Shown here piece after piece: positions 1 to 64,000 of a DNA stretch of 64,000 bases. The DNA lies in NCBI RefSeq assembly GCF_000938255.1, contig NZ_JYMR01000002.1, forward strand, positions 1 to 64,000, written 5' to 3'. The notes under the pieces were generated by a model that did no database searches, had not been told where the DNA came from, and saw nothing but the letters and a program-made list of their open reading frames with translations. The position numbers and the translations under genes are program-made. This DNA comes from Bradyrhizobium sp. LTSP849 (GTDB lineage Bacteria; Pseudomonadota; Alphaproteobacteria; Rhizobiales; Xanthobacteraceae). Numbering within the stretch: position 1 is the stretch's first letter; every line of letters starts with the position of its first letter.

Positions 1-560
1 ATTTTATAGCCGAACACGCTCTTTTTGCCTTTCCGGCCCCAGCGAGCATCGCGATCCGCAGATGGTTTGGGTGGCGTATCCTCGCCATCCTTGCGTGCCT
101 TGCGGGGCGGAGTGGCTCGTGCCGCGATTAACGAGGCGTCGACCAGCGTTCCCTGCTTGAGGATCAGCTTCTTGGCCTCCAACTGCCGATTGATCTCAGT
201 GAAGATCTTCTCGATCAGACCGTCCTTGGCGAGTTCCTGCCGAAACCGCCACAATGTCGTGTGATCCGGGGTCTGATCGTGCAGGCTCAGACCAACAAAG
301 CGGCGGAACGACAACCGGTCTGCAATGGCCGCTTCCAGCGCGGGATCAGACAGATTGTGCCAGATCCCGGCGAGCAAGCAGCGAAGCAAGACTTCCGCCG
401 GATAGCTGCTGTTGCCGGCACCATCGCCGCCCCGCTTGCCAAGCAGCGAGCGCAGCGGCGCCCAATCCACAACAGCCTCCACCTCATCCAGGATGCTGCT
501 TCGCGGTGCCCGAACCAGGCCATCCGCCAAGCTCATCTGACCGACATTGCGCTCAACCAT
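1..560 (-). CDS. IS5-family transposase, N-terminal part
   Basis: The frame is open from the ATG at 558-560 to the window edge, about 186 codons, with no stop. The product carries the N-terminal DUF772-type region of IS5-group transposases: a segment reading SDPALEAAIADRLSFRRFVG, then PDHTTLWRFRQEL, which is characteristic of this family. Further on, LVDASLIAA holds the first aspartate of the DDE catalytic triad. The remaining two acidic residues lie beyond the window. It would catalyse cut-and-paste transposition of its own element. Nothing in the visible part is broken, so it may be intact. A later in-frame ATG (MSLADG, eight codons in) is an alternative start. Confidence 0.85.
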   Translation of the reverse strand, partial: MVERNVGQMSLADGLVRAPRSSILDEVEAVVDWAPLRSLLGKRGGDGAGNSSYPAEVLLRCLLAGIWHNLSDPALEAAIADRLSFRRFVGLSLHDQTPDHTTLWRFRQELAKDGLIEKIFTEINRQLEAKKLILKQGTLVDASLIAARATPPRKARKDGEDTPPKPSADRDARWGRKGKKSVFGYK

Positions 561-600
561 GGCTCCCCTCGCTAGAATCAGCCATGATTCAAAGAATCAC
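1..600 (-). mobile_element. IS5-type insertion sequence, partial (cut by window start)
   Basis: This is the left part of an insertion sequence whose transposase reads leftward out of the window. The outer end probably lies near 571-600, where two short dyads sit side by side: GAATCA/TGATTC (around 575-590) and GATTC/GAATC (around 586-598). These could belong to the terminal inverted repeat. The other end is outside the window, so the inverted repeats and the target duplication cannot be compared. The family is inferred from the transposase. The exact end is uncertain. Confidence 0.7.
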
Positions 601-620
601 GTGCAGCCGATTATGCAAAG

Positions 621-758
621 CCCTCCTTGCGGGAGAGGGTGGCGAAATCGAGCGGAGCGAGATGAAGCCGGGTGAGGGGTCTCTCTCCACACGCTCATCT
701 GCTGAGACAGACCCCTCATCCGGCGCTTCGCGCCACCTTCTCCCACAAGGGGAGAAGG
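621..758. repeat. Intergenic palindromic repeat, about 140 bp
   Basis: The left arm (CCCTCCTTGCGGGAGAGGG then TGGCG) and the right arm (CGCCACCTTCTCCC then GGGGAGAAGG) are imperfect inverted copies around a central spacer. This is the common rhizobial mosaic-type palindrome found between genes. Its right arm ends 16 bases before the ATG of the next gene, so the purine-rich edge GGGGAGAAGG abuts the ribosome-binding region of that gene. Confidence 0.8.
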
Positions 759-774
759 AAGAAAGGAAGCACTC

Positions 775-1692
775 ATGGCAATCAGGTTTGACGGACGCGT
801 CGCCATCGTCACCGGCGCGGGCAATGGCCTCGGACGGGCGCATGCGCTGGGATTGGCGAGCCGCGGCGCCAAGGTCGTGGTCAACGATTTCGGCGGCGCG
901 CGCGACGGCAGCGGCGGCTCGCTCTCGCCGGCCGAAGCCGTGGTCGAGGAGATCCGCAAGGCCGGCGGCACCGCGATGGCCGATGGCGCCGACGTCTCGA
1001 ATTTCGAGCAGGTCACCGCGATGGTTGAGCGCGCCACCAGGGAGTGGGGCAGCGTCGACCTGATGTGCGCCAATGCCGGCATTTTGCGCGACAAGTCGTT
1101 CGGCAAGATGGAAGCGGCCGATTTCCAGAAGGTGCTCGACGTGCATCTCGTCGGCACTTTCTATTGCTGCAAGGCAGCTTGGGCCGGCATGCGCGACCGC
1201 AACTACGGCCGCATCGTGCTGACGACGTCGTCCTCCGGCCTCTACGGCAATTTCGGCCAGGCCAATTACGGCGCGGCGAAGTCCGGCATGGTCGGGTTGA
1301 TGAATGTGCTCGCGGAAGAAGGCCGCAAGACCAACATCCGCGTCAACATCATCTCGCCGACGGCGGCGACCCGCATGACTGAAGAGCTGCTGCCGCCGCA
1401 GGCGCTGCAACTGATGAAGCCGAACGCGATCACGCCCGCGGTCGAATATATGCTCAGCGAGGACGCGCCCACCCGCACCATCATGGGCGCCGGCGCAGGG
1501 TCCTTCGCCGTGATCAAGATTGTTGAGAGCGAGGGCATCAACCTGCCGGAGGCCGAATGGACGCCGGATGCGGTCGCCGCGCATTTTGCCGAGATCAGCG
1601 ACATGTCGAAGGCCAAGGCGCTGACGGGCGCGTTCGAGCAGACACAGAAATACGTCGCACAGGCCGCGGCGCGCGCGGGAGTTAAGCTCTGA
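775..1692 (+). CDS. SDR-family NAD(P)-dependent oxidoreductase (3-hydroxyacyl-CoA dehydrogenase-like)
   Basis: This 305-residue protein is a classical short-chain dehydrogenase. The nucleotide-binding motif TGAGNGLG is at residues 13-20, a CANAG version of the NNAG motif is near residue 98, and the catalytic YGAAK places Tyr165 and Lys169. The stretch VVNDFGGARDGSG after the second strand is typical of the (3R)-hydroxyacyl-CoA dehydrogenase/17-beta-HSD4-like branch, so a role in acyl-CoA or steroid-like oxidation is likely but not proven. A purine-rich ribosome-binding region (GGAGAAGG...GGAAG) precedes the ATG and partly overlaps a palindromic repeat. The stop codon overlaps the apparent start of the flavoprotein gene, so the two are probably translationally coupled. 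Confidence 0.9.
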   Translation: MAIRFDGRVAIVTGAGNGLGRAHALGLASRGAKVVVNDFGGARDGSGGSLSPAEAVVEEIRKAGGTAMADGADVSNFEQVTAMVERATREWGSVDLMCANAGILRDKSFGKMEAADFQKVLDVHLVGTFYCCKAAWAGMRDRNYGRIVLTTSSSGLYGNFGQANYGAAKSGMVGLMNVLAEEGRKTNIRVNIISPTAATRMTEELLPPQALQLMKPNAITPAVEYMLSEDAPTRTIMGAGAGSFAVIKIVESEGINLPEAEWTPDAVAAHFAEISDMSKAKALTGAFEQTQKYVAQAAARAGVKL

Positions 1693-2909
1693 CGGACGTC
1701 GCCGTCATCGGCGCCGGTCCCGCCGGGTTGATGGCGGCCGAGGTGCTGGCGCAGGGCGGCGCCCGCGTCACCGTCTACGACGCCATGCCGTCCGCGGGTC
1801 GCAAATTCCTGATGGCTGGCCGCGGCGGTCTCAATCTTACCCACAGCGAACCCCTGCCGCAGTTCTTTGCGCGCTATCGCGAGGCCGCACCAAAGCTGAA
1901 AGACGCGATCGAGGCATTTCCGCCCGATGCGTTGCGCGCCTGGAGCGAGGCGCTGGGTGAGCCGACCTTCGTCGGCTCCAGCGGCCGTGTGTTTCCAAAA
2001 GCGTTCAAGGCCTCGCCCTTGCTGCGCGCCTGGCTTCGCCGGCTCGATGCCGCCGGGGTCCGCTTTGCCTTTCGTCATCGCTGGACCGGCTGGGACGAGC
2101 AGGGGCGGCTAAGATTTCAAACAGCCGATGGCATGCTTGCCATCGCCACCAAGGCAACGGTGCTTGCACTCGGCGGCGCAAGCTGGCCGCGGCTGGGCTC
2201 CGATGGCGCATGGATCGATTATCTCGCTGCGAGGGGCGTTGCCATTTCAAAACTGCGGCCGGCGAATTCCGGTTTCACGGTCGCATGGTCCGATGTGTTC
2301 CGTGATCGTTTCGAGGGCCAGCCGCTCAAGGGCGTGGCGTTGACGATCGGTGCGCACACGGTGCGCGGCGAAGCCATGATCACCCGCAGCGGCATCGAGG
2401 GCGGCGCGATCTATGCGCTGTCGTCGGAGCTGCGCGAGGCGGTGCTGAGTGTCGGGCAGGCGCGGCTTACGATCGCATTGCGGCCCGACCTCGACGTCGC
2501 CATGCTGACGACGCGTCTATCGGGCACGCGCGGCAAGCAATCACTCGCAAATTTCCTGCGCAAGGCTGCGCAAGTGTCGCCGGTCGGCATCGGCCTGATG
2601 CAAGAGGCCGCCATCGCATCCGGCCGGCCGCTGGCCTCGTTCTCACCGGCCGATCTCGCAGAGCTGATCAATGGGATTCCGGTTCAGCTCACCGGCGTCG
2701 CGCCGATCGCCCGCGCGATCTCGACCGCAGGCGGAGTGACGTTCGGCGAGATCGACGAAGACTTCATGATCCACAAACTGCCCGGCGTTTTCGCCGCCGG
2801 CGAGATGCTGGACTGGGAGGCGCCAACCGGCGGCTATCTGTTGCAAGCGTCGTTCGCGACGGGGGCCGCTGCGGGCAGGGGTGTTTTGGCGTGGCTAGCC
2901 AAATCGTAG
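1689..2909 (+). CDS. TIGR03862/HI0933-type flavoprotein (BaiN-like oxidoreductase), apparent CTG start
   Basis: The protein (406 residues from this start) begins with the FAD-binding dinucleotide motif GAGPAG at residues 8-13, followed by the AGRKFLMAGRGGLNLTHSE stretch of the HI0933/TIGR03862 family. No ATG, GTG or TTG lies upstream of this motif: the frame has a stop at 1683-1685, and the first TTG (1728) would remove the GxGxxG. CTG at 1689 gives (M)TDVAVIGAGPAG, overlaps the upstream stop as CTGA, and has GGGAG seven bases before it. Homologs would be expected to have ATGA here. The stop TAG lies inside a palindromic repeat. It is probably an FAD-dependent oxidoreductase of unknown substrate. 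Confidence 0.85.
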   Translation: MTDVAVIGAGPAGLMAAEVLAQGGARVTVYDAMPSAGRKFLMAGRGGLNLTHSEPLPQFFARYREAAPKLKDAIEAFPPDALRAWSEALGEPTFVGSSGRVFPKAFKASPLLRAWLRRLDAAGVRFAFRHRWTGWDEQGRLRFQTADGMLAIATKATVLALGGASWPRLGSDGAWIDYLAARGVAISKLRPANSGFTVAWSDVFRDRFEGQPLKGVALTIGAHTVRGEAMITRSGIEGGAIYALSSELREAVLSVGQARLTIALRPDLDVAMLTTRLSGTRGKQSLANFLRKAAQVSPVGIGLMQEAAIASGRPLASFSPADLAELINGIPVQLTGVAPIARAISTAGGVTFGEIDEDFMIHKLPGVFAAGEMLDWEAPTGGYLLQASFATGAAAGRGVLAWLAKS

Positions 2910-2997
2910 GGTGGGCAAAGGCGCGAAGCGCCGTGCCCACCATGTCACCGCTTGTGTTGATCGCGATGGTGGGCACGCTTCGCTTTGCCCACCCTAC
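2906..2997. repeat. Palindromic repeat, GTAGGGTGGGC family (copy 1)
   Basis: The arms GTAGGGTGGGCAAAG and its complement CTTTGCCCACCCTAC enclose an inner hairpin (GGCGCGAAGCGCC). The element sits between the flavoprotein gene and the convergent PLP-enzyme gene. The TAG stop of the flavoprotein is the TAG within the first four bases of the element. A second copy is at 22638-22723, with the same phase relative to the preceding stop codon. Confidence 0.9.
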
Positions 2998-3009
2998 GAG
3001 AGCGCATCC

Positions 3010-4089
3010 TTACCGCAGCTTCCCCCGCGCCGCCACCGGCAGCGTGCCGATGATCTCCTCGCCGCGCACCATCACGACCTCGTCCATCATGTTGACGACG
3101 ACGCAAACATGATTGGGCACGATGCGCACGACATCGCCGACATTCGGCCGCGTGTTGCTGCGGGACAAGTCGAGGAAGCCGTGCTCCTCGGCGAAGCGCG
3201 CGATCTTGGCTTCGGGGTGCTCGAGGATCAGGCCGTGGCCATCGAGGCCGCCGGTGTCCGTTGTCAGCGTCTTCGAGCCGGCGTCGAGGATTCCGCGCTC
3301 GGGCGCGGCGCGGCTCACCACCGTCGAGTAGATGTGCAGCGCGCAGTCGTCCCAGGTGGCGGAGCCAGCGGCGACCTGCATGCGGTCGTTGTAGATATAG
3401 GTGCCGAAGCGATGCTCGGTGCCGCCCTTGAGCTTGCCGATATTGACGAGGTTCGGTGTGCCGCCGGTGGAGACGATTTTTGCATCGAGCCCGTGCGCGC
3501 GCACGCCGGCGAGCGCCTCGTCGTAAAACTTCTGCGCGTCGGCCCAGCCGGTCTCTGTCGGATACAGCATGAAGCCGGCGAACTCGAGTCCCTTGGACCC
3601 GGCGATCTCGCGCGCCAATGCAATCGCCTCGGCCGGCGTCTCGACGCCCGCGCGCTTGCGGCCTGTGTCGCATTCAACGACGACGGACAGCGGTCGGCCT
3701 GAAGCGGCCGCAGCCTTGGGCAGGCCGGCGACGACGGTCGAATTGTCGGCGGCCACCGTCATGTTGGCCTTGGCTTGCAGCGCACCGAGCCGCGCCATCT
3801 TCTCTTCTCCCAGCAGATTGTAGCTGATCAGGATGTCGTCGATGCCGGCATTGGCCATGATCTCGGCCTCGCCGAGTTTCTGGCAGGTGATGCCCTTGGC
3901 GCCGCCCGCGACCTGCATCTTCGCGATCGTCGGGTTCTTGTGCGTCTTGATGTGCGGCCGGTTGGCGACACCGGCGTCGTCGCAGGCCTTCTGAATCCGC
4001 GCGATGTTGCGCTCGACCTTGTCCATGTCGATGACGGCGCAGGGCGTGCCGTATTCGCGGGCGATCTTAGCGGCGAGGGGAGTTGTCAT
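3010..4089 (-). CDS. DSD1-family PLP enzyme (D-threonine aldolase / D-serine dehydratase-like)
   Basis: At 359 residues this has the length of fold-type III PLP enzymes with an alanine-racemase-like N-terminal barrel. The stretch RPHIKTHK (residues about 44-51) contains the candidate PLP-binding lysine. The C-terminal NHVC (His327-x-Cys329) matches the metal site of eukaryotic-type D-serine dehydratase and the equivalent site in D-threonine aldolase. It most likely acts on a beta-hydroxy or beta-amino D-amino acid in the cytoplasm; the exact substrate cannot be read from the sequence. Its start lies only three bases from the stop of uup, so the two may be co-transcribed. Confidence 0.88.
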   Translation of the reverse strand: MTTPLAAKIAREYGTPCAVIDMDKVERNIARIQKACDDAGVANRPHIKTHKNPTIAKMQVAGGAKGITCQKLGEAEIMANAGIDDILISYNLLGEEKMARLGALQAKANMTVAADNSTVVAGLPKAAAASGRPLSVVVECDTGRKRAGVETPAEAIALAREIAGSKGLEFAGFMLYPTETGWADAQKFYDEALAGVRAHGLDAKIVSTGGTPNLVNIGKLKGGTEHRFGTYIYNDRMQVAAGSATWDDCALHIYSTVVSRAAPERGILDAGSKTLTTDTGGLDGHGLILEHPEAKIARFAEEHGFLDLSRSNTRPNVGDVVRIVPNHVCVVVNMMDEVVMVRGEEIIGTLPVAARGKLR

Positions 4090-4092
4090 GGG

Positions 4093-5898
4093 TTAAGCCT
4101 GTTCTATCTCTTCGCGGAGCACTTCGAGCTCCAGCCATTTGTCCTCGGCCTCGGCCAATTCCTTTTGCGCCTTCGTCAGAGCGTCAGAGGCCTGGTCGAA
4201 GCGCTTGCGATCCTTGCGGAAGAGATCGGGGTCGTCAAGGAAGCGCTGCTGCTTGGCGATTTCGGATTGCAGCTTGGCGATGGTCTTGGGCAGCGTCTCC
4301 AGCGCATGCTGCTCGTTGAAGGTCAGTCGTCGTTTGGTCACTCTGGAAGGCGTCACTGACCGTGACTCTCTCTTCTCTTCGGCGGCCTTCGCCGTCGCGC
4401 GCTTCACGTCGGCGCCGCGCTGGGACAGCATGTCGGTGTAACCGCCGGCATATTCGAGCCAGCGTCCGTTGCCCTCGGGCACGATCACCGACGTCACCAC
4501 GCGGTCGAGAAAATCGCGATCATGGCTGATCAGAATCACCGTGCCCTCGTAGTCGCCGAGCATTTCCTCGAGGACGTCGAGGGTCTCGAGGTCGAGGTCG
4601 TTGGTCGGCTCGTCCAGCACCAGCAGGTTGGAGGGCTTTGCCAGCGCGCGTGCCAGCATGAGCCGGCCACGCTCGCCCCCGGAAAGCACCTCCAGCGGCG
4701 TGCGCATCTGTTCCTGGGCGAACAAAAAGTCCTTCATGTAGCTGACGACATGCTTCGGCTTGCCGCCGACCATGACATGGTCGCCGCGACCGCCGGTCAG
4801 CGCCTCGGCCAGCGTCGACTTGGGATCGAGACTTTCGCGATGCTGGTCGAGCGTCGCCATCTCGATGTTGGCACCGAGGCGGATGCTGCCGCTGTCCGGT
4901 GCGGTGCCGCCGGTCAGCATCTCGATCAGCGTGGTCTTACCGGCGCCGTTCGGGCCGACGATGCCGATGCGGTCGCCGCGCTGGACTCGGATCGAGAAGC
5001 CGTCGACGATCTTTCGCTCGCCATAGGACCGGCTGATATTCTTGGCCTCAATGACGAGTTTGCCGGACTTGTCGGCTTCGGCGGCCGCGAGGTTGGCGTT
5101 GCCCGTCGCGCCGCGATAGTCGCGCCGCTGGTCGCGCAGCGCGTGAAGATTGCCGAGCCGCTTGACGTTGCGCTTGCGGCGGCCCGAGACGCCGTAGCGC
5201 AACCAGTGCTCCTCGTTGACGATCTTGCGGTCGAGCTTGTGCTGGTCGCGCTCTTCTTCCGCGAGCACCTCATCGCGCCAGGCCTCAAAGGCACTAAAGC
5301 CGCGGTCGATCTGCCGGATCTGGCCGCGGTCGAGCCAGGCGGTGCTGCGAGACAGGTTGGACAGGAAGCGCCGATCGTGGCTGATGATCACCAGCGCGCA
5401 GCGGCGGCTCTCCAGTTCGCCCTCCAGCCATTCGATGGTCGGAAGATCCAGATGGTTGGTCGGCTCGTCCAGTAGCAGGATATCGGGTGAGGGCGCGAGC
5501 ACGCGCGCCAGCGCGGCGCGGCGCGCTTCGCCGCCGGAGACATGCGCCGGATCTTCTTCGCCGCTGAGACCGAGCTGTTCGATCAAATAGCGCGCCTGAT
5601 AGTGATCGTCGCCGGCATTGAGGCCAGCCTCGACATACGCCAGCGTGGTGGAGAAGCCGGAAAAATCCGGCTCCTGCGGCAGGTAGCGGATGGTGGCGCC
5701 GGGCTGCACGAAACGGCTTCCGCCATCCGGTTCGACCAGGCCGGCGGCGATCTTGAGCAGCGTCGATTTGCCGGAACCGTTGCGGCCGATCAGGCAGACG
5801 CGCTCGCCGTTCGAAACCGACAGCTCGACGCCCGCCAGGAGCGGCGTGCCGCCAAAGGTCAGCTTGATATCGCGTAGTTGAATCAGCGGTGGCGCCAT
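4093..5898 (-). CDS. uup: ABC-F family ATPase, Uup type
   Basis: The protein of 601 residues has two ABC domains in tandem and no membrane segment. Walker A motifs are GRNGSGKS (residues 38-45) and GPNGAGKT. The signatures are VSGGEARR and LSGGERGR, and the Walker B regions are LLLDEPTNHLD and LVLDEPTNDLD. A charged linker joins the halves, and a charged C-terminal coiled coil ending ELEVLREEIEQA is the hallmark of Uup rather than EttA. ABC-F proteins act on the ribosome; Uup is linked to ribosome function and to stability of tandem repeats. The frame extends further upstream, but the conserved domain begins at the chosen ATG (MAPPLIQL). It lies eight bases after the UPF0178 gene. Confidence 0.92.
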   Translation of the reverse strand: MAPPLIQLRDIKLTFGGTPLLAGVELSVSNGERVCLIGRNGSGKSTLLKIAAGLVEPDGGSRFVQPGATIRYLPQEPDFSGFSTTLAYVEAGLNAGDDHYQARYLIEQLGLSGEEDPAHVSGGEARRAALARVLAPSPDILLLDEPTNHLDLPTIEWLEGELESRRCALVIISHDRRFLSNLSRSTAWLDRGQIRQIDRGFSAFEAWRDEVLAEEERDQHKLDRKIVNEEHWLRYGVSGRRKRNVKRLGNLHALRDQRRDYRGATGNANLAAAEADKSGKLVIEAKNISRSYGERKIVDGFSIRVQRGDRIGIVGPNGAGKTTLIEMLTGGTAPDSGSIRLGANIEMATLDQHRESLDPKSTLAEALTGGRGDHVMVGGKPKHVVSYMKDFLFAQEQMRTPLEVLSGGERGRLMLARALAKPSNLLVLDEPTNDLDLETLDVLEEMLGDYEGTVILISHDRDFLDRVVTSVIVPEGNGRWLEYAGGYTDMLSQRGADVKRATAKAAEEKRESRSVTPSRVTKRRLTFNEQHALETLPKTIAKLQSEIAKQQRFLDDPDLFRKDRKRFDQASDALTKAQKELAEAEDKWLELEVLREEIEQA

Positions 5899-5906
5899 GC
5901 GGTGTC

Positions 5907-6404
5907 TCAGTCCTGTCTTGTTGCGGCCTGGTCGGCGCTGCGGCGCTGGATGCGGCGGATGGTTTGGTCGAGCATCGACAGGAACGTCGAGCGGTCGCGC
6001 GGTGCAAACGATCGCGGACCGCCGGTCACTTCGCCGGCAGAGCGCAAATCCGTCATCAAATTGCGCACCGCGAGCGTCATCCCGATCGACTCCTCCGTGA
6101 AAGGTTTTCCATTCGGCGCGATCACGTCGGCGCCGGTCTTCACGCAACGGCTTGCGAGCGGGATATCCGCGGTGATGACGATATCGCCGGGCCCGGCGCG
6201 TTCGGCGATCCAGTCGTCGGCCGCATCCATGCCGGCGCCGGCCGCGATGCGCTCGATCAGGGGATCCTGGGGTACGCGGATGAAATTGCCCGCGACCACG
6301 CTCACGGGCAAGCCGTGCCGGCCGGCGACGCGATAAATCTCGTCCTTGACCGGACAGGCGTCGGCGTCGACATAGATGCGAGTGGTGCTGAGAGGGTTCG
6401 TCAT
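5907..6404 (-). CDS. UPF0178 (YaiI/YqxD) family protein
   Basis: This 165-residue protein opens with [15 protein letters not shown], the diagnostic N-terminal motif of DUF188/UPF0178, a PIN-like fold family. Further conserved pieces are [11 protein letters not shown] and the C-terminal [15 protein letters not shown]. The aspartates in VDAD and TADIPL could form an acidic metal site, but the family's activity is not established. The ATG giving MTNPLST is chosen; an ATG six codons upstream (MPHLRT) is possible. It is probably co-transcribed with uup. Confidence 0.9.
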
Positions 6405-6559
6405 TGTCCGTAAATGGGGCATGCGAAGCGGTTCCGCAGCACGCGCGTGGTACCCCATTCGGGCGCCAAATGCGAGGGGATTGACCCCGGTTCCTCAGGG
6501 CCTACGATCGGCCTCGAAATAACAAGAATACAGGGCAAGAACTTAGGGAAAGCGCAGCC

Positions 6560-7360
6560 ATGCCGAACCGGCTCGAAACCTACCGCGTCGAGGCCTACAA
6601 CACCGCCAAGCAGTCCGAAAACAAGATGCATGACCACACGGTGGCGCGCCGCTTCGGCTTTTCCGGCGGGCTGGTCCCGGGCGTCGATGTCTTCGCCTAC
6701 ATGATGCATGTGCCGGTCGCCCGTTGGGGCCGCGATTTCCTGTCGCGCGGGCTGATCGAGGCGCGGTTCACCAAGCCGGTCTATGACGGCGAGACCGCCG
6801 ATGTCGATGCGACCGAGCACAACGGCCTGCTCACGATCGAGGTGTTCAGCCGCAGCGAGCTCTGCGCCACAGGCACGGCCACGCTCCCGGAGACGGCATC
6901 CGCGGTGTCGCTGAGCGACTATGTCGAGGTATCGCCGGTCGCCGACCGCAAGCCGGTCAGCCCGGCCATCTTCGAGGTCGGCAAATGGCTCGGCACGATG
7001 CCGCGCCGCTGGGCCGGGCAGGACGCGTCTGGCTATCTCGCCGACATCCGGGAAGCCGATCCGATCTTTGCGCGAGAGGGGCTCGGCCATCCCGGCCTGA
7101 TCCAGCGCGTCATGAACCGCGTGCTGGTCGACAACACCATTCTGGGCCCGTGGATTCACGTCGGCAGCCGCATGCAATTGCTGTCGCCGGCGCAGGCGGG
7201 CGACGAGATCACCGCGCGGGCAAAAGTCACCGCGAACTACGAGAAAAAGGGCCACCGCTTCGTCGAGCTCGAAGCGCTGGTCGTCGCCAACGGCACGACG
7301 CCGCTCGCGCACTGCCAGCACATCGCGATCTACCAGCCGCGCGAGCAGGCGGCGGCGTAG
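6560..7360 (+). CDS. Hotdog-fold MaoC-like dehydratase/thioesterase-type protein
   Basis: The 266-residue product has two hotdog-like halves. The first contains HDHTVARRFGFSGGLVPGVD, which resembles the MaoC/hydratase substrate-binding segment. The second contains LLSPAQAGDEITARAKV and ends with a strand pair at HCQHIAIYQ. Double-hotdog proteins of this size commonly act on acyl-CoA thioesters as hydratases or thioesterases. The clear catalytic Asp/His pair of MaoC hydratases is not obvious, so the activity is left open. The gene stands alone, divergent from the UPF0178/uup unit, with about 155 bases between them. Confidence 0.75.
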   Translation: MPNRLETYRVEAYNTAKQSENKMHDHTVARRFGFSGGLVPGVDVFAYMMHVPVARWGRDFLSRGLIEARFTKPVYDGETADVDATEHNGLLTIEVFSRSELCATGTATLPETASAVSLSDYVEVSPVADRKPVSPAIFEVGKWLGTMPRRWAGQDASGYLADIREADPIFAREGLGHPGLIQRVMNRVLVDNTILGPWIHVGSRMQLLSPAQAGDEITARAKVTANYEKKGHRFVELEALVVANGTTPLAHCQHIAIYQPREQAAA

Positions 7361-7384
7361 GGAAGGGGCACAGCGCGTCATTCG

Positions 7385-7487
7385 CTGTCATTCCCCGCGA
7401 AGGCGGGGAATCCAGTACGCCGCGGCCTCGCGGTCTATCACAAATGTCTCGGAGTACTGGATCGCCCGCCTTCGCGGGCGATGACAG
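7385..7487. repeat. Palindromic repeat, CTGTCATTCCCCGCGAAGG family
   Basis: The arms at 7385-7418 and 7454-7487 are inverted copies: CTGTCATTCCCCGCGAAGGC pairs with GCCTTCGCGGGCGATGACAG, and the inner CCAGTAC pairs with GTACTGG. It lies between convergent genes and could act as a bidirectional transcription end, although it lacks a T-tract. Confidence 0.85.
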
Positions 7488-7516
7488 CTACTGTTGTCGA
7501 AGCGGAAGAGCGCCCC

Positions 7517-9889
7517 TTACGCCGCCTTGCCTTTCGCGTCCTGGATCGCGCGCCAGACGCGCTCCGGCGTCAGCGGCATGTCGATGTGCTTGATGCCGCA
7601 CTCGGAGAGTGCATCGATCACCGCGTTCACCACGGTCGACAGGCTGCCGGCGCAGCCGGCTTCGCCGCAGCCCTTGGTGCCCAAGGGATTGCTCTTGGCC
7701 GGCACCGGATGGTCGCCGACCGCCATGAACGGCACGTCCTCGGCGCGGGGCAGGGCGTAGTCCATCAGCGAGCCCGTGATCGGCTGGCCGCTCTCGTCGT
7801 AGCGGACGTGCTCCATCAGCGCTTGTCCAATGCCCTGGACGACGCCGCCATGGAGCTGACCCTCGACCAGCAGCGGATTGATCACGGTGCCGAAATCGTT
7901 CACCGCGCTGTAGCGCACGATCTGCACCACGCCGGTGTCAGGGTCGACCTCGACCTCGGCGACGTGGCAGCCGTTCGGAAAGGCCGACGGTACCGGCTCG
8001 CTGGTGTGGTCGACGTCGAGGCTGTCAGGCACGCCGTCCGGCGTCTTGCCGTCATGCAGGCGTTTGGCCAGCTCCATGATGTCGATGCTGCGGTCGGTGC
8101 CGGCGATGGTAAAACTGCCGTCGGCGAATTCGATGTCGGCCTCGGAGGCTTCCAGCATGTGCGCGGCGGCGCGCTTGCCTTTTTCGATCACGAGTTTCGA
8201 GGATTCCACGATGGCCTGTCCGGTCGCCGTGATCGAGCGCGAGCCGCCGGTGCCGTTGCCGGTGTGGACGATGTCGCTGTCGCCCTGCACGAGCTTGACG
8301 CTCTCGAAGGGCACGCCGAGCTGCGCGCACAGCACCTGCGCGAACGGCGTGGCGTGGCCCTGGCCGTAGTCGAGCGTGCCGGTGATGAGCTGCACGCTGC
8401 CATCGGGATCGAACACGATCTTGCCGAGCTCGGGGCTCGGCGGCGCTGTGACCTCGAGATAGGAGCCGACCGCGATGCCGCGCAGCTTGCCGGCCTTCTT
8501 GCTCTCTTTCCGGCGCTTGGCGAAATTCTCGTGGTCGGAGATGTCCAGCGCCTTGTTGAACACCGCCTGGAAATCGCCGCTGTCATAGGTGACGCCTGAT
8601 GAGGCCGGGAACGGCATCTGATTCGGCTTGATGAAGTTGCGCTTGCGCAGGGTCAGCCGGTTGATGCCCATCTCGTCGGCGGCACGGTCGATCAGCCGCT
8701 CCATGTAGTAGTTGGCTTCGGGCCGGCCGGCGCCGCGATAGGCGCCCATCAGCGTGGTGTTGGTCAAAACCGTCTTGATGTCGACGCCCATCAGCGGCGT
8801 GCGGTAGACGCTGGAAAAGTTCTTGCCGGTGTTGAGCGAGAGCGGCCCCGGCGAAACACCGGTGATGTAGGCGCCGAGATTGCCATAGCCCGAGAGCTTT
8901 GCCGCGAGGAAATGGCCGTCGGCATCGAGCGCGAGCTCGGCATGAATTTTTTGCGCACGGCCGTGGCTGTCGGAGAGGAAGCTGGTCGAGCGCTCGTCGA
9001 GCCACTTCACCGGACGTCCCAGTTCCTTCGCCGCGTACAGGATGCACATGTATTCGGGATAGTTGACGTTCTTCATGCCGAAGGAGCCGCCGACATTGGC
9101 GGTGAGAATCCGCACCTTCTCGTTCGGCACCTTCAGGTTCTTGGCGAGATTGGCGCGGTTGCCGGCGACACCCTGCGTCGGCATTTGGATGGTGTAACGC
9201 TCGGTGGTCTTGTCGTAGGAGGCAAGACCTACGCGCGGCTCCATCGAGACCACGGCGACGCGGGTGTTCTCGATGTCGACCTTGGTGACATGGGCGGCGC
9301 TGGCAAAGGCCGCGTTCACCTTCTCCATGTCGCCATAGTGGTAGTCGAGCGCGACGTTGTTCGGGATGTGGTCGTAAAGAAGCGGCGCGCCGGGCCGGGC
9401 GGCTTCCTCGGGGTCCGTCACCGCCGGCAGCGGCTCGATATCGACCTCGACCGCCTCGGCTGCGTCACGTGCCTGCGCCAGCGTTGCCGCCACCACGAAG
9501 GCGATGGGATCGCCGACGAAGCGGACCTTGTCGGTCGCGAGCGGCTGGCGGTTGGTCTGGAGCAGGGGCGAGCCGTCGCGGCTCTTCAGCGGCAGGCCGC
9601 AGGTGAAGGGGCCGTAGCCGGCCGCATCGAGGTCTTTGCCCGTCCACGCGCCGAGCACGCCCGGCATCGCCCTGGCGGCGTCGGTGTTGAGGCTACGGAT
9701 GATTCCATGGGCATGGGTCGAGCGGACGACCACGGCATAGGCCTGGCCGGGCAGGTTGAAATCGTCGGTATAGCGGCCCTTGCCGCGTACCAGCGTGTCG
9801 TCCTCCTTGCGGCGGACCGGCTGCCCGACGCCGTACTTTTGCAGTGCAATAGCGTTTTCGAGCGTGGAGGATTTGGTGTGTTCTTGCAT
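7517..9889 (-). CDS. Molybdopterin-binding large subunit of the xanthine dehydrogenase/CoxL family (form II type)
   Basis: The protein has 790 residues. Near the N-terminus VGQPVRRKEDDTLVRGKGRY is the usual start of CoxL-like subunits. GGSFGMKN is part of the cofactor-binding region. The active-site loop reads AYRGAGR, the form II signature, not the AYRCSFR loop of true aerobic CO dehydrogenase. The C-terminal GCGEAGCAGS contains the catalytic glutamate. It should therefore be a molybdenum hydroxylase of unknown substrate. The medium FAD subunit and small 2Fe-2S subunit that normally accompany it are not next to it. The start giving MQEHTKS is chosen over one eight codons upstream. Confidence 0.92.
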   Translation of the reverse strand: MQEHTKSSTLENAIALQKYGVGQPVRRKEDDTLVRGKGRYTDDFNLPGQAYAVVVRSTHAHGIIRSLNTDAARAMPGVLGAWTGKDLDAAGYGPFTCGLPLKSRDGSPLLQTNRQPLATDKVRFVGDPIAFVVAATLAQARDAAEAVEVDIEPLPAVTDPEEAARPGAPLLYDHIPNNVALDYHYGDMEKVNAAFASAAHVTKVDIENTRVAVVSMEPRVGLASYDKTTERYTIQMPTQGVAGNRANLAKNLKVPNEKVRILTANVGGSFGMKNVNYPEYMCILYAAKELGRPVKWLDERSTSFLSDSHGRAQKIHAELALDADGHFLAAKLSGYGNLGAYITGVSPGPLSLNTGKNFSSVYRTPLMGVDIKTVLTNTTLMGAYRGAGRPEANYYMERLIDRAADEMGINRLTLRKRNFIKPNQMPFPASSGVTYDSGDFQAVFNKALDISDHENFAKRRKESKKAGKLRGIAVGSYLEVTAPPSPELGKIVFDPDGSVQLITGTLDYGQGHATPFAQVLCAQLGVPFESVKLVQGDSDIVHTGNGTGGSRSITATGQAIVESSKLVIEKGKRAAAHMLEASEADIEFADGSFTIAGTDRSIDIMELAKRLHDGKTPDGVPDSLDVDHTSEPVPSAFPNGCHVAEVEVDPDTGVVQIVRYSAVNDFGTVINPLLVEGQLHGGVVQGIGQALMEHVRYDESGQPITGSLMDYALPRAEDVPFMAVGDHPVPAKSNPLGTKGCGEAGCAGSLSTVVNAVIDALSECGIKHIDMPLTPERVWRAIQDAKGKAA

Positions 9890-10101
9890 GGAAATGACCT
9901 GAAAGGCCGGCAATTGCGCGTTTTGTGGGCGCCCTGGGGCAACCGGGTCCCTTCAAATAACCCACCGACCCGTTCACGACAACGCACGAATGGACATGGT
10001 CCCATGTGATGCGTTGTTGCGCAGGGCTGACGCGCTGCTAATGTTTCAGGCGAAAAAGCAATTCCAGATCGGCCCAACCGGCCGCGGAAAGACAGTTTTG
10101 T

Positions 10102-11175
10102 ATGAATGACCACACGCGGCTCCGCGACGGCCTTGCGCCGCACGGTGAGCTCGAGGGGTCGATGGCGGCGGTGGCGTTGGCCCCCGAACCGGCCGTCGTC
10201 GCGCAAGCGCCGGGAACCGGCGTCTACGCGGCGCTGGACCTCGGCACCAACAATTGCAGGCTCCTGATCGCCTGTCCGACCAGCGACGGCTTTCGCGTGG
10301 TCGATTCCTTTTCGCGCATCATCCGGCTCGGCGAGGGCGTCTCGGCGACCGGATGCATCAGCGAGGCCGCGATCGAGCGCGCCATCGTCGCGCTCAGCAT
10401 CTGCCGCGACAAGATCAATCTGCGCAAAGCACGAAGGCTGCGGCTGATCGCCACCGAAGCCTGCCGCGCGGCCTCGAACGCGGAAGGCTTCCGCAGCCGC
10501 GTCGCGGCCGAGACCGGGATTGAGCTCGAGGTCATCAACCGCGAGACCGAGGCGGCCCTCGCCGTGCTCGGCTGCTCGCCGCTGGTCGATCCGAGGGGAC
10601 GGGGCGCGATCCTGTTCGACATCGGCGGCGGCTCGACCGAGCTGGTGCGGATCGAACGCGATCCCACGAATCCGGAACCGCGGATCAAAGCCTGGATGTC
10701 GATCCCGCTCGGCGTGGTGACGCTGGCCGAACAGTTCGGCGGCCGCGACGTGACGCCGGAGATCTATGCTGCGATGGAGCAGGAGGTCGCCAACCATGTC
10801 GCGCCGTTCGCGCAAGCTCACGGCGGCGATCTCACCGACATGCATCTGCTCGGCACCTCCGGCACGGTGACGACGCTCGCCGGAATCCATCTCAACCTCG
10901 CGCGCTATGACCGCCGCCGCATCGACAGCATCTGGATGAACGATACCGACATCACCGCGACCATCAGCAAGCTGCTCGGCATGAGCTATGAGGAGCGCGC
11001 CAACAACAGCTGCATCAGCATCGAGCGGGCCGACCTCGTGCTGGCCGGCTGCGCCATTCTCGATGCGATCCGCCGCGCCTTTCCGCTGCCACGCCTGCGC
11101 GTCGCCGACCGGGGCCTGCGCGAAGGCATGCTGGTCGAGATGATGCGCGAGGACGGCGCGCTCAGGAGCTGGTGA
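10102..11175 (+). CDS. ppx: Ppx/GppA family phosphatase (exopolyphosphatase-like)
   Basis: The 357-residue product has an actin-like ATPase fold. The first phosphate loop ALDLGTNNCRLLI is at about residues 45-57, the second, FDIGGGSTEL, near 172-181, and the conserved TEACRAASNAEGF lies between them. It lacks the long C-terminal HD-like extension of E. coli Ppx, as is usual for the short alphaproteobacterial type. The first 40 residues are a poorly conserved leader. Expected activity is hydrolysis of polyphosphate and/or pppGpp. It is followed one base later by rlmE, a pairing common in Rhizobiales. Confidence 0.88.
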   Translation: MNDHTRLRDGLAPHGELEGSMAAVALAPEPAVVAQAPGTGVYAALDLGTNNCRLLIACPTSDGFRVVDSFSRIIRLGEGVSATGCISEAAIERAIVALSICRDKINLRKARRLRLIATEACRAASNAEGFRSRVAAETGIELEVINRETEAALAVLGCSPLVDPRGRGAILFDIGGGSTELVRIERDPTNPEPRIKAWMSIPLGVVTLAEQFGGRDVTPEIYAAMEQEVANHVAPFAQAHGGDLTDMHLLGTSGTVTTLAGIHLNLARYDRRRIDSIWMNDTDITATISKLLGMSYEERANNSCISIERADLVLAGCAILDAIRRAFPLPRLRVADRGLREGMLVEMMREDGALRSW

Positions 11176-11176
11176 G

Positions 11177-11863
11177 ATGGCCAAGGACACCACCGGCCGC
11201 TTGCACGTCCAGGTCAAGACCGGCGGCAAGCGCAAATTGTCGTCAAAGCTCTGGCTGGAGCGGCAACTCAACGATCCCTATGTCGTCAAGGCCAAGGCGC
11301 TCGGCTATCGCTCGCGCGCCGCGTTCAAGCTGCTTGAGATCGACGACAAATACCGCCTGCTGAAGCACGGCATGGCTGTGGTCGATCTTGGTGCTGCGCC
11401 GGGCGGCTGGAGCCAGATCGCGGCCAAGCGCGTCGGCTCGATCGACGGCAAGGGCAAGGTCGTCGCGATCGACCTGCTGGACATGCCCGAGATTGCCGGC
11501 GTCGACTTCGCGCAGCTCGACTTTATGGACAACGACGCTCCGGAGAAGCTCAACGCCATGCTCGGCGGCGGCGCCGACGTCGTGATGTCCGACATGGCCG
11601 CCAACACCACCGGTCACCGCAAGACCGACCAGCTCCGCATCGTCGGCCTGATCGAGACCGCAGCCGCGTTTGCCTGCGACGTGCTCAAGCCCGGCGGGAC
11701 GTTCCTGGCCAAAGCGTTCCAGAGCGGCGCCGACGCCGAGCTGCTCGCCCAGCTCAAGCGCGATTTCGCGAGCGTGCGCCATGTGAAGCCGGCCGCCAGC
11801 CGGGCGGATTCGTCCGAGCGCTACGTGCTCGCGACGGGATTTCGGGGCGAGGTGAAGACATAA
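11177..11863 (+). CDS. rlmE: 23S rRNA (uridine-2552-2'-O)-methyltransferase RlmE/FtsJ
   Basis: The protein has 228 residues. The SRAAFKLLEID segment carries the first catalytic lysine, DLGAAPGGWSQIA is the SAM-binding motif, VMSDMAANTTGH carries the catalytic aspartate, and FLAKAF supplies the second lysine of the K-D-K-E tetrad. It methylates the A-loop uridine of 23S rRNA during large-subunit maturation. AGGAG lies a few bases before the ATG, inside the end of ppx, so the pair is probably one transcription unit with coupled translation. A charged N-terminal tail (KTGGKRK) before the domain is typical. Confidence 0.94.
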   Translation: MAKDTTGRLHVQVKTGGKRKLSSKLWLERQLNDPYVVKAKALGYRSRAAFKLLEIDDKYRLLKHGMAVVDLGAAPGGWSQIAAKRVGSIDGKGKVVAIDLLDMPEIAGVDFAQLDFMDNDAPEKLNAMLGGGADVVMSDMAANTTGHRKTDQLRIVGLIETAAAFACDVLKPGGTFLAKAFQSGADAELLAQLKRDFASVRHVKPAASRADSSERYVLATGFRGEVKT

Positions 11864-11868
11864 CCGCC

Positions 11869-11991
11869 GTCGTCCCGGCGAAGGCCGGGACCCATAACCC
11901 CAGAGAGCAGTTGTTGCACGAGAACGGTAACTCCGAGTCCCTGTAACCACATCCGTCGTTGGCTATGGGTCCCGGCCTTCGCCGGGACGAC
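11869..11991. repeat. Palindromic repeat, GTCGTCCCGGCGAAGGCC family
   Basis: The arms GTCGTCCCGGCGAAGGCCGG plus GACCCATA (11869-11896) and the inverse TATGGGTC plus CCGGCCTTCGCCGGGACGAC (11964-11991) are perfect complements around a 67-base spacer. It separates the convergent rlmE and MFS genes. Confidence 0.9.
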
Positions 11992-12018
11992 AGCCAGTGT
12001 GTTGCGCCGTTTGCGTAA

Positions 12019-13509
12019 CTACCCCAGCCGCTGATCCCGCGCGTCCTGCGTATCCTCCGCCGCCGCCTTGACGGCCGCACTCGCCGCGCTTTTGGCTGCG
12101 CCCTTGCGGCTGGAGATCTCCACCGCCTTGCGGCCGGAAATCTCGTGGCCGGCGTCGTCGGGCATCTGCCAGAAGAACCAGCTCGACGCCGCCGAGGTCA
12201 GCGCGACCACCACGAAGGCCGGCGCGAACACGGTGGCATTGAGCTCGCTGACATGGCTGAGCCACATCGTCGTCTCCACCGACGCAGCGCCGACGGCGAC
12301 GCCGGCCGAGACCGCGAGCTGCTGGTTGACGCTGACGAGCGTGGTGGCACGGCTCATCTGCGGCGGCTCGACCTCGGCATAGGCCACCGTGTTGATCGCG
12401 GTGAACTCCAGCGAGCGGAAGAAGCCGCCGACCACCAGGATGACCAAGATGATCAGCAGCGGCGTCGTCACCGTGAACAGCGCGCAGACGCCGAGGAAGA
12501 ACGCGCTGATGATCGCGTTCACCGTCATCAGATTGCGGAAACCGAAGGTGCGGATGATCCGCGCGGCCAGCGTCTTCATGCCCATCGCACCGAGCGAGGA
12601 GCCGAAGGTGACGAGGCCGGAATGGAACGGCGACAGACCGAAGCCGATCTGCATCAGCAGCGGCAGCAGGAACGGCAGCGCACCGATGCCGAGACGGAAC
12701 AGGAATCCCCCGAGAACGGCTGCGCGCAGCGTGGCGAGGTTCAGCAGCGAGAAGTCGAGCACCGGCGATCCCGTTCGCCGCGCGTGAAGCACATAGAGCG
12801 TCATCGCGATCGATCCGCCCACGACCAGTGCGGCGATCGTGCTCCAGGGCAGCAGATTGAGACCGGCGACCGACAGTCCGAACGCGATGCCGGCAAGCCC
12901 GAGGCCTGCGAGCACCATGCCGTAGAGATCGAACGGCTCCGGCTCCTCGCTCTTGATGGGATCGATGAAGCGGAGCGCCATGAAGATGCCGAGCAGCCCG
13001 ATCGGAATGTTGATCAGGAAGATCCAGTGCCACGACGCGTAAGTCGTGATGAAGCCGCCGAGCGGCGGACCGATCACGGGACCTATCATGGCCGGGACCG
13101 TCACCCAGGCCATCGCATTGACCAGCGCGCTCTTGTCGACCGAGCGCAGCAACACCAGGCGCCCGACCGGCGTCATCATCGCCCCGCCCATGCCCTGCAG
13201 GATGCGCGCGAACACGAAGTCGGTGACGGAGGTCGAGAGGGCGCAGCCGACCGAGCCGACCATGAAGACGCCGACGGCGATCGCGAACACCATGCGCGCG
13301 CCGAAGCGGTCGGCGGTCCAGCCGCTCGCCGGGATGAACACCGCAAGCGACAGCAGGTAGGAGGTGATCGCGAGCTTGAGCGTCAGCGGGCTCGTGCCGA
13401 TATCGGCCGCGATCGCCGGCAGCGAGGTGGCGATCACCGTCGAGTCCATGTTCTCCATGAACAGAGCAGTGGCTACGATCAGCGGAATGACGCGTTGCTT
13501 GTCGACCAT
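12019..13509 (-). CDS. MFS transporter, DHA2 (EmrB/QacA-type) drug exporter
   Basis: The 496-residue protein is rich in hydrophobic segments, compatible with the 14-helix DHA2 architecture. The first helix carries FMENMDSTVIATSLPAIAAD, the classic motif D1 of this subfamily, followed by SYLLSLAVFIPASGW, then ADRFGARMVF (motif A) and GGAMMTPVGRL/GPPLGGFI (motif C-like). It should export drugs or small amphiphiles by proton antiport. No membrane-fusion partner is adjacent. The charged C-terminal tail is alanine- and lysine-rich. The ATG giving MVDKQRV is chosen because upstream residues are not family-like. Confidence 0.9.
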   Translation of the reverse strand: MVDKQRVIPLIVATALFMENMDSTVIATSLPAIAADIGTSPLTLKLAITSYLLSLAVFIPASGWTADRFGARMVFAIAVGVFMVGSVGCALSTSVTDFVFARILQGMGGAMMTPVGRLVLLRSVDKSALVNAMAWVTVPAMIGPVIGPPLGGFITTYASWHWIFLINIPIGLLGIFMALRFIDPIKSEEPEPFDLYGMVLAGLGLAGIAFGLSVAGLNLLPWSTIAALVVGGSIAMTLYVLHARRTGSPVLDFSLLNLATLRAAVLGGFLFRLGIGALPFLLPLLMQIGFGLSPFHSGLVTFGSSLGAMGMKTLAARIIRTFGFRNLMTVNAIISAFFLGVCALFTVTTPLLIILVILVVGGFFRSLEFTAINTVAYAEVEPPQMSRATTLVSVNQQLAVSAGVAVGAASVETTMWLSHVSELNATVFAPAFVVVALTSAASSWFFWQMPDDAGHEISGRKAVEISSRKGAAKSAASAAVKAAAEDTQDARDQRLG

Positions 13510-13623
13510 GACGGATTGGTAATGAAAATCGGAAGGAGGGGTGGAATTGCGGCTTATCACCGCCGCCCGGCGGGGACCATTGCGGATCGACGCATAGCAC
13601 CTAAATCCTGCGCTCGCTCCCCC

Positions 13624-13692
13624 GTCATTCCAGGGCGCGCCTCTTGGCGCGAGCCCGGAATCCATTGGGCCCGGAGGCCGCTACGGAATGAC
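13624..13692. repeat. Short palindromic repeat, GTCATTCC...GGAATGAC
   Basis: The outer arms GTCATTCC and GGAATGAC surround an inner hairpin GGGCGCGCC/GGCGCGAGCCC. It resembles other GTCATTCC-type palindromes in this window (see 7385-7487) but is shorter and may be a truncated copy. Confidence 0.7.
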
Positions 13693-13736
13693 AATGGGTG
13701 GCCCGCCGCCGGGCTTTCCACGCTGAATTTACGTAA

Positions 13737-15404
<1,668 letters not shown>

Positions 15405-15416
15405 TCCCGCGCAGCC

Positions 15417-17594
15417 TCAGGCCGCGCGCACGGCCTCGAGAAATTTCCCGACCTCTAGCTTGAGGCGGCTCGAGTCCGAGGCGAGCAATTGGGCGGCGGT
15501 CAGCACTTGGGACGAGGCCGAGCCGGTCTGGCTGGCGCCCTGCTGGACGTCGTTGATGTTGGCGGAGACCTGCTGGGTGCCGTGCGCTGCCTGCTGAACG
15601 TTTCGTGCAATTTCCTGCGTGGCTGCGCCCTGTTGCTCGACGGCTGCGGCAATCGTCGAGGAGATTTCCGACAGTCTCCCGATCGTCTCGCTGATCGCCC
15701 TGATGGCGCCGACGGACTCCTGCGTCGCGGTTTGGACACTTCCGATCTGTTGATGGATTTCCTCGGTCGCCTTCGCGGTCTGCTGTGCCAGCGCCTTTAC
15801 CTCCGAAGCGACCACCGCGAAGCCGCGGCCGGCATCGCCGGCGCGCGCGGCCTCGATGGTCGCGTTCAGCGCCAGCAGATTTGTCTGGCCTGCAATCGAG
15901 TTGATGAGCTCGATGACGTCGCCGATCCGGCTGGCCGCCTGCGACAGTTCGCCGACGCGTTCATTGGTGCGGCGAGCTTGCTCGACGGCATCGCCGGCCA
16001 CGCGCGCTGATTCCTGGACCTGCCGGCTGATCTCGTTGACCGACGATGTGAGCTCTTCAGTCGCGGAAGCGACCGATTGCACGTTGGCGGATGCCTCCTC
16101 GGACGCAGCCGCGACGGCCGTCGTCAGTGTCTGCGAGCGATCGGCTGTCGTGTTCAAGGTGCCTGCCGAACCCTCGAGCTTGGTGGCTGCCGACGACACT
16201 GTGCTCACGATCTCGCCGATCACGGTCTCGAAATCGCGCGTGATGACGTTGACGCGGCGGCCGCGCTCGATCTGCGCTTCGGCGTTACGGGCAGCATCCT
16301 CGTCGGCGAGCTTTTTCGCGACCAGCGCGTCCTTGAAGATCTGCAACGTATTGGCCATGGTGCCGATCTCGTCCTTGCGATGGCCGTCGGGGATTGCAAC
16401 GTCGAGTTCGCCGTCGGCAAGCCGCAGCGTCGCTCCGGTCAGCCGCACCAGCGGACCGATCACCTGGCGCATCACGGCGATGACGACGGCGACCGAGGCG
16501 ATCAGCACGACCAGCAGGGCCGTGAGCGCCCAGGTCAGCCGCATTTGCGCCTGTGCAATCGCAGCGTCGTTGGCCTCGTGAGCAAAGGCCAAGGCGGCGT
16601 CCCGCAGACCCAGCACGCTGTTCAGGACACGACTGATCCAGCCGGGCCACTCGGCCTCGCTGACCGGGCAGGGGCGGCCCTCGCGGGCTGCTGCGACCAC
16701 CTCCCGGAACCGCGGCTCCGCTTCAGTGATCATTGTCGTGCGCACCTGGCTGAAGACGGTCACCAGCGCCGGCGCATCTCCGGCATTGTGAACTCCCTGC
16801 TCGATCTGCTTCCAGATCAGCGCGATCTGGCCGGTCAACTCGGTCACGTCGACGCGCTGGGCCGGCGACAAGGGCTGATTGCGGGCGAACAGGCCGAGCA
16901 CGGCGGCGCGTGCGCCATTGATGGCGCGCATGCTCTGCGCACTTTGCGCCAGTTCCGCCGACGGCAGGAGATTCTCGATGTCGCTGCCGGTGTGCGACAG
17001 GCTGATCAATGCTTCGCTTGTCGCCGCAGTGAGAGCGTCGACGGCGCGCGCAAGTCCATCCACGATCGCCGTCTGGCTGTCGGCGGGGCGTTGCTGCTTG
17101 GGCAGGACCACCGCCTGGCGTCCGGCGCTGCGAGTCTGCAGCAACGCCTGTTCGGCTGCTTCGATCGACCTGGCTGGCAGCTCCGCCGCGCGAACGGCCG
17201 CCTTGGCTACGCTGATGGCGGTATCCGTGTTGGCGATGGTCTTGTCGAGGGCGGACAGCTTCTCGGGTGTGGCTGGGTCGGCCGGGGTCGCAACCGCGAA
17301 CCAAGCGGTACGTTCGACCGGAATGAGGCTGTTGGCCTTCATGATCAGCTCGAAGGCGGTCAGTGAGCGCGCGGCCGCCTCTCGGCTACGCAGATCGCCC
17401 CATCCGCCCCAGGCGACCGCCCCGGCGAAGGCTACGGCCAGGAGGCTCGTGATCAGATTGCCTGCCAGGACGCGCCAGCGCAGGCTGATACCGCCCTTCG
17501 CGCCGATCTTGGAGGAATGTTCAGACGGCAGGGAAAGCTCTGGCACCGGATAGGCTCTTTGGTCGTGAAATCGTTGCGTAATTTTAGTTCGCAA
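15417..17594 (-). CDS. Methyl-accepting chemotaxis protein
   Basis: The 725-residue receptor has a short cytoplasmic N-terminus, a first membrane helix near residues 40-65 ([20 protein letters not shown]), a periplasmic helical sensor region, a second helix around 350-372, a HAMP domain (residues about 373-425, including [13 protein letters not shown]), then the MCP signalling domain. The conserved hairpin tip reads [19 protein letters not shown]. The C-terminus lacks the NWETF-type CheR-binding pentapeptide. The longest start is TTG at 17594; a GTG at 17546 (VPELSLP) is an equally credible start. The ligand is unknown. No che genes are adjacent. Confidence 0.92.
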
Positions 17595-17683
17595 TCGCGA
17601 CCAAAGCCTTAATTGACCGAGAGTTTGCTTCGGCGCGACGCTCCTCCTAAATCATGGCGATAACCAATCTGGAGGAAGCCATC

Positions 17684-18706
17684 ATGTCCCAAGGCAAACG
17701 CATCGTTCTCGCCGCACGTCCCGTCGGCGAGCCAAAGTCATCTGATTTTCGCCTGGAGGAATTCGCGATTCCCTCGCCCGGCGCAGGCGAGGTCCTGCTG
17801 CGGACGGTCTGGCTGTCGCTCGATCCCTATATGCGCGGCCGCATGAGCGACGGTCCGTCCTATGCGACGCCGGTGCCGGTCGGAGGTGTGATGGAAGCCG
17901 GCACGGTGTGCGAGGTCGCGGCCTCCAGCAATCCGAACTTCGCCAAGGGCGACATCGTGCTCTCGCGCGCGGGATGGCAGACGCATGCGATCTCGGACGG
18001 CAAGGGGCTCGCGAAGGTCGATCCAAAACTTGCGCCGATCTCAACCGCCGTCGGCGTGCTCGGCATGCCCGGCATGACCGCCTATACGGGCCTGCTCGAC
18101 ATCGGCAAGCCGCAAGCGGGCGAGACGGTTGTCGTCGCCGGCGCGTCCGGCGCAGTCGGCTCGGCCGTGGGCCAGATCGCGAAGGTCAAGGGCGCACGCG
18201 CGGTCGGCATTGCCGGCGGCAAGGACAAGTGTGACTACGTCGTGAAGGAGCTCGGCTTCGATGCCTGCATCGACCACCGCGATCCCGATCTGGCGGCGAA
18301 GCTGAAGGACGCCTGCCCGAAGGGCATCGACGTCTATTTCGAGAATGTCGGCGGCGCCGTGTTCGAGGCGGTGTTCCCGCTGCTCAATGCGTTCGCCCGC
18401 GTGCCGGTCTGCGGCCTGATCGCCCATTACAACGACACCGAGGCCAAGCCGCCGAAATGGGCGGCGTCGATGATGCGCGCGACCCTGACCAAGCGGCTGA
18501 CCTTCCGTGGCTTCATCGTCTCGGATTTCGCCGCCCGCCATGGCGACTTCCTGCGCGACATGTCCGGCTGGGTCCGCGACGGCAAGGTGAAGTACAAGGA
18601 GTTCGTCACCGAGGGCCTGGAGAGCGCGCCCGGCGCCTTCATGGGCCTCCTGAAGGGCGCCAATTTCGGCAAGCAGTTGGTCCGGGTCGGACCGGACAAG
18701 GCTTGA
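17684..18706 (+). CDS. Zinc-independent NADP-dependent MDR oxidoreductase (CurA/YncB type)
   Basis: The 340-residue protein is a medium-chain reductase without the zinc-binding cysteines. SLDPYMRGRMSD is typical of the leukotriene B4 dehydrogenase/CurA group. VVAGASGAVGSAVGQIAK (near residue 150) is the AxGxxG NADP-binding motif, and VYFENVGG follows. These enzymes reduce the double bond of alpha,beta-unsaturated ketones or aldehydes. GGAGG sits eight bases before the ATG at 17684, which decides this start over an in-frame ATG ten codons upstream. The gene is monocistronic between the divergent chemoreceptor and a small membrane protein. Confidence 0.93.
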   Translation: MSQGKRIVLAARPVGEPKSSDFRLEEFAIPSPGAGEVLLRTVWLSLDPYMRGRMSDGPSYATPVPVGGVMEAGTVCEVAASSNPNFAKGDIVLSRAGWQTHAISDGKGLAKVDPKLAPISTAVGVLGMPGMTAYTGLLDIGKPQAGETVVVAGASGAVGSAVGQIAKVKGARAVGIAGGKDKCDYVVKELGFDACIDHRDPDLAAKLKDACPKGIDVYFENVGGAVFEAVFPLLNAFARVPVCGLIAHYNDTEAKPPKWAASMMRATLTKRLTFRGFIVSDFAARHGDFLRDMSGWVRDGKVKYKEFVTEGLESAPGAFMGLLKGANFGKQLVRVGPDKA

Positions 18707-18753
18707 TCCGCCACTCCCGGCCCTCTCGGGGGCTGGGAATGGTTAACAAAGAG

Positions 18754-18819
18754 TGACCGATCGGCCACACCCGCCCGTAAAAGCCGCAGGTGTGACCGTC
18801 GGTTCATTGACCGATCGGC
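18754..18819. promoter_or_regulatory. Repeated TGACCG(A)TCGG sites upstream of small membrane protein gene
   Basis: TGACCGATCGGC occurs at 18754-18765 and again at 18808-18819, with a degenerate copy TGACCGTCGGT at 18793-18803. The first two contain the palindrome CCGATCGG. An additional inverted pair CACACC/GGTGTG lies between. The spacing and position, 35-100 bases before the gene at 18855, suggest regulator-binding sites. The binding protein is unknown. Confidence 0.45.
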
Positions 18820-18854
18820 GAAGGCATTGAATCATTGCGCATATTTCAGGTGCG

Positions 18855-19169
18855 ATGATGTTAGAGATTGTTGTTTTCTGCGTAATCCTGCTGGCTGCCG
18901 GTTATTGGGCGACCATGTTTCTCATGGGTCGTCGCGACGACGTCATCCATGGCAAGTTCGTTCACGCCGACCACGAGGGTGCGTTCACGCAGCCCGCGAT
19001 GCCTGCGCCGACGCCGCCATTTCCGAAACGTCCGGTCAAGGCTGCGCAGCCTGCCAATGTCGAGCTTGCCAATGTTCAGCCTGTAAAGGCTGAGGCGAAG
19101 CCGGTGAACAGCGAGGCGCTGCAATCCTTGCTCGCTGCGATCCAGCAGGATCTGAAGAGCGTCGCCTGA
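18855..19169 (+). CDS. Small single-span membrane protein, unknown function
   Basis: This 104-residue product has one N-terminal hydrophobic helix (MMLEIVVFCVILLAAGYWAT...), then a basic turn GRRDD, a proline- and alanine-rich linker and a short C-terminal helix ending SLLAAIQQDLKSVA. The layout, N-terminal anchor with a cytoplasmic or periplasmic tail, gives no function. I do not recognise the family. AGG precedes tandem ATG codons at 18855 and 18858; either could be used. It is preceded by repeated TGACCGATCGGC sites. Confidence 0.7.
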   Translation: MMLEIVVFCVILLAAGYWATMFLMGRRDDVIHGKFVHADHEGAFTQPAMPAPTPPFPKRPVKAAQPANVELANVQPVKAEAKPVNSEALQSLLAAIQQDLKSVA

Positions 19170-19183
19170 CGATCGTCGCGAGG

Positions 19184-20026
19184 CTAGTGCTCGCCGCCCA
19201 TCTGGGCGAACAGCTCTTCGATATCGATGTCGGCCTGGCCCGCCGCCCTGAGGTGGCGGACCTCGAGACTGTCGGGCTGGAAGCGGTACTCGACGAGGCC
19301 CGTTTCCTTGATCGCGATCCGGTCCTGGCGTGAATCGTTGATCTTGAAGCCGGCCGACGGCGCCCAGACGTGGCGCGTGTGGCGATAGGTGAAGTCGCGA
19401 CGCTGATGCACGTGACCGCTGGCGATGAGGCGCAGATCGACATCCGCAAACATCTCGATCAGCCGTGCCCGCGCCGGCTGCGGCACATAGCGGATTGAGG
19501 TCTCCGGCGTTTCAACATCGTTGGGCAGGTTGAGAAACATCGGCTTGTGCAGGAACAGCGCGACCGGTTTGCCGTTCGTGCGCGATATCTCCGCGGCCAG
19601 CCAGTCGAATTGCTCGGCCTCGAAGGCGAGCCCTGAATTCATCACCAGCGAGTTGAGGCCGATGAAGCGCCAGCCGGCGGCCTCGAACGACCAATGATCT
19701 TCGCCGATGATCTCGCAAAATTGCTGGCGGTGCGTCTCGCGGACCGGCGGCTTGGGCGCAGGCCCGAGTGCAGTCGGATTGTCGCCGATGTCGTGATTGC
19801 CCGGCAAGTAGCGGCAGGCAACGGGCAGGGCGTCATGCAGGCTCTTGGCGAATTCGACATCGTCGCGGCTGGTCGGCCCGTCGAAGGAGACATCACCTGT
19901 GTTGATGACGAGATCGGGTCTGTTGGCGTCGATATGCGCGCTGACGCGGTGGAAGTTCGCGACCAGGCCGGGAAAGCGCCGGCCGAGATGGGTGTCGGAA
20001 ATCTGCGTCAGGCGAAATTCGGACAT
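19184..20026 (-). CDS. Calcineurin-like phosphoesterase (CpdA-type 3',5'-cAMP phosphodiesterase family)
   Basis: The 280-residue protein has all the metallophosphoesterase blocks in order: QISDTHLGRR (D-x-H), INTGDVSFDGPT (GD), LPGNHDIGD (GNHD), LFLHKPMF and ASGHVHQRRDF (GHxH). This is a complete dinuclear metal site. Size and the order of blocks fit the CpdA cyclic-nucleotide phosphodiesterase class, but substrate specificity is not determined. The ATG at 20026 (MSEFRL) is used rather than a TTG two codons upstream. It is cytoplasmic, with no signal peptide. Confidence 0.88.
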   Translation of the reverse strand: MSEFRLTQISDTHLGRRFPGLVANFHRVSAHIDANRPDLVINTGDVSFDGPTSRDDVEFAKSLHDALPVACRYLPGNHDIGDNPTALGPAPKPPVRETHRQQFCEIIGEDHWSFEAAGWRFIGLNSLVMNSGLAFEAEQFDWLAAEISRTNGKPVALFLHKPMFLNLPNDVETPETSIRYVPQPARARLIEMFADVDLRLIASGHVHQRRDFTYRHTRHVWAPSAGFKINDSRQDRIAIKETGLVEYRFQPDSLEVRHLRAAGQADIDIEELFAQMGGEH

Positions 20027-20094
20027 GGGCAAAGGGTAGCCCGGCCAGGCGTCGGTACGATGACGACGCGCGCACGTCCGCGATCGAACAAAGT

Positions 20095-20730
20095 TTAAAG
20101 CACGCGATAGCGGATCGTGTAGGCATCTTGCGGCGCGACGTCGCCGGCGAGCGGCGAGGCGATGCGATCGGCGAGATGCCAGGGGCCGAATTGCTCGGAG
20201 CGATGCGGCTCGGCGGGCAGGCGCAGGCGGAATTCGAACGTGCCTTTTCTCGGCAGGTTTACGACCAGCATCCGGTCGGCGGTGCGGTAGTTGAGTGCGA
20301 CCGCGCCGCGCAGCAGCGCGCGGCCGTCGGCGAGGTCCCTGACACCGTCGACCAGAGCCAGGGTCTGGTTGCGGTCGGTGTGCAGCTCGATCTGGGTGTC
20401 AGACGCCGTCGTCAAGGTCTCGCGCGGCATCCGGATCTCGAACTCGACCGCGGGCTTGGTCGGGTTGAGGCCGAGATAGGCGAGCGCGGCGTGACGCATG
20501 TCGTAGGCGGCAAAGGCGAACAGCGCGGCCGCGGCGAGTGCCGCCAGGCCGTGCCTGAGCATGTCACGCCAGGTCCGGTAGGCCATGCGGAAATAGACCG
20601 TCAGCGTCAGGGCGACCGCGAGCGCCGCCGCAACGCCGGCCAGCGCCGACATCAGGATGCCGAGCTGACCGTCAGCGGATTCGGTCAGCAAGCCGATCAT
20701 GCTGGCGATCTGGCTGAAGAGGGTGTTCAT
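20095..20730 (-). CDS. Membrane-anchored protein with two N-terminal helices, unknown function
   Basis: The 211-residue product has two hydrophobic segments: residues about 25-47 (ILMSALAGVAAALAVALTLT) and about 60-78 (LAALAAAALFAFAAY). A soluble C-terminal domain of about 125 residues follows, beginning VEFEIRMPRETL and rich in beta-strand-like sequence. The second half could be an Ig-like or jelly-roll domain on the outer face of the membrane. I do not recognise the family. It follows in the same direction upstream of the phosphoesterase gene, with 68 bases between them. Confidence 0.75.
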   Translation of the reverse strand: MNTLFSQIASMIGLLTESADGQLGILMSALAGVAAALAVALTLTVYFRMAYRTWRDMLRHGLAALAAAALFAFAAYDMRHAALAYLGLNPTKPAVEFEIRMPRETLTTASDTQIELHTDRNQTLALVDGVRDLADGRALLRGAVALNYRTADRMLVVNLPRKGTFEFRLRLPAEPHRSEQFGPWHLADRIASPLAGDVAPQDAYTIRYRVL

Positions 20731-20881
20731 GGCGGCGTCTCGTCAGGCCCGAAAGGCCGAAATCGCTTTAACTATCGATATTTGGTCGCGAGAGCGGGAA
20801 CGCCGGTTCAAGTCGCTGATTGTCAGGGCCAGGAGTCGCGGCTAATGACGGCCGGCGACGCTTTGTCCGCGGGAAAATCCA

Positions 20882-21304
20882 ATGTCCGTTCAAATGGTTT
20901 TGCTGCCGGTCTTCGTGCAGATCGGGCTCACCTTCGCGCTCCTGATCGGCATGGTGTTCGGGCGCCGGCAGGCGCTGGTCTCGGGCGAGACCAAGAGCCG
21001 CGACATTGCGCTCGGCGAACCGAACTGGCCGAAGGGCGCCACACAAATCGCCAATTGCTACCGCAACCAGTTCGAGCTGCCGGTGCTGTTCTACGCCCTG
21101 ATCGCGCTGGCACTGCCGCTCCGCCATGCCGACCTCTTCATCGTGCTGATGTCCTGGGTGTTCGTGGTGACGCGCTTTGCCCATGCCGGCATCTTCGTCA
21201 CCGAGAACAATCTCGGCCGGCGCTCGTCGGTCTGGCTTGCCGGCGTGCTGGTGCTGCTGGCGATGTGGATCTACTTCGCACTCAAGATTTTGTTGCTGAT
21301 CTAG
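20882..21304 (+). CDS. MAPEG-family membrane protein
   Basis: The 140-residue protein has four hydrophobic helices, the usual MAPEG topology. ANCYRNQFELPVLFYAL in the middle matches the conserved asparagine/glutamate segment of the family, which includes eukaryotic microsomal glutathione transferases. The bacterial role is unknown. It begins at ATG 20882 and ends 35 bases before rsmB, so the two may be co-transcribed. Confidence 0.88.
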   Translation: MSVQMVLLPVFVQIGLTFALLIGMVFGRRQALVSGETKSRDIALGEPNWPKGATQIANCYRNQFELPVLFYALIALALPLRHADLFIVLMSWVFVVTRFAHAGIFVTENNLGRRSSVWLAGVLVLLAMWIYFALKILLLI

Positions 21305-21339
21305 GCGCTTGCTCGCCGATCCTGATCTGAAAGATTCAA

Positions 21340-22641
21340 ATGACCCCCGCTGCCCGGCTGTCCGCAGCCATCGAACTGATCGACACCATCGAGAAAGACC
21401 GCGTGCCTGCGGCGAAGGCGCTGAAGGAGTGGGGCACCGCGCACCGCTTTGCCGGCTCCGGCGACCGTGCGGCGATCGCCGGCCTGGTCTGGGACGTGCT
21501 GCGCCGCTATTCCTCGAGTGCGTTCCTCATGGATGCCGACACTGCACGCGCGCGGCTGATCGGCATGCTCCGCCTCGAGCGCGACATGGACACCGCCACC
21601 ATGGCCGCGATGTTCGACGGCAGCCGGTTTGCACCCGAGCCGCTGACGGACGCCGAGCAGGCGGCGCTCAGCCATCGCTCCCTGAAAGACGCGCCTGCCG
21701 CGATCGCCGGCGACTATCCGGAATGGCTCGATTCCCACCTGGCCAAAGCCTTCGGCGAGGACCGCGTCGCGGAGGCGGTCGCGATGGCGAGCCGGGCCCC
21801 GCTGGACCTGCGCGTCAACACGCTAAAATCCAATCGCGACAAGGTGCTGAAGGCGTTGGCTCATCTTCATGCGAAACCGACGCCTTGGTCGGCAAACGGC
21901 CTGCGCATCGCGCTTTCGGCCGATGCACGCAACCCCGGCATCCAGGCCGAAGAGGATTTCATCAAGGGCGGCGTTGAAGTGCAGGATGAAGGATCGCAGC
22001 TTGCGGCACTCTTCACCGCGGCAAAACCCGGCGAGCAGGTGATTGACCTCTGCGCGGGGGCGGGCGGCAAGACGCTGGCGCTCGCCGCGATGATGCAGGG
22101 CAAGGGCCGGCTGATCGCGACCGACAGCGACAAGCGTCAGCTTGTGCCGATTCACGAACGCCTGTCGCGCGCCGGTGTCCACAATGCCGATGTCCGTACG
22201 CCCAAGGGCGATACCGATCCGCTTGCCGACATCCGCGCCTCCGCCGACCTCGTCGTCATCGACGCGCCCTGCACGGGAACCGGCACCTGGCGCCGCAACC
22301 CCGACGCCAAATGGCGCATGCGCCCGGGTGCTCTGGAGATCCGCCTCAAGGACCAGGCCGAGGTGTTGGACCGCGCCGCGCCGCTGGTGCAGGCGGGCGG
22401 CCGCATCGCCTACATCACCTGCTCGGTGCTGCCGGAGGAGAACGGCGAGCAGGTGCGAGCGTTCGTCGGTCGCCATCCCGAATTTTCGGTCGTGCCGCCG
22501 GAGCAGATCGCGAGCGTGCTCTGGGACAAGGCCGAAGCGTTTGCGCAGGCCGCGCTTCAGTCGGACGAAGGCTGGCTGATGACCCCGCGCCGCACCGGCA
22601 CGGATGGGTTTTTCGTGTCGGTGCTGAAGAAGGCTTCGTAG
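21340..22641 (+). CDS. rsmB: RsmB/NOP-family RNA (cytosine-5) methyltransferase
   Basis: The 433-residue protein has an NusB-like N-terminal region and a C-terminal SAM methyltransferase domain. DLCAGAGGKTLALAA is the SAM-binding motif I, DAPCTGTGTWRRNPD carries the PC catalytic motif, and ITCSVLPEEN has the second cysteine of motif VI, the nucleophile of this family. Homologs methylate C967 of 16S rRNA or other rRNA positions; the precise target is not certain. Its TAG stop is contained in a palindromic repeat. Confidence 0.9.
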   Translation: MTPAARLSAAIELIDTIEKDRVPAAKALKEWGTAHRFAGSGDRAAIAGLVWDVLRRYSSSAFLMDADTARARLIGMLRLERDMDTATMAAMFDGSRFAPEPLTDAEQAALSHRSLKDAPAAIAGDYPEWLDSHLAKAFGEDRVAEAVAMASRAPLDLRVNTLKSNRDKVLKALAHLHAKPTPWSANGLRIALSADARNPGIQAEEDFIKGGVEVQDEGSQLAALFTAAKPGEQVIDLCAGAGGKTLALAAMMQGKGRLIATDSDKRQLVPIHERLSRAGVHNADVRTPKGDTDPLADIRASADLVVIDAPCTGTGTWRRNPDAKWRMRPGALEIRLKDQAEVLDRAAPLVQAGGRIAYITCSVLPEENGEQVRAFVGRHPEFSVVPPEQIASVLWDKAEAFAQAALQSDEGWLMTPRRTGTDGFFVSVLKKAS

Positions 22642-22723
22642 GGTGGGCAAAGGCGCGAAGCGCCGTGCCCACCATCGCCCCGCGATTCCGATAGAAAGTG
22701 GTGGGCACGCTTCGCTTTGCTAC
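22638..22723. repeat. Palindromic repeat, GTAGGGTGGGC family (copy 2, right arm shortened)
   Basis: The left arm GTAGGGTGGGCAAAGGCGCG is identical to that of copy 1 at 2906. The right arm GTGGGCACGCTTCGCTTTGC is followed by TACGG instead of CCACCCTAC, so about six bases are missing. The rsmB stop codon is the TAG in the first four bases, as in copy 1. Confidence 0.88.
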
Positions 22724-22761
22724 GGCATCCCACGTGAGGCGGCGCCGTTCCCAAACAAAAA

Positions 22762-22789
22762 CCCCGCCACCGAGATCTCGGTGGCGGGG
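22762..22789 (-). terminator. Rho-independent terminator of cspA
   Basis: CCCCGCCACCGAGA and TCTCGGTGGCGGGG form a perfect 14-base-pair inverted repeat. On the minus strand it is followed by GTTTTTGTTT, so it fits termination of the cspA transcript 60 bases after its stop codon. Confidence 0.85.
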
Positions 22790-22849
22790 CTTCTGTAATC
22801 CTACGATCTGCCGGTACGTCCGTGGTCAGATCGCGAATTGCGCGGTCAA

Positions 22850-23059
22850 CTAGCCGGCGCGGAGGTTGTCAGCCGAGGACTTGCCGCTGCGGCGGTCCGC
22901 GACGATGTCGAACGAAACCTTCTGGCCCTCGTTGAGGGTGCTCAGACCAGCGCGCTCAACGGCGCTGATGTGAACGAAAACGTCCTTGTCGCCGTTGTCC
23001 GGCTGGATGAAGCCGAAGCCCTTTTGGTTGTTGAACCACTTCACGGTGCCCATTGCCAT
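22850..23059 (-). CDS. cspA: Cold-shock protein, CspA family
   Basis: The 69-residue product is a single cold-shock domain: [18 protein letters not shown] holds RNP1 (KGFGFI) and DVFVHIS is RNP2. It binds single-stranded RNA and melts secondary structure. The chosen ATG (MAMGTVKWF) has an AGGA element about nine bases upstream. The next ATG, two codons on (MGTVKWF), would also give a complete domain. A candidate promoter lies about 140 bases upstream, giving the long leader usual for csp mRNAs, and a strong terminator follows. Confidence 0.95.
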
Positions 23060-23198
23060 AGTCTCATTTCCTTTCAGAGGATGCATTCAGGGGGACATGT
23101 GTCCCGATTGGTCGATTTTGGAGAAATACCTGAAACGTGCTCACCCATTGGAAATGAGTCGGAGCGGCCCAGTCGTTCGGCCAAGGATCGATGATCAC

Positions 23199-23227
23199 AA
23201 TGTAGCGAATTATTGGGGCAAGTTCAA
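23199..23227 (-). promoter_or_regulatory. Candidate sigma-70 promoter of cspA with long 5' leader
   Basis: On the minus strand TTGAAC (-35) and TACATT (-10) are exactly 17 bases apart. Transcription would start near 23192 and give a leader of about 130 bases before the ATG. Long structured leaders are a known feature of cold-shock genes. The prediction rests on sequence only. Confidence 0.55.
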
Positions 23228-23300
23228 GGCGCCACGCGCTCGTGGCGAGCCCCGCTGGATTTGCTATTTTGCGCTGCAAAAAATGGTGTCGAAAGCCAAA

Positions 23301-23633
23301 TCAATCCACGATAAACAGCGTCGCGCCGACAGCCGTCGAGGAGCGATGCGCGGCATCGCCGAAATCGGAGACCTGGTAGCTCATCCCTGGCGTCAGCTTG
23401 AATTTGCGCCCGTCGCGCAGCTCGCTGTCGAGCTCGCCTTGCACCACGTAGATCACGTGGCCGCGGTCGCACCAATGATCGGCGAGATAGCCCGGCGAAT
23501 ACTCGACCATCCGCACCCGGAGATCGCCGATGTTGAGCGTCCGCCACAACGCCTGGCCGGTCTCGCCCGGATGCGTGGTCGCCTCGATCTTGCTCCAGTC
23601 GGTGACGGTGAAGGGGGAGGTGGGGAGCTTCAT
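23301..23633 (-). CDS. DHCW-motif cupin-fold protein
   Basis: The 110-residue single-domain cupin contains ADHWCDRGHVIYVVQGELD, with the D-H-W-C arrangement that names the DHCW cupin group, and closes with a second motif at GMSYQVSDFGDAAHRSS. A metal site from the His and Glu/Asp residues is likely. No enzymatic function is assigned to this family. It lies downstream of the MFS transporter gene on the same strand, 70 bases away, and may share its transcript. Confidence 0.85.
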   Translation of the reverse strand: MKLPTSPFTVTDWSKIEATTHPGETGQALWRTLNIGDLRVRMVEYSPGYLADHWCDRGHVIYVVQGELDSELRDGRKFKLTPGMSYQVSDFGDAAHRSSTAVGATLFIVD

Positions 23634-23703
23634 GGTGGTGGTCCTGTGTCCGAGCCGGCGGTGCCGTTGTTAGCGTATGCTTCCGCCGCGGTCCTCATTT
23701 TTG

Positions 23704-24990
23704 CTAGTGCGTCAGTGCACAATCGGCCGGCAGCTGCGTCCTGCTTGCGATGATGACCCAGACCAGCAGGGCGGCGGCGCTGATTCCGGCGCCGAGCATG
23801 CAGACGCCGGTCCAGCCGGCCGTCGCATACACCATCGTCGACGCGATCGCGCCGACCGCGCTTCCGATCGAGTAGAACACCATGTAGCCCCCGACCAGCC
23901 GGCTCGCCGCATCGGGTCGCGCAGCGACGATCAGGCTCTGGCTCGTCACGTGCACGGCCTGGAGGGCGAAATCCAGCATGATCACGCCGGCAACGACGAA
24001 CCAGAGCGAGGACTGCAGGCAGGCGATCGGAGCCCAGGCGGCGAGCATCAGCATCAGCGACAGTCCCGTGGTGCGCTGGCCCCATCCGAGATCGGCAAGG
24101 CGCCCGGCATGGCGCGCCGCGAGCGCTCCGGCGAATCCGGCGATGCCGAGCAATCCGATCGTGGTGTGCGACAGCGCGAAGGGAGGCGCCGCGAGCGGCA
24201 GCACGATCGACGTCCAGAACACGTTGAGATCGGCGAAGATCAGAAACGCAAACAGCGCACGCTCGCGTAGGATCGGCTCATCGACGAACAGCGCCGCCGT
24301 CGAGCGCAGCAGCGACAGGTAGGAGGATCCGGCCGGCGCCGATGGCCGGCCGCGCGGCAGCACGCGCAGGAGCAGGGCAGCCATGGCGAGCATGAGGCCG
24401 GCCGAGATGAGGTAGACCATGCGCCAGCCGCCGATATCGGCCAGCGCACCCGAGGCGAACCGCGCCAGCAGGATTCCCGCGACGACGCCGCTGGTGACGG
24501 TGCCGATGGCGCGTCCGCGCTCGGCCGGCGTCGCCAGCGTCGCGGCAAAGGCGACGAGGACCTGGACGACGACGGCCAGCACGCCCACCAGCGCCATTCC
24601 CGCGAGCAGCACGGCTGCGTGCGTCGCCGTGCCGACGATGACGAGACCGATCGCCGACAGCACGGTCTGGCCGACGATCAAGCGGCGGCGATCCCGGAGG
24701 TCGCCGAGCGGCACGATCAGGATCAGGCCGAACGCGTAGCCGATCTGGGTGAACGTCACCACCATGCCGATCGCGGCGGGCGCGATGCCGAGATCCTGCG
24801 CCATGGCATCGAGCAGCGGCTGCGCGAAGTAGATATTGGCGACGCTCAGGCCGCAGGTCAGCGCGAACAGCAGTGCCATCGCGGAGGAGAGCCCGCGCCC
24901 GGCCAAGTCGCCGGCCAAGTCGGCGGCCTTGTTGGTGGTCTTGTCAGCGGTCTTGGGCGGTCGAGCTGTCGCGGTGGCGTCGTTCGTCAT
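23704..24990 (-). CDS. MFS transporter (12-helix, YgaY-like), regulated by adjacent HxlR
   Basis: The 428-residue protein has about 12 hydrophobic helices. NIYFAQPLLDAMAQDLG in helix 1 and GDLRDRRRLIVGQ (motif A) are typical of the sugar/drug-efflux MFS branch. A hydrophilic leader of about 38 residues contains a short internal repeat (DLAGDLAG). GGAG lies six bases before the ATG at 24990, which decides the start. The gene is divergent from an HxlR regulator with palindromic sites between them, so it is probably induced by a compound it exports. Confidence 0.9.
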   Translation of the reverse strand: MTNDATATARPPKTADKTTNKAADLAGDLAGRGLSSAMALLFALTCGLSVANIYFAQPLLDAMAQDLGIAPAAIGMVVTFTQIGYAFGLILIVPLGDLRDRRRLIVGQTVLSAIGLVIVGTATHAAVLLAGMALVGVLAVVVQVLVAFAATLATPAERGRAIGTVTSGVVAGILLARFASGALADIGGWRMVYLISAGLMLAMAALLLRVLPRGRPSAPAGSSYLSLLRSTAALFVDEPILRERALFAFLIFADLNVFWTSIVLPLAAPPFALSHTTIGLLGIAGFAGALAARHAGRLADLGWGQRTTGLSLMLMLAAWAPIACLQSSLWFVVAGVIMLDFALQAVHVTSQSLIVAARPDAASRLVGGYMVFYSIGSAVGAIASTMVYATAGWTGVCMLGAGISAAALLVWVIIASRTQLPADCALTH

Positions 24991-25012
24991 TATGGTCTCC
25001 GGCGCATCCAAG

Positions 25013-25070
25013 CTGGTTCTAAAATAAGACCAGTTGCGCTAAGCGCTGTCTAGTCCTATTTTTGAACCAG
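25013..25070. promoter_or_regulatory. Paired operator sites between MFS transporter and HxlR regulator
   Basis: Two 21-base sites face each other: CTGGTTCTAAAATAAGACCAG (25013-25033) and CTAGTCCTATTTTTGAACCAG (25050-25070). The second is close to the reverse complement of the first, and each is itself a rough dyad (CTGGT...ACCAG). The sites are A/T-rich within GC-rich DNA and overlap the region where both promoters must lie. HxlR proteins usually bind such sites next to their own gene. Confidence 0.7.
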
Positions 25071-25088
25071 TCTGGAAGGGAATAGCGA

Positions 25089-25541
25089 ATGAAGCGGAGC
25101 GGTTTTGCCGAGGCTGAGTGCCCGGTGGCGCGCGCACTCGATGCCATCGGGGATGTGTGGTCGCTGCTGATCGTGCGCGATGCCTTCGATGGCTTGCGCC
25201 GGTTCGGCGATTTTCAGAAGAACCTCGGCATTGCCAAGGGCATGCTCAGTGCGCGTTTGCGCAGGCTGGTGGAACTCGGCGTGCTCGAACCGGTCCCGGC
25301 CTCCGATGGCAGCGCCTATCAGGAATATGCGCTGACGAAGAAGGGACGCGACCTGTTTCCGGTCGTCGTCTCCTTGCGCCAATGGGGCGAAGCGAATCTC
25401 TACGCCAGGGGCGAAGCGCATTCTGACCTGGTGGACGAGGCAGGCCTGCCGGTCGGGAAGCTCGTGCTTCCGTCGCGGGCCGGCCGGCCGCTGGCATGGT
25501 CCGAGACCAGGGTGAGGAAATCAGGCGCGCGCAAGCGCTGA
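25089..25541 (+). CDS. HxlR-family transcriptional regulator
   Basis: The 150-residue protein carries an HxlR winged helix: ECPVARALDAIGDVWSLLIV, then RFGDFQKNLGIAKGMLSARL as recognition region and an ALTKKGRDLFPVV wing. The cysteine near residue 11 is at the position where redox or electrophile sensing occurs in several HxlR proteins. A C-terminal tail rich in Arg and Lys follows. It is divergent from an MFS transporter with palindromic sites between them, and most likely represses both genes. Confidence 0.9.
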   Translation: MKRSGFAEAECPVARALDAIGDVWSLLIVRDAFDGLRRFGDFQKNLGIAKGMLSARLRRLVELGVLEPVPASDGSAYQEYALTKKGRDLFPVVVSLRQWGEANLYARGEAHSDLVDEAGLPVGKLVLPSRAGRPLAWSETRVRKSGARKR

Positions 25542-25673
25542 TGAAGCCGCCGAGCGGGTACCCAAATTAAGTCAATAATACTTACCTATATTCATTTGTC
25601 CATGCCCAAAGAAGAATGTGGGTGCGTGCCCCGCGCGGTTGCGGGAAAAGCCCCCGTCGCGTATCTGCTTGCC

Positions 25674-27269
25674 ATGACAGCAGCACAGAACCGCGAGTCG
25701 TCGACGCCCTCATTGGCCTCGGCGCATGACAAGATTCTCATCGTCGATTTCGGCAGCCAGGTGACGCAGCTGATCGCGCGTCGTGTCCGCGAGGACGGCG
25801 TCTATTGCGAGATCGTCCCGTTCAACAAGGCCGAAGAGGCCTTCAGGGAGATGAAGCCGAAAGCGGTGATCCTCTCCGGCGGCCCTGAGTCGGTGCACGA
25901 AGCAGGCTCGCCCCGCGCACCGCAGCTGATCTTCGCCTCCGGCGTGCCGGTGCTCGGCATCTGCTACGGCCAGATGGTCATGGCGGAGCAGTTAGGGGGC
26001 ACCGTCGAGGGCGGCCATCACCGCGAATTCGGCCGCGCCGATGTCGAGGTCAAGGCGCCGAGCAAGCTGTTCGAGGACGTCTGGTCGCCGGGCGGCAAGA
26101 ACCAGGTCTGGATGAGCCATGGCGACCGCATTACCAAGATGCCGCCGGGTTTTTCCGTCGCCGGCACCTCGCCGAACGCGCCGTTCGCGATCATCCAGGA
26201 CGAGACGCGCAAATATTACGGCCTGATGTTCCACCCCGAAGTGGTGCACACGCCCGACGGCGCAAAACTGATCCGCAATTTCGTGCGCAAGATCGCGGGC
26301 CTCTCCGGCGACTGGACCATGCGCGCCTTCCGCGAGGAGGAGATCGCCAAGATCCGCGCGCAAGTCGGCAAGGGGAAGGTGATCTGCGGCCTCTCCGGCG
26401 GCGTCGATTCGGCCGTCGCCGCCGTGCTGATCCACGAAGCCGTCGGCGACCAGCTCACCTGCGTGTTCGTCGATCACGGCATGCTGCGTCTTGATGAAGC
26501 CAAGACCGTGGTCGATTTGTTTCGCCACCACTACAACATCCCGCTCGTGCACGTGGACGCGTCAAAGCAATTCCTCGGCGAGCTCGAAGGCGTCACCGAT
26601 CCCGAAAAGAAGCGCAAGACCATCGGCCGCCTCTTCATCGAGGTGTTCGAAGCGGAGGCCAAGAAGATCGGCGGCGCCGATTTCCTTGCGCAAGGCACGC
26701 TCTATCCCGACGTGATCGAGAGCGTCTCCTTCACCGGCGGCCCCTCGGTGACGATCAAGTCGCACCACAATGTCGGCGGACTGCCCGAGCGCATGAACAT
26801 GAAGCTCGTCGAGCCCTTGCGCGAGCTGTTCAAGGACGAGGTGCGCAAGCTCGGCCGCGAGCTCGGCCTGCCCGAAATCTTCGTCGGCCGCCACCCGTTC
26901 CCGGGCCCCGGCCTCGCCATCCGCTGCCCCGGCGACATCACCCGCGAAAAACTCGACATCCTGCGCCAGGCCGACGCCGTCTACATCGACCAGATCCGCA
27001 AGCACGGCCTCTACGACGACATCTGGCAGGCCTTTGCGGTGCTGCTCCCGGTCAAGACCGTCGGCGTCATGGGCGACGGCCGCACCTACGACTTCGTCGT
27101 GGGCCTGCGCGCCGTCACCTCAACCGACGGCATGACCGCGGACTTCTACCAGTTCGACATGAAGTTCTTAGGCGAGACCGCCACGCGCATCATCAACGAG
27201 GTGAAGGGCGTGAACCGGGTGGTGTACGACGTGACGAGCAAGCCGCCGGGGACGATTGAGTGGGAGTAG
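25674..27269 (+). CDS. guaA: GMP synthase (glutamine-hydrolysing)
   Basis: The 531-residue protein has the class I amidotransferase domain first (GICYGQMV with nucleophile Cys97; HPEVVHT), then the ATP pyrophosphatase domain with P-loop [10 protein letters not shown] starting at Ser241, and the C-terminal dimerisation domain ([13 protein letters not shown], ending TIEWE). It converts XMP to GMP and completes the pathway begun by guaB. The ATG giving MTAAQNRE is chosen; an ATG 24 codons upstream adds a non-conserved leader. The 3' end of guaA is a known target of site-specific integrases, and a foreign-looking block begins immediately after the stop. Confidence 0.95.
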
Positions 27270-27275
27270 GGGGGA

Positions 27276-28343
27276 TCAATAGATAAGTGAGATCCTATCG
27301 CCTCCGAAATCGGAAACATAAATCCGATCGAGGGAATCCAAGGCGATCCCACCTAGTGTTCCGAATGTGCCAGGGAGAAGAGTTGGCGTTCTGGACCCTT
27401 TTGGTAAGACGAGCACTCGTCCCGAGTGAAATAGTGCCAAGAATAGAGTGCCTTGATTGTCGATAGTTATATCGGACACGCTGTCAGCTGAGCCATGCGA
27501 TATCGGTTCGATAAATGTGCCGTCTCCTCTGAATACGTCGATGCATTTGGCTCTGCGGTTGTCGACGTAAATGTTGTCTTGGCTGTCGATAGCTATCGAA
27601 GTCGCAAGACTTCGTAGCGAAAATTCAACTTCGGTCCCGTCAGGATCAATCCGGGCTACAGTTCCGGTATCAATTGATCGGCCGAAGATTGTAATGAAGG
27701 CTTGGCCCAGGCTATTGGTTGCGATCGATTGTTTTGAACCTATGGACTTTGTGGCCAACAGCGTCCCGCGAGCGTATTTTTTTCCGTCCCATTCAAATCG
27801 ATGGCAAGCATTCCGCGTGAGGTCGTTTACGTAAAGTCGGTTCTGTGCGTCCACAGCCAAGCGGGTGATAGCATACACTGCTGTGTCGGCCACGGGTAGG
27901 CGCAGAACTGTTTCGAATCGACCGCTAGGATCAATTCGGTAAACCTGAGCAGATTGATTGCAGATAAAGAGATTGCCGTCTGTAGAGAATCGAAGTTGTT
28001 GCAGTCTGCGCAAACCTTGAAAAAATATGACTGAATCCTGCTTTGGAATGCTTTCTATTGTAACTGTAGCCGTCGCTTCGAAATTATCCAGATGGCAGGA
28101 AATTCTGGTTTTGCCGAGTGCCTTCGAAATTAATGTTGGGCCCGATGCATAAGCGATGCTCGTATCTGCAATTGTCCAAGTAACGCGATCGGTTACATCA
28201 ACTTCACGTCCCATTGGGCCATGGTTTTCCCAAGCGATTGCTCTAAGGGATCTTCGTTCTCCGACCTGGGTGCGGATTGAGTCCGGTCTTATGGAAATGC
28301 CTCCAACTAAGTAAGGAGTGCTTTGGCCGACAATTTCAGGCAA
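27276..28343 (-). CDS. Ig-like (BIG2-type) plus NHL beta-propeller protein, accessory
   Basis: The 355-residue product has an N-terminal Ig-like region (residues about 10-100, with VTWTIADTSIAYASG as in BIG2 domains) and then about five propeller blades of NHL/SMP-30 type, seen as recurring segments such as LAVDAQNRLYVND, IAIDSQDNIYVDN and IALDSLDRIYVSD. There is no signal peptide, unusual for such domains. The only start is TTG at 28343, eight bases inside the preceding gene and without a clear ribosome-binding site. The frame is open upstream to 28442, so it may be made by frameshift or begin at a rarer codon. The DNA is lower in GC than its surroundings (25 G/C of 60 at 28081-28140). No function is known. 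Confidence 0.7.
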   Translation of the reverse strand: MPEIVGQSTPYLVGGISIRPDSIRTQVGERRSLRAIAWENHGPMGREVDVTDRVTWTIADTSIAYASGPTLISKALGKTRISCHLDNFEATATVTIESIPKQDSVIFFQGLRRLQQLRFSTDGNLFICNQSAQVYRIDPSGRFETVLRLPVADTAVYAITRLAVDAQNRLYVNDLTRNACHRFEWDGKKYARGTLLATKSIGSKQSIATNSLGQAFITIFGRSIDTGTVARIDPDGTEVEFSLRSLATSIAIDSQDNIYVDNRRAKCIDVFRGDGTFIEPISHGSADSVSDITIDNQGTLFLALFHSGRVLVLPKGSRTPTLLPGTFGTLGGIALDSLDRIYVSDFGGDRISLIY

Positions 28344-29244
28344 TGCGATCGTTGCGGAATCCCAAGCCTTCTCTAGCGCCGTTTGTCCCGGAGGGCGATA
28401 CCCAGTTTTGACCGATGATGGGCGCAGAAAACGGTCCGTGTGTTACGAAGTCTCCGTCTTGATAGCGCCCCTTTAATGTCGGTTGGATGCGGTGAAATTC
28501 TGTGCCTGACTCGTTTGCTAGCAACAGCATGCCGACCACGTCTTCTCGTTTCGTCGTCCCGGTTTCGTCTTCAAACAGAGTTAGATCTGTCGCGATTATT
28601 CGATACGAATTTTCTCGTTCGGTCGTGAGGAGCCTCGTGTCGCAATGGACGACGTTGCTTGTGTTTTCGCCGGATTTCACGAATAATTCGCCACAAAAGC
28701 CCGGCGGCAAAGATATCTCCAGCAGATCGTTTTGCCATCGTCGGACGTTAAAGTTAGTGGTCTCGTTCAAGACTTCGGAGGCTTTATCAAAATTTCGGCC
28801 TCTCAGTTCCAACAAAGGGGAATCTGGTGTGCCGAATACGCGCAGTCTCGTGATCGAGGGGAACGTGTTGCGGTCTTTTTTTAGGAGCTCGAGCAGCAGT
28901 GTTGCGAACTGCAGATATAGGAGGCATTCACGGTTGGTCCGACACGGAATAAGCGGGGCCTTCTTGTGCCCGCGATCGTTTCGGATGTTTCCTAAAGCAC
29001 CTGTAAACAGCTGTTTCATCGCCACGCGATCGCGTGCATTAGGGGAGATGTCTATCTTGGGACTCGATCCGTCAAATGCCTCGTCAAGCAAGGCTTGACC
29101 GATGCTAGAACTATCAATGCGTTGTTGAATTTCAGCTTCGAGCAAGCGAAACGCGGCGAATATAGCATCGTCAAATTTTCCGGCTTCGGCGATGGCAGCT
29201 GAAGCGTCCCAAATTTCTTTGTCGATTCCGGCCCAGAATGACAT
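28336..29244 (-). CDS. TIGR02391-like (Ymh-type) domain protein, accessory
   Basis: The 302-residue protein opens with about 110 residues resembling the TIGR02391/Ymh domain: DDAIFAAFRLLEAEIQQRI, then AFDGSSPKIDIS and KQLFTGALGNIRNDRGHKKA, the last matching the family's LF-x-GA-x-x-x-x-NxxxH element. The rest is unrecognised and beta-rich. TIGR02391 proteins are frequent on phages and in defence islands, with a presumed but unproven role there. The ATG at 29244 is used; a TTG 14 codons upstream is possible. It overlaps the propeller gene and both have low GC, so they look like one transferred pair. Confidence 0.65.
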   Translation of the reverse strand: MSFWAGIDKEIWDASAAIAEAGKFDDAIFAAFRLLEAEIQQRIDSSSIGQALLDEAFDGSSPKIDISPNARDRVAMKQLFTGALGNIRNDRGHKKAPLIPCRTNRECLLYLQFATLLLELLKKDRNTFPSITRLRVFGTPDSPLLELRGRNFDKASEVLNETTNFNVRRWQNDLLEISLPPGFCGELFVKSGENTSNVVHCDTRLLTTERENSYRIIATDLTLFEDETGTTKREDVVGMLLLANESGTEFHRIQPTLKGRYQDGDFVTHGPFSAPIIGQNWVSPSGTNGAREGLGFRNDRIA

Positions 29245-29448
29245 ATTGTTTGTCCGCTTATGCTGGTAGCTCTTCGATATTCCCAAATGCTACCAAATGT
29301 AGATATGCGAGCAGTGAAGATGACTCTGCGGGCACAAGAGATCAAGCCGACCAGCAATTCATTGGATGCTTATTGTACCTAGCGACGGACAACAGAACTA
29401 ATGCGTCTCACGTTGCGACGTCCAACGCCAGATGTATGCGACTGAAAT

Positions 29449-29518
29449 CTCGGCGCAAACGATGGATGTGCACCGCGCTCCCGCATGCTACGACATCCGC
29501 ATCGCCTTCCAGAGCCAG
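29449..29518. repeat. Diverged 70-base intergenic repeat, copy A
   Basis: This stretch (starting CTCGGCGCAAACGATGGAT, ending CATCGCCTTCCAGAGCCAG) aligns with 31933-32003 over its whole length at roughly 80% identity with one two-base and one small offset. Both copies end in GAGCCAG. Neither copy is coding in any convincing frame. Confidence 0.65.
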
Positions 29519-29521
29519 TAA

Positions 29522-29588
29522 GTAGGATGGGTAGAGCGCAGCGAAACCCATCGTGGTCGGGTTGATGGGTATCGCTTTGCTCCACCCG
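29522..29588. repeat. Palindromic repeat, GTAGGATGGGTAGAGC family (copy 1)
   Basis: The left arm GTAGGATGGGTAGAGCGCAGCG and right arm TGATGGGTATCGCTTTGCTCC are inverted in part (GATGGGT...ACCCATC; GGAGC/GCTCC types). The same element, more diverged, is at 31521-31598. Confidence 0.75.
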
Positions 29589-29638
29589 TCCTTCGAACTC
29601 TGGCAGGCAGGGAATGTCGACAGTAGCGGAGGGGTTGC

Positions 29639-30124
29639 ATGGGTGAGGACGACAAGAAGAAGGAATTCGTTGAGCGGGTACGGCGGCACTTTCAGGAGAT
29701 CACGCCTCAACTGAATATAGAAATGGCGATGATCGCAGAACTGTCATGGGAAGAGGAGACGAGCTTCCTGCTGATTGAATACGACGCGTCAGAGTTTAGC
29801 GATGAATTTTTTGTGGCTCTGTGGCCGATGGATGCCGATGGCGAACCTGTCGACCGGGAGGGGCACTGGTTTCTCAAGGGCCGGACGGTCGTCGTTCCCT
29901 CCGAAATTTATGATGATGAGAAATATGAGGCGATCGAACAGGGGGAAACGGCTTCAGAGCTTCTGGAGCAGTGGTTCGCCCAGGCATGGCGTGCCCATGG
30001 GCCTAAGGCGCTTCCCGCCTATATCGGCCACCACGACAGCTATTTCAAGATCGATCTGGCCACCAGCGGACAGGTGAATTGGGACGGCATCCTTGCGCAA
30101 GCAAAGGCTGGGCTCGCCTCATAG
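29639..30124 (+). CDS. Acidic 161-residue protein of unknown function
   Basis: The product begins with a charged helix (GEDDKKKEFVERVRRHFQEI) and contains an unusually acidic middle (DASEFSDEFFVALWPMDADG; PSEIYDDEKYEAIEQGE). There is no signal peptide or membrane helix. It is about the size of small immunity proteins, and a SUKH-type protein lies 1.5 kb downstream, but I recognise no family motif. GGAGG lies six bases before the ATG, so translation is well supported. It is followed directly by the displaced guaA fragment. Confidence 0.65.
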   Translation: MGEDDKKKEFVERVRRHFQEITPQLNIEMAMIAELSWEEETSFLLIEYDASEFSDEFFVALWPMDADGEPVDREGHWFLKGRTVVVPSEIYDDEKYEAIEQGETASELLEQWFAQAWRAHGPKALPAYIGHHDSYFKIDLATSGQVNWDGILAQAKAGLAS

Positions 30125-30237
30125 TCTCGCTATTCGTGAGCGCGCAGGATAGGGGAGCCTAAGGGGATTACGGTGCCGGTGTATGAAACTTGCAATGCAC
30201 GACCCAGGCCCCCATCATGTCCAGGCGCCTGCCTGAC

Positions 30238-30414
30238 AAGCTCGACATCCTGCGTCAGGCCGATGCCGTCTATATCGACCAGATCCGCAAGCACGGTCTC
30301 TACGACGACATCAGGCAGGCCTTCGCTGTGCTGCTGCCGGTCAAGACCGTCGGCGTCATGGGCGACGGCCGCACCTACGACTTCGTCGTGGGCCTGCGCG
30401 CCGTCTCCTCCACC
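30238..30414 (+). pseudogene. guaA: Displaced internal fragment of guaA (59 codons)
   Basis: This stretch aligns without gaps to guaA 26949-27125 (codons 426-484). I count 11 differences in 177 bases; nine are synonymous, and two change the protein (Trp to Arg, Thr to Ser). Outside these limits similarity ends abruptly: the upstream part and the final 47 codons of guaA are missing. The mainly synonymous divergence means the piece evolved as part of a working guaA, probably in another strain, and came in with an integrating element. It cannot encode an enzyme. Confidence 0.93.
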
Positions 30415-30493
30415 AGGGCACGTTTTTAGGGGCTCCGTTTCAGTCGGTCATGTACCATGATGGTATCTGGCGGCGAACCGAACGGAGAATACC

Positions 30494-30646
30494 TTGTTGA
30501 CCGATACGGGACTTCAGAAGCTCAAGCCTGGCGAGAAGCTTTACAAGCGCGGCGACCGCGACGGCATGTACGTTGCCGTCCTGCTCATCAATAGGCGCAA
30601 GCAGATCTGGGAAAGTGGCGACCACACCATCAAGGTGGTGCATTGA
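30494..30646 (+). pseudogene. N-terminal remnant of a DUF4102 tyrosine integrase
   Basis: A TTG start with GGAG six bases upstream opens a 50-codon frame. Its first 28 residues (LTDTGLQKLKPGEKLYKRGD followed by RDGMYVAV) match the arm-binding DUF4102 domain that begins P4/phage-type tyrosine integrases. After that the match is lost and the frame stops at 30644-30646; the catalytic domain with the R-H-R-Y residues is absent. It lies 80 bases after the guaA fragment and reads the same way, the position expected for the integrase of a guaA-inserted island. Confidence 0.82.
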
Positions 30647-31029
30647 TGCGCGCCGCGTTGAAAGTGGTGATGGCCGCAATATTTGTGATGCCGGCTGCGG
30701 TGGCTCTGGCGAAGTCTCCGGACTGCGCGAGTTGGCCCACCAACATGGCACTCGTGCACCTCAAGAACGCCGGCCTGATTGATATCCCATCAGTGATCGA
30801 GGCGCAGACCAGGGCCGTTCGTCTCGCATCCGAAAAGATCGGCAAAGACCTCCACCGGCAGGTTTACGACATCACGTTTTACACCAAGGATGGCAAGACG
30901 ATCGAGGTCATCACGAACAGCCGAGCATCAAGCGAGGAATGCTCGATGAGCGCCGTCGACGTCTACGTGGTCTCGAAGAAAATCGGCGGGTCGGCAGAGC
31001 AGCCATCTGAGGGCACGACTAAAAAGTGA
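30646..31029 (+). CDS. Small exported protein of unknown function
   Basis: The 127-residue product has a clear Sec signal peptide (MRAALKVVMAAIFVMPAAVA, cleavage probably after ALA near residue 22) and then a small mature domain with three cysteines, ending in a charged tail GSAEQPSEGTTKK. The ATG overlaps the stop of the integrase remnant by one base (TGATG). I do not recognise the family. The mature part looks like a compact alpha/beta domain (QVYDITFYTKDGKTIEVIT). It is probably periplasmic. Confidence 0.72.
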   Translation: MRAALKVVMAAIFVMPAAVALAKSPDCASWPTNMALVHLKNAGLIDIPSVIEAQTRAVRLASEKIGKDLHRQVYDITFYTKDGKTIEVITNSRASSEECSMSAVDVYVVSKKIGGSAEQPSEGTTKK

Positions 31030-31106
31030 TCCGGCTGCACCGAAAGCTCAAGAACTAGGGCGGGATGACGATTGATCCAAATCGGATCGAGCCCTAGCAT
31101 CGCGTC

Positions 31107-31517
31107 ATGAACGCCGAACAACGAATTGAGAACTTGGAAGCAGCGCTTGGGGCCAGCTTGCCCGTGGCGTATCGCGCCTTCCTGCGGTCACACAGGGAAA
31201 AGCCGTCTGGTCCGGTTCAGGTCGTCTCGACCAATCCAGACTACTGGGATGTGAGCTGCATCTTCGAAATCGGCGCCGCTGAAAGTTACCTCCAGGTCGA
31301 TCATTGTTATGAACTGGTTGGCGACGTCCTTCCCGAAGGGATGTTGCCAGTTGCCGACGACCAGGGTGGTAACCTCTACCTTTTGGATTGCCGCACGGGT
31401 CCGAGCACCGGAGCCGTGTATTGGTGGGATCATGAACAGGAGCTTGGCGAGGATCGCGTGGAGTTGGTCGCGACGAGCTTCCCGGAGTTTCTCGCTGTTC
31501 TGGTCCCCGATTCGTAG
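31107..31517 (+). CDS. SMI1/KNR4 (SUKH)-family protein, probable immunity protein
   Basis: The 136-residue protein has the SUKH layout: an N-terminal helix ENLEAALGASLPVAYRAFLR, a central FEIG element, LLPVADDQGGNLYLLDCR (the characteristic [F/L]-x-x-x-x-D-x-x-G-[D/N] region), and VYWWDHEQE near the end. SUKH proteins commonly neutralise nuclease or other toxins of polymorphic toxin systems. No toxin gene is adjacent, so it may be an orphan immunity gene. The chosen ATG begins MNAEQRIENLE. Confidence 0.85.
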   Translation: MNAEQRIENLEAALGASLPVAYRAFLRSHREKPSGPVQVVSTNPDYWDVSCIFEIGAAESYLQVDHCYELVGDVLPEGMLPVADDQGGNLYLLDCRTGPSTGAVYWWDHEQELGEDRVELVATSFPEFLAVLVPDS

Positions 31518-31520
31518 CGC

Positions 31521-31598
31521 GTAGGATGAGTTGAGCTCTTCGCGAAACCCATCGCGTTCGCAAATGGCGTTGATGGGTATCGCTTCGTTCCACCGATC
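31521..31598. repeat. Palindromic repeat, GTAGGATGGGTAGAGC family (copy 2, diverged)
   Basis: GTAGGATGAGTTGAGC...CGAAACCCATC pairs partly with TTGATGGGTATCGCTTCG. It follows the SUKH stop by four bases and is a diverged relative of the element at 29522-29588. Confidence 0.65.
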
Positions 31599-31615
31599 CT
31601 GCGAGCCGCTCGCTC

Positions 31616-31915
31616 TTGCCGCTCGAGCTCGGATTGAAGCGCCCGGAGTTGCTCGATGTCCTCGACGATCTGGCAGAGTTGCTCACGGTCATTCCCATCG
31701 CCGCGTTGGAGCCGGTGCTTGTCCGATGCGAAGAGGCCCTTCGCGACGTCGTGCCGAGCCGCAACGGTTCAATGCGCGACGCCCATGTGCTGGCGCTGGC
31801 CTGGAGTGTCGAGGCGGATGTCTGGACCACGGATCGCGACTTTGCGGGAACGGGTGTCGCGACCTGGTCGACGCCGAACCTCATGCGAGGGCTTGCTGAC
31901 GTCGGCGCGGGGTAG
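31616..31915 (+). pseudogene. PIN-domain toxin remnant, N-terminus missing
   Basis: The frame encodes the C-terminal two thirds of a PIN domain: RDAHVLALAWSVEADVWTTD carries the conserved aspartate, and TTDRDFAGTGVATWSTPNL the second acidic motif. The strand with the first catalytic aspartate is absent, and no start codon other than TTG at 31616 is present. A palindromic repeat ends directly upstream, which may have replaced the 5' end. PIN domains are usually VapC-type RNases. An antitoxin is not seen. Confidence 0.7.
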
Positions 31916-31932
31916 GGATCATCGCGTGGCTC

Positions 31933-32003
31933 CCCGGCACAAACGCTGGATCTCCACCGCATGCTCCCATGATACGACACCGGCATCGCACCTCCGGAGC
32001 CAG
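31933..32003. repeat. Diverged 70-base intergenic repeat, copy B
   Basis: CCCGGCACAAACGCTGGATC ... CACCTCCGGAGCCAG aligns over its length with 29449-29518. It ends five bases before the ATG of the serine hydrolase gene and so forms its whole immediate leader. Confidence 0.65.
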
Positions 32004-32008
32004 CGTTC

Positions 32009-33262
32009 ATGTCCGTCGTTCCCAGCCAACAGCCCGCAACCGCCGCCGAAACCGATCCCGAAACTCTCGGCTGGATGCGCGGCTTCCCGCCATCACCCGA
32101 CCGCACCATCACCTTCCAGAACGGCTCCTTCCGCAGCTTCCCCGAACTCCGCTGGGCCTGGAGCAACATCCGCCAGCTGGTGCCGACGGTGAACGTCTGG
32201 CGCGGGGCGGGATCCGTGTCGTCGCTGCCGCGTGAGGACCATGACATCGGCGCGTCGGCCTCGATCACCATGGACGGCCGGCCCATGACGTTCGCGAAAA
32301 TGCTGGAGGAGACCTACACCGACGGCATCGCCGTGCTGCATCGGGGCAAGCTGATCTACGAGCGTTACTTTGGTGCGCTGAAACCGCACAAGCCGCATAT
32401 CGCGATGTCGGTGACGAAATCGTTCACCGGCGTGCTGGCCGGCATTCTGGTCAACGAGGGCAAGATCGATCCGCAGGCGCCCGTCACGGATTATGTGCCG
32501 GAGCTGAAGGCGAGCGCGTTTGGTGACGCACGCGTGCGCGAGGTCATGGATATGACCACGGGGCTCGAATACACCGAAGTCTACACCGACAAGAATTCGC
32601 ACGTGTGGGGCTTGCGTCGCGCCAACGGCATGGCGCCGATTCCGCCTGATTATGATGGCCCGACTAGTATTTTCGATTTCCTCGTCGCGCAGAAGAAGCA
32701 GGGCCAGCACGGCAAGGCGTTTTCCTACAAGACCGTCAACACCGACGTGCTCGCCTGGATCTGCCGGCGCGCCAGCGGCATGACATTGTCGGATCTTCTG
32801 TCGGAGCGCATCTGGACGCCCATGGGCGCGGAGGAGGACGCGCATTATCACGTCGACCGCATCGGTACCGAAAGCGGCGGCGGTGGTCTCTCGACGACGC
32901 TGCGCGATCTCGCCCGCTTCGGCGAAACCATGCGCAATCACGGCCGCTTCAACGGCCGCCAGATCGTGCCGTCATCGGTCGTCGAAGACATCGCGCGCGG
33001 TGGCGACCCCGAGAAATTCAAGCCGGCCGGCTACACCACCTTGCCGGGCGCCTCCTACCGCAACCAATGGTGGGTCACGCACAACGCCCACGGCGCCTAC
33101 ATGGCGCGCGGCGTTCATGGCCAGGGCATCTATGTCGATCCCAAGGCCGAGATGGTGATCGCCCGCTACGCCTCGCATCCGGTGGCGGGCAACGCCGCCA
33201 ACGACCCCGTGACGCTGCCGGCCTACATGGCGCTGGCGAAGCAACTGATGGCCGGCGGGTAA
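32009..33262 (+). CDS. Serine hydrolase, class C beta-lactamase fold (NylB/6-aminohexanoate hydrolase-like)
   Basis: The 417-residue protein has the SxxK nucleophile motif SVTK at Ser134-Lys137, the Tyr motif FSYKTVNTD near residue 245, and a conserved GGGGLSTTLRDLARFG segment. Length and the HKPHIAMSVTKSFTG environment fit the nylon-oligomer hydrolase/esterase branch rather than true beta-lactamases. There is no signal peptide, so it is probably cytoplasmic. The gene has a repeat as its leader and no obvious ribosome-binding site. The substrate is unknown. Confidence 0.88.
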   Translation: MSVVPSQQPATAAETDPETLGWMRGFPPSPDRTITFQNGSFRSFPELRWAWSNIRQLVPTVNVWRGAGSVSSLPREDHDIGASASITMDGRPMTFAKMLEETYTDGIAVLHRGKLIYERYFGALKPHKPHIAMSVTKSFTGVLAGILVNEGKIDPQAPVTDYVPELKASAFGDARVREVMDMTTGLEYTEVYTDKNSHVWGLRRANGMAPIPPDYDGPTSIFDFLVAQKKQGQHGKAFSYKTVNTDVLAWICRRASGMTLSDLLSERIWTPMGAEEDAHYHVDRIGTESGGGGLSTTLRDLARFGETMRNHGRFNGRQIVPSSVVEDIARGGDPEKFKPAGYTTLPGASYRNQWWVTHNAHGAYMARGVHGQGIYVDPKAEMVIARYASHPVAGNAANDPVTLPAYMALAKQLMAGG

Positions 33263-33282
33263 ACGCGCTACTTGGCATCCTC

Positions 33283-33385
33283 GTAGCCCGGATGGAGCGC
33301 AGCGTAATCCGGGGCGAACCAACCCCATCGCGTTACTGCCCGTGTGGTGAGAATCCCAGATTGCGCTGCGCTCCATCCGGGCTAC
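33283..33385. repeat. Palindromic repeat, GTAGCCCGGATGGAGCGC family
   Basis: The arms GTAGCCCGGATGGAGCGCAG and CTGCGCTCCATCCGGGCTAC are perfect inverted copies at the two ends of a 103-base element. This is a widely dispersed intergenic palindrome type. It lies between the hydrolase and the AraC-type regulator. Confidence 0.9.
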
Positions 33386-33465
33386 GGATGCATTCGAAAC
33401 CGCAAGATCGGTCGAGCACGTCACAGCCATCCGCACCTAACTGGAGCCGCCACGGAGGAGGGACG

Positions 33466-34344
33466 ATGAAGGCGGCGCTGCAAAACTATCGGGACCGGAT
33501 GCGACGGGTGCTGGACCATATCGACCGGCATCTCGACACGGATCTGGACCTGGACACGCTGAGCGGTGTAGCGGCCTTCTCAAAATTTCATTTCCACCGG
33601 CAGTTCGCGGCGACCTTCGGACTCTCCGTGCATCGCTATGTCCAGCTGGCTCGTATGAAGCGCGCTTCCTACTGGCTTGCCTACAGTGACGCCCAAAGCG
33701 TCACGGAGATCGCGATGGATGCCGGTTACGATGCCCCGGACGCCTTCGCCCGCGCCTTTCGGCAACGGTTCGGGCAATCGCCGTCGTCGTTCCGCAACTC
33801 TCCCGACTGGGAGCCGTGGCTTGCGGCCTTCGGGCCTCTCGACAACGCGAGGAGCAAGCTCATGAAGACTTTTACCACTGATGACGTGACGATACGCGAT
33901 GTCCCCCCGACGCGGGTGGCGATCATGGAGCACCGGGGCGATCCGGCGACGCTCGGTGCCACCATCCAGCGGTTCATCGCGTGGCGCAGGGCCGCCGGCC
34001 TGCACCCCAGGACAAGTCCGACCTTCAATGTCTGGCGGTCCGAGCGGCGTCCTTCCTCGCCTGCCGCTTACAGCACTGACCTCTGTGTCGGGACCGACCA
34101 GCCGATCGAGGCGAACGGCGAAGAGATCAAGGCCAGCGAGATTCCCGGCGGACGCTGCGCGGTGCTGCGCGTCGTCGGCTACACCGACAATCTGGAGCCC
34201 GCCGCGCTCTACCTCTATCGCGACTGGCTTCCGGCCAGCGGCGAGGAAGCACGCGACTTCCCGATCTATTGCCAGCGGCTGAGCTTCTTTCCGGAGGTGC
34301 CGGAGCACGAGACGGTTGCGGACGTGTTTCTGCCGCTGAAATAG
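33466..34344 (+). CDS. AraC-family regulator with GyrI-like effector domain
   Basis: The 292-residue protein has an N-terminal AraC double helix-turn-helix (LSGVAAFSKFHFHRQFAATF; VTEIAMDAGYDAPDAFARAF, residues about 25-100) and a C-terminal GyrI/SbmC-like domain from about residue 130 (VTIRDVPPTRVAIMEHRGDP). This is the Rob/BmrR-type order in which the second domain binds small hydrophobic molecules. GGAGG lies seven to eleven bases before ATG 33466 and fixes the start. Confidence 0.92.
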   Translation: MKAALQNYRDRMRRVLDHIDRHLDTDLDLDTLSGVAAFSKFHFHRQFAATFGLSVHRYVQLARMKRASYWLAYSDAQSVTEIAMDAGYDAPDAFARAFRQRFGQSPSSFRNSPDWEPWLAAFGPLDNARSKLMKTFTTDDVTIRDVPPTRVAIMEHRGDPATLGATIQRFIAWRRAAGLHPRTSPTFNVWRSERRPSSPAAYSTDLCVGTDQPIEANGEEIKASEIPGGRCAVLRVVGYTDNLEPAALYLYRDWLPASGEEARDFPIYCQRLSFFPEVPEHETVADVFLPLK

Positions 34345-34368
34345 TGCCCTCTGACGGCGGCCTGTCGC

Positions 34369-35283
34369 TCAGCTGGCCTTACGCGGCGCTTCCCCTTGCT
34401 CCAGGGTACGCCGCTCACGGCGGAACGCTTCGGCGATTGCGTTCGACACGGCCTTGATGCGCGCCGCGCGCCGCATGTCCTGGTGCGTGATCAGCCACAC
34501 CGGGCGTCGGGCCGGCGCCCGGTCGGGCCAGACGCGGACGAGGTCGGGCGCGACATCGCCGAGAAAGCAGACGGCCTCGGCGATGCCGCCGTGGCTCGCC
34601 GCGGTGCGCAGCTGGACGAACGGGCTGTCGCAGCGAAGCGCGATCCGCGCGCCTTCAAGCTGCTCGCCCATGAAAAACGGGCCCATCGCGGCCGGCGCGC
34701 CGGTAAAGGTGATCAGGTCGTAATCCGCCAAGCCCTGGCCCTGTTTCGGAACGCCCTTGCTCGCCAGATAGCGTTTCGAGGCGTAGAGCGAGAAGGCGAT
34801 GTCGCCGAGCTTGCGGCAGATCAGGTCCGACGCCTGCGGCCGCGCGAACCTGACGGCAAGGTCGGCCTCGCGCCGCGCAATGTCGAGCGTGCGGACGCCG
34901 ATGATGAGATCGACCCGCAGCTCCGGATGAGTCTTGCGCAGCGCTGCAATTGCGGGCGCGACCAGCTGATAGGCGAGCGCCTCGGTGGTGGTGACGCGGA
35001 CCGTGCCCTTCAACAGCGCGTCGTGGCCTGCGACGATGCGTTCGAGATCCGTCGCGGCGCTCTCCATCGCCGCGCATTGGCGCAAAATGGCTTCGCCGGC
35101 CGACGTCGTCACGAAGCCGTCCGGGCTCCGGTTCAGAAGGGTCACGCCGAGCTGTTTCTCGAGCAGCGCAATCCGCCGCCCGACCGTGACATGACCGACG
35201 CCCAGCGTGCGCGCCGCCGCCGACAGGCTGCCGGCGCGCGACACGGCGAGGAAGAAGCGGATGTCGTCCCACTGCCAGTCCAT
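34369..35283 (-). CDS. LysR-family transcriptional regulator
   Basis: The 304-residue protein begins with a LysR winged helix (DDIRFFLAVSRAGSLSAAA then RTLGVGHVTVGRRIALLEKQ) and has a periplasmic-binding-like effector domain. It resembles the subgroup whose members regulate neighbouring divergent genes. The divergent gene is the YciI-like protein at 35416 and the hydrolase behind it. A dyad lies 12 bases upstream of the start. The ATG giving MDWQWDD is the last one before the conserved helix. Confidence 0.9.
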   Translation of the reverse strand: MDWQWDDIRFFLAVSRAGSLSAAARTLGVGHVTVGRRIALLEKQLGVTLLNRSPDGFVTTSAGEAILRQCAAMESAATDLERIVAGHDALLKGTVRVTTTEALAYQLVAPAIAALRKTHPELRVDLIIGVRTLDIARREADLAVRFARPQASDLICRKLGDIAFSLYASKRYLASKGVPKQGQGLADYDLITFTGAPAAMGPFFMGEQLEGARIALRCDSPFVQLRTAASHGGIAEAVCFLGDVAPDLVRVWPDRAPARRPVWLITHQDMRRAARIKAVSNAIAEAFRRERRTLEQGEAPRKAS

Positions 35284-35294
35284 GCGCGCGCCCC

Positions 35295-35310
35295 TGTTCA
35301 TTTCCGAACA
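35295..35310. promoter_or_regulatory. Dyad TGTTC-N6-GAACA, candidate LysR operator
   Basis: TGTTCATTTCCGAACA is a perfect inverted repeat with a six-base centre, 12 bases from the LysR start codon. It is followed by ACATATGTGAACA, which repeats the GAACA half. This fits autoregulation and control of the divergent gene at 35416. Confidence 0.5.
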
Positions 35311-35415
35311 ACATATGTGAACAAATCGACCATACAAGCCGCCGTCGCAGCTTCTATGTGAACCGGGCGCCGCCAAAGCGGCCGCAAACCGACGTTTCGA
35401 ACAAGGACGCCCGCC

Positions 35416-35859
35416 ATGATCGCCAACACTGGAACGACGGGCGCTCTGCGCAGCGCTGTCGTCGCACTCACGCTCGCTCTCACAGGAGTTTTGCTCATGA
35501 CCAATCCGACCGCCGCCCAGACTCAAGTGCCGTCGCCAGCAGTGACTGGTGTGCTCGTCATGCTCACGGTGAAGGCGGGCGTTACCCGCGAACAGGTCAT
35601 GGCCGTGATGCCGGCTGAAATCCGCGCGACCGTGCAGCTCTATCTCGGTGGCAAAATCCGCGAATGGTATTCGCGCGGCGACGGTCGTGGAGTCGTCCTC
35701 TTGCTGAATACGAAGGACGTCGCGGAAGCGGAAGCGATCATGGATGGACTGCCACTCGGCAAGGAGCACCTGATGGATCACGACTACATCCCTGTCGGTC
35801 CGCTCCAGCCGCTTGGCCTGCTTTTGGCCAATCCCGCCGCCATGCAGGGAGCCAAGTGA
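35416..35859 (+). CDS. Exported YciI/muconolactone isomerase-like dimeric alpha-beta barrel protein
   Basis: The 147-residue product has a Sec-type signal (AVVALTLALTGVLLMTNPTAAQ, cleavage near residue 35) and a small ferredoxin-like domain (GVLVMLTVKAGVTREQV; GKIREWYSRGDGRGVVLLL; AEAIMDGLPLGKEHLMDHD). Domains of this fold act as isomerases or bind ligands; catalytic residues are not clear. Its stop overlaps the start of the epoxide hydrolase-like gene (TGATG). ATG 35497 is an internal alternative that would remove most of the signal. Confidence 0.75.
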   Translation: MIANTGTTGALRSAVVALTLALTGVLLMTNPTAAQTQVPSPAVTGVLVMLTVKAGVTREQVMAVMPAEIRATVQLYLGGKIREWYSRGDGRGVVLLLNTKDVAEAEAIMDGLPLGKEHLMDHDYIPVGPLQPLGLLLANPAAMQGAK

Positions 35860-36989
35860 TGTCGAGAGAAGTGATGTCGAGAGAGCCGACACTATCCCGG
35901 CGCGACATGCTCTGGGCGGCAGGCGCACTCACCGTCGGTGCCGCATTCGCGCAACCGTCAAGCGTCGTCGCGGCCGAACGGGCCGCGGCAAACGCCGAAC
36001 CGTCCTCCTGGGTGGATCCGGCGATGCCCGAGGTGAGGCATCGCATGATCGAGACCAACGGCATCCGGCTGCACGTGGCCGAGCAGGGTGAAGGTCCGCT
36101 CGTCATTCTCTGCCATGGGTTTCCCGAGTGCTGGTATTCCTGGCGGCATCAGCTTGGGGCACTTGCGAAGGCCGGATACCGTGCGGTAGCGCCGGACCTG
36201 CGCGGCTATGGCCGCAGCGACCGTCCGGAGGAGGTGGAGAAGTACACGATCCTCCACGACATCGGCGACATCGTCGGTCTTGTCGATGTCCTGGGCGCGA
36301 AACAGGCGGTGATCGCCGGCCACGACATCGGGGCGGCCATCGCGTGGCAGGCCGCGCTGTTGCGGCCCGATCGCTTCAGCGCCGTGATTGCCATGAGCCC
36401 GCCATTCCGGCCGCGCGCATTCGGCGACAGCGCGGCGCCGCCGACCACGCTGATGCCGCGCAATGAGGATGCGGTGTTCTATCAGCTCTTCCTTCAGACG
36501 CCGGAGGCCGAAGCCGGAATGGGCCGCGATCTTCGCCGCACATTCCGCTCCCAGCTCTACCTGCAATCCGGCGACAGGCCGGCGTTGGCGGCCGGCGGAT
36601 TTGCGGCGGGCATGGTGCCGCGAAAGGGGAACGTGCTGGCCGATCCGCCGTCGCTGCCGCCCTGGATCACGGAGGCCGACGTCGATGTCTATGTCGAGGC
36701 CTATGCGCGGAGCGGATTCCACGGACCGCTCGCCTGGTGGCGCAATGTCGACCGCGGTTGGGAGCTGATGGCCGCCTTCAACGGGGCGAAGGTCACCGTG
36801 CCCGCGCTCTATCTCGTCGGCGACCGCGATTTCGTCGCCGCCGCGTTTCGCGAGGACATCGCGAAGCAGACTGCATTCGTTCCAAAACTTCGGCCCCCGG
36901 TCGTGTTGCGCGACTGCGGACACTGGACCCAGCAGGAACGCGCGCCCGAGGTCAACACCGCCATGATCGATTTCCTGCGGAGCGTGTAG
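35859..36989 (+). CDS. Tat-exported alpha/beta hydrolase, epoxide hydrolase-like
   Basis: The 376-residue protein has a twin-arginine signal (LSRRDMLWAAGALTVGAAFA). The mature part is an epoxide hydrolase-type alpha/beta hydrolase: HGFPECWYSW (oxyanion region), nucleophile Asp156 in GHDIGAAIAWQ, the LVGDRDF acid segment and His355 in CGHWTQQE. The Asp nucleophile and WYSW tract fit epoxide hydrolase or haloalkane dehalogenase-like activity in the periplasm. A perfect 14-base tandem repeat (GTGATGTCGAGAGA) provides two in-frame ATGs, at 35859 and 35874. It is coupled to the preceding exported protein. Confidence 0.88.
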   Translation: MSREVMSREPTLSRRDMLWAAGALTVGAAFAQPSSVVAAERAAANAEPSSWVDPAMPEVRHRMIETNGIRLHVAEQGEGPLVILCHGFPECWYSWRHQLGALAKAGYRAVAPDLRGYGRSDRPEEVEKYTILHDIGDIVGLVDVLGAKQAVIAGHDIGAAIAWQAALLRPDRFSAVIAMSPPFRPRAFGDSAAPPTTLMPRNEDAVFYQLFLQTPEAEAGMGRDLRRTFRSQLYLQSGDRPALAAGGFAAGMVPRKGNVLADPPSLPPWITEADVDVYVEAYARSGFHGPLAWWRNVDRGWELMAAFNGAKVTVPALYLVGDRDFVAAAFREDIAKQTAFVPKLRPPVVLRDCGHWTQQERAPEVNTAMIDFLRSV

Positions 36990-37004
36990 CGGGCGCGGGC
37001 CGTC

Positions 37005-37514
37005 CTATCGTCCAAGCGCCATCGCGATCCGCGCCGCGAGTAGCTTGACGATGAGGCCCGAAGGAAAGCTCCGCGAACTCGGAACGTCGTCGGGGAGGAC
37101 GACGCCGTCCGGCTTGGATTTTGTGCAAATCCGGTACTGGAGCGGCGGCAGCTCTCCGTGCAAGCGCGCACGGTAGGCCGAGACCCAGTGCGGGCCTCGG
37201 TCGAAATTCACAAACATCGCCGAGTTGCAGCAGGTCGCGACAACCCGGTTTGTCGGCGAAGTGTCCTTGAGCTTGTAGGGCTTCAGCAGCTCGGCCCCCT
37301 CCGAGCATTCGAACCGGTCTTTCCGATAGAGGCTGTAGGCGGTCCCGCTATCGGGATCGCGCACAGCGCTGGCGTTGGGCAAAGCTTCGATCTGCGCCGC
37401 CCCCTTACGGCAGTCGCCGCAATAACAGACCGCACTGACGATCGGTGCGCCGAACGCCTTGAGTTGGACGCGGCCGCAGGCGCATGTCGCGGTCATGATG
37501 GGAGCGTGCGTCAT
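37005..37514 (-). CDS. GFA/CENP-V-like zinc-binding protein
   Basis: The 169-residue protein has the cysteine pattern of the glutathione-dependent formaldehyde-activating (GFA) fold: CACGRVQ and VCYCGDCRKG near the N-terminus and ATCCNSAMFVNF mid-protein. These bind structural zinc. The remainder is less typical. GFA is not proven to use formaldehyde here. It begins two bases after the stop of the deformylase-like gene, so the two are one operon. An alternative ATG six codons in (MTATCACG) would still keep the cysteines. Confidence 0.8.
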   Translation of the reverse strand: MTHAPIMTATCACGRVQLKAFGAPIVSAVCYCGDCRKGAAQIEALPNASAVRDPDSGTAYSLYRKDRFECSEGAELLKPYKLKDTSPTNRVVATCCNSAMFVNFDRGPHWVSAYRARLHGELPPLQYRICTKSKPDGVVLPDDVPSSRSFPSGLIVKLLAARIAMALGR

Positions 37515-37516
37515 TT

Positions 37517-38014
37517 TCAATCCCGCGCCATTTTCTCGAACTTCTTCACCAGCCGCTCCCGCTTCAGCCGCGACAGCCGCTGGATCCAGAACATACCATC
37601 GAGCTGATCGATCTCGTGCTGATGACAGACGGCGCGCAAGCCGTCTGATTCCTCAGTGTGCGCGTTGCCGTCGAGATCCTGATAGCTGATCCGCACGCGG
37701 GCGTGGCGCTGCACCTCGTCGGTGACCCCAGGCATCGAGACGCTGCCTTCGCGGTGCATGATCAATTCGGGCGAGGCCCATTCGATTTCCGGATTGACGT
37801 AGGTCCGCGCGCCATCCTTGGCGTCGAGTTCGAGCACCACGACACGCAAGGGCACGCCGATATGCGGCGCGGTGATGCCGATGCCGGGCGCGGCGCGCAT
37901 CGTCTCGAGCAGGTCCGCTGCGAGCTCACGCAAGGCGTCGTCGAATGCGGTGGCGGGGCGAGCGGGGACCGAGAGGCGGCGGTCAGGATACCGGAGGAGG
38001 GGACGAATGGTCAT
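37517..38014 (-). CDS. Peptide deformylase-like protein with two metal ligands replaced
   Basis: At 165 residues this has the deformylase length and three motif regions, but diverged. Motif I reads GIGITAPHIG instead of GxGxAAxQ. Motif II reads EGSVS instead of EGCLS, so the metal-binding Cys is Ser91. Motif III reads HEIDQ instead of HExDH: His133 is kept but the second His is Gln137. Two of three metal ligands are therefore lost, and normal formyl-Met deformylase activity is unlikely. AGGAGG precedes the ATG. It heads an operon with a GFA-like gene and lies divergent from a TetR gene with an operator between them. Confidence 0.88.
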   Translation of the reverse strand: MTIRPLLRYPDRRLSVPARPATAFDDALRELAADLLETMRAAPGIGITAPHIGVPLRVVVLELDAKDGARTYVNPEIEWASPELIMHREGSVSMPGVTDEVQRHARVRISYQDLDGNAHTEESDGLRAVCHQHEIDQLDGMFWIQRLSRLKRERLVKKFEKMARD

Positions 38015-38063
38015 GCAACCTCCTACCACTCACGGATGGTTGAAGCATCCCGTTCTTGACGCC

Positions 38064-38081
38064 CTACCAACTGGAAGGTAG
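38064..38081. promoter_or_regulatory. TetR operator, site 1 (CTACCAACTGGAAGGTAG)
   Basis: This dyad (CTACC...GGTAG) lies between the deformylase-like gene and the divergent TetR gene, nine bases before the TetR ATG. Over the first 16 bases it differs at only two positions from site 2 at 38747-38762, so both probably bind the adjacent TetR protein. Confidence 0.7.
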
Positions 38082-38090
38082 TTAACGTGC

Positions 38091-38675
38091 ATGACCAACG
38101 TTTCCTCGACCGCCGACGATATTCTCGCCTGCGCTCGCACCCTGATCATTGCGGGCGGCTATAACGGCTTCAGCTATGCTGACGTGGCCGAAGTCGTCGG
38201 CATACGCAAGCCGAGCATCCACCACCATTTCGCCAGCAAGGTCGATCTGGTCCGCACCCTCGTGTCGCGATATCGCGAGGACGCGGAGGCGGGACTTGCA
38301 GCGCTCGAGCGCAATATCCCTGATGCGCGCGACCAGCTCAAAAGCTATGTCGGGTATTGGGAGGCGTGCATCTCCGACGCGACGGCTCCTTTCTGTGTCT
38401 GTGCGCTGCTGGCCAGCGAGCTTCCGATCCTGCCGGAGGAGGTGGCGCTTGAGGTCCGCGCGCACTTCCGCTCGCTTGCGTCGTGGCTGACCTCGGTGAT
38501 GGAGCGCGGCAAGCGGAAGGGTCGGCTCAAGCTCTCCGGCACAGCCCGGGTCGAGGCTGAAGGATTCATGGCGACCGTTCACGGCGCGATGCTGTCGGCG
38601 CGCGCGTATGGCGATCCAAAAATGTTCGGTGTGATCACCGCACCGCTGCTGGATCGGCTGTCCACCAAGCACTGA
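38091..38675 (+). CDS. TetR/AcrR-family transcriptional regulator
   Basis: The 194-residue protein has a TetR helix-turn-helix at residues about 8-55 (ILACARTLIIAGGYNGFSYA; EVVGIRKPSIHHHFASKVDL), the second block being the recognition helix and its following turn. The C-terminal ligand domain has a cysteine pair (PFCVCALLASELP). It likely represses itself, the divergent deformylase-like operon and the downstream DUF308-like gene, because matching operators lie in front of each. Its ligand is unknown. Confidence 0.92.
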   Translation: MTNVSSTADDILACARTLIIAGGYNGFSYADVAEVVGIRKPSIHHHFASKVDLVRTLVSRYREDAEAGLAALERNIPDARDQLKSYVGYWEACISDATAPFCVCALLASELPILPEEVALEVRAHFRSLASWLTSVMERGKRKGRLKLSGTARVEAEGFMATVHGAMLSARAYGDPKMFGVITAPLLDRLSTKH

Positions 38676-38746
38676 GAGACGTCGGCGAGACGACATCGAC
38701 ACCCCGGAGGAAAGCCGGGGTGAAGGCGGTCTCGCTGCGCGCAAAA

Positions 38747-38762
38747 CTACCAACTAGTAGGT
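38747..38762. promoter_or_regulatory. TetR operator, site 2 (CTACCAACTAGTAGGT)
   Basis: This site, 14 bases before the DUF308-like ATG, shares 14 of 16 bases with site 1 and contains the ACTAGT palindrome. It is positioned to block transcription of the membrane-protein gene. Confidence 0.7.
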
Positions 38763-38775
38763 CAAGGAGACTATC

Positions 38776-39354
38776 ATGGCGCATGATCAATTGAACCTCG
38801 TTCGTGCCGATCGAGAGCGTTGGCTGAAATCCTACTACTTCATCCGGGCGGCGTTCTCGGTTGCCTGGGTCGTCGCTGCGTTTGTGCTCGCGCCATCTTC
38901 TGCGGCGATCGCCGGCGCCTTGCTCGTGCTCTATCCGGCATGGGACGCCGCGGCCAATCTCGTGGACGCATTGCGCAGCGGTGGGCTCAATCAAAACCGC
39001 ACGCAGGCTCTGAATGTTCTGGTCAGCCTGGCGACGGCCGTCACGGTCATTGTCGCCTTGCAGACGAGCATGAATTGGGTGCTCGGTGTCTTCGGTGCGT
39101 GGGCGATCCTGTCCGGATTGCTCCAGCTCGGAACGGCAATCCGGCGCTGGAAAAGTTTTGGCGCGCAATGGGCCATGGTGCTCAGCGGTGGTCAGTCCGC
39201 ACTCGCAGGCGGGTTCTTCATCGTCCAGGCTGCGACGCCTGCGGTTCCGTCGATCGCCAATGTCGCGGGCTATGCTGGCGTTGGCGCGCTCTACTTCCTG
39301 GTCTCGGCGGTCTGGCTTACCGTCAGCGAGTGGCGCCAGCGCGCCAGGACGTAG
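38776..39354 (+). CDS. DUF308-like six-helix membrane protein
   Basis: The 192-residue protein has about six hydrophobic helices in three pairs, including AAFSVAWVVAAFVLAPSSAA, LNVLVSLATAVTVIVALQTS and VGALYFLVSAVWLTV, with a short basic N-terminal tail. Layout and spacing fit the DUF308/HdeD family of small membrane proteins, some of which are linked to acid resistance. AAGGAGA precedes the ATG. It carries its own TetR operator and is probably induced with the TetR regulon. Confidence 0.75.
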   Translation: MAHDQLNLVRADRERWLKSYYFIRAAFSVAWVVAAFVLAPSSAAIAGALLVLYPAWDAAANLVDALRSGGLNQNRTQALNVLVSLATAVTVIVALQTSMNWVLGVFGAWAILSGLLQLGTAIRRWKSFGAQWAMVLSGGQSALAGGFFIVQAATPAVPSIANVAGYAGVGALYFLVSAVWLTVSEWRQRART

Positions 39355-39371
39355 CGCTGCGTCGCTTCCGG

Positions 39372-39833
39372 TCACGCGTCTGGATAGGGCGTGCCGTCTT
39401 TGTGCACGAACCTTCCGTCCGAATTTGCGCTCATCATGTCGATGTCCGAGCAGGTCGTGAGGTCGTCGGGCGAGCGCGAGCCGATCTCGAGATAGACGGC
39501 TACCGCGTCCGACCGGTTGATCATGTGATGGCCGTTGCCGCTGCCTTTCGGGAAGGCGGCGCAATCGCCTGCGCGCAGTACGGTTTCGGCGTCTTCCTCG
39601 ATCAGCACCACCTCGCCTTCGAGTAGGTAGACGAACTCGTCCTCGTGCGAATGCCAGTGGCGCTGGCTCGACCAGTTGCCCGGCGGCAGACGCATGAGAT
39701 TGACGCCAAAATCGGAAAGGCCTCCGGCATTGCCGAGCCGCTTGCGGATGCGATCGGCGCAAGGAGTATTAAAGGGGGCGGGATAGCCGGAGCCCATCCG
39801 GGCCGGCACGGCAACGATCTCGATTTTTGGCAT
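39372..39833 (-). CDS. Cupin-domain protein
   Basis: The 153-residue cupin has the first motif HWHSHEDEFVYLLEGEVVLI (His, His and Glu ligands) and the second motif FPKGSGNGHHMINRSD. It belongs to the group of small stand-alone cupins often annotated as transcriptional-regulator-like or mannose-6-phosphate isomerase-like, with no demonstrated role. The ATG giving MPKIEIV is the only start beside the conserved domain. It is convergent with the DUF308-like gene. Confidence 0.87.
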   Translation of the reverse strand: MPKIEIVAVPARMGSGYPAPFNTPCADRIRKRLGNAGGLSDFGVNLMRLPPGNWSSQRHWHSHEDEFVYLLEGEVVLIEEDAETVLRAGDCAAFPKGSGNGHHMINRSDAVAVYLEIGSRSPDDLTTCSDIDMMSANSDGRFVHKDGTPYPDA

Positions 39834-39874
39834 GGGAGTATTCCGTTCGTTCGCAGTCGAGGCGAAGGCGCATC

Positions 39875-39943
39875 TTGTTGGCTTGGAGCATCGACGTCTG
39901 GACCACGAACCGCTATTTTCCTGGAACCGGCGTGGGAACTTGG
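39875..39943 (+). pseudogene. Short PIN-domain remnant
   Basis: Twenty-three codons read LLAWSIDVWTTNRYFPGTGV followed by GTW, matching the C-terminal end of the PIN remnant at 31616-31915 (LAWSVEADVWTTDRDFAGTG followed by VATW) with one two-residue gap. No other part of the domain is present. It lies between the cupin gene and the SNF2 helicase gene and is a decayed fragment. Confidence 0.6.
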
Positions 39944-40085
39944 CGGCGTCCGATCTCATACGGGGCTTTGCCGAAATCTGGCCATTGGCAGCGCGCCAGC
40001 ATCGGCGGCGCGTTCGAAGACTACAACGCTCTGGTCGAAACGGCTATGCTGCATGCCGATAATCTGGGTCGCGGAATCGCTGCAA

Positions 40086-43000
40086 GTGCTGTCGGACGTT
40101 CTCAAACGAAAAGACATCTATAGTTACTTCAGCCGATCGGCGATGGAGAAGGCGCACGTCTATCAGGCGCAGGACCGCGTCTCGGCGGTGGATGTCAGCG
40201 ACGACCTGACCCGCGTCACCTCCCGGGTGCGAGGCAGCGAGTCCAGGAATTATCGCGTCGACATCCAGTTGGAGTTCGACGGCGGCAGGCTCACCGACAT
40301 TGAAGGCGATTGCAGTTGTCCGATGGCCCTCAACTGCAAGCATGTCGCCGCGACCCTGCTTGAAGCGCTGAGCGACAAAGAGCCGTCGAAGCTGCCGCCC
40401 GCGCCACCCCCACAGGCAGACAAGCCTGCCAAGGTGCAAGCGCCGTCGGCTCCCCCGGTCCTGGGCCTTGAGGTCAACACCTGGATCGACACGGTCGGCC
40501 GTGCGGCACGGAGCAGCGATTATGCCGCGGAAGAGAGCCCGCGGTTGCTGTACTGCCTGGTGCCGTCGAGCGACCCGATGCCTTATCTCACGGTGTCCCT
40601 GCGATCGGTCCAGCCGCGCAAGGGCGGGGCGTATGCCGACAACTACAACAGTCCGAGCCCCTACGAGTTCAAGCCGGAGCGAGCACCGAAATATTTTCTC
40701 GATGTCGATGTCGACATCATGACGGCGGTGAAGGCTCGCATCCGCGGCTATTCCGACCAGGGGCCGCACACGGAAGAGGTGTTGCGCCGCATCGTTGCGA
40801 CCGGCCGCGCATTCTGGCGCGACCACAAGCGGGCGCCGCTGAGCTGGGGCGAAGCGCGCGAAGGCAGGATCGAATGGCGCCCGGGGCGCGGCAAGGGCGT
40901 TGCACCGAACCTCGTCGTCTCGGGGGCGGTCGCGTTGAATGCTGAACCGCCGGTGTATGTCGACGAAGCCACCGGTGTGATCGGGCCGGTGCAACTTGGC
41001 TTGCCGCCTCGGCTCGCCTCCCAGTTCCTGGCTGCACCCTCCATTCCCCGCGCGCAGCTCGAAGAGGTGTCGCGCCGCCTGAGCCAGAAGCTGCCCGAGC
41101 TTCACCACGGTCTGCTGCCGGTGCCGCCAACGGCTGCGGTGCTCATCGACGAGGATCCGCGTCCCGTTCTGCGGCTGAAGCTCGGACATGTCGGCGCAAG
41201 CTATTATTACTATAACAACAAGAGCGAACGGCCCGGTCCCGCCGGCGTGGCCAGCCTCGGTTTTCGCTACGGTGGGTTCGACATCGATCCAACCCAGAGA
41301 GCGAGCCGGCTGGAGCTGTTTCAAGGCGGGCAGGTCTATGCGATCGCACGCCGCCTGGCTAAGGAGAGGCAGGCACGCAAGCGCCTTGCCGACGCGGGTT
41401 TCGCCGATGCACGGTCGGTGCATCGGATGCTCGACTTTCGCCATGCCATGGATCTGACGCTGAGCAACCAGCAGGGCTGGTTCGATTTTCTCGCGCTGCA
41501 CGCCGGGCAATTGCGGTCGGAGGGGTTCGAGATCCTGATCGACCACGATTTTCCGTTCAATCTGGCGGAGTCATCAGGTGATTTCGATGCGGTGCTGGAG
41601 TCCAGCGGCATCGACTGGTTCGAATTGTCGCTCGGCATCGAGATCGAAGGCGAGCGACGCGATCTCGCGCCGCTCTTGGCCGCGCTGGTTTCGACACCCG
41701 GCTTCAGCCCCGAATTGCTGACGCAGCTCGCGGACAAGGGCGAGCGTTTCCTTCTGCCGCTAGCCGACGGCCGGCACGTTGCGCTGGCTGCCGATCGCTT
41801 CCTGCCGCTCGTGCTGGCGCTGCATGGCCTGCACATGAGCGGCGCTTTCGAGGACGCCTCCAGGAAGATCAGACTGTCGCGCGCGGACCTCGTTCCGCTG
41901 CTCGGCGTAGAGAACGAGAGCTTCGCCTTTCAGGGAGCCGACAGTCTTCGCCGCCTCGCAGGCCTGCTTCAGGCGCGAGGGTTGACCGCGCCGGAACTGC
42001 CGCCGACCTTTCGCGCCACGCTTCGGCCTTATCAGGCGCAGGGTGTGGCATGGCTCGATCTGCTCCGCGAGAGCGGGTTGGGCGGGATCCTCGCCGACGA
42101 CATGGGGCTGGGCAAGACGGTCCAGATCCTGGCCTTGATCGCGCTGGAGAAAGCGCGAGGTCACCTGGCCAATCCCGTGCTGGTCGTCGCGCCGACCAGC
42201 CTGATGACGAATTGGTCCGCCGAGGCGCAGAAGTTCGCGCCGGAGCTGAAGGTGCTGGTCCTGCACGGCGCAGATCGCAAGCACAAGTTTCCTGCCATCG
42301 CAGAGCACGATCTGGTCCTGACCACCTATCCGCTGATCGCGCGGGACCGCGAAATTCTGCTGGCGCGGGAGTGGCAAATGGCCGTGCTGGACGAGGCGCA
42401 GACGGTCAAGAATCCCGATGCCGCCACCACGCGATGGCTGCGCGAGACGAAGGCACTGCATCGCTTCTGTCTCACGGGCACGCCGATGGAAAATCACCTC
42501 GGCGAACTCTGGTCGATCATGAGCTTCGTCAACCCGGGCTATCTCGGCGACAAGGCCGCCTTTTCGCGCCAGTGGCGCACGCCGATCGAAAAGCGGGCCG
42601 ATAAGGAGCGGACCGCGGCCCTGGCGCAGCGCGTCAAGCCATTTTTGTTGCGACGTACCAAGACGGAGGTGGCGACCGAACTGCCCGCCAAGAGCGAAAT
42701 GGTGGAGAGCATCGCGCTGGAAGGGCCGCAACGCGATCTCTACGATTCGATACGGCTCACGATGTCGCGCAAGGTTCGGGAGGCCATCGCAAAGCGTGGC
42801 CTTGCCAAGAGTCATATCGTGGTGCTCGAAGCCCTGCTTCGGATGCGGCAGGCCTGTTGCGATCCGGCCTTGCTGAAACTGAACGACGGCGTCGAACGGC
42901 CGTCGGCCAAGCTCGATCGCCTGATCGACATGGTGGGGGAGCTGCTGAGCGAGGGACGCAAGATCATCATCTTCTCGCAATTCACCTCCATGCTCGATCT

Positions 43001-43409
43001 GATCAGGACGCGCCTCGACACCGGAGGCTTGCGCTACAGCATTCTCACCGGTCAAACCAAGGACCGAAAGACGGCGATTGAAGCCTTTCAGGACGGCGCG
43101 GCTGAAATCTTCCTGGTCAGCCTGAAGGCAGGTGGTGTAGGCCTCAATCTGACCGCCGCCGATACCGTCATCATTTTCGATCCCTGGTGGAATCCCGCTG
43201 TCGAGGAACAGGCGATCGATCGGGCCTATCGGATCGGACAGGACAAGGCCGTCTTCGTTTACAGGTTAGTGGCCGCCGGAACGATCGAAGAAAAGATGGA
43301 CGAACTCAAAGCCAGAAAGCGCGCGCTCGCCGACGGCCTGTTCGACCGTGACGGCGGGATCGCGTCGGCCCTCACGGAGGGCGATGTGAACGCGTTGTTC
43401 GACGCGTAG
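40086..43409 (+). CDS. SWIM zinc-finger SNF2-family helicase
   Basis: From this GTG the protein has 1107 residues. A SWIM zinc finger (CSCPMALNCKH, near residue 76) is followed by a long middle region with the bacterial SNF2_N-associated domain, then the helicase core: Walker A DDMGLGKTVQ near residue 671, DEAQ box at about 769, TGTPMENHLGELWS, and in the second RecA lobe FSQFTSMLDL and GGVGLNLTAADTVIIFDPWW. It should be a DNA-translocating ATPase. ATG 40143 and ATG 40053 are alternative starts; residues before 40143 (IYSYFSRS) look family-like. A role in repair or chromosome remodelling is inferred only. Confidence 0.92.
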   Translation: MLSDVLKRKDIYSYFSRSAMEKAHVYQAQDRVSAVDVSDDLTRVTSRVRGSESRNYRVDIQLEFDGGRLTDIEGDCSCPMALNCKHVAATLLEALSDKEPSKLPPAPPPQADKPAKVQAPSAPPVLGLEVNTWIDTVGRAARSSDYAAEESPRLLYCLVPSSDPMPYLTVSLRSVQPRKGGAYADNYNSPSPYEFKPERAPKYFLDVDVDIMTAVKARIRGYSDQGPHTEEVLRRIVATGRAFWRDHKRAPLSWGEAREGRIEWRPGRGKGVAPNLVVSGAVALNAEPPVYVDEATGVIGPVQLGLPPRLASQFLAAPSIPRAQLEEVSRRLSQKLPELHHGLLPVPPTAAVLIDEDPRPVLRLKLGHVGASYYYYNNKSERPGPAGVASLGFRYGGFDIDPTQRASRLELFQGGQVYAIARRLAKERQARKRLADAGFADARSVHRMLDFRHAMDLTLSNQQGWFDFLALHAGQLRSEGFEILIDHDFPFNLAESSGDFDAVLESSGIDWFELSLGIEIEGERRDLAPLLAALVSTPGFSPELLTQLADKGERFLLPLADGRHVALAADRFLPLVLALHGLHMSGAFEDASRKIRLSRADLVPLLGVENESFAFQGADSLRRLAGLLQARGLTAPELPPTFRATLRPYQAQGVAWLDLLRESGLGGILADDMGLGKTVQILALIALEKARGHLANPVLVVAPTSLMTNWSAEAQKFAPELKVLVLHGADRKHKFPAIAEHDLVLTTYPLIARDREILLAREWQMAVLDEAQTVKNPDAATTRWLRETKALHRFCLTGTPMENHLGELWSIMSFVNPGYLGDKAAFSRQWRTPIEKRADKERTAALAQRVKPFLLRRTKTEVATELPAKSEMVESIALEGPQRDLYDSIRLTMSRKVREAIAKRGLAKSHIVVLEALLRMRQACCDPALLKLNDGVERPSAKLDRLIDMVGELLSEGRKIIIFSQFTSMLDLIRTRLDTGGLRYSILTGQTKDRKTAIEAFQDGAAEIFLVSLKAGGVGLNLTAADTVIIFDPWWNPAVEEQAIDRAYRIGQDKAVFVYRLVAAGTIEEKMDELKARKRALADGLFDRDGGIASALTEGDVNALFDA

Positions 43410-43697
43410 CCAGGCGCAGAGTGGCACGCGCTTCGGGATGATGCGATCGAGGTCTGCGGGATGATGACATATTGCCCGTGTTTTGCCCGACGAGTCAAAT
43501 CGCTTTCTGGCATTGTGAGCCGCTCGTAAGTCATTGATCCGGCAGCGGCCGGCTACTGTGCATGGGGTTGTTTTCGACGTTTTCGACGTTTTTGATGTGG
43601 AAGCACCATATTCGCAGGGCACGAATAATCACGCTATCCTGTCGGCCCCGGCCGTTCCCATTCGTCTTCCACCAGACAGACCTGACGGGAGACCAAA
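43410..43697. other. 288-base intergenic region upstream of MFS transporter, with 9-base tandem repeats
   Basis: No gene is supported. The notable feature is three successive 9-base units at 43571-43597: TTTTCGACG, TTTTCGACG and TTTTTGATG, an A/T-rich tract about 100 bases before the transporter start. The rest is unremarkable. Confidence 0.6.
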
Positions 43698-44918
43698 ATG
43701 ACCGCTTCCTCTTATCGCTGGGTGATCGTCGCCGCCGGCGGCCTGCTCGGCTGCGTCGCGATCGGCGGCATGTTTTCGCTGCCGGTATTCCTGCAGCCGA
43801 TCGCAAAGGATACCGGCTGGTCGGTGACCGGCATCTCCAGCGCGATGACGATCGGCTTTCTCGCGATGGCCTTCACCAGCATGGCCTGGGGCACGCTGAC
43901 CGACCGGTTCGGGCCGCTGCCGGTGGTGCTGACGGGATCGACGGTGCTGTCGCTGAGCCTGTTCGCGGCGAGCCATGCGACCTCGCTGATTGCGTTCCAG
44001 TTCATCTTCGGTCTGCTGGTGGGCGCCTCCTGCGCCGCGATCTTCGCGCCGATGATGGCGACCGTGACCGGCTGGTTCGACACCCATCGCAGCCTGGCTG
44101 TGTCGCTGGTGTCGGCCGGCATGGGTGTGGCGCCGATGACGATGGCGCCGCTTGCGGCGTGGCTCGTCTCCAACCATGATTGGCGCACCGCGATGCAGAT
44201 CGTGGCGCTGGTGGTCGGCGCCATCATGATCCCGGTGGCGCTCCTGGTGCGCCGTCCGCCGGCACTGGCGCATCCGCCGGTCGCGCCGTCAGGTGAGAGG
44301 GCTGCGCAGGCCGAGATGTCGATGGGCGAGGCGTTGCGCTCGCCGCAATTCATCATCCTGCTCGCCACCAATTTCTTCTGCTGCGCCACCCATTCCGGCC
44401 CGATCATCCACACCGTCAGCTATGCCGTGAGCTGCGGCATCCCGCTGATCGCTGCAGTGACGATCTACAGCGTCGAGGGCCTTGCGGGCCTCGGCGGACG
44501 CGTCGCCTTCGGCCTGATGGGCGATCGCTTCGGCGCCAAGCGCGTACTGGTCTCGGGGCTGCTGTTGCAGGCCTTCGGTGCGCTCGCTTACGTCTTCGCC
44601 CATCAGCTCGCAACGTTCTATACGGTCGCCGCCGTCTTCGGCTTCATCTATGCCGGCACCATGCCGCTCTATGCCGTGCTCATTCGCGAAAACTTTCCGC
44701 TACGGATGATGGGCACGATGATCGGCGGCACCGCGATGGCCGGCAGTCTCGGCATGGCCACGGGCCCGCTTGCCGGCGGCCTGATCTACGATGCGTTCTC
44801 GAGCTACGCCTGGCTCTATATCGGTTCCTGGGCGATGGGCCTCGGTGCGTTCCTGATGGCGATGAATTTCCGCCCGTTTGCGAAGCCGCAAGGCGAGGCG
44901 GCGCCGGTGACGGCGTGA
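43698..44918 (+). CDS. MFS transporter, 12 helices
   Basis: The 406-residue protein has about 12 hydrophobic helices and resembles the oxalate/formate-antiporter-like branch: FSLPVFLQPIAKDTGWSVTG in helix 1-2, WGTLTDRFGPLPVV (motif A), and GRVAFGLMGDRFGAKRVL in the second half. Its substrate is probably a small organic anion, but this is inference from the branch only. GGGAG lies about ten bases before the ATG. Confidence 0.88.
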   Translation: MTASSYRWVIVAAGGLLGCVAIGGMFSLPVFLQPIAKDTGWSVTGISSAMTIGFLAMAFTSMAWGTLTDRFGPLPVVLTGSTVLSLSLFAASHATSLIAFQFIFGLLVGASCAAIFAPMMATVTGWFDTHRSLAVSLVSAGMGVAPMTMAPLAAWLVSNHDWRTAMQIVALVVGAIMIPVALLVRRPPALAHPPVAPSGERAAQAEMSMGEALRSPQFIILLATNFFCCATHSGPIIHTVSYAVSCGIPLIAAVTIYSVEGLAGLGGRVAFGLMGDRFGAKRVLVSGLLLQAFGALAYVFAHQLATFYTVAAVFGFIYAGTMPLYAVLIRENFPLRMMGTMIGGTAMAGSLGMATGPLAGGLIYDAFSSYAWLYIGSWAMGLGAFLMAMNFRPFAKPQGEAAPVTA

Positions 44919-44924
44919 CGAGGT

Positions 44925-45803
44925 CTATGACTGGATGCGCTTCTCGAAAAACAGGTCCGGGTAGGGATCGTCATTGAAGCGCGGGATCTCGCGCCAGCCG
45001 GTGCTGCGGTAGAGCTGGCCGGCCTCTGGCAGCGCGCTGTTGGTGTCGAGCCGCAACAGCTTGATGCCGAGCTCGCGCGCCGCGCGCTCAGTCGCGTCCA
45101 TCAGGCGCCGGCCGAGCCCCAATCCGCGCGCTGATGGGGCGACCCACAGCCGCTTGATCTCGGCATAGCCGTGATCGGTTCCCTTCAGCCCGACGCAGCC
45201 AAGTGGCAGCGTATCCGACATCGCGACGATGAACGTTCCGCGTGGCGGGCGCATGTCCTTGGCATCGGGGTCGCGCGACAGCGAGACGTCAAACCCCTGC
45301 TGGAAGCGGCGGCCGAGCTCGGCATAGTACTCGCCGAGGCAGTAGCGCGACTCGTCGCCCTGCGGATCCATCTCATCGAGCGCGATGCGCTCGCGTGTCA
45401 GCGCGGAGGCAATCAGGTCCATCGCCGCAAGCAGCGCCTCGCGCTGCGAATGGCGGGCGAGGAAGCCCTCCGCTTGCGTGTTCGACATGGTCTCGTAGGC
45501 GGCGAACTCACGCCGGCCCGCGCGCGAAAGCCGGGCGACACGGCGCCGTGCGTCATCCTCATGCGACGTGGTTTCGATCAGACCTTCGTCCTCGAGACTT
45601 CGCAAAAGCCGGCTCATCAGCCCGGAATCGAGGCCGAGATAGTCGCGGATCTCGGCCACATCGGTGCGCCCATGCCCGATCGCATTGAGCACGCGTGCCG
45701 CCCCAAGCGGCCGGCCGCGTCCGAGGAACGAAGTATCGAGCGCGCCGACGGCAGAAGTCACGGCACGGTTGAAGCGGCGGACGCGCGAGACGGGGTCGAG
45801 CAT
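44925..45803 (-). CDS. MarR-type winged helix fused to GNAT acetyltransferase
   Basis: The 292-residue protein has a MarR-like DNA-binding domain in the first 150 residues (ARVLNAIGHGRTDVAEIRDY; SGLMSRLLRSLEDEGLIETT) and a GNAT domain in the remainder, with VAPSARGLGLGRRLMDATER as the acetyl-CoA-binding loop. Such two-domain proteins occur in many bacteria. They may sense or modify the ligand. A dyad CTGACTTTAGTCAG lies just five bases before the ATG, where a bound protein would block its own expression. Confidence 0.9.
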   Translation of the reverse strand: MLDPVSRVRRFNRAVTSAVGALDTSFLGRGRPLGAARVLNAIGHGRTDVAEIRDYLGLDSGLMSRLLRSLEDEGLIETTSHEDDARRRVARLSRAGRREFAAYETMSNTQAEGFLARHSQREALLAAMDLIASALTRERIALDEMDPQGDESRYCLGEYYAELGRRFQQGFDVSLSRDPDAKDMRPPRGTFIVAMSDTLPLGCVGLKGTDHGYAEIKRLWVAPSARGLGLGRRLMDATERAARELGIKLLRLDTNSALPEAGQLYRSTGWREIPRFNDDPYPDLFFEKRIQS

Positions 45804-45807
45804 TTAG

Positions 45808-45821
45808 CTGACTTTAGTCAG
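45808..45821. promoter_or_regulatory. Dyad CTGACT-TT-AGTCAG, candidate operator of the MarR-GNAT gene
   Basis: A perfect 6-base inverted repeat with a two-base centre starts five bases upstream of the ATG at 45803 and covers the ribosome-binding region. The flanking GATATATACT is A/T-rich and could be the -10 region. Autoregulation is inferred. Confidence 0.6.
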
Positions 45822-45861
45822 ATATATACTCCAGTCAATGGCGCCGAGCTTGCCGGCCGTC

Positions 45862-46014
45862 CTAATCGCAGACGGCGCGCGGAATCATCCAGGTCGCAAA
45901 GGTCTGCCAGATTCCGTTCTCGCTGCGGCGCTGGTAGGTGACGAAGTCGACGCCGTCGCCGTGAACGAACTCGTAGCGATGGGTTTTCGTGGAAGCGTTG
46001 CTGGACTTGCTCAT
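45862..46014 (-). CDS. Small 50-residue protein, unknown function
   Basis: The product MSKSSNASTKTHRYEFVHGD continues into VDFVTYQRR and ends FATWMIPRAVCD. It is hydrophilic, with no membrane helix. GGAG with about six bases spacing lies before the ATG, supporting real translation. I recognise no family. It is upstream of, and in the same direction as, the MarR-GNAT gene. Confidence 0.55.
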   Translation of the reverse strand: MSKSSNASTKTHRYEFVHGDGVDFVTYQRRSENGIWQTFATWMIPRAVCD

Positions 46015-46120
46015 GGAAATCTCCATCTCCAATGGACTTTCCTTTGAGGTAGTTGCGGTGCAGCAGTGCTCCAATGGGAGGATGGAAATCATCCAATCAC
46101 GTTGTGGCGAGGGACGCGCG

Positions 46121-46333
46121 TCAGTCTTTCGCCCGATAAGCCTCGGGGATCACGAACACTTCATCGGCGCGGCCGTAGCCGCCGTCGGGCACCTCTTCGA
46201 TCAGCACCATCGTGTGCGGGCGCGCCGCTTCGCTGAAATAGTCGACGAACATCGCGGTGATCCGATGCACGATCTCCGCCTTCTGCGCTCTCGACAGTGC
46301 GGCCTGCGGGACCTTGATGTTGGCGAACGGCAT
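46121..46333 (-). CDS. 4-oxalocrotonate tautomerase-family protein
   Basis: The 70-residue protein starts MPFANIKVPQ, so after Met removal Pro1 would be the catalytic base of the tautomerase superfamily. FVDYFSEAARPHTMVLIEEV and the C-terminal GYGRADEVFVIPEAYRAKD complete the small two-layer fold. GGAGACGCAACC precedes the ATG, a good ribosome-binding site. It is divergent from a LysR-type regulator that begins 126 bases away. The substrate is unknown. Confidence 0.88.
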   Translation of the reverse strand: MPFANIKVPQAALSRAQKAEIVHRITAMFVDYFSEAARPHTMVLIEEVPDGGYGRADEVFVIPEAYRAKD

Positions 46334-46459
46334 GGTTGCGTCTCCGTGAAACCGGCCGCCGGTCGTTCCGTGCGACATGCACAGGGAATAGCCGATCACC
46401 CGGCACGGATAATCCGGCGGCACTTGCCATCACCTGTCGGCTATGTTGAACAATCCGGC

Positions 46460-47353
46460 ATGGACCGCTTCGAGACCATGCGCCTGTTTGTCCGCCTCGT
46501 GGAAAGGCGCAGCTTCACGGCTGCCGCGGCCGATCTCGGCCTGCCTCGCTCCACGGCGAGCGAAGTCCTGCGCAGCCTCGAGGCACATCTCGGGGTTCGC
46601 CTGCTCGAGCGCACCACCCGGCATGTGACGGCCACGCTCGACGGCGAGGAATATTATCGCCGCTGCGTCGCGATCCTGTCGGAGGTCGAGGAGGCGGAAA
46701 GCGCGATGCGCGACGCGCAGCCGCGCGGCCTGTTGCGCTTCGATGCGCACCCGCTGCTGACGCGTACCTTCATCCTGCCGAACTTGCCCGAGTTCCTGGC
46801 GCGTCATCCGTTGATCGAATTGCAGATCGGGCAGGGCGATCGCCTGGTCGATCTCGTGCGCGAGGGGGTCGACTGCGTCATCCGCGCCGGCCAGCTAGAG
46901 GACAGTGGCATGATCCAGCGCAGCCTCGGCACCATTGCGGAGATCACGGTGGCAAGTCCGGCGTACCTTGCCAAGCACGGCACGCCCAAAACGCCGGATG
47001 CGCTCGACGGGCACCAGATGGTCGGCTTCATCTCGTCGCGGACCGGCGACGTGTTGCCGCTGGAGTTTTCCGTCGGCGGCGCCTTGCGCGAGATCGTGCT
47101 GCCGAGCCGGATCAGGGTGAACAATTCCGACACCATGGCGGATCTGGCGCGGCTCGGCTTCGGCCTGATGCAGGCGCCGCGCTATCGCTTTGAAGAGGAC
47201 CTGGCCAGTGGCGCGCTGGTCGAGGTGCTGCCGAACTTTCCTCCGTCGCCGACGCCATTGTCGGCCCTTTATCCGCAAAACCGCCAGCTCACGCTGCGCC
47301 TGCGCGTGTTCCTCGATTGGATCGGTCGCATCTTTGCCGAAGCGAAGATCTAG
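46460..47353 (+). CDS. LysR-family transcriptional regulator
   Basis: The 297-residue protein opens with RLFVRLVERRSFTAAAADLG and SEVLRSLEAHLGVRLLERTT, a typical LysR winged helix, and has a substrate-binding-like C-terminal domain. It belongs to the subgroup with CrgA-like regulators. The start at ATG 46460 gives MDRFETM. It is divergent from the tautomerase gene and probably controls it. Confidence 0.9.
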   Translation: MDRFETMRLFVRLVERRSFTAAAADLGLPRSTASEVLRSLEAHLGVRLLERTTRHVTATLDGEEYYRRCVAILSEVEEAESAMRDAQPRGLLRFDAHPLLTRTFILPNLPEFLARHPLIELQIGQGDRLVDLVREGVDCVIRAGQLEDSGMIQRSLGTIAEITVASPAYLAKHGTPKTPDALDGHQMVGFISSRTGDVLPLEFSVGGALREIVLPSRIRVNNSDTMADLARLGFGLMQAPRYRFEEDLASGALVEVLPNFPPSPTPLSALYPQNRQLTLRLRVFLDWIGRIFAEAKI

Positions 47354-47368
47354 CCGGACTCAGAGCAT

Positions 47369-48550
47369 TCATCCTTCGGGCCGGATCAGCTTGATATCCT
47401 GGTCGGCAGCCCAACCGGCAACGTCCTCGCGTTTCAGCGCGGTTGCCATCAGATCCGGAAACTGGTCCGGCGTGCAGGCGAAGACGGGAATGCCGAGGCT
47501 CGCGACCCTCGCTGAGAGCGCGGGGTTGTAGGACGGCCGCCCAGTATCGGTCAGCGCCAGCAGTACGATCACGTTGATCCCGCGCGTGGCGAGCCTGCCG
47601 AGGCGATCGACCAGCGCATCTGCGTCGCCGCCCTCATAGAGGTCGGTAATCAGGATCAGATGCGCCTTTGCCGGCCGCTCAATGTGGTCCTCGCAATAGG
47701 CGACCGCGTGGTTGATATCGGTGCCGCCGCCGAGCTGGACGCCGAACAGCACCTCGACCGGATCGGCGAGTTCCTCGGTCAGGTCCACGATAGCGGTGTC
47801 AAAACAGACGAGCTTGGTCGCGACCACCGGCAGCGAGGCCATCACCGCGGCAAAGATCGAGGCATAGACGACTGAGGTTGCCATCGATCCCGACTGGTCG
47901 ACGCACAGGATGACCTCCTCCAGATCGACGATGCGACGCTGCTGGCGCAGGAATCCGATCAGTCGTTCGGGCACCACGGTGCGATGCTCCGCCTGGTAAT
48001 GGCGCAGATTGGCCTTGATGGTGCGTGGCCAGTCGATATCGGCAAAACGCGGGCGATTGGTCCGCAGCGAGCGGTTCAAGGCGCCGCGGACCGCGTCCGC
48101 AGTGCGCCGTTCGAGCCGCTCCATCAGCTCGGCCACGACCTTCGCGATCACGACGCGGGCAGTGTCTTTGGTCTTCTCCGGCATCACGCCGCGCAGCGCG
48201 ACCAGATCGGCGATCAGGTTCACATCCGCTTCGACGGTCGCGAGGAACTCGGGCTCGAGCAGCATCTGGCGCAGGCCCTTGCGCTCGAATGCGTCCTTCT
48301 GGATCACCTGCACCACAGGCGCAGGGAAGAACTCCCGGATATCGCCGAGCCATTTCGCCACGCGCGGGGCCGAGCCGCCAAGCCCGCCGCGGCCCTTCTT
48401 CGGTGCGTCGTCGCCATTGCCGTAGAGCGCCGTCAGCGCCTCGGACATGCGGCGATCGCTGTCGGACAGGGCGGGGCCGTTCCCGGCTCCGTCGGCATCG
48501 GCGCCGAGGGCAAGCGTCCAGCGGCGGCTGCGCTCTTCGCTCTCGCTCAT
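47369..48550 (-). CDS. VWA-domain protein of the MoxR-VWA cluster (YehP-like)
   Basis: The 393-residue protein has an acidic N-terminal region, a helical domain, and a C-terminal von Willebrand A domain. The MIDAS metal site begins CVDQSGSM (DxSxS) near residue 215, with GGGTDINHAV further on as the T and ITDLYEGG as the distal D. No signal peptide or membrane helix is present, so it should be cytoplasmic and partner the MoxR ATPase. Its start overlaps the end of the DUF5682 gene by four bases (ATGA). Confidence 0.9.
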   Translation of the reverse strand: MSESEERSRRWTLALGADADGAGNGPALSDSDRRMSEALTALYGNGDDAPKKGRGGLGGSAPRVAKWLGDIREFFPAPVVQVIQKDAFERKGLRQMLLEPEFLATVEADVNLIADLVALRGVMPEKTKDTARVVIAKVVAELMERLERRTADAVRGALNRSLRTNRPRFADIDWPRTIKANLRHYQAEHRTVVPERLIGFLRQQRRIVDLEEVILCVDQSGSMATSVVYASIFAAVMASLPVVATKLVCFDTAIVDLTEELADPVEVLFGVQLGGGTDINHAVAYCEDHIERPAKAHLILITDLYEGGDADALVDRLGRLATRGINVIVLLALTDTGRPSYNPALSARVASLGIPVFACTPDQFPDLMATALKREDVAGWAADQDIKLIRPEG

Positions 48551-50772
48551 CGCGCCGCTCCCGACGTGAAGAGTTCGATCACACGTGACTGATGTGCCGG
48601 CCAGATGGCGGCTGCGTCCGCGACCAGCCTGTATCCTTTCGAGCCGCCCGAGTGGCGCGCGAACAACGCGTCCATCAGGCGCCGGCGCTCGGTGCGATCG
48701 AGCGCCGAGAACACGCGGCGAAACAGCGGGAGGTTGGCGGTGAAGGCATCCTCGTCGAGAGCCATCAACCATGCATCCACCGCGCCGCGCAGCTCCGCGT
48801 CATGGATCAGCCGTTGGCCCGCGCCGTCAAAGAAACCTTCGAAAAAGCCGGCTGCTTCCGCGACTGGCGTGCCGGGCGACAGCATCCGCGCCATGAGCTC
48901 GGCGGCGCGATCGGCGGCGAGCAGCTCGGCTTCGTAGAGCAGCCGCGCGGCAGTGCCCGCGATCAACCGCGTCGCCTGGTCATCGTGCAGCAGAGCTGAC
49001 AGCGCGTCGTGCCATGTGGTGACGATGTCGCCATCGAGCTGGGCGAGCTGAATCGCGGCATCGGCTGCGATGATCGCCGCGCGCAGCTTGGCTGCGGCGG
49101 GCGCGTCGAGATTGCGCGCGGTGTAGGGCAGGGCGAGGGCCGCCTGCACCACAATGCGGGGCATCAGCGCGGAGAGATGCTCGACCGTGCCGGCGCGCGC
49201 CTCGCCATAGCGCAGGATGTCGGCCATCGGCGGCAATGCGCCGAGCAGGGCCTGGCCGTCGCTGGTGAGCGCTGCCTTGGTCTCCAAAGCCGCGATGCCG
49301 CGTTCGGTGGCGCGCGGCAGATCGGCGATCATGGCGTCACGCACGAGGCTAGCCAATACGCCGAGCTCGGCCTCCTTGCCCATCGCCTCGATCAGGCGGC
49401 CGGCGGCGGCTTCCGCAATCGTCGAGCCGTAGAGCAGGTTTTCGACCAGCCGCACGGCGAATTCCGGCTCCCAGCGCAACTGCCAGTTCTCGCGAAAGGT
49501 GCCGCGGCTGCGGCCGGCATCGGTCAGCCGTCCCCAGGGCACGTCGAGCGCATTCAGGCGATGCAGCAGCGTCGAGCGTATCAGCCCGCTCTCGCTGCGC
49601 AGATCGAGCGTCAGCGGCCGCTCCAGCGCTTCCGGTTTGAGCCGTGTCGCCTTCTGCTGGCGCTGAAGGTCTTCGAGCAGCGGCGCAAGCGGTGTCGCCG
49701 CGGGAATTGCGCCGACACCCGCGCCGACCAGGAGTTCGGCGGCAATATCGTTCCACAGCGCGCGCTCGCCGTTGCAGAGGCACGCGATTGCCGCCTCACG
49801 GAGCTCGGCGAATCCCGGCGCGGGTCGGCCGCGCAGCGCGGCGAGCGCGGTGCCGAGCCGCTGCGCCTCGATCACCGAGGCGGTCGAGACGAAATGGCCG
49901 TGATCGCGCAGTACGCGACTCACCTTGGCAAGCCAGATGGCCGTACGATCGCCCTCGCGCGTCTCCCAGAGATGCGCGCACCAGCCGGGCGCAACGACGC
50001 CTGCGCCATAGCCGCTCGCGCGCGACAGGCGCGGCGCGGTCCAGGGCGCCCAGGTTGCCTTGATCTTCGTCTTCGGCCGGCCCTTGAGCAATTCGCGGTC
50101 CGCTGCAAGGCTGCGGCGTTCCGCGAGCGCGGGCACGTGCCAGGCGCCGCAGACGACAGCAACGGCGCCGTCGCATTCCTTTGCCGCTCTTGCGATCTCG
50201 ATCCGCATATGCGCCTCGCGCGCGGCCTCGCGGGCCGACAACGGCTTTTCGCCCGTGCGCAGCGCCGTCATCGCGTCGGCGACCGCTGCGAACACGGGGC
50301 CTGTTGCTGGATTTTCCTCGATGACGTCCGACCACCAGGATTCGCCGTCGTCATATCCGGCCGCGGTCGCGAGCGCGCCGATCGGGTCGCGGCTGACTGG
50401 ATCGTCTTCGGACCTCGCCGCGCTTTCCTCTGCGATGTCTGCGGCCGAGGCGCCCAGCCGGTCCGATGCCGGCAGGTCGATGAAGCGCAAGGCTGCGCCG
50501 TGGCGCACGGCCCAGCACGCGGCCTGGTATTCCGGCGAATAATCCGCAAACGGAAAGAAGCTGGCGTTCGCCGGATTGTCCTCGGCGTAAGCGAGCAACG
50601 CCACCGGCGTCACCATGTCAGGGGCGGCGAGCATCGGCAGCAGGTCCGACGCATCCGCAGGCCCCTCGATCAGCACCGCGACGGGCTTGAGCGCGTCGAG
50701 CGCTTCGACAAGGCGCCGCGCCGATCCCGGCCCGTGGTGCCGGATTCCGAACAGTGAGATTTGGCCCGTCAT
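48547..50772 (-). CDS. DUF5682-family protein of the MoxR-VWA cluster (YehM-like)
   Basis: The 741-residue protein has a conserved N-terminal third. The motifs LFGIRHHGPGSA, LIEGPADASD and AVVCGAWHVPAL carry well-placed His and Glu residues, resembling the motifs of the TIKI/TraB/EreA-type putative metallohydrolases. The rest is a long helical domain. I infer that it could be an enzyme or a substrate-binding partner of the AAA+ ATPase. The gene lies between the MoxR and VWA genes; the stop overlaps the VWA start by four bases. No activity is known. Confidence 0.85.
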   Translation of the reverse strand: MTGQISLFGIRHHGPGSARRLVEALDALKPVAVLIEGPADASDLLPMLAAPDMVTPVALLAYAEDNPANASFFPFADYSPEYQAACWAVRHGAALRFIDLPASDRLGASAADIAEESAARSEDDPVSRDPIGALATAAGYDDGESWWSDVIEENPATGPVFAAVADAMTALRTGEKPLSAREAAREAHMRIEIARAAKECDGAVAVVCGAWHVPALAERRSLAADRELLKGRPKTKIKATWAPWTAPRLSRASGYGAGVVAPGWCAHLWETREGDRTAIWLAKVSRVLRDHGHFVSTASVIEAQRLGTALAALRGRPAPGFAELREAAIACLCNGERALWNDIAAELLVGAGVGAIPAATPLAPLLEDLQRQQKATRLKPEALERPLTLDLRSESGLIRSTLLHRLNALDVPWGRLTDAGRSRGTFRENWQLRWEPEFAVRLVENLLYGSTIAEAAAGRLIEAMGKEAELGVLASLVRDAMIADLPRATERGIAALETKAALTSDGQALLGALPPMADILRYGEARAGTVEHLSALMPRIVVQAALALPYTARNLDAPAAAKLRAAIIAADAAIQLAQLDGDIVTTWHDALSALLHDDQATRLIAGTAARLLYEAELLAADRAAELMARMLSPGTPVAEAAGFFEGFFDGAGQRLIHDAELRGAVDAWLMALDEDAFTANLPLFRRVFSALDRTERRRLMDALFARHSGGSKGYRLVADAAAIWPAHQSRVIELFTSGAAR

Positions 50773-50785
50773 GCCAGCCCCGGTC

Positions 50786-51862
50786 TCAGATCCGATCGGT
50801 CAGCGAAGCATAATAGCCTTCGAAGCCGCGCTTCTTCTTCAATACCGTCTCCAGATATTCGCCGAGCACGGCCGTGTCCTGCACCGGATCCTTCACGACC
50901 GCGCCGATCATGTTGCTGGCGAGCGTTTCCGGCGTCAGCTTGCCGTCGTTGAAGAAGGTCGCCTGGCTGATCCCGCCAATCATCACCGCGATCGCTTCGG
51001 CCGTCGAGAGCCCGCCCGAGGGCGACTTCAGCGCGACCTTGCCGTCCTCGGTCGAGCCGGAGCGCAGCTCGCGGAAGATCGAGACCACCCGCGCCACCTC
51101 GTCAGCGACGTTCTTGGGCGCGGGCAAATCGAGGTTCTGCGCCATCTCGCCGACGCGCTTGACGATGATCGCGACTTCCTCCTCGGCGCTATCGGGCAGC
51201 GGCAGCACGACGACATTGAAGCGGCGCTTGAGCGCGGAGGACAATTCGTTGACGCCCTTGTCGCGGTTGTTGGCGGTCGCGATGATATTGAAGCCACGTT
51301 GCGCATAGACCGCGGTGTTGAGCTCCGGGACCGGCATCATCTTTTCCGACAGCACCGTGATCAGCGTGTCCTGCACGTCGCTGCCCATCCGCGTCAGCTC
51401 CTCGAAGCGGCAGAGCTTGCCGCCTTCCATCGCGCGCATCAGCGGGGTCGCGACGAGAGCGTCGCGGCTCGGCCCATGTGCGAGCAGCTGGGCATAGTTC
51501 CAACCGTAGCGGATCTGGTTCTCGTCGGTCCCTGCCGTGCACTGGATCACCAGCGTGGAGTCCCCGGTGATGCCCGCGGCGAGATGCTCGGAGACCCACG
51601 ATTTGGCGGTGCCGGGGACGCCGAGCAGCAGCAGCGCGCGATCGGTTGCAAGTGTCGCAATGGCGGTCTCGATCAACCGCTTGTCGCCGACATATTTTGG
51701 TGTGATCACTGTCCCGTCGGCCGCCTTGCCGCCCATCAGATAGGTCACGACCTGCCGCGGCGTGAGCGCCCAGCCGGGTGGGCGATGCCCGTCGCCCGCG
51801 GCAAGTGCCTTCAGCTCCGCCGCATAGCTCTGCTCGGCCGGCAACCGCAGTTTTTCGCTCAT
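50786..51862 (-). CDS. MoxR-family AAA+ ATPase (YehL-like)
   Basis: The 358-residue protein has a single AAA+ domain: Walker A LLGVPGTAKSW near residues 79-89, a Walker B region LCRFEELTRMGSDVQDTL, and sensor 1 in NIIATANNRDKGVNELSSAL. MoxR ATPases work with VWA proteins as chaperones or remodellers of protein complexes. The first residue of the usual Walker B DE pair is replaced (FEE), which should be checked against the family. It overlaps the preceding DUF5691 gene by four bases and lies 13 bases before the DUF5682 gene. Confidence 0.92.
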   Translation of the reverse strand: MSEKLRLPAEQSYAAELKALAAGDGHRPPGWALTPRQVVTYLMGGKAADGTVITPKYVGDKRLIETAIATLATDRALLLLGVPGTAKSWVSEHLAAGITGDSTLVIQCTAGTDENQIRYGWNYAQLLAHGPSRDALVATPLMRAMEGGKLCRFEELTRMGSDVQDTLITVLSEKMMPVPELNTAVYAQRGFNIIATANNRDKGVNELSSALKRRFNVVVLPLPDSAEEEVAIIVKRVGEMAQNLDLPAPKNVADEVARVVSIFRELRSGSTEDGKVALKSPSGGLSTAEAIAVMIGGISQATFFNDGKLTPETLASNMIGAVVKDPVQDTAVLGEYLETVLKKKRGFEGYYASLTDRI

Positions 51863-53289
51863 GGCTTCGCTCCCTTGTCGTCCAACGCGGCGTTGAGCCG
51901 CAGCATGTCGAGGCGCGGGTCGCCTTGCAGCAGGCCCGCAGCCGTCAGGCGTTCCAGCGATCGTCGCGCGCCTTCGCGCGAGGCAATCAGGCCCAGCGCG
52001 TGGAGTTCTGCGACCTGGTCGGAAGGCTTTGCATCGTCGCTTCGGAGCGCTGCCAGTAGCGCCTTGCCGGCCGGCGCAGACAGCGGATCGTTGAGCCGCG
52101 CTGCGGGTCCCGCCATCGTTTGCGCCAGCTCGAAGCGGATGCCGTGTGTGTTCAAGGCGGCCTCGGCCTGTCTTGCGCGCTCGGTGGGCGCGATCCGCGG
52201 TGCGAGCGCCACGATGAGGCCGGTCGCATCGTGCTGGCCGATAGCCTTCGCCACGTCCGCGACTTGTGTATCGGTCCCGGTTGCCACGACCAGGTTGATC
52301 AGCGCCATGTCCGCGGCCGGATCCACGTTCCAGTCCCAGGCGGCGATCAACTCCTGTGGCGTGATACCGAGCGCTCCCGCAAACGATGCGAGATCGGCGC
52401 CATCGAGCAGCGCCTTGCGGCGTTGCCATTGCGCCGGCGTCTTGGGACGCTCGGCCTCGATGACGCGCGCGCGGCGCAAGATTCCCCTGGTCTTCACCGA
52501 GAAGAAGCCGGCGAGCTCGGCGGCATCCTCGCCGATCACTTGACCGCGGCCGAGACGCGCGAGCAGCGAGGTGGCAAGCGCCTTGACCTTGGGCGCGCGG
52601 TCATTGGCCACGATGGCCTCGAGGAAAGCGATGTCGTCGTCGGACAGCCGCTCGGACAACAGCGATAGCAAACGCAGTCTTGTGTCGGCGCCCTCGTTAC
52701 CGAGCTTCGCCTCCAGCACCGCGCGTGCCGCGGACGGATCGCGTCGCCGCAGCTCGGCCAGTGCGACTTTGCGCGCGGCAGGCCAGAAATCGTCCCAATT
52801 GCCGACGGTGATGTGGTCGTTCGTCTGCTGCCGCGCGGCGTTGTTGGACGCTGCAATCTCCGCCCAGTCGCGCCACGGTGCATAGACGTCGGGCGCGTCA
52901 TCATCGCCGGCCTCGGGCATCCAGTCGGCAGGATGCGTCGTCCAGCCGCGCGCCGCGAGAAAGTCGACGAGCTCGGTCTTGCCCTGCGCCTGTTTCTTCG
53001 CCGCGAGCATTCGGCGCGCCAGCGGGCGCAATGCCTCAGGTAAGGTCGGCAAGGCGAGTGCGGGAATGTCGGGCAGGACGCGGAGCGTTGACGCCGGCTC
53101 GGCCGTCACCGCGATGCCGAGGAACTGGCCCGACAAAGCGAGCAGCCGCAGCTCTGCTTCCGCTGGATCCTCGCCAAGCTCGGCGCGCCAGAACGGGGCC
53201 GCCGCTGCGGCCGCCGATCCCATGGTCCAGCGCGTCAGCACCGTGCCCATTGCGTCGTAGATTGCCTCGGCCTTGAGCGCGTCAGTCAT
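51859..53289 (-). CDS. DUF5691-family protein of the MoxR-VWA cluster
   Basis: The 476-residue protein is largely alpha-helical with repeat-like alternation of hydrophobic and charged residues. Recognisable family segments include FLAARGWTTHPADWMPEA, AARQQTNDHITVGNWDDFWP and AWDWNVDPAADMALINLV. DUF5691 is found next to SWIM and MoxR genes but has no known function; a helical scaffold or HEAT-like role is possible. The ATG giving MTDALKA overlaps the SWIM gene by eight bases. The stop overlaps the MoxR start (ATGA). Confidence 0.85.
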   Translation of the reverse strand: MTDALKAEAIYDAMGTVLTRWTMGSAAAAAAPFWRAELGEDPAEAELRLLALSGQFLGIAVTAEPASTLRVLPDIPALALPTLPEALRPLARRMLAAKKQAQGKTELVDFLAARGWTTHPADWMPEAGDDDAPDVYAPWRDWAEIAASNNAARQQTNDHITVGNWDDFWPAARKVALAELRRRDPSAARAVLEAKLGNEGADTRLRLLSLLSERLSDDDIAFLEAIVANDRAPKVKALATSLLARLGRGQVIGEDAAELAGFFSVKTRGILRRARVIEAERPKTPAQWQRRKALLDGADLASFAGALGITPQELIAAWDWNVDPAADMALINLVVATGTDTQVADVAKAIGQHDATGLIVALAPRIAPTERARQAEAALNTHGIRFELAQTMAGPAARLNDPLSAPAGKALLAALRSDDAKPSDQVAELHALGLIASREGARRSLERLTAAGLLQGDPRLDMLRLNAALDDKGAKP

Positions 53290-54670
53290 GGCTGCCGATC
53301 CGTCCCCACGGGGTCTGCGCGGCGAGGATCGTGAGCCGGCTGCCTGACCAGATTGCAGCCGCGCGCGTGAGGTCGGTGCCGCACAGCAGGCCCTCCGCAT
53401 TGCTCGCGATCGGCAATGTCGCGGTGCCGTCGCCGGATTGCCACCACACTTGCCCGGCATCGTCGCGCGCGATCCGCCCCTGCGGCAGCAGCAGCGGAAT
53501 GTCGATCGTCCACGGCTCGGCCAGCAGCGGCCGCGTCAAGGCGTCGGAGAGCGCTTCATCCGGCGCAGGCCATTCGGGCGCCAGCGTCTCCTCGGCGGCG
53601 CCGCGCCGGACGAGCAGGGCGCGAAGCGGCTGCTGTGACGGATAGAAGACCAGCTCGCCCCGGAAGCGCTCGCCTGGCGTGAAGACCGAACCGCGTCGTC
53701 CGACACTTGCCGGGAAGAAGTCCAGCAGCATGGCAAAGCGTGGCCCCGACGCGGCGAGATTGAGCAGCCATGTGGTCTGCGACACCAGCCCGTCGCGGCG
53801 CGTCTGCACGTGTTCGGCGAGCACCTCCCATTGCGTATCGACCCGCACGGCTTGCGGATCGGCCAGTACCGTTTCGCGGGTTTCGGAGGTTGCGACGGCG
53901 CGCCTGACCTCGGCATCGCGCGGCGTGGCGCGGAAGGCGCGCGCGAGCATCACCAGCTTGCCGAGCTCGACGACCGCGCCGCGTGGCCGATCGCCTGCGG
54001 CAAGCGCGAGCAGGCGAGACGGTAGTTCGTCGACACGGCCGGCGAGCACTGCGGCCTTGCCATCGACCAGGCGCGCCGCGATCCGCCGGCATCGCGCCGT
54101 AGCATCGTCGATGAAGCCTGCTAGTCCCAAGCGCAGCTGGTCGCCGATCCATTGTTCGAGCGCATCCAGCGCATCGAGGATGGCGCGCTCTGTCTCTTCG
54201 TTTCGCCTGGCGGCCTGGGCCTCGCGCCGTGCCGCATCCTTCGGGTCTTCGGCGACCTCCGGTTCGACAATGCGTGCGGCACGCAAATCTTTCGCGTCAC
54301 CGGACGGTGCATTGTTCGCAGGCTTGGCTGCGGATGTGCCACGCCGGCGACCGAGCCAGTCGCTGACCCATGCCGGCGTATCGGCTGGCGCGAACGGCAC
54401 GATGGCTTCGGCGTTGAGCCACAGCAGGCCGAGCACGTGCTTGCAGGGGAATTTGCGCGATGGGCAGGTGCACTTGTTGCCGAGGTCGCGCAGGTCGGCC
54501 ATCACGCGGTAGGGATTGGCGCCGGAGCCCGCGCATTCGCCCCAGATCAGCGCGCCATCCGGGCTGCCGCCGATGCCGGACCATTTGGCCGGCTTGGCAA
54601 GACCGGCGGCCGCCTTGAGCGAGGATCGATCGGTAGCGAGTTGCTCGACCGCCTTCAGATCAATCGCCAC
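53282..54670 (-). CDS. SWIM zinc-finger protein of the MoxR-VWA cluster (YehQ-like)
   Basis: The 462-residue protein has one SWIM zinc finger, CTCPSRKFPCKHVLGLLWL, at residues about 67-85, with all four zinc ligands (C, C, C, H). A glycine-rich segment and a long charged region follow (EDPKDAARREAQAARRNEE), which may be a coiled coil. Start is GTG at 54670. It is the first gene of the five-gene operon. SWIM domains bind DNA or protein; the ligand here is unknown. Confidence 0.9.
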   Translation of the reverse strand: MAIDLKAVEQLATDRSSLKAAAGLAKPAKWSGIGGSPDGALIWGECAGSGANPYRVMADLRDLGNKCTCPSRKFPCKHVLGLLWLNAEAIVPFAPADTPAWVSDWLGRRRGTSAAKPANNAPSGDAKDLRAARIVEPEVAEDPKDAARREAQAARRNEETERAILDALDALEQWIGDQLRLGLAGFIDDATARCRRIAARLVDGKAAVLAGRVDELPSRLLALAAGDRPRGAVVELGKLVMLARAFRATPRDAEVRRAVATSETRETVLADPQAVRVDTQWEVLAEHVQTRRDGLVSQTTWLLNLAASGPRFAMLLDFFPASVGRRGSVFTPGERFRGELVFYPSQQPLRALLVRRGAAEETLAPEWPAPDEALSDALTRPLLAEPWTIDIPLLLPQGRIARDDAGQVWWQSGDGTATLPIASNAEGLLCGTDLTRAAAIWSGSRLTILAAQTPWGRIGSHD

Positions 54671-54767
54671 GCCGATATCCTAAACCGATTCCAGGATGCG
54701 CAGTATATCGGGGGAGGATGAAAGCTCAATGTCACCGCGAGTGGCCGGCGGCTGCACGCGGTGATCG

Positions 54768-55133
54768 CTATCTCGGCGCCGCTTCAGGCGAGGCAAGCCC
54801 GAGCTCCTTGCGGGCCTTGCGTGTGAGCTTTGCCACGATCAGGGCATGGGCTTGCGTGAGATAGGCCGTGAGTTCGGCATCCGGCAAAGCGTTGTTGCTC
54901 ACGAGCTGCAGCCATTTGGCGCGCGCCAGATACGGCGCCGGCCGCGCCACGCCATGCTCGATCAGCATCGCATAGGCCATGTTCGAGGTCTTGAACATGT
55001 AGCTCGACGTAAAGCCACCGCTCAGCGCAAACATCTTGCCGCCGACCTTGAACACGGAGGTGCCCTCCCACTGCACCACCCTGGTGGCAGCGGGCAGGCG
55101 AAGACAGCGGGCTTCAAAGGTCCTGGGTGTCAT
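54768..55133 (-). CDS. MmcQ/YjbR-family protein
   Basis: The 121-residue protein matches the YjbR-like double-wing fold (DUF419): TSVFKVGGKMFALSGG, SSYMFKTS and RAKWLQLVSNNALPDAEL, with a C-terminal helix LIVAKLTRKARKELG. The family is thought to bind DNA in a type III secretion-related or repair-like way but has no confirmed function. The ATG giving MTPRTFE is used. It lies divergent from an AhpD-like gene, with about 70 bases between them. Confidence 0.85.
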   Translation of the reverse strand: MTPRTFEARCLRLPAATRVVQWEGTSVFKVGGKMFALSGGFTSSYMFKTSNMAYAMLIEHGVARPAPYLARAKWLQLVSNNALPDAELTAYLTQAHALIVAKLTRKARKELGLASPEAAPR

Positions 55134-55202
55134 GCGGTTGCAACAGCGGACATCGGCGCGCCCTTGTGGCAGCATGCACGTTCCAACCGAGGATGGCATG
55201 CC

Positions 55203-55754
55203 ATGTCGCGAGTTTCGATCAAGACCAGGGACGATCTGCCGGAGACACTGAGACCGCTGTGGGACAAGATGACGACCTATGGCGCGTTCGAGAACCAAGC
55301 CGGTGTCATGGCGCACAGGCTGCCGATCTTCAAGCACATGTGGTCGCTGCTGGTCGACCTCGCCAGCGAAGGCCTGGTGTCGAAGCGTCATCTCGAGCTG
55401 GCGCTGGTCACGGTGTCGCTGCTCAACAAATGCGACTATTGCGTCTCGCACCACGCGCCCAAGCTCGCCGTGCAGGGCGTGTCGGAGGCGGGAGCAGCGC
55501 GCCTTGTCGACTACAAGGATCACCCCGAGCTCGATGAGCTCGACAAGCTCGTCGTCGAATATTCCATCGCCGTCACCAACAACTGGAACAAGACGCGCGA
55601 CGAGATCTTCGCGCGTCTCCGCACCCATTTCTCCGAATCCCAGATCGTCGAACTGACCTGGCGCATCGCGCTGTGCGGCGCTTTCAACCGCTTCAATGAC
55701 ATCCTCCAGCTCGAGGTCGAGCAGGGCGTCCCCCACAGCGAGGCCGCTGAGTAA
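55203..55754 (+). CDS. Carboxymuconolactone decarboxylase/AhpD-like protein
   Basis: The 183-residue protein carries the AhpD-type redox centre CDYCVSHHAP, with Cys77 and Cys80 and His84. This is the active site of alkylhydroperoxidase D-like enzymes, so it likely reduces peroxides or other electrophiles with an external thiol donor. The other blocks (LASEGLVSKRHLELALVTVS; HFSESQIVELTWRIALCGAF) fit the six-helix bundle. A GGATGGCATGCC sequence precedes the ATG at 55203; frames extending further upstream are not conserved. Confidence 0.9.
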   Translation: MSRVSIKTRDDLPETLRPLWDKMTTYGAFENQAGVMAHRLPIFKHMWSLLVDLASEGLVSKRHLELALVTVSLLNKCDYCVSHHAPKLAVQGVSEAGAARLVDYKDHPELDELDKLVVEYSIAVTNNWNKTRDEIFARLRTHFSESQIVELTWRIALCGAFNRFNDILQLEVEQGVPHSEAAE

Positions 55755-55823
55755 AGCCGGGCGGCCCGCCCCCGGCCGGCGGCGATCACGGACCCGTGAT
55801 TTGCGCTTCGACTATCGCAAACT

Positions 55824-55863
55824 ATATCGTAAGATATGTTTTGAGAAGGAGACGTAAGATATG
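55824..55863. promoter_or_regulatory. PadR operator sites: ATATCGTAAGATAT and repeat at the start codon
   Basis: ATATC-GTAA-GATAT (55824-55837) is a perfect dyad. The sequence CGTAAGATATG occurs twice, at 55828-55838 and 55853-55863, the second containing the PadR start codon. PadR regulators typically bind such ATATC/GATAT dyads, so binding would cover the promoter and the translation start. Confidence 0.7.
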
Positions 55864-56487
55864 TTTGGTAAACACCGGGACCACAGAGACTTCCACTTTG
55901 GGCACTTCGCTCACTTTGCTATGGGCCGGCACGGCGGGCGGCCTCGCTTCGGCCGTGGCGGACATGGCTTTTTCGGGCGCGGCGGCGATGATTTCCCGGG
56001 CGCGCGGCGGCTGTCGTCGCAGGACCTCCAGCTGGTGATCCTGGCGCTGCTCGCCGAGAACCCGGCGCATGGCTATGAGCTGATCAAGATCATCGAGGAG
56101 CGCTCCGGCGGTTTTTACACACCGAGCCCGGGCGTGATCTATCCGGCGCTGACCTATCTCGAAGAGGTCGGCCACAGCAGCGTCGAGCAGGATGGCGGAC
56201 GCAAGCTCTACAGCATCACGCCGCAGGGTGAGGCGTATCTTGCCGAGCAGCGCACGACCGCAGACGCGATCCTTCAGGCGCTGTCGCGGATCGGCGGTCG
56301 CATGGACGAGGTGCGCGAGGCTTTTGCCGGCGTCGGCGATCTCGATGCTGATGCCTCCGACGAACTGCACCGCGCCCGCCACAATCTCAAGCGCGCGCTG
56401 CGTGCCAAGCACGGCAGCGACTCTGCCGAGGCGCGCCGCATCGCCGCGATCCTGGATCGTGCGGCGGCGGAAATTCTCGGCAAGTAA
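55861..56487 (+). CDS. PadR-family regulator with His/Gly-rich N-terminal tail
   Basis: The 208-residue protein has a PadR winged helix (LVILALLAENPAHGYELIKI; SPGVIYPALTYLEEVGHSS) and a C-terminal helical dimerisation domain. Before it lies a 48-residue tail containing seven histidines and many Gly/Phe residues (HRDHRDFHFGHFAHFAMGRH), a possible metal-binding or low-complexity segment. GAAGGAGA precedes the ATG. Dyads around the start suggest autoregulation. It is followed by an O-methyltransferase gene 22 bases later. Confidence 0.9.
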   Translation: MFGKHRDHRDFHFGHFAHFAMGRHGGRPRFGRGGHGFFGRGGDDFPGARRLSSQDLQLVILALLAENPAHGYELIKIIEERSGGFYTPSPGVIYPALTYLEEVGHSSVEQDGGRKLYSITPQGEAYLAEQRTTADAILQALSRIGGRMDEVREAFAGVGDLDADASDELHRARHNLKRALRAKHGSDSAEARRIAAILDRAAAEILGK

Positions 56488-56509
56488 TGGACTGCGAGGA
56501 AAACAGCAC

Positions 56510-57154
56510 ATGAATGATCGGCCTCACAGCCCGATTCAAGATCCGCGCGTCAATGCCGTCATCGCCCGCATGCAGGCGGCGCGGCAGCGCCCGCCGGGTG
56601 GGGGACCACGCGGCTCTTTCAACAGCCGCGATCCCCACGCCTATGCCGAGCAGGGCTTTTCGATACATCCCGAGCAGGGCGAGTTGATCTACCTGTTGTG
56701 CCGCGGCCTGCGCGCCACGCGCGTGGCGGAATTCGCAACCTCGGTCGGCATGTCGACGCTCTATTTTGCCGCGGCGTTGCGCGACAATGGCGGCGGTACC
56801 GTGATCGGTTCTGAGATCGTGCCGGCCAAGGTCGAAACCGCCAGACGCAATCTCGCGGAGGCGGGTCTGGCCGACTACGCCGACATCCGCGAAGGCGACG
56901 CGCGGAAAACGTTGAGCGATCTCGGCGGCCCCGTCGATTTTGTCCTGATCGACGGCTGGCCGGGCGAGGGAGGTCCTTCGCTGGCGCGCGAGGTGATAGA
57001 GATCGTCACGCCGCAACTCCTTGTCGGCGGTTACGTCATGAACGACAACGCCGAGCCCGATTACATCGCCTTCATCCGCGATCCCCAAAACGGTTTTGTC
57101 TCGATGACGCTGCCGCTCAAGGGCGGCACGGAGCTGTCGCTGAAGGTGAAGTAA
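56510..57154 (+). CDS. SAM-dependent O-methyltransferase-like protein
   Basis: The 214-residue protein has class I SAM methyltransferase motifs: RVAEFATSVGMSTLYFAAAL (motif I variant), a second strand ending IGSEIVP with its acidic residue, DADIREGDARKTL-like third region and DFVLIDGWPGEG (motif IV). It resembles catechol/caffeoyl-CoA-type O-methyltransferases. The glycine-rich motif I is less regular than usual (EFATSVGMS). The substrate is unknown. It is probably co-transcribed with the PadR regulator. Confidence 0.82.
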   Translation: MNDRPHSPIQDPRVNAVIARMQAARQRPPGGGPRGSFNSRDPHAYAEQGFSIHPEQGELIYLLCRGLRATRVAEFATSVGMSTLYFAAALRDNGGGTVIGSEIVPAKVETARRNLAEAGLADYADIREGDARKTLSDLGGPVDFVLIDGWPGEGGPSLAREVIEIVTPQLLVGGYVMNDNAEPDYIAFIRDPQNGFVSMTLPLKGGTELSLKVK

Positions 57155-57322
57155 GGGCTACGAGCCCTTGCGTTGCACTTCCGTCATTGCGAAGACCTGG
57201 ACGACAATATTCGTGCGCGCTGATAAGGCCGCCGCATTGTGAGTTGTGCCTGAGCGCCACGCGGTTACCATGCGCGCGGGTTCCCGCGGGTGCGGAAACC
57301 GGAGCTGTGACCGGGAGGCGAC

Positions 57323-58987
57323 ATGAGCGAGCAGGAACGCAAGGCAAAGGGATCGGATCTGTTCGTTGCGGCGCTGGAGAATGAAGGTGTTGACCGCATC
57401 TTCGGCGTTCCCGGCGAGGAAAATCTCGATCTCGTCGAATCGCTGCGCACCTCCAAGATCAAGTTGATCCTGACCCGCCACGAGCAGGCTGCTGCCTTTA
57501 TGGCCGCCACCCATGGCCGGCTCACCGGTCGGCCCGGCGTGTGTCTGTCGACCCTTGGTCCGGGCGCGCTCAATCTGTCGACCGGTGCGGCCTATGCGCA
57601 TCTCGGTGCGATGCCGATGATCCTGATCACCGGCCAGAAGCCGATCATGAGCAGCCGGCAGGCGCGTTTCCAGATCGTCGACGTGGTCGCGACCATGAAG
57701 CCGCTGACGAAACTCTCGCGGCAGATCATTAGCGCTTCCTCTATCCCGACCGTGGTGCGCGACGCTTTTCGTGTGGCGATGGAGGAGCGGCCGGGTCCGG
57801 TGCACCTCGAACTGCCCGAGGACATCGCGGGCGATGAAGTGCCAGCGGTTCCGATAATCCCGATCCATCCGATCGAAATCCCCGTTGCCCATCGCGCCGC
57901 GCTCGACCGCGCGGCCGAGATGATTTTGGCAGCAAAACATCCGCTGGTGATGATGGGGGCTGCAACCAGCCGGCCGCGCTCGACGCACGGTATCGCAAGT
58001 TTTGTGCGGCGGACCGGCATTCCCTTCTTCACCACGCAGATGGGCAAGGGCACCGTTCCGGGCGGCACCAATCTCTATATGGGCACCGCGGCGCTCTCCG
58101 AGCGCGACTATGTCCACGACGCCATCGAGGCCGCCGACCTGATCGTCGCGATCGGCCACGATGCGATCGAGAAACCGCCCTTCATCATGGGGCCGTCGGG
58201 ACCGAAGGTCATTCACGTCAGCTACACCACGGCCAGCGTCGAGCAGGTGTATTTTCCCGACGCCGAAGTCGTCGGCGACGTCGGGCCAAGCCTGGAGCTT
58301 CTGGCCGACCGGCTCGAGGGCAAGCTGCCGCAGGCGGCGGCGCTGCTGCCGTTGCGCGAAGAGATCCTCTCGCATATCGCCGATCGCGCCACCGAGGCGC
58401 GCTGGCCGCCGACGCCACAGCGCATCGTGCACGACATCCGGCAGGTGATCCCGGAGAACGGCATCGTCGCGCTCGACAACGGCATGTACAAGATCTGGTT
58501 CGCGCGCAACTACCGCACTCGCGTCGCCAACACGCTGCTGCTCGACAACGCGCTCGCAACGATGGGCGCCGGCCTGCCGTCGGCGATGATGGCCGCGATG
58601 CTCTATCCGGATCGCCGCGTGCTCGCGGTCGCCGGCGACGGCGGCTTCATGATGAACAGCCAGGAAATGGAAACCGCCGTCCGCCTCAAGCTCAACCTCG
58701 TCGTGCTGGTGCTGGAGGATCACGCCTACGGCATGATCCGCTGGAAACAGGCCGTCGACAATTTCGCCGATTTCGGCATGACTTTTGGCAATCCGGATTT
58801 TGTCCTGTACGCAAAGGCCTATGGCGCCCAGGGGCATCGCATCGAGAGGATCGACAGTTTTGGCCCGACGCTCGACGCAGCCTTCAAGGCGGGTGGCGTG
58901 CATCTGGTCGTGATCCCGATCGACTATTCGGAGAATGTGCGGGTGCTGGTCGACGAGCTGCGGGCGCATGAGAAGTTGAAGGCGTGA
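57323..58987 (+). CDS. Acetolactate synthase-like ThDP-dependent enzyme
   Basis: The 554-residue protein has the complete ThDP enzyme layout: N-terminal PYR domain with the catalytic glutamate Glu54 in TRHEQAAAFMA, a middle domain, and the PP domain with GDGGFMMNSQEMET starting at Gly438. Sequence and length fit the catabolic acetolactate synthase type, which lacks an associated small subunit, and none is found here. It should condense two pyruvates, or a related 2-oxo acid, into acetolactate. GGGAGG precedes the ATG. It starts an operon-like unit with the Lin0512 and GNAT genes. Confidence 0.9.
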   Translation: MSEQERKAKGSDLFVAALENEGVDRIFGVPGEENLDLVESLRTSKIKLILTRHEQAAAFMAATHGRLTGRPGVCLSTLGPGALNLSTGAAYAHLGAMPMILITGQKPIMSSRQARFQIVDVVATMKPLTKLSRQIISASSIPTVVRDAFRVAMEERPGPVHLELPEDIAGDEVPAVPIIPIHPIEIPVAHRAALDRAAEMILAAKHPLVMMGAATSRPRSTHGIASFVRRTGIPFFTTQMGKGTVPGGTNLYMGTAALSERDYVHDAIEAADLIVAIGHDAIEKPPFIMGPSGPKVIHVSYTTASVEQVYFPDAEVVGDVGPSLELLADRLEGKLPQAAALLPLREEILSHIADRATEARWPPTPQRIVHDIRQVIPENGIVALDNGMYKIWFARNYRTRVANTLLLDNALATMGAGLPSAMMAAMLYPDRRVLAVAGDGGFMMNSQEMETAVRLKLNLVVLVLEDHAYGMIRWKQAVDNFADFGMTFGNPDFVLYAKAYGAQGHRIERIDSFGPTLDAAFKAGGVHLVVIPIDYSENVRVLVDELRAHEKLKA

Positions 58988-59036
58988 TCTTGCCCGCCGA
59001 TACTAACAATCATCCAACCAACCACAGGAATATGAA

Positions 59037-59384
59037 ATGACTCGCGTTCGCTGTATCACCGAGATGGGCATGGGCGTCGACGTTCACGGCAAGGACGCGA
59101 CCAAGGCGGCGAAGCGTGCGGTGTCGGACGCGATCCGGCATTCGAGTCTCGGTTTCTTCCGGATGATCGACAAGACGGCGAACGACATGTTCGTCGACGT
59201 CACGATCGCGGTGCCGAATCCCGAAGCCGTCGACAAGGAGGCGGTCGCCAAGGAGCTGCCTTACGGCACCGTCACCGTCAACGCGGTCAAGGGCGGGCTG
59301 GAGATTCCCTCGGCCCCAGAGCAGGGCAACGACCCCATCCTCATCGCCAATGCGGCCGTGATCGTCAGTTTCGACAAGGACTGA
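59037..59384 (+). CDS. Lin0512-family protein
   Basis: The 115-residue protein matches the conserved Lin0512 family: ITEMGMGVDVHGKDATKAA, RAVSDAIRHSSLGFFRMID and TVTVNAVKGGLEIPSAPEQG. The family is widespread and small, with no confirmed function. AGGA lies about seven bases before the ATG. It lies 49 bases after the acetolactate synthase-like gene, so a shared transcript is likely. Confidence 0.88.
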   Translation: MTRVRCITEMGMGVDVHGKDATKAAKRAVSDAIRHSSLGFFRMIDKTANDMFVDVTIAVPNPEAVDKEAVAKELPYGTVTVNAVKGGLEIPSAPEQGNDPILIANAAVIVSFDKD

Positions 59385-59388
59385 GCCG

Positions 59389-60081
59389 GTGTCCGACAGC
59401 GATGAGCGGCTACTGGATCGTCCGATCTGGAGCGCGCTGACGACGAGCCAGAAGCATCTGGCGGAGGGCGGCGCGCGAGCGCTGCGCTATCCCGTGGACA
59501 TGACGCCGTTCGCCGACATGGCGGACATGTCTAAGGCGAGCTTTGCTGCGCTTGGCGATCTCCTGTCGGGATCGCAAGTCGCTGTGCTGTTCACGCCGGG
59601 GCCCGTCGACGTTCCCGACGGCTTCAAGGTCGTGCTCGCCGAGACCGGCGAGCAGATGATCGGTTCGCCCGCTGACAGCCCGTTGCGCGACGCCGAGATC
59701 GTCACGCTCGGTGCGGCCGACGTTCCCGCCATGATGGCGCTGACGGAGCTGACCAAGCCCGGCCCCTTTGCTGCGCGAACGCACGAGCTCGGGACGTTCC
59801 TCGGCATCCGCGCCGGCGGCGAATTAATCGCGATGACGGGCGAGCGGATGAAGCCGGGCAATTTCACCGAGATGACGGCCGTCTGCGTTCATCCCGACCA
59901 TCGCGGGCGCGGCTACGCGCAGGCGCTGCTCGCGGCGGTCGCGCGCCAGATCGAGGCGCGCGGCGAAATTCCCTTCCTGCACGTGTTCTCGAGCAACATT
60001 TCCGCCATCGCGCTCTATCAGCGGCAGGGCATGCGCATCCGCCGTCGTCTGCACGTCACGGCGTTTATGAAGCAGGGATGA
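59389..60081 (+). CDS. GNAT-family N-acetyltransferase
   Basis: The 230-residue protein has the acetyl-CoA-binding region VHPDHRGRGYAQALLAAVAR (R-G-x-G-x-A) and a C-terminal strand with HVFSSNISAIALYQRQGMRI. The N-terminal half is a degenerate GNAT-like domain (FADMADMSKASFAALGDLLS). It starts with GTG at 59389, four bases after the Lin0512 stop. The substrate is unknown. Confidence 0.85.
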   Translation: MSDSDERLLDRPIWSALTTSQKHLAEGGARALRYPVDMTPFADMADMSKASFAALGDLLSGSQVAVLFTPGPVDVPDGFKVVLAETGEQMIGSPADSPLRDAEIVTLGAADVPAMMALTELTKPGPFAARTHELGTFLGIRAGGELIAMTGERMKPGNFTEMTAVCVHPDHRGRGYAQALLAAVARQIEARGEIPFLHVFSSNISAIALYQRQGMRIRRRLHVTAFMKQG

Positions 60082-60082
60082 C

Positions 60083-60105
60083 GGCCCGGTGGCGCGCACC
60101 GGGCC
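60083..60105 (+). terminator. Hairpin after the GNAT gene, possible terminator
   Basis: GGCCCGGTG and CACCGGGCC form a perfect nine-base stem around a five-base loop, directly after the GNAT stop codon. It is not followed by a T-tract, so termination is uncertain. Confidence 0.45.
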
Positions 60106-60109
60106 ACTA

Positions 60110-60210
60110 GAGCATGATCCGGAAAAGTGCGAAGCGGTTTTCCGAAAAGATCATGCTCAAACAACAACCTAAAGCGCGATGACGATTCATTCCAATCTCA
60201 TCGCGCTTTA
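60110..60210. repeat. Two adjacent palindromes (GAGCATGATC and TAAAGCGCGATGA types)
   Basis: GAGCATGATCCGGAAAAG...CTTTTCCG...GATCATGCTC-type hairpin spans 60110-60158. A second, TAAAGCGCGATGA...TCATCGCGCTTTA, spans 60170-60210. Both are common intergenic repeats of Bradyrhizobium-type genomes. Here they lie between convergent genes and could end both transcripts. Confidence 0.85.
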
Positions 60211-60214
60211 GAAC

Positions 60215-60787
60215 TCAGGTCTTGTAGTCGACGAGCAGTGAGCTCGCGGAGGAGGAGTTGCTGCTGCCGCTGGAGCTGTAGGAGGTCGACTGGCTGGTCG
60301 CGCTCTGAAGCATCGCGATCAGCTCCTTCATCAGCTCCGCGGTCGTCGCCGAAGACGAGCTGGACGAAGACGAGCTGGACGAGGAATCGGACGAGGAGGT
60401 GGAGTCGGTGCTGCTCGTGCTCGATGAGTCGCTGCTTCCATCCGGCGGCGGAGGCGGGGGACCAGCGCCATCGGCACTATTGGAGAAGGTGTTGGCGAAC
60501 ACGTTCTTCAGCTCGCTAGCCTGGTCGCTGGTCAGCTTGCCGCTCGACACCTCGTTCTGGATGAGGTCGTCGATCTTGGACTGCATCTCGTCGGACGAGG
60601 GAGGCGTCGAGGAGCTCGAGTTCGACGCGCCGCTCTTGAGCGACGAATCGATGTCGTCGAGCGCGGACGAGAGTGCGGACTCGTCGCTCGAGCTGATGGT
60701 GCCCGCCGAGACTTCCTTGGTGAGCTCGCTCTTGAGGCGGTCGAGCGGGGAATAAGAATTGGTGGTCGTTGCAGAGATCGAGGTCAT
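60215..60787 (-). CDS. Serine-rich low-complexity protein with internal duplication
   Basis: The 190-residue product is dominated by Ser, Asp and Thr, with a run of ten or more serines and a PPPPPP run. Two related units stand out: LKSELTKEVSAGTISSSDES (residues about 18-37) and IDDLIQNEVSSGKLTSDQAS (about 73-92), both followed by a hydrophobic helix. There is no signal peptide; the first residues (MTSISATTTNSYSPL) are like those of proteins secreted by type III or flagellar-type routes, but this is weak. No function is known. Confidence 0.75.
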   Translation of the reverse strand: MTSISATTTNSYSPLDRLKSELTKEVSAGTISSSDESALSSALDDIDSSLKSGASNSSSSTPPSSDEMQSKIDDLIQNEVSSGKLTSDQASELKNVFANTFSNSADGAGPPPPPPDGSSDSSSTSSTDSTSSSDSSSSSSSSSSSSATTAELMKELIAMLQSATSQSTSYSSSGSSNSSSASSLLVDYKT

Positions 60788-61034
60788 TTGCCGGTCACCC
60801 CTGGTGAAGTTGAAGATACGCTGAACATGGGTGTGAGGCTAAAGGCCGCGCGCTTAATGAGGTCTTTCCGCGAGGATTGCAGTGCTTTTCGTTGTGTTGC
60901 TCGCGCCGGGATGAACACGCGGCGAAACAAAAATGTCGGCGCTGTCGGCGCCGGCGGGGTGTCTTGAGGGCGGGCTTCCCCGCGACCGATTTGTCGTTAT
61001 ATCCATCTCAACCAATTCGGGGAGGGACCAATCC

Positions 61035-62219
61035 ATGGACGCCAGAACAGCAGAATTTTCCGCCGCGCGGACGGCGATGCAGCGCTATGTCGATCAGGAG
61101 ATCGTCCCCGGCGTGTCCTGGGCGGTGCTGCGCGGGCGTGAGGTCGTCGATCAGCAATGCGTCGGCTTCGCCGATCGCGAGGCCAGCACTGCGCTCCGGC
61201 CCGATCACATTTTTCGGGCATTTTCCAACACCAAGATCTTCGTCACTTGCGCAATCATGCTGCTGGTCGAGGAAGGCCGTATCGGGCTCGATGATGCGGT
61301 CGAAAAATTCCTGCCGCAGCTCGGCCATCGCAAGGTGCTGAAGCCCGGCGCGGCGAGCCTCGCCGATGTCGAGCCGGCGAAGACCCCGATCACGATCCGT
61401 CAGCTCCTGACCCACACCTCGGGCCTCAGCTACGGCATCTTCGATCCCGGCTCGGTGCTGTTCAAGGGTTACAACGAGGCGCGCGTGCTCAATCCGCTGA
61501 CGCCGCTGACCGACATGATCGACAAGCTCGCCGATCTGCCGCTGTCCTATCACCCCGGCACGAGCTGGGAATATTCGGTGGCGACCGATGTGCTCGGCCG
61601 CGTCGTCGAGGTCGTCTCCGGCCAATCGCTCGATGCCGTCCTCAAGGCGCACATCTTCGATCCGCTCGGCATGACTGACACGGGCTTCTTCGTGCCCGAG
61701 GCGCAGCAGAGCAGGCTGGTCGCGCTCTATACTGGCGCCGATGTGCTCGATCCGATGAAGCCGGGCCTCGCGCGCGCCGACAACCTGCCTTATCCGCAGG
61801 CCTATCGGCGTCCGCTCCCGCGGCTGTCGGGTGGCGGCGGTCTGGCCTCGACCTTGCCGGACATGCTCGCGCTGGTGCGCGCGCTATTGCCCGGTTCTGA
61901 CGCGCTGCTGAAGCCGGACACGCTGCGGCAGATGATGACGAACCAGTTGCCGGCAAGCCAGGTGATTCGCTTCGCCAATCTCGGGCCGATCCCCGGCAAG
62001 GGCTTTGGTCTCGGCGGCGCCGTCACCTTCGCGCCGATGCCCTTCGATCCTCCGAATTCGACCGGCGAATTTCAGTGGGGCGGCCTTGCCGGCACCCATT
62101 GGTGGATCTGCCCGCAGGCCAATACAGCCGGTGTGCTGATGACCCAGCGCTACATGGGCTTCTGGAATCCCTTCTTCTTCGAGTTCAAGCGGCTGGCCTA
62201 TCAGGCGGTTGGTGGCTGA
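61035..62219 (+). CDS. Serine hydrolase, class C beta-lactamase fold (EstB-like)
   Basis: The 394-residue protein has SxxK as SNTK at Ser64-Lys67 and the Tyr motif YSVATD at Tyr180; a third motif GGLAGTHWW near residue 350 takes the place of the KTG-type box. This fits the EstB/penicillin-binding-protein-like esterase branch. GGAGGGACC lies ten bases before ATG 61035, which decides the start over an in-frame one 34 codons upstream. No signal peptide is seen. It ends 25 bases before the DUF429 gene. Confidence 0.88.
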   Translation: MDARTAEFSAARTAMQRYVDQEIVPGVSWAVLRGREVVDQQCVGFADREASTALRPDHIFRAFSNTKIFVTCAIMLLVEEGRIGLDDAVEKFLPQLGHRKVLKPGAASLADVEPAKTPITIRQLLTHTSGLSYGIFDPGSVLFKGYNEARVLNPLTPLTDMIDKLADLPLSYHPGTSWEYSVATDVLGRVVEVVSGQSLDAVLKAHIFDPLGMTDTGFFVPEAQQSRLVALYTGADVLDPMKPGLARADNLPYPQAYRRPLPRLSGGGGLASTLPDMLALVRALLPGSDALLKPDTLRQMMTNQLPASQVIRFANLGPIPGKGFGLGGAVTFAPMPFDPPNSTGEFQWGGLAGTHWWICPQANTAGVLMTQRYMGFWNPFFFEFKRLAYQAVGG

Positions 62220-62243
62220 CGAGGGGACCGTCGGGATCCGGAC

Positions 62244-62909
62244 GTGCCAAATTATCTCGGTCTCGATGGATTTCGCTTCGGCTGGGTCGCTGCCTGGATC
62301 GATGATCATGGCCAACACGGCTTCGATTATTCGCCAGGCCTCACGCGGTTGCTCGCGATGCCGCATGCGCGCGCGATGATCGACATGCCGATCGGATTGA
62401 ACGCGAGCGGCTACCGCGCGTGCGACTTGCGCGCCCGCGAGCTGGTTGGCCCCGCCGTGTTTCTTGGCGCGCGCCGAGACCTCTGGACGTTTCCCGACAT
62501 GGCCGCCGCCAATCGGCATTACTGGCAACACGAGGGCAAGGGCAGGGGCGTGTCGGCTCAACTCTGGAACATCAGGGACAAGATCAGGGACGTCGACGCG
62601 ATCATGACGCCGGCACGTCAGGCGATCGTCGGCGAAGCGCATCCGGAATTGATCTTCTGGAATCTGGCAGGGCGAGTCAGGCTCGCGAAGAAGACGTCAG
62701 CGCAAGGACGCGAACAGCGCATCGCGCTTCTGGAGCAACGCGGCTTCACGCGCCTGCCGAAATGGCTGACCCAGCGCCACGGCACCGGCATCGGCCGCGA
62801 CGATCTCATCGATGCCTGTGCCTGCGCGATTGCTGCGCGCGACAGCACGCAGCGCGTCGGCGGCGACGAGATCGATCCGAGCGGACTGCGGATGGAGATC
62901 AATTATTGA
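62244..62909 (+). CDS. DUF429-family protein
   Basis: The 221-residue protein starts with GTG and has LGLDGFRFGWVAAWIDD (the D-G strand of the family), MIDMPIGLNASGYRACD and GRDDLIDACACAIAARD, which match DUF429, an RNase H-like fold family. The conserved aspartates (LGLDG, IDMPIG, DDLIDA) could form a metal site. No function is known. It follows the serine hydrolase on the same strand. Confidence 0.87.
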   Translation: MPNYLGLDGFRFGWVAAWIDDHGQHGFDYSPGLTRLLAMPHARAMIDMPIGLNASGYRACDLRARELVGPAVFLGARRDLWTFPDMAAANRHYWQHEGKGRGVSAQLWNIRDKIRDVDAIMTPARQAIVGEAHPELIFWNLAGRVRLAKKTSAQGREQRIALLEQRGFTRLPKWLTQRHGTGIGRDDLIDACACAIAARDSTQRVGGDEIDPSGLRMEINY

Positions 62910-62984
62910 GTCTTGTATTGAACCTTGCGTCATACCGCGCCTCACCTAGATTAGATGCGCCCCAACAGCAGATCGAAGGTCCCG

Positions 62985-63689
62985 ATGTCCGATCTCTCCG
63001 CCTTTCCCATCACCAAGCGCTGGCCGGCCAAGCATCCCGAGCAGCTTCAGCTCTATTCGCTGCCGACGCCGAACGGCGTCAAGGTCTCGATCATGCTGGA
63101 GGAGATCGGGCTTCCTTATGAGGTCCATCTCGTCGACTTCGGCAAGGACGACCAGAAGACGCCGGAATTCCTCTCGCTCAATCCGAACGGCAAGATCCCG
63201 GCGATCCTCGATCCCAACGGGCCCGGCGGCAAGCCGCTGCCGCTGTTCGAGTCCGGGGCGATCCTGCAATACCTCGCGGAGAAGACCGGCAAGCTTCTGC
63301 CGCAGGATGCCGCGCGCCGCTACCAGACCATCCAGTGGGTGCATTTCCAGATGGGCGGCATCGGGCCGATGTTTGGGCAGGTCGGCTTCTTCCACAAATT
63401 CGCCGGCAAGGATTTTCAAGACAAGCGGCCGCTGGAGCGTTACGTGAACGAGTCCAAGCGCCTGCTCGGCGTGATGGAAACGCATCTTGCCGGCCGGCAA
63501 TGGTTCATGGATGACGACTACACCATCGCCGACATTTCCATGCTCGGCTGGGTGCGCAACCTCATCGGCTTCTACGGCGCCGGCGATCTCGTCGAATTCA
63601 CCCAGTTCAAGTCGGTTGGTGCCTGGCTCGAACGCGGGCTGGCACGTCCAGCGGTGCAGCGCGGGCTCAACATTCCGACGCGGCCTTGA
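62985..63689 (+). CDS. Glutathione S-transferase family protein (YfcG/Ure2p-like)
   Basis: The 234-residue protein has a thioredoxin-like N-terminal domain (LYSLPTPNGVKVSIMLEEIG; NPNGKIPAILDPNG; PLFESGAILQYLAEKTGKLL) and a helical C-terminal domain (TIADISMLGWVRN). The ESG pair and TPNG segment are typical of the nu-class YfcG/Ure2p-like group, which act as disulfide-bond reductases with glutathione. The ATG giving MSDLSAF is used; an in-frame ATG ten codons upstream is less likely. Confidence 0.9.
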   Translation: MSDLSAFPITKRWPAKHPEQLQLYSLPTPNGVKVSIMLEEIGLPYEVHLVDFGKDDQKTPEFLSLNPNGKIPAILDPNGPGGKPLPLFESGAILQYLAEKTGKLLPQDAARRYQTIQWVHFQMGGIGPMFGQVGFFHKFAGKDFQDKRPLERYVNESKRLLGVMETHLAGRQWFMDDDYTIADISMLGWVRNLIGFYGAGDLVEFTQFKSVGAWLERGLARPAVQRGLNIPTRP

Positions 63690-63693
63690 GAAA

Positions 63694-64000
63694 TTAGCTC
63701 AGGGCCTTGTAGGTCATATAGAGCGCCATCAGCGAGACGAGGGCGATCATGGTCCGGCGCAGCACCGACTTGCTGACGCCGTTGGCCATGCGTGCGCCGA
63801 AATCTGTGCCGATCCAGAGGCCGGCAAGAATGCCGATGATGGCCGGCCAGCCGACCATGAGCCCCTTGCTCCAGTAGATCCATGCCGCCGGAATATTGGT
63901 CGGGATCACCGAGAAGATGAGGCTGACGAGCTGCGCCTGATGCTGCGGCACGCGCAGGCCCGCGGCGAGGCCGACCGTGATCGCGAGCCCGCCGCCGATG
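63694..64000 (-). CDS. TauE/SafE-family permease (DUF81), C-terminal part
   Basis: The C-terminal 100 residues of a membrane protein run off the window edge. Two hydrophobic helices and a glycine-rich segment (IGILAGLWIGTDFGARMANG) fit the second half of the TauE/SafE sulfite/sulfonate exporter family, and the preceding ends in GGGLAITVGLAAG. The start and the first half are outside. It is convergent with the glutathione transferase gene. Confidence 0.82.
   Translation of the reverse strand, partial: IGGGLAITVGLAAGLRVPQHQAQLVSLIFSVIPTNIPAAWIYWSKGLMVGWPAIIGILAGLWIGTDFGARMANGVSKSVLRRTMIALVSLMALYMTYKALS

Follow-up and report, generated by a model that had tools for sequence, protein, structure and literature searches.

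Five adjoining genes in a 64,000-nucleotide stretch of DNA from Bradyrhizobium sp. LTSP849 (the window), encoding a SWIM zinc-finger protein, a DUF5691 protein, a MoxR AAA+ ATPase, a DUF5682 protein and a VWA protein, form one co-inherited system. A tentative reading, to which we give somewhat less than an even chance, is that the cassette constitutes a cytoplasmic ATP-driven machine in which MoxR, acting via the VWA protein, remodels or switches on DUF5682, a predicted TIKI/TraB-like hydrolase.

Table 1 Features of the five-gene cassette, with positions in the window
Feature	Position	Strand	Remarks
SWIM zinc-finger protein	53282..54670	-	462 aa; GTG start; Pfam SWIM 28.3 bits
DUF5691 protein	51859..53289	-	476 aa; Pfam DUF5691 69.4 bits
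MoxR AAA+ ATPase, YehL type	50786..51862	-	358 aa; AAA_5 123.2 bits
DUF5682 protein	48547..50772	-	741 aa; Pfam DUF5682 708.1 bits
VWA_CoxE-type protein with MIDAS residues	47369..48550	-	393 aa; VWA_CoxE 170.2 bits
Possible sigma-70-like promoter	54702..54729	-	31 bases upstream of the SWIM start; weak

All five family names exceed the Pfam cut-off in a scan of the window proteins. The preliminary description of this DNA had placed SWIM, DUF5691, MoxR, DUF5682 and VWA in this order on the minus strand, which is right to the base, and its overlaps of 8, 4 and 4 bases and 13-base gap are likewise exact, the consecutive junctions being -8, -4, +13 and -4 bases by inspection of open reading frames and start codons, with the gap lying between MoxR and DUF5682. 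Upstream of the SWIM gene a single sigma-70-like site was found, the sole match in 8.6 kb, against 0.6 expected by chance, and the promoter call is therefore weak. The GC content of the cassette is high (0.67-0.69) and not island-like, and its neighbours in the window, as judged by eye, are ordinary metabolic and regulatory genes. From hydropathy the five proteins are predicted to be cytosolic; the peak of 2.06 in the VWA protein falls inside the VWA domain and is taken as its core.

The cassette recurs as a unit. In the sample of the 80 closest DUF5682 loci that were kept from named genomes, 72 hold the complete set of five parts, all on the same strand, with nine phyla represented in the tree, and the gene order is identical in 70 (69 plain loci and L076, where DUF5682 is split), while it is permuted in L032. 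Six loci have inserts within the cassette, that of L089 is interrupted by a C5 DNA methylase gene, and in L068 the SWIM and DUF5691 proteins are naturally fused in a single 977-aa reading frame (478 and 333 bits, respectively). For all ten protein pairs the distance matrices are strongly correlated (r 0.897-0.962 over 72 sets, with a null maximum of 0.135). Junctions of -20 to +30 bases, counted after setting aside E. coli, the window and the six insert-bearing loci, occur in 64 of 67 cases for SWIM-DUF5691, 44 of 68 for DUF5691-MoxR, 56 of 72 for MoxR-DUF5682 and 63 of 70 for DUF5682-VWA, counts that are biased towards tight spacing because the script took the start codon that brought the two genes nearest together and, where they overlapped, the one with the overlap closest to -4. 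At three loci (L047, L049 and L063) partners are missing and the ends of contigs cannot wholly account for it, and at L047 and L049 DUF5682 lacks a nearby MoxR or VWA.

The DUF5691 family appears to be confined to this context, as all 24 placed copies above the Pfam cut-off lie inside such a cassette. Four of 150 sampled genomes, including that of the window, have such a copy, in each case in a cassette, and the same holds for 20 of 20 copies from 19 other genomes, whose positions were compared by hand; a weaker match in one genome (G009, E 5e-4), below the cut-off and in partner-free surroundings, was excluded from the count. A RefSeq-annotated copy of the cassette resides on a Rhizobium plasmid, although a tblastn search of plasmids with DUF5691 gave no matches, since the protein diverges too fast for it to be picked up in this way. 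Some of the records labelled as plasmids that contain DUF5682 are chromosome-sized. No conserved sixth gene was seen by eye among the 25 largest flank clusters, the widest of which covers 21 of 82 sources; to the eye these 25 look general or lineage-bound, with LysR, MFS and, by guess, ABC transporter among them. The proposal of the preliminary description that the five genes make up a single co-inherited machine is thus supported by the 72 complete loci of 80, the correlations of 0.90-0.96 and the placement of 24 of 24 DUF5691 copies; it had regarded such a machine as unlikely if the genes were often apart or the two DUF proteins occurred equally without MoxR and VWA, and partners are lacking for reasons other than contig ends alone at only 3 of the 80 loci.

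The MoxR, DUF5682 and VWA proteins are homologous to the E. coli YehL, YehM and YehP, respectively. MoxR is 41% identical to YehL (229 bits) and reaches 21.6 bits with RavA, and by these scores is nearer to YehL than to RavA, the one other protein compared. Among the 72 complete sets a Walker A pattern is present in 70 and a sensor-1 pattern in 71, and the Walker B motif ends in EE, not DE, in all 72; in the comparison of the MoxR profile with solved structures midasin ranks first (E 3e-27), and NorQ is also among the relatives (E 6.6e-4). DUF5682 matches YehM at 145 bits (E 3e-40; 29% identical over 509 aligned columns), and YehM itself matches PF18934 at 330.8 bits. The VWA protein is 34% identical to YehP (219 bits), its MIDAS residues Asp218, Ser220, Ser222, Thr277 and Asp303 are invariant in six aligned sequences, and a loose MIDAS pattern (DxSxS-T-D) is found in 71 of the 72 complete sets; a PDB sequence search with the VWA profile gave no match at E 0.001.

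The identities of 41, 29 and 34% bear out the likeness to yehLMPQ that had been pointed out before. The E. coli locus, yehI-yehK-yehL-yehM-yehP-yehQ, shares with the cassette the MoxR-DUF5682-VWA order and the presence of a SWIM protein, but differs in having the DUF4132 gene yehI near MoxR, with the small yehK between them, and in lacking DUF5691, for which control rows of the profile searches gave no match in E. coli. The SWIM gene there is the last one, and its product is longer and unalignable outside the zinc finger, the SWIM-like proteins of the two types having little in common beyond the zinc-finger cysteines and histidine. At two yeh-type loci the DUF4132 protein adjoins MoxR and bears HEAT_2 repeats over the cut-off, the scan of YehI having covered its last 303 residues. 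The window cassette has no DUF4132 neighbour and carries DUF5691 in its place, which makes it a second variant and not the E. coli one. The earlier wording of a yeh group with an added DUF5691 is corrected accordingly, as the yeh type carries DUF4132 at that position.

The largest of the five proteins, DUF5682, consists of a TIKI/TraB-like N-terminal domain of about residues 1-250, confidently modelled as alpha/beta, and a long helical C-terminal region. In an alignment of 60 sequences (A4, which combines the window sequence with those of 55 kept loci out of 80 and four further ones) His12, Glu36, Arg185 and the Gly209 and His212 of a GxxH motif are invariant. A second GxxH after an Arg-containing helix is part of the TIKI/TraB superfamily motif; it is present in DUF5682, and the TraB and ChaN profiles align exactly at it. 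The His-Glu pair described as a feature of the superfamily in PMC6254334 is present as well, with a spacing of 24 residues, compared to 26 in 25 of 30 TraB proteins and 23-29 in seven ChaN proteins. A four-motif regular expression, drawn up after the sequences were seen, matches 57 of the 60 DUF5682 sequences in A4, 78 of 83 DUF5682 reading frames, 29 of 30 TraB and 7 of 7 ChaN proteins, against none of 310 partner-protein and 17 of 1585 background reading frames.

Profile comparison with hhalign is consistent with a relation to TraB. The DUF5682 N-terminus scores 28.96 against TraB, more than any of 400 column shuffles (maximum 23.4), and in the full-path alignment the two GxxH motifs and the Glu of DUF5682 fall opposite their TraB counterparts; the local match spans 36 columns, with low probabilities of 13% (N-terminal profile) and 54% (second motif alone), and the first motif alone is not significant (E 0.07). 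Scores of 23-25 are noise, as one of 15 unrelated control pairs reached 24.9; within this range fall both DUF5682 against ChaN (23.55, below its own 60-shuffle maximum of 24.8) and the accepted pair of TraB and ChaN (23.2). An erythromycin-esterase profile, a thin one of five close sequences, did not match DUF5682 (E 0.15), and global hhalign of DUF5682 gave nothing useful. Among the viral folds of BFVD the first-ranked protein for the DUF5682 model belongs to the TraB family (probability 0.99), the match being weak (TM-score 0.13 and 0.37, E 0.018). In the PDB, Foldseek with the full-length model found no match with E below 0.001, the best 50 of 921 fold matches being mostly helical repeats with no TIKI protein among them and the lists filled by the helical C-terminus; the PDB sequence search with the DUF5682 profile gave chance matches only (best E 0.32). 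In the 2His/2Glu site of TIKI enzymes a Glu precedes the first His by two residues; DUF5682 lacks it (Ile in 57 and Val in 3 of 60), the position being Thr in 21 and Ser in 9 of 30 TraB and Glu in 7 of 7 ChaN sequences, and for this reason DUF5682 is called TraB-like and not a proven TIKI enzyme. The N-terminus of DUF5682 thus likely resembles a TIKI/TraB-type hydrolase, and the previously unexplained protein becomes a candidate enzyme, which sharpens its earlier description as a target-side or effector protein through the conserved residues and the TraB profile.

The remaining two proteins can be assigned more general roles. DUF5691 is likely a HEAT-type repeat scaffold, as suggested by weak profile matches to HEAT-like alphaRep and AP-2 chains (best E 0.02) and by a relative, P0132, that bears PF13646 HEAT_2. 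The C-terminal half of the SWIM protein is modelled as beta-rich and weakly OB-like, and its PDB sequence search gave nothing at E 1.

Given the TIKI/TraB signature in its largest part, the predicted action of the machine is to activate an enzyme that cuts proteins or esters. By analogy with NorQ/NorD, MoxR would form a hexameric ring, its pore would be plugged by the VWA protein, and the MIDAS metal would engage an acidic patch of the client, a place taken here by DUF5682. Hydrolysis of ATP would in turn serve to open, load or gate the active site of DUF5682 (His12, Glu36 and His212), and DUF5682 would cut a peptide or ester bond, with DUF5691 as the scaffold and the SWIM protein supplying the substrate or signal; for the E. 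coli type, the DUF4132 protein and the different SWIM protein may fill the scaffold and recognition places. The absence of a nearby MoxR or VWA from the DUF5682 loci L047 and L049 is not predicted by a strict activator model. In its boldest form, which we regard as more doubtful, the proposal is that of a new energy-dependent hydrolase existing in two variants, in which a MoxR ring and VWA plug gate DUF5682, with a HEAT scaffold and a SWIM adaptor that chooses the substrate. To our knowledge the TIKI/TraB fold has not been seen coupled to an AAA+ motor.

The machine might instead mature a client from outside the cassette, for instance a respiratory complex or a metalloenzyme, with DUF5682 being a chelatase-like or adaptor subunit in charge of the metal or the client and not an activated hydrolase. 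ChaN, of the same superfamily as TIKI/TraB, binds haem, which counts for such a role, as does the CoxE type of the VWA protein, and the molR gene of E. coli presumably maps to the yeh region. MolR has been linked to molybdate use (Lee 1990, as given in a citing paper), and the studied MoxR-VWA pairs CoxDE, NorQD and RavA-ViaA have such clients. We nevertheless consider client maturation rather unlikely, since the 25 largest flank clusters, viewed by eye, hold no obvious metalloenzyme, the cassette is self-contained over nine phyla, and in PMC8533742 the molybdate genes of Deinococcus did not follow those for DUF4132. The same paper reports that in Deinococcus radiodurans DUF4132- and MolR-like genes go up when DdrO is depleted, which, together with the SWIM domain and the weak OB-like matches, would fit a stress or DNA-damage machine where the SWIM protein with its OB-like domains binds nucleic acid and MoxR, VWA and DUF5682 remodel or cleave a bound regulator; the probability of this we judge to be low.

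Lower still is that of an anti-phage or conflict system akin to the ternary MoxR-vWA systems that multicellular bacteria possess. Such conflict systems are in print, the spread of the cassette is patchy (6 of 150 sampled genomes of the host phylum), none of Pseudomonadota, Verrucomicrobiota and Actinomycetota forms a single group in the tree, although this does not prove transfer, and the C5 DNA methylase gene of L089 would be in keeping with defence. However, PADLOC models gave chance-level matches only (best E 0.035), bpMoxR is below its cut-off, no relative is found among 52 pattern matches in viral contigs, phage records gave a single putative relative, and neither the ordinary-looking neighbours in the window nor the GC content suggest an island; the 2020 eLife paper does not mention SWIM, TraB, TIKI, YehL or DUF4132 in its main text. 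The defence reading thus draws its support from the patchy spread and the single inserted methylase gene, with none from PADLOC, viral contigs, phage records and flanks. Finally, the three loci with missing partners, the six with inserts and the permuted L032 might point to a loose operon of functionally separate genes, but the constant order and strand, the co-inheritance, the fusion and the single context of DUF5691 make this very unlikely.

Among 5.39 million open papers no use of the names DUF5682 or DUF5691 was found, which agrees with the earlier view of an undescribed system, although the YehL subfamily of MoxR ATPases is already named in print. The yehLMPQ genes are named there in six papers, each of which mentions yehL one to three times. 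The TIKI/TraB-like signature in the DUF5682 N-terminus, as recognized from sequence, is new here, and the putative site offers a testable biochemical handle comprising three residues, an ATP-fed motor and a client, while a relative of the machine, yehLMPQ, is present in E. coli K-12. If the proposed gating of DUF5682 is true, MoxR-VWA pairs also gate a hydrolase, beyond metal insertion or complex maturation, and DUF5682 and DUF5691, two Pfam families that co-occur here across nine phyla, would gain a likely function. It would also imply a bacterial AAA+ protease-like machine with a DUF5691 type and a DUF4132/yeh type, the latter in E. coli K-12.

Among the known systems, NorQ/NorD, CoxD/CoxE, CbbQ/CbbO and RavA/ViaA resemble the cassette in the combination of a MoxR AAA+ protein with an adjoining MIDAS VWA protein, and the NorQD mechanism has been published (PMC13036017 and PMC9976466). 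However, the cassette has no genes for cNOR, CODH or Rubisco, it has three extra conserved partners in comparison to the NorQ/NorD-type pairs, and RavA/ViaA barely align with its MoxR and VWA proteins. The bpMoxR (MoxR-vWA-beta-propeller) and vWA-MoxR-VMAP ternary systems have the MoxR and vWA core in common with it, whereas its bpMoxR score of 23.4 bits is below the cut-off of 27 and, according to Pfam, none of its five proteins has a beta-propeller or effector module. To the TIKI/TraB/PrgY/ChaN/erythromycin-esterase superfamily DUF5682 is connected by the His-Glu pair, the Arg and the second GxxH in the same order and at similar spacing, and it differs in its large helical C-terminus, its predicted cytosolic location and its tie to an AAA+ pair.

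The five genes SWIM, DUF5691, MoxR, DUF5682 and VWA (of the VWA_CoxE type) constitute a real unit which is widely conserved and co-inherited, probably encodes one five-part machine and is a variant of the YehL type; the new element in it is a candidate catalytic component. Inspection of the open reading frames returned the same positions for the five genes as the preliminary description had given, and its claim of tight junctions agrees with the measured overlaps of 8, 4 and 4 bases and one 13-base gap. Searches of the five proteins against NCBIfam gave no match over a cut-off, and the best PADLOC match reached only an E-value of 0.035. The host genome comprises 8.57 Mb in 57 contigs, with Bradyrhizobium as its closest named relatives; the GC content at 48 to 54 kb (0.67-0.69) is slightly higher, not lower, than the 0.62-0.67 usual in the window. 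In all 72 complete sets the Walker B motif of the MoxR protein closes with Glu-Glu instead of the usual Asp-Glu.

Positions of the five cassette genes in the window and the basis of their naming
Gene	Position	Strand	Basis
SWIM	54670-53282	minus	Pfam, above cut-off
DUF5691	53289-51859	minus	Pfam, above cut-off
MoxR	51862-50786	minus	Pfam, above cut-off
DUF5682	50772-48547	minus	Pfam, above cut-off
VWA	48550-47369	minus	Pfam, above cut-off

Elsewhere in the window, GC is low at 27276-31000, with 0.516 across 28001-30000. This stretch borders a guaA-like ORF (25596-27269, called GMP synthase by eye) on its 3′ side and contains genes for an NHL-repeat protein and for Hypoth_Ymh (PF09509). The stretch looks like a small inserted island, and guaA is an integration site.

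A scan of named genomes with the DUF5682 alignment yielded at least 572 relatives, of which the best 80 were kept with their flanks; being picked by similarity, these loci lean towards the window's own variant. Profile searches of the locus ORFs recovered the exact order SWIM-DUF5691-MoxR-DUF5682-VWA in 69 of the 80, while one locus has the usual order with a split DUF5682 (L076), one has the five parts in a different order (L032), and one carries a natural 977-aa SWIM-DUF5691 fusion followed by the remaining three genes (L068). All five parts are thus together in 72 loci, without exception on one strand, which supports the earlier claim of a single machine. The fused gene, at 5803-8736 of its Isosphaeraceae locus, offers a single-chain target for structure work. 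Contig ends truncate five of the eight incomplete loci (L037, L044, L072, L074 and L078), leaving three real or possible exceptions: L047, where DUF5682 lies at a contig end and VWA was not found in 10 kb downstream; L049, where MoxR was not found in 4.4 kb upstream; and L063, where SWIM was not found in 1.5 kb upstream and VWA does not directly follow. The DUF5682 proteins of L047 (Nostocaceae) and L049 (Blastocatellia) may be solo forms, with VWA or MoxR not nearby. Inserts of more than 400 bases interrupt the cassette in six of the 72 complete loci, among them a PIN-domain gene (L083) and a 784-aa ORF (L059). Another of the inserts, in Allochromatium warmingii (L089, 7832-9849), places two genes between MoxR and DUF5682: one for a C5 DNA methylase and one for which a Pfam search gave no match. 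The two may be a restriction-modification pair that entered the cassette.

The five proteins also appear to share their history. The window and 71 fetched loci whose five ORFs are separate make up 72 complete sets, over which the pairwise distance matrices of the proteins correlate with r of 0.897-0.962 for all ten pairs; label permutations, 200 for each pair, reached at most 0.135. By the submitters' naming, the DUF5682 tree covers nine phyla, several of them via metagenome bins; Bacteroidota and Cyanobacteriota each form one group, and Pseudomonadota, Verrucomicrobiota, Actinomycetota and Chloroflexota are each split, so the whole unit may have moved between lineages, of which the tree alone is no proof. 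In a census free of similarity bias, 150 genomes drawn from the phylum and including the window's own, DUF5682 is present in six; DUF5691 exceeds its cut-off in four, all among these six and each with both genes in a single cassette, and the remaining two have loci of the E. coli yeh type. A further genome gave a weak DUF5691 match, below the cut-off, and no member of the five families lies near it. Of 20 DUF5691 copies from 19 genomes of other loci, coordinate comparison placed 19 at the fetched cassettes, and the 20th, from a Trueperaceae genome, lies inside a second complete cassette. Every DUF5691 copy over the cut-off that was placed lies with MoxR and VWA. The two complete cassettes of this single Trueperaceae genome (L143 and L073) are diverged. 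DUF5682 relatives occur in 36 records of a plasmid collection, some chromosome-sized, with 12 covering at least 80% of the query, and the annotation of the Rhizobium sp. K102 plasmid record shows the same five genes. Among 52 pattern matches in viral contigs there were no relatives; one record of a phage collection matched, unverified.

The conserved pieces GIRHHGPGS, LIEGP, REAxMR and CGAWHVPA of DUF5682 had raised the suspicion of a TIKI/TraB/ChaN/erythromycin-esterase relationship before any test. All 60 aligned sequences have His12, His13, Glu36, Arg185, Glu186, Gly209 and His212, as does every member of a set of ten that includes E. coli YehM; Gly9 is kept in 57 of 60. In hhalign, the N-terminal profile matches a TraB profile (30 sequences) along 36 columns that surround the second motif; the score of 28.96 compares with at most 23.4 in 400 column shuffles and 12.9 with the reversed profile. 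The first motif is the second-best independent match, alone not significant (E 0.1), and the full-path alignment brings both GxxH motifs, and the Glu between them, into register. As the highest of 15 unrelated profile pairs, MoxR with erythromycin esterase, scores 24.9 and TraB-ChaN, an accepted pair, only 23.2, the method places TraB-DUF5682 above noise but misses TraB-ChaN. DUF5682-ChaN (23.55) does not exceed its 60-shuffle maximum of 24.8, though the same motif is aligned, and the erythromycin esterase profile gave no match to DUF5682. For the AlphaFold2 model (mean pLDDT 91.2), Marseillevirus LCMAC201 supplies the top viral predicted-structure match, a TraB family protein at probability 0.99, though the match is otherwise weak (E 0.018, TM 0.13/0.37); the PDB matches listed are mostly helical repeat proteins matching the C-terminal part. 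A 2His/2Glu site has been described in TIKI enzymes (PMC6254334). At the position of its first Glu, DUF5682 has Ile or Val, and the TraB set likewise lacks it, with Thr or Ser in 30 of 30 sequences. The N-terminal domain is therefore called TraB-like rather than a proven TIKI enzyme. The assignment would be useful to specialists and testable in E. coli K-12; neither DUF5682 nor DUF5691 was found by name in the open-access literature.

Beyond the sequence signatures, we infer all steps of the mechanism. In the NorQ/NorD studies (PMC13036017, PMC9976466), a finger of the VWA protein enters the pore of the MoxR hexamer, and the MIDAS site is needed for client activity and dispensable for NorQ binding; a twisting and stretching model was put forward for how metal insertion into the client is made possible. 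By analogy, DUF5682 would be a client encoded within the cassette, whose TraB-like site the motor would open, load or gate, with DUF5691 and SWIM as putative scaffold and recognition parts. Metal loading of DUF5682 by MoxR-VWA is possible and not required, since TIKI enzymes include metal-dependent and metal-independent kinds (PMC6254334).

MoxR proteins are described as chaperone-like activators of seven subfamilies, with YehL one of them. The order in E. coli K-12 is yehI (DUF4132), yehK, yehL, yehM, yehP, yehQ, and three products are homologous to window proteins: YehL to MoxR (41%, 229 bits), YehM to DUF5682 (29% over 509 columns, 145 bits) and YehP to VWA (34%, 219 bits), compared with 21.6 and 25.8 bits for RavA and ViaA. 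The likeness to yehLMPQ noted in the preliminary description therefore holds for these three, but DUF5691 is not a mere addition, as the E. coli type has DUF4132. In two yeh-type loci (L093 and L094) the DUF4132 protein adjoins MoxR and has HEAT_2 repeats that score 30.5 and 43.4 bits, over the cut-off of 27.7; DUF5691 may be of HEAT type as well, from weak profile matches and one precomputed HEAT_2 label on a relative (P0132). YehQ exceeds the Pfam SWIM cut-off, the last-gene protein of L094 falls just below it (17.6 against 19.6), and that of L093 has a CxC..CxH pattern match only; alignment of these proteins with the window's SWIM holds only for the cysteines and histidine of the zinc finger. 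MoxR, DUF5682 and VWA are thus the core common to both variants; each variant is completed by a SWIM-type protein and a large partner, DUF5691 in one and DUF4132 in the other.
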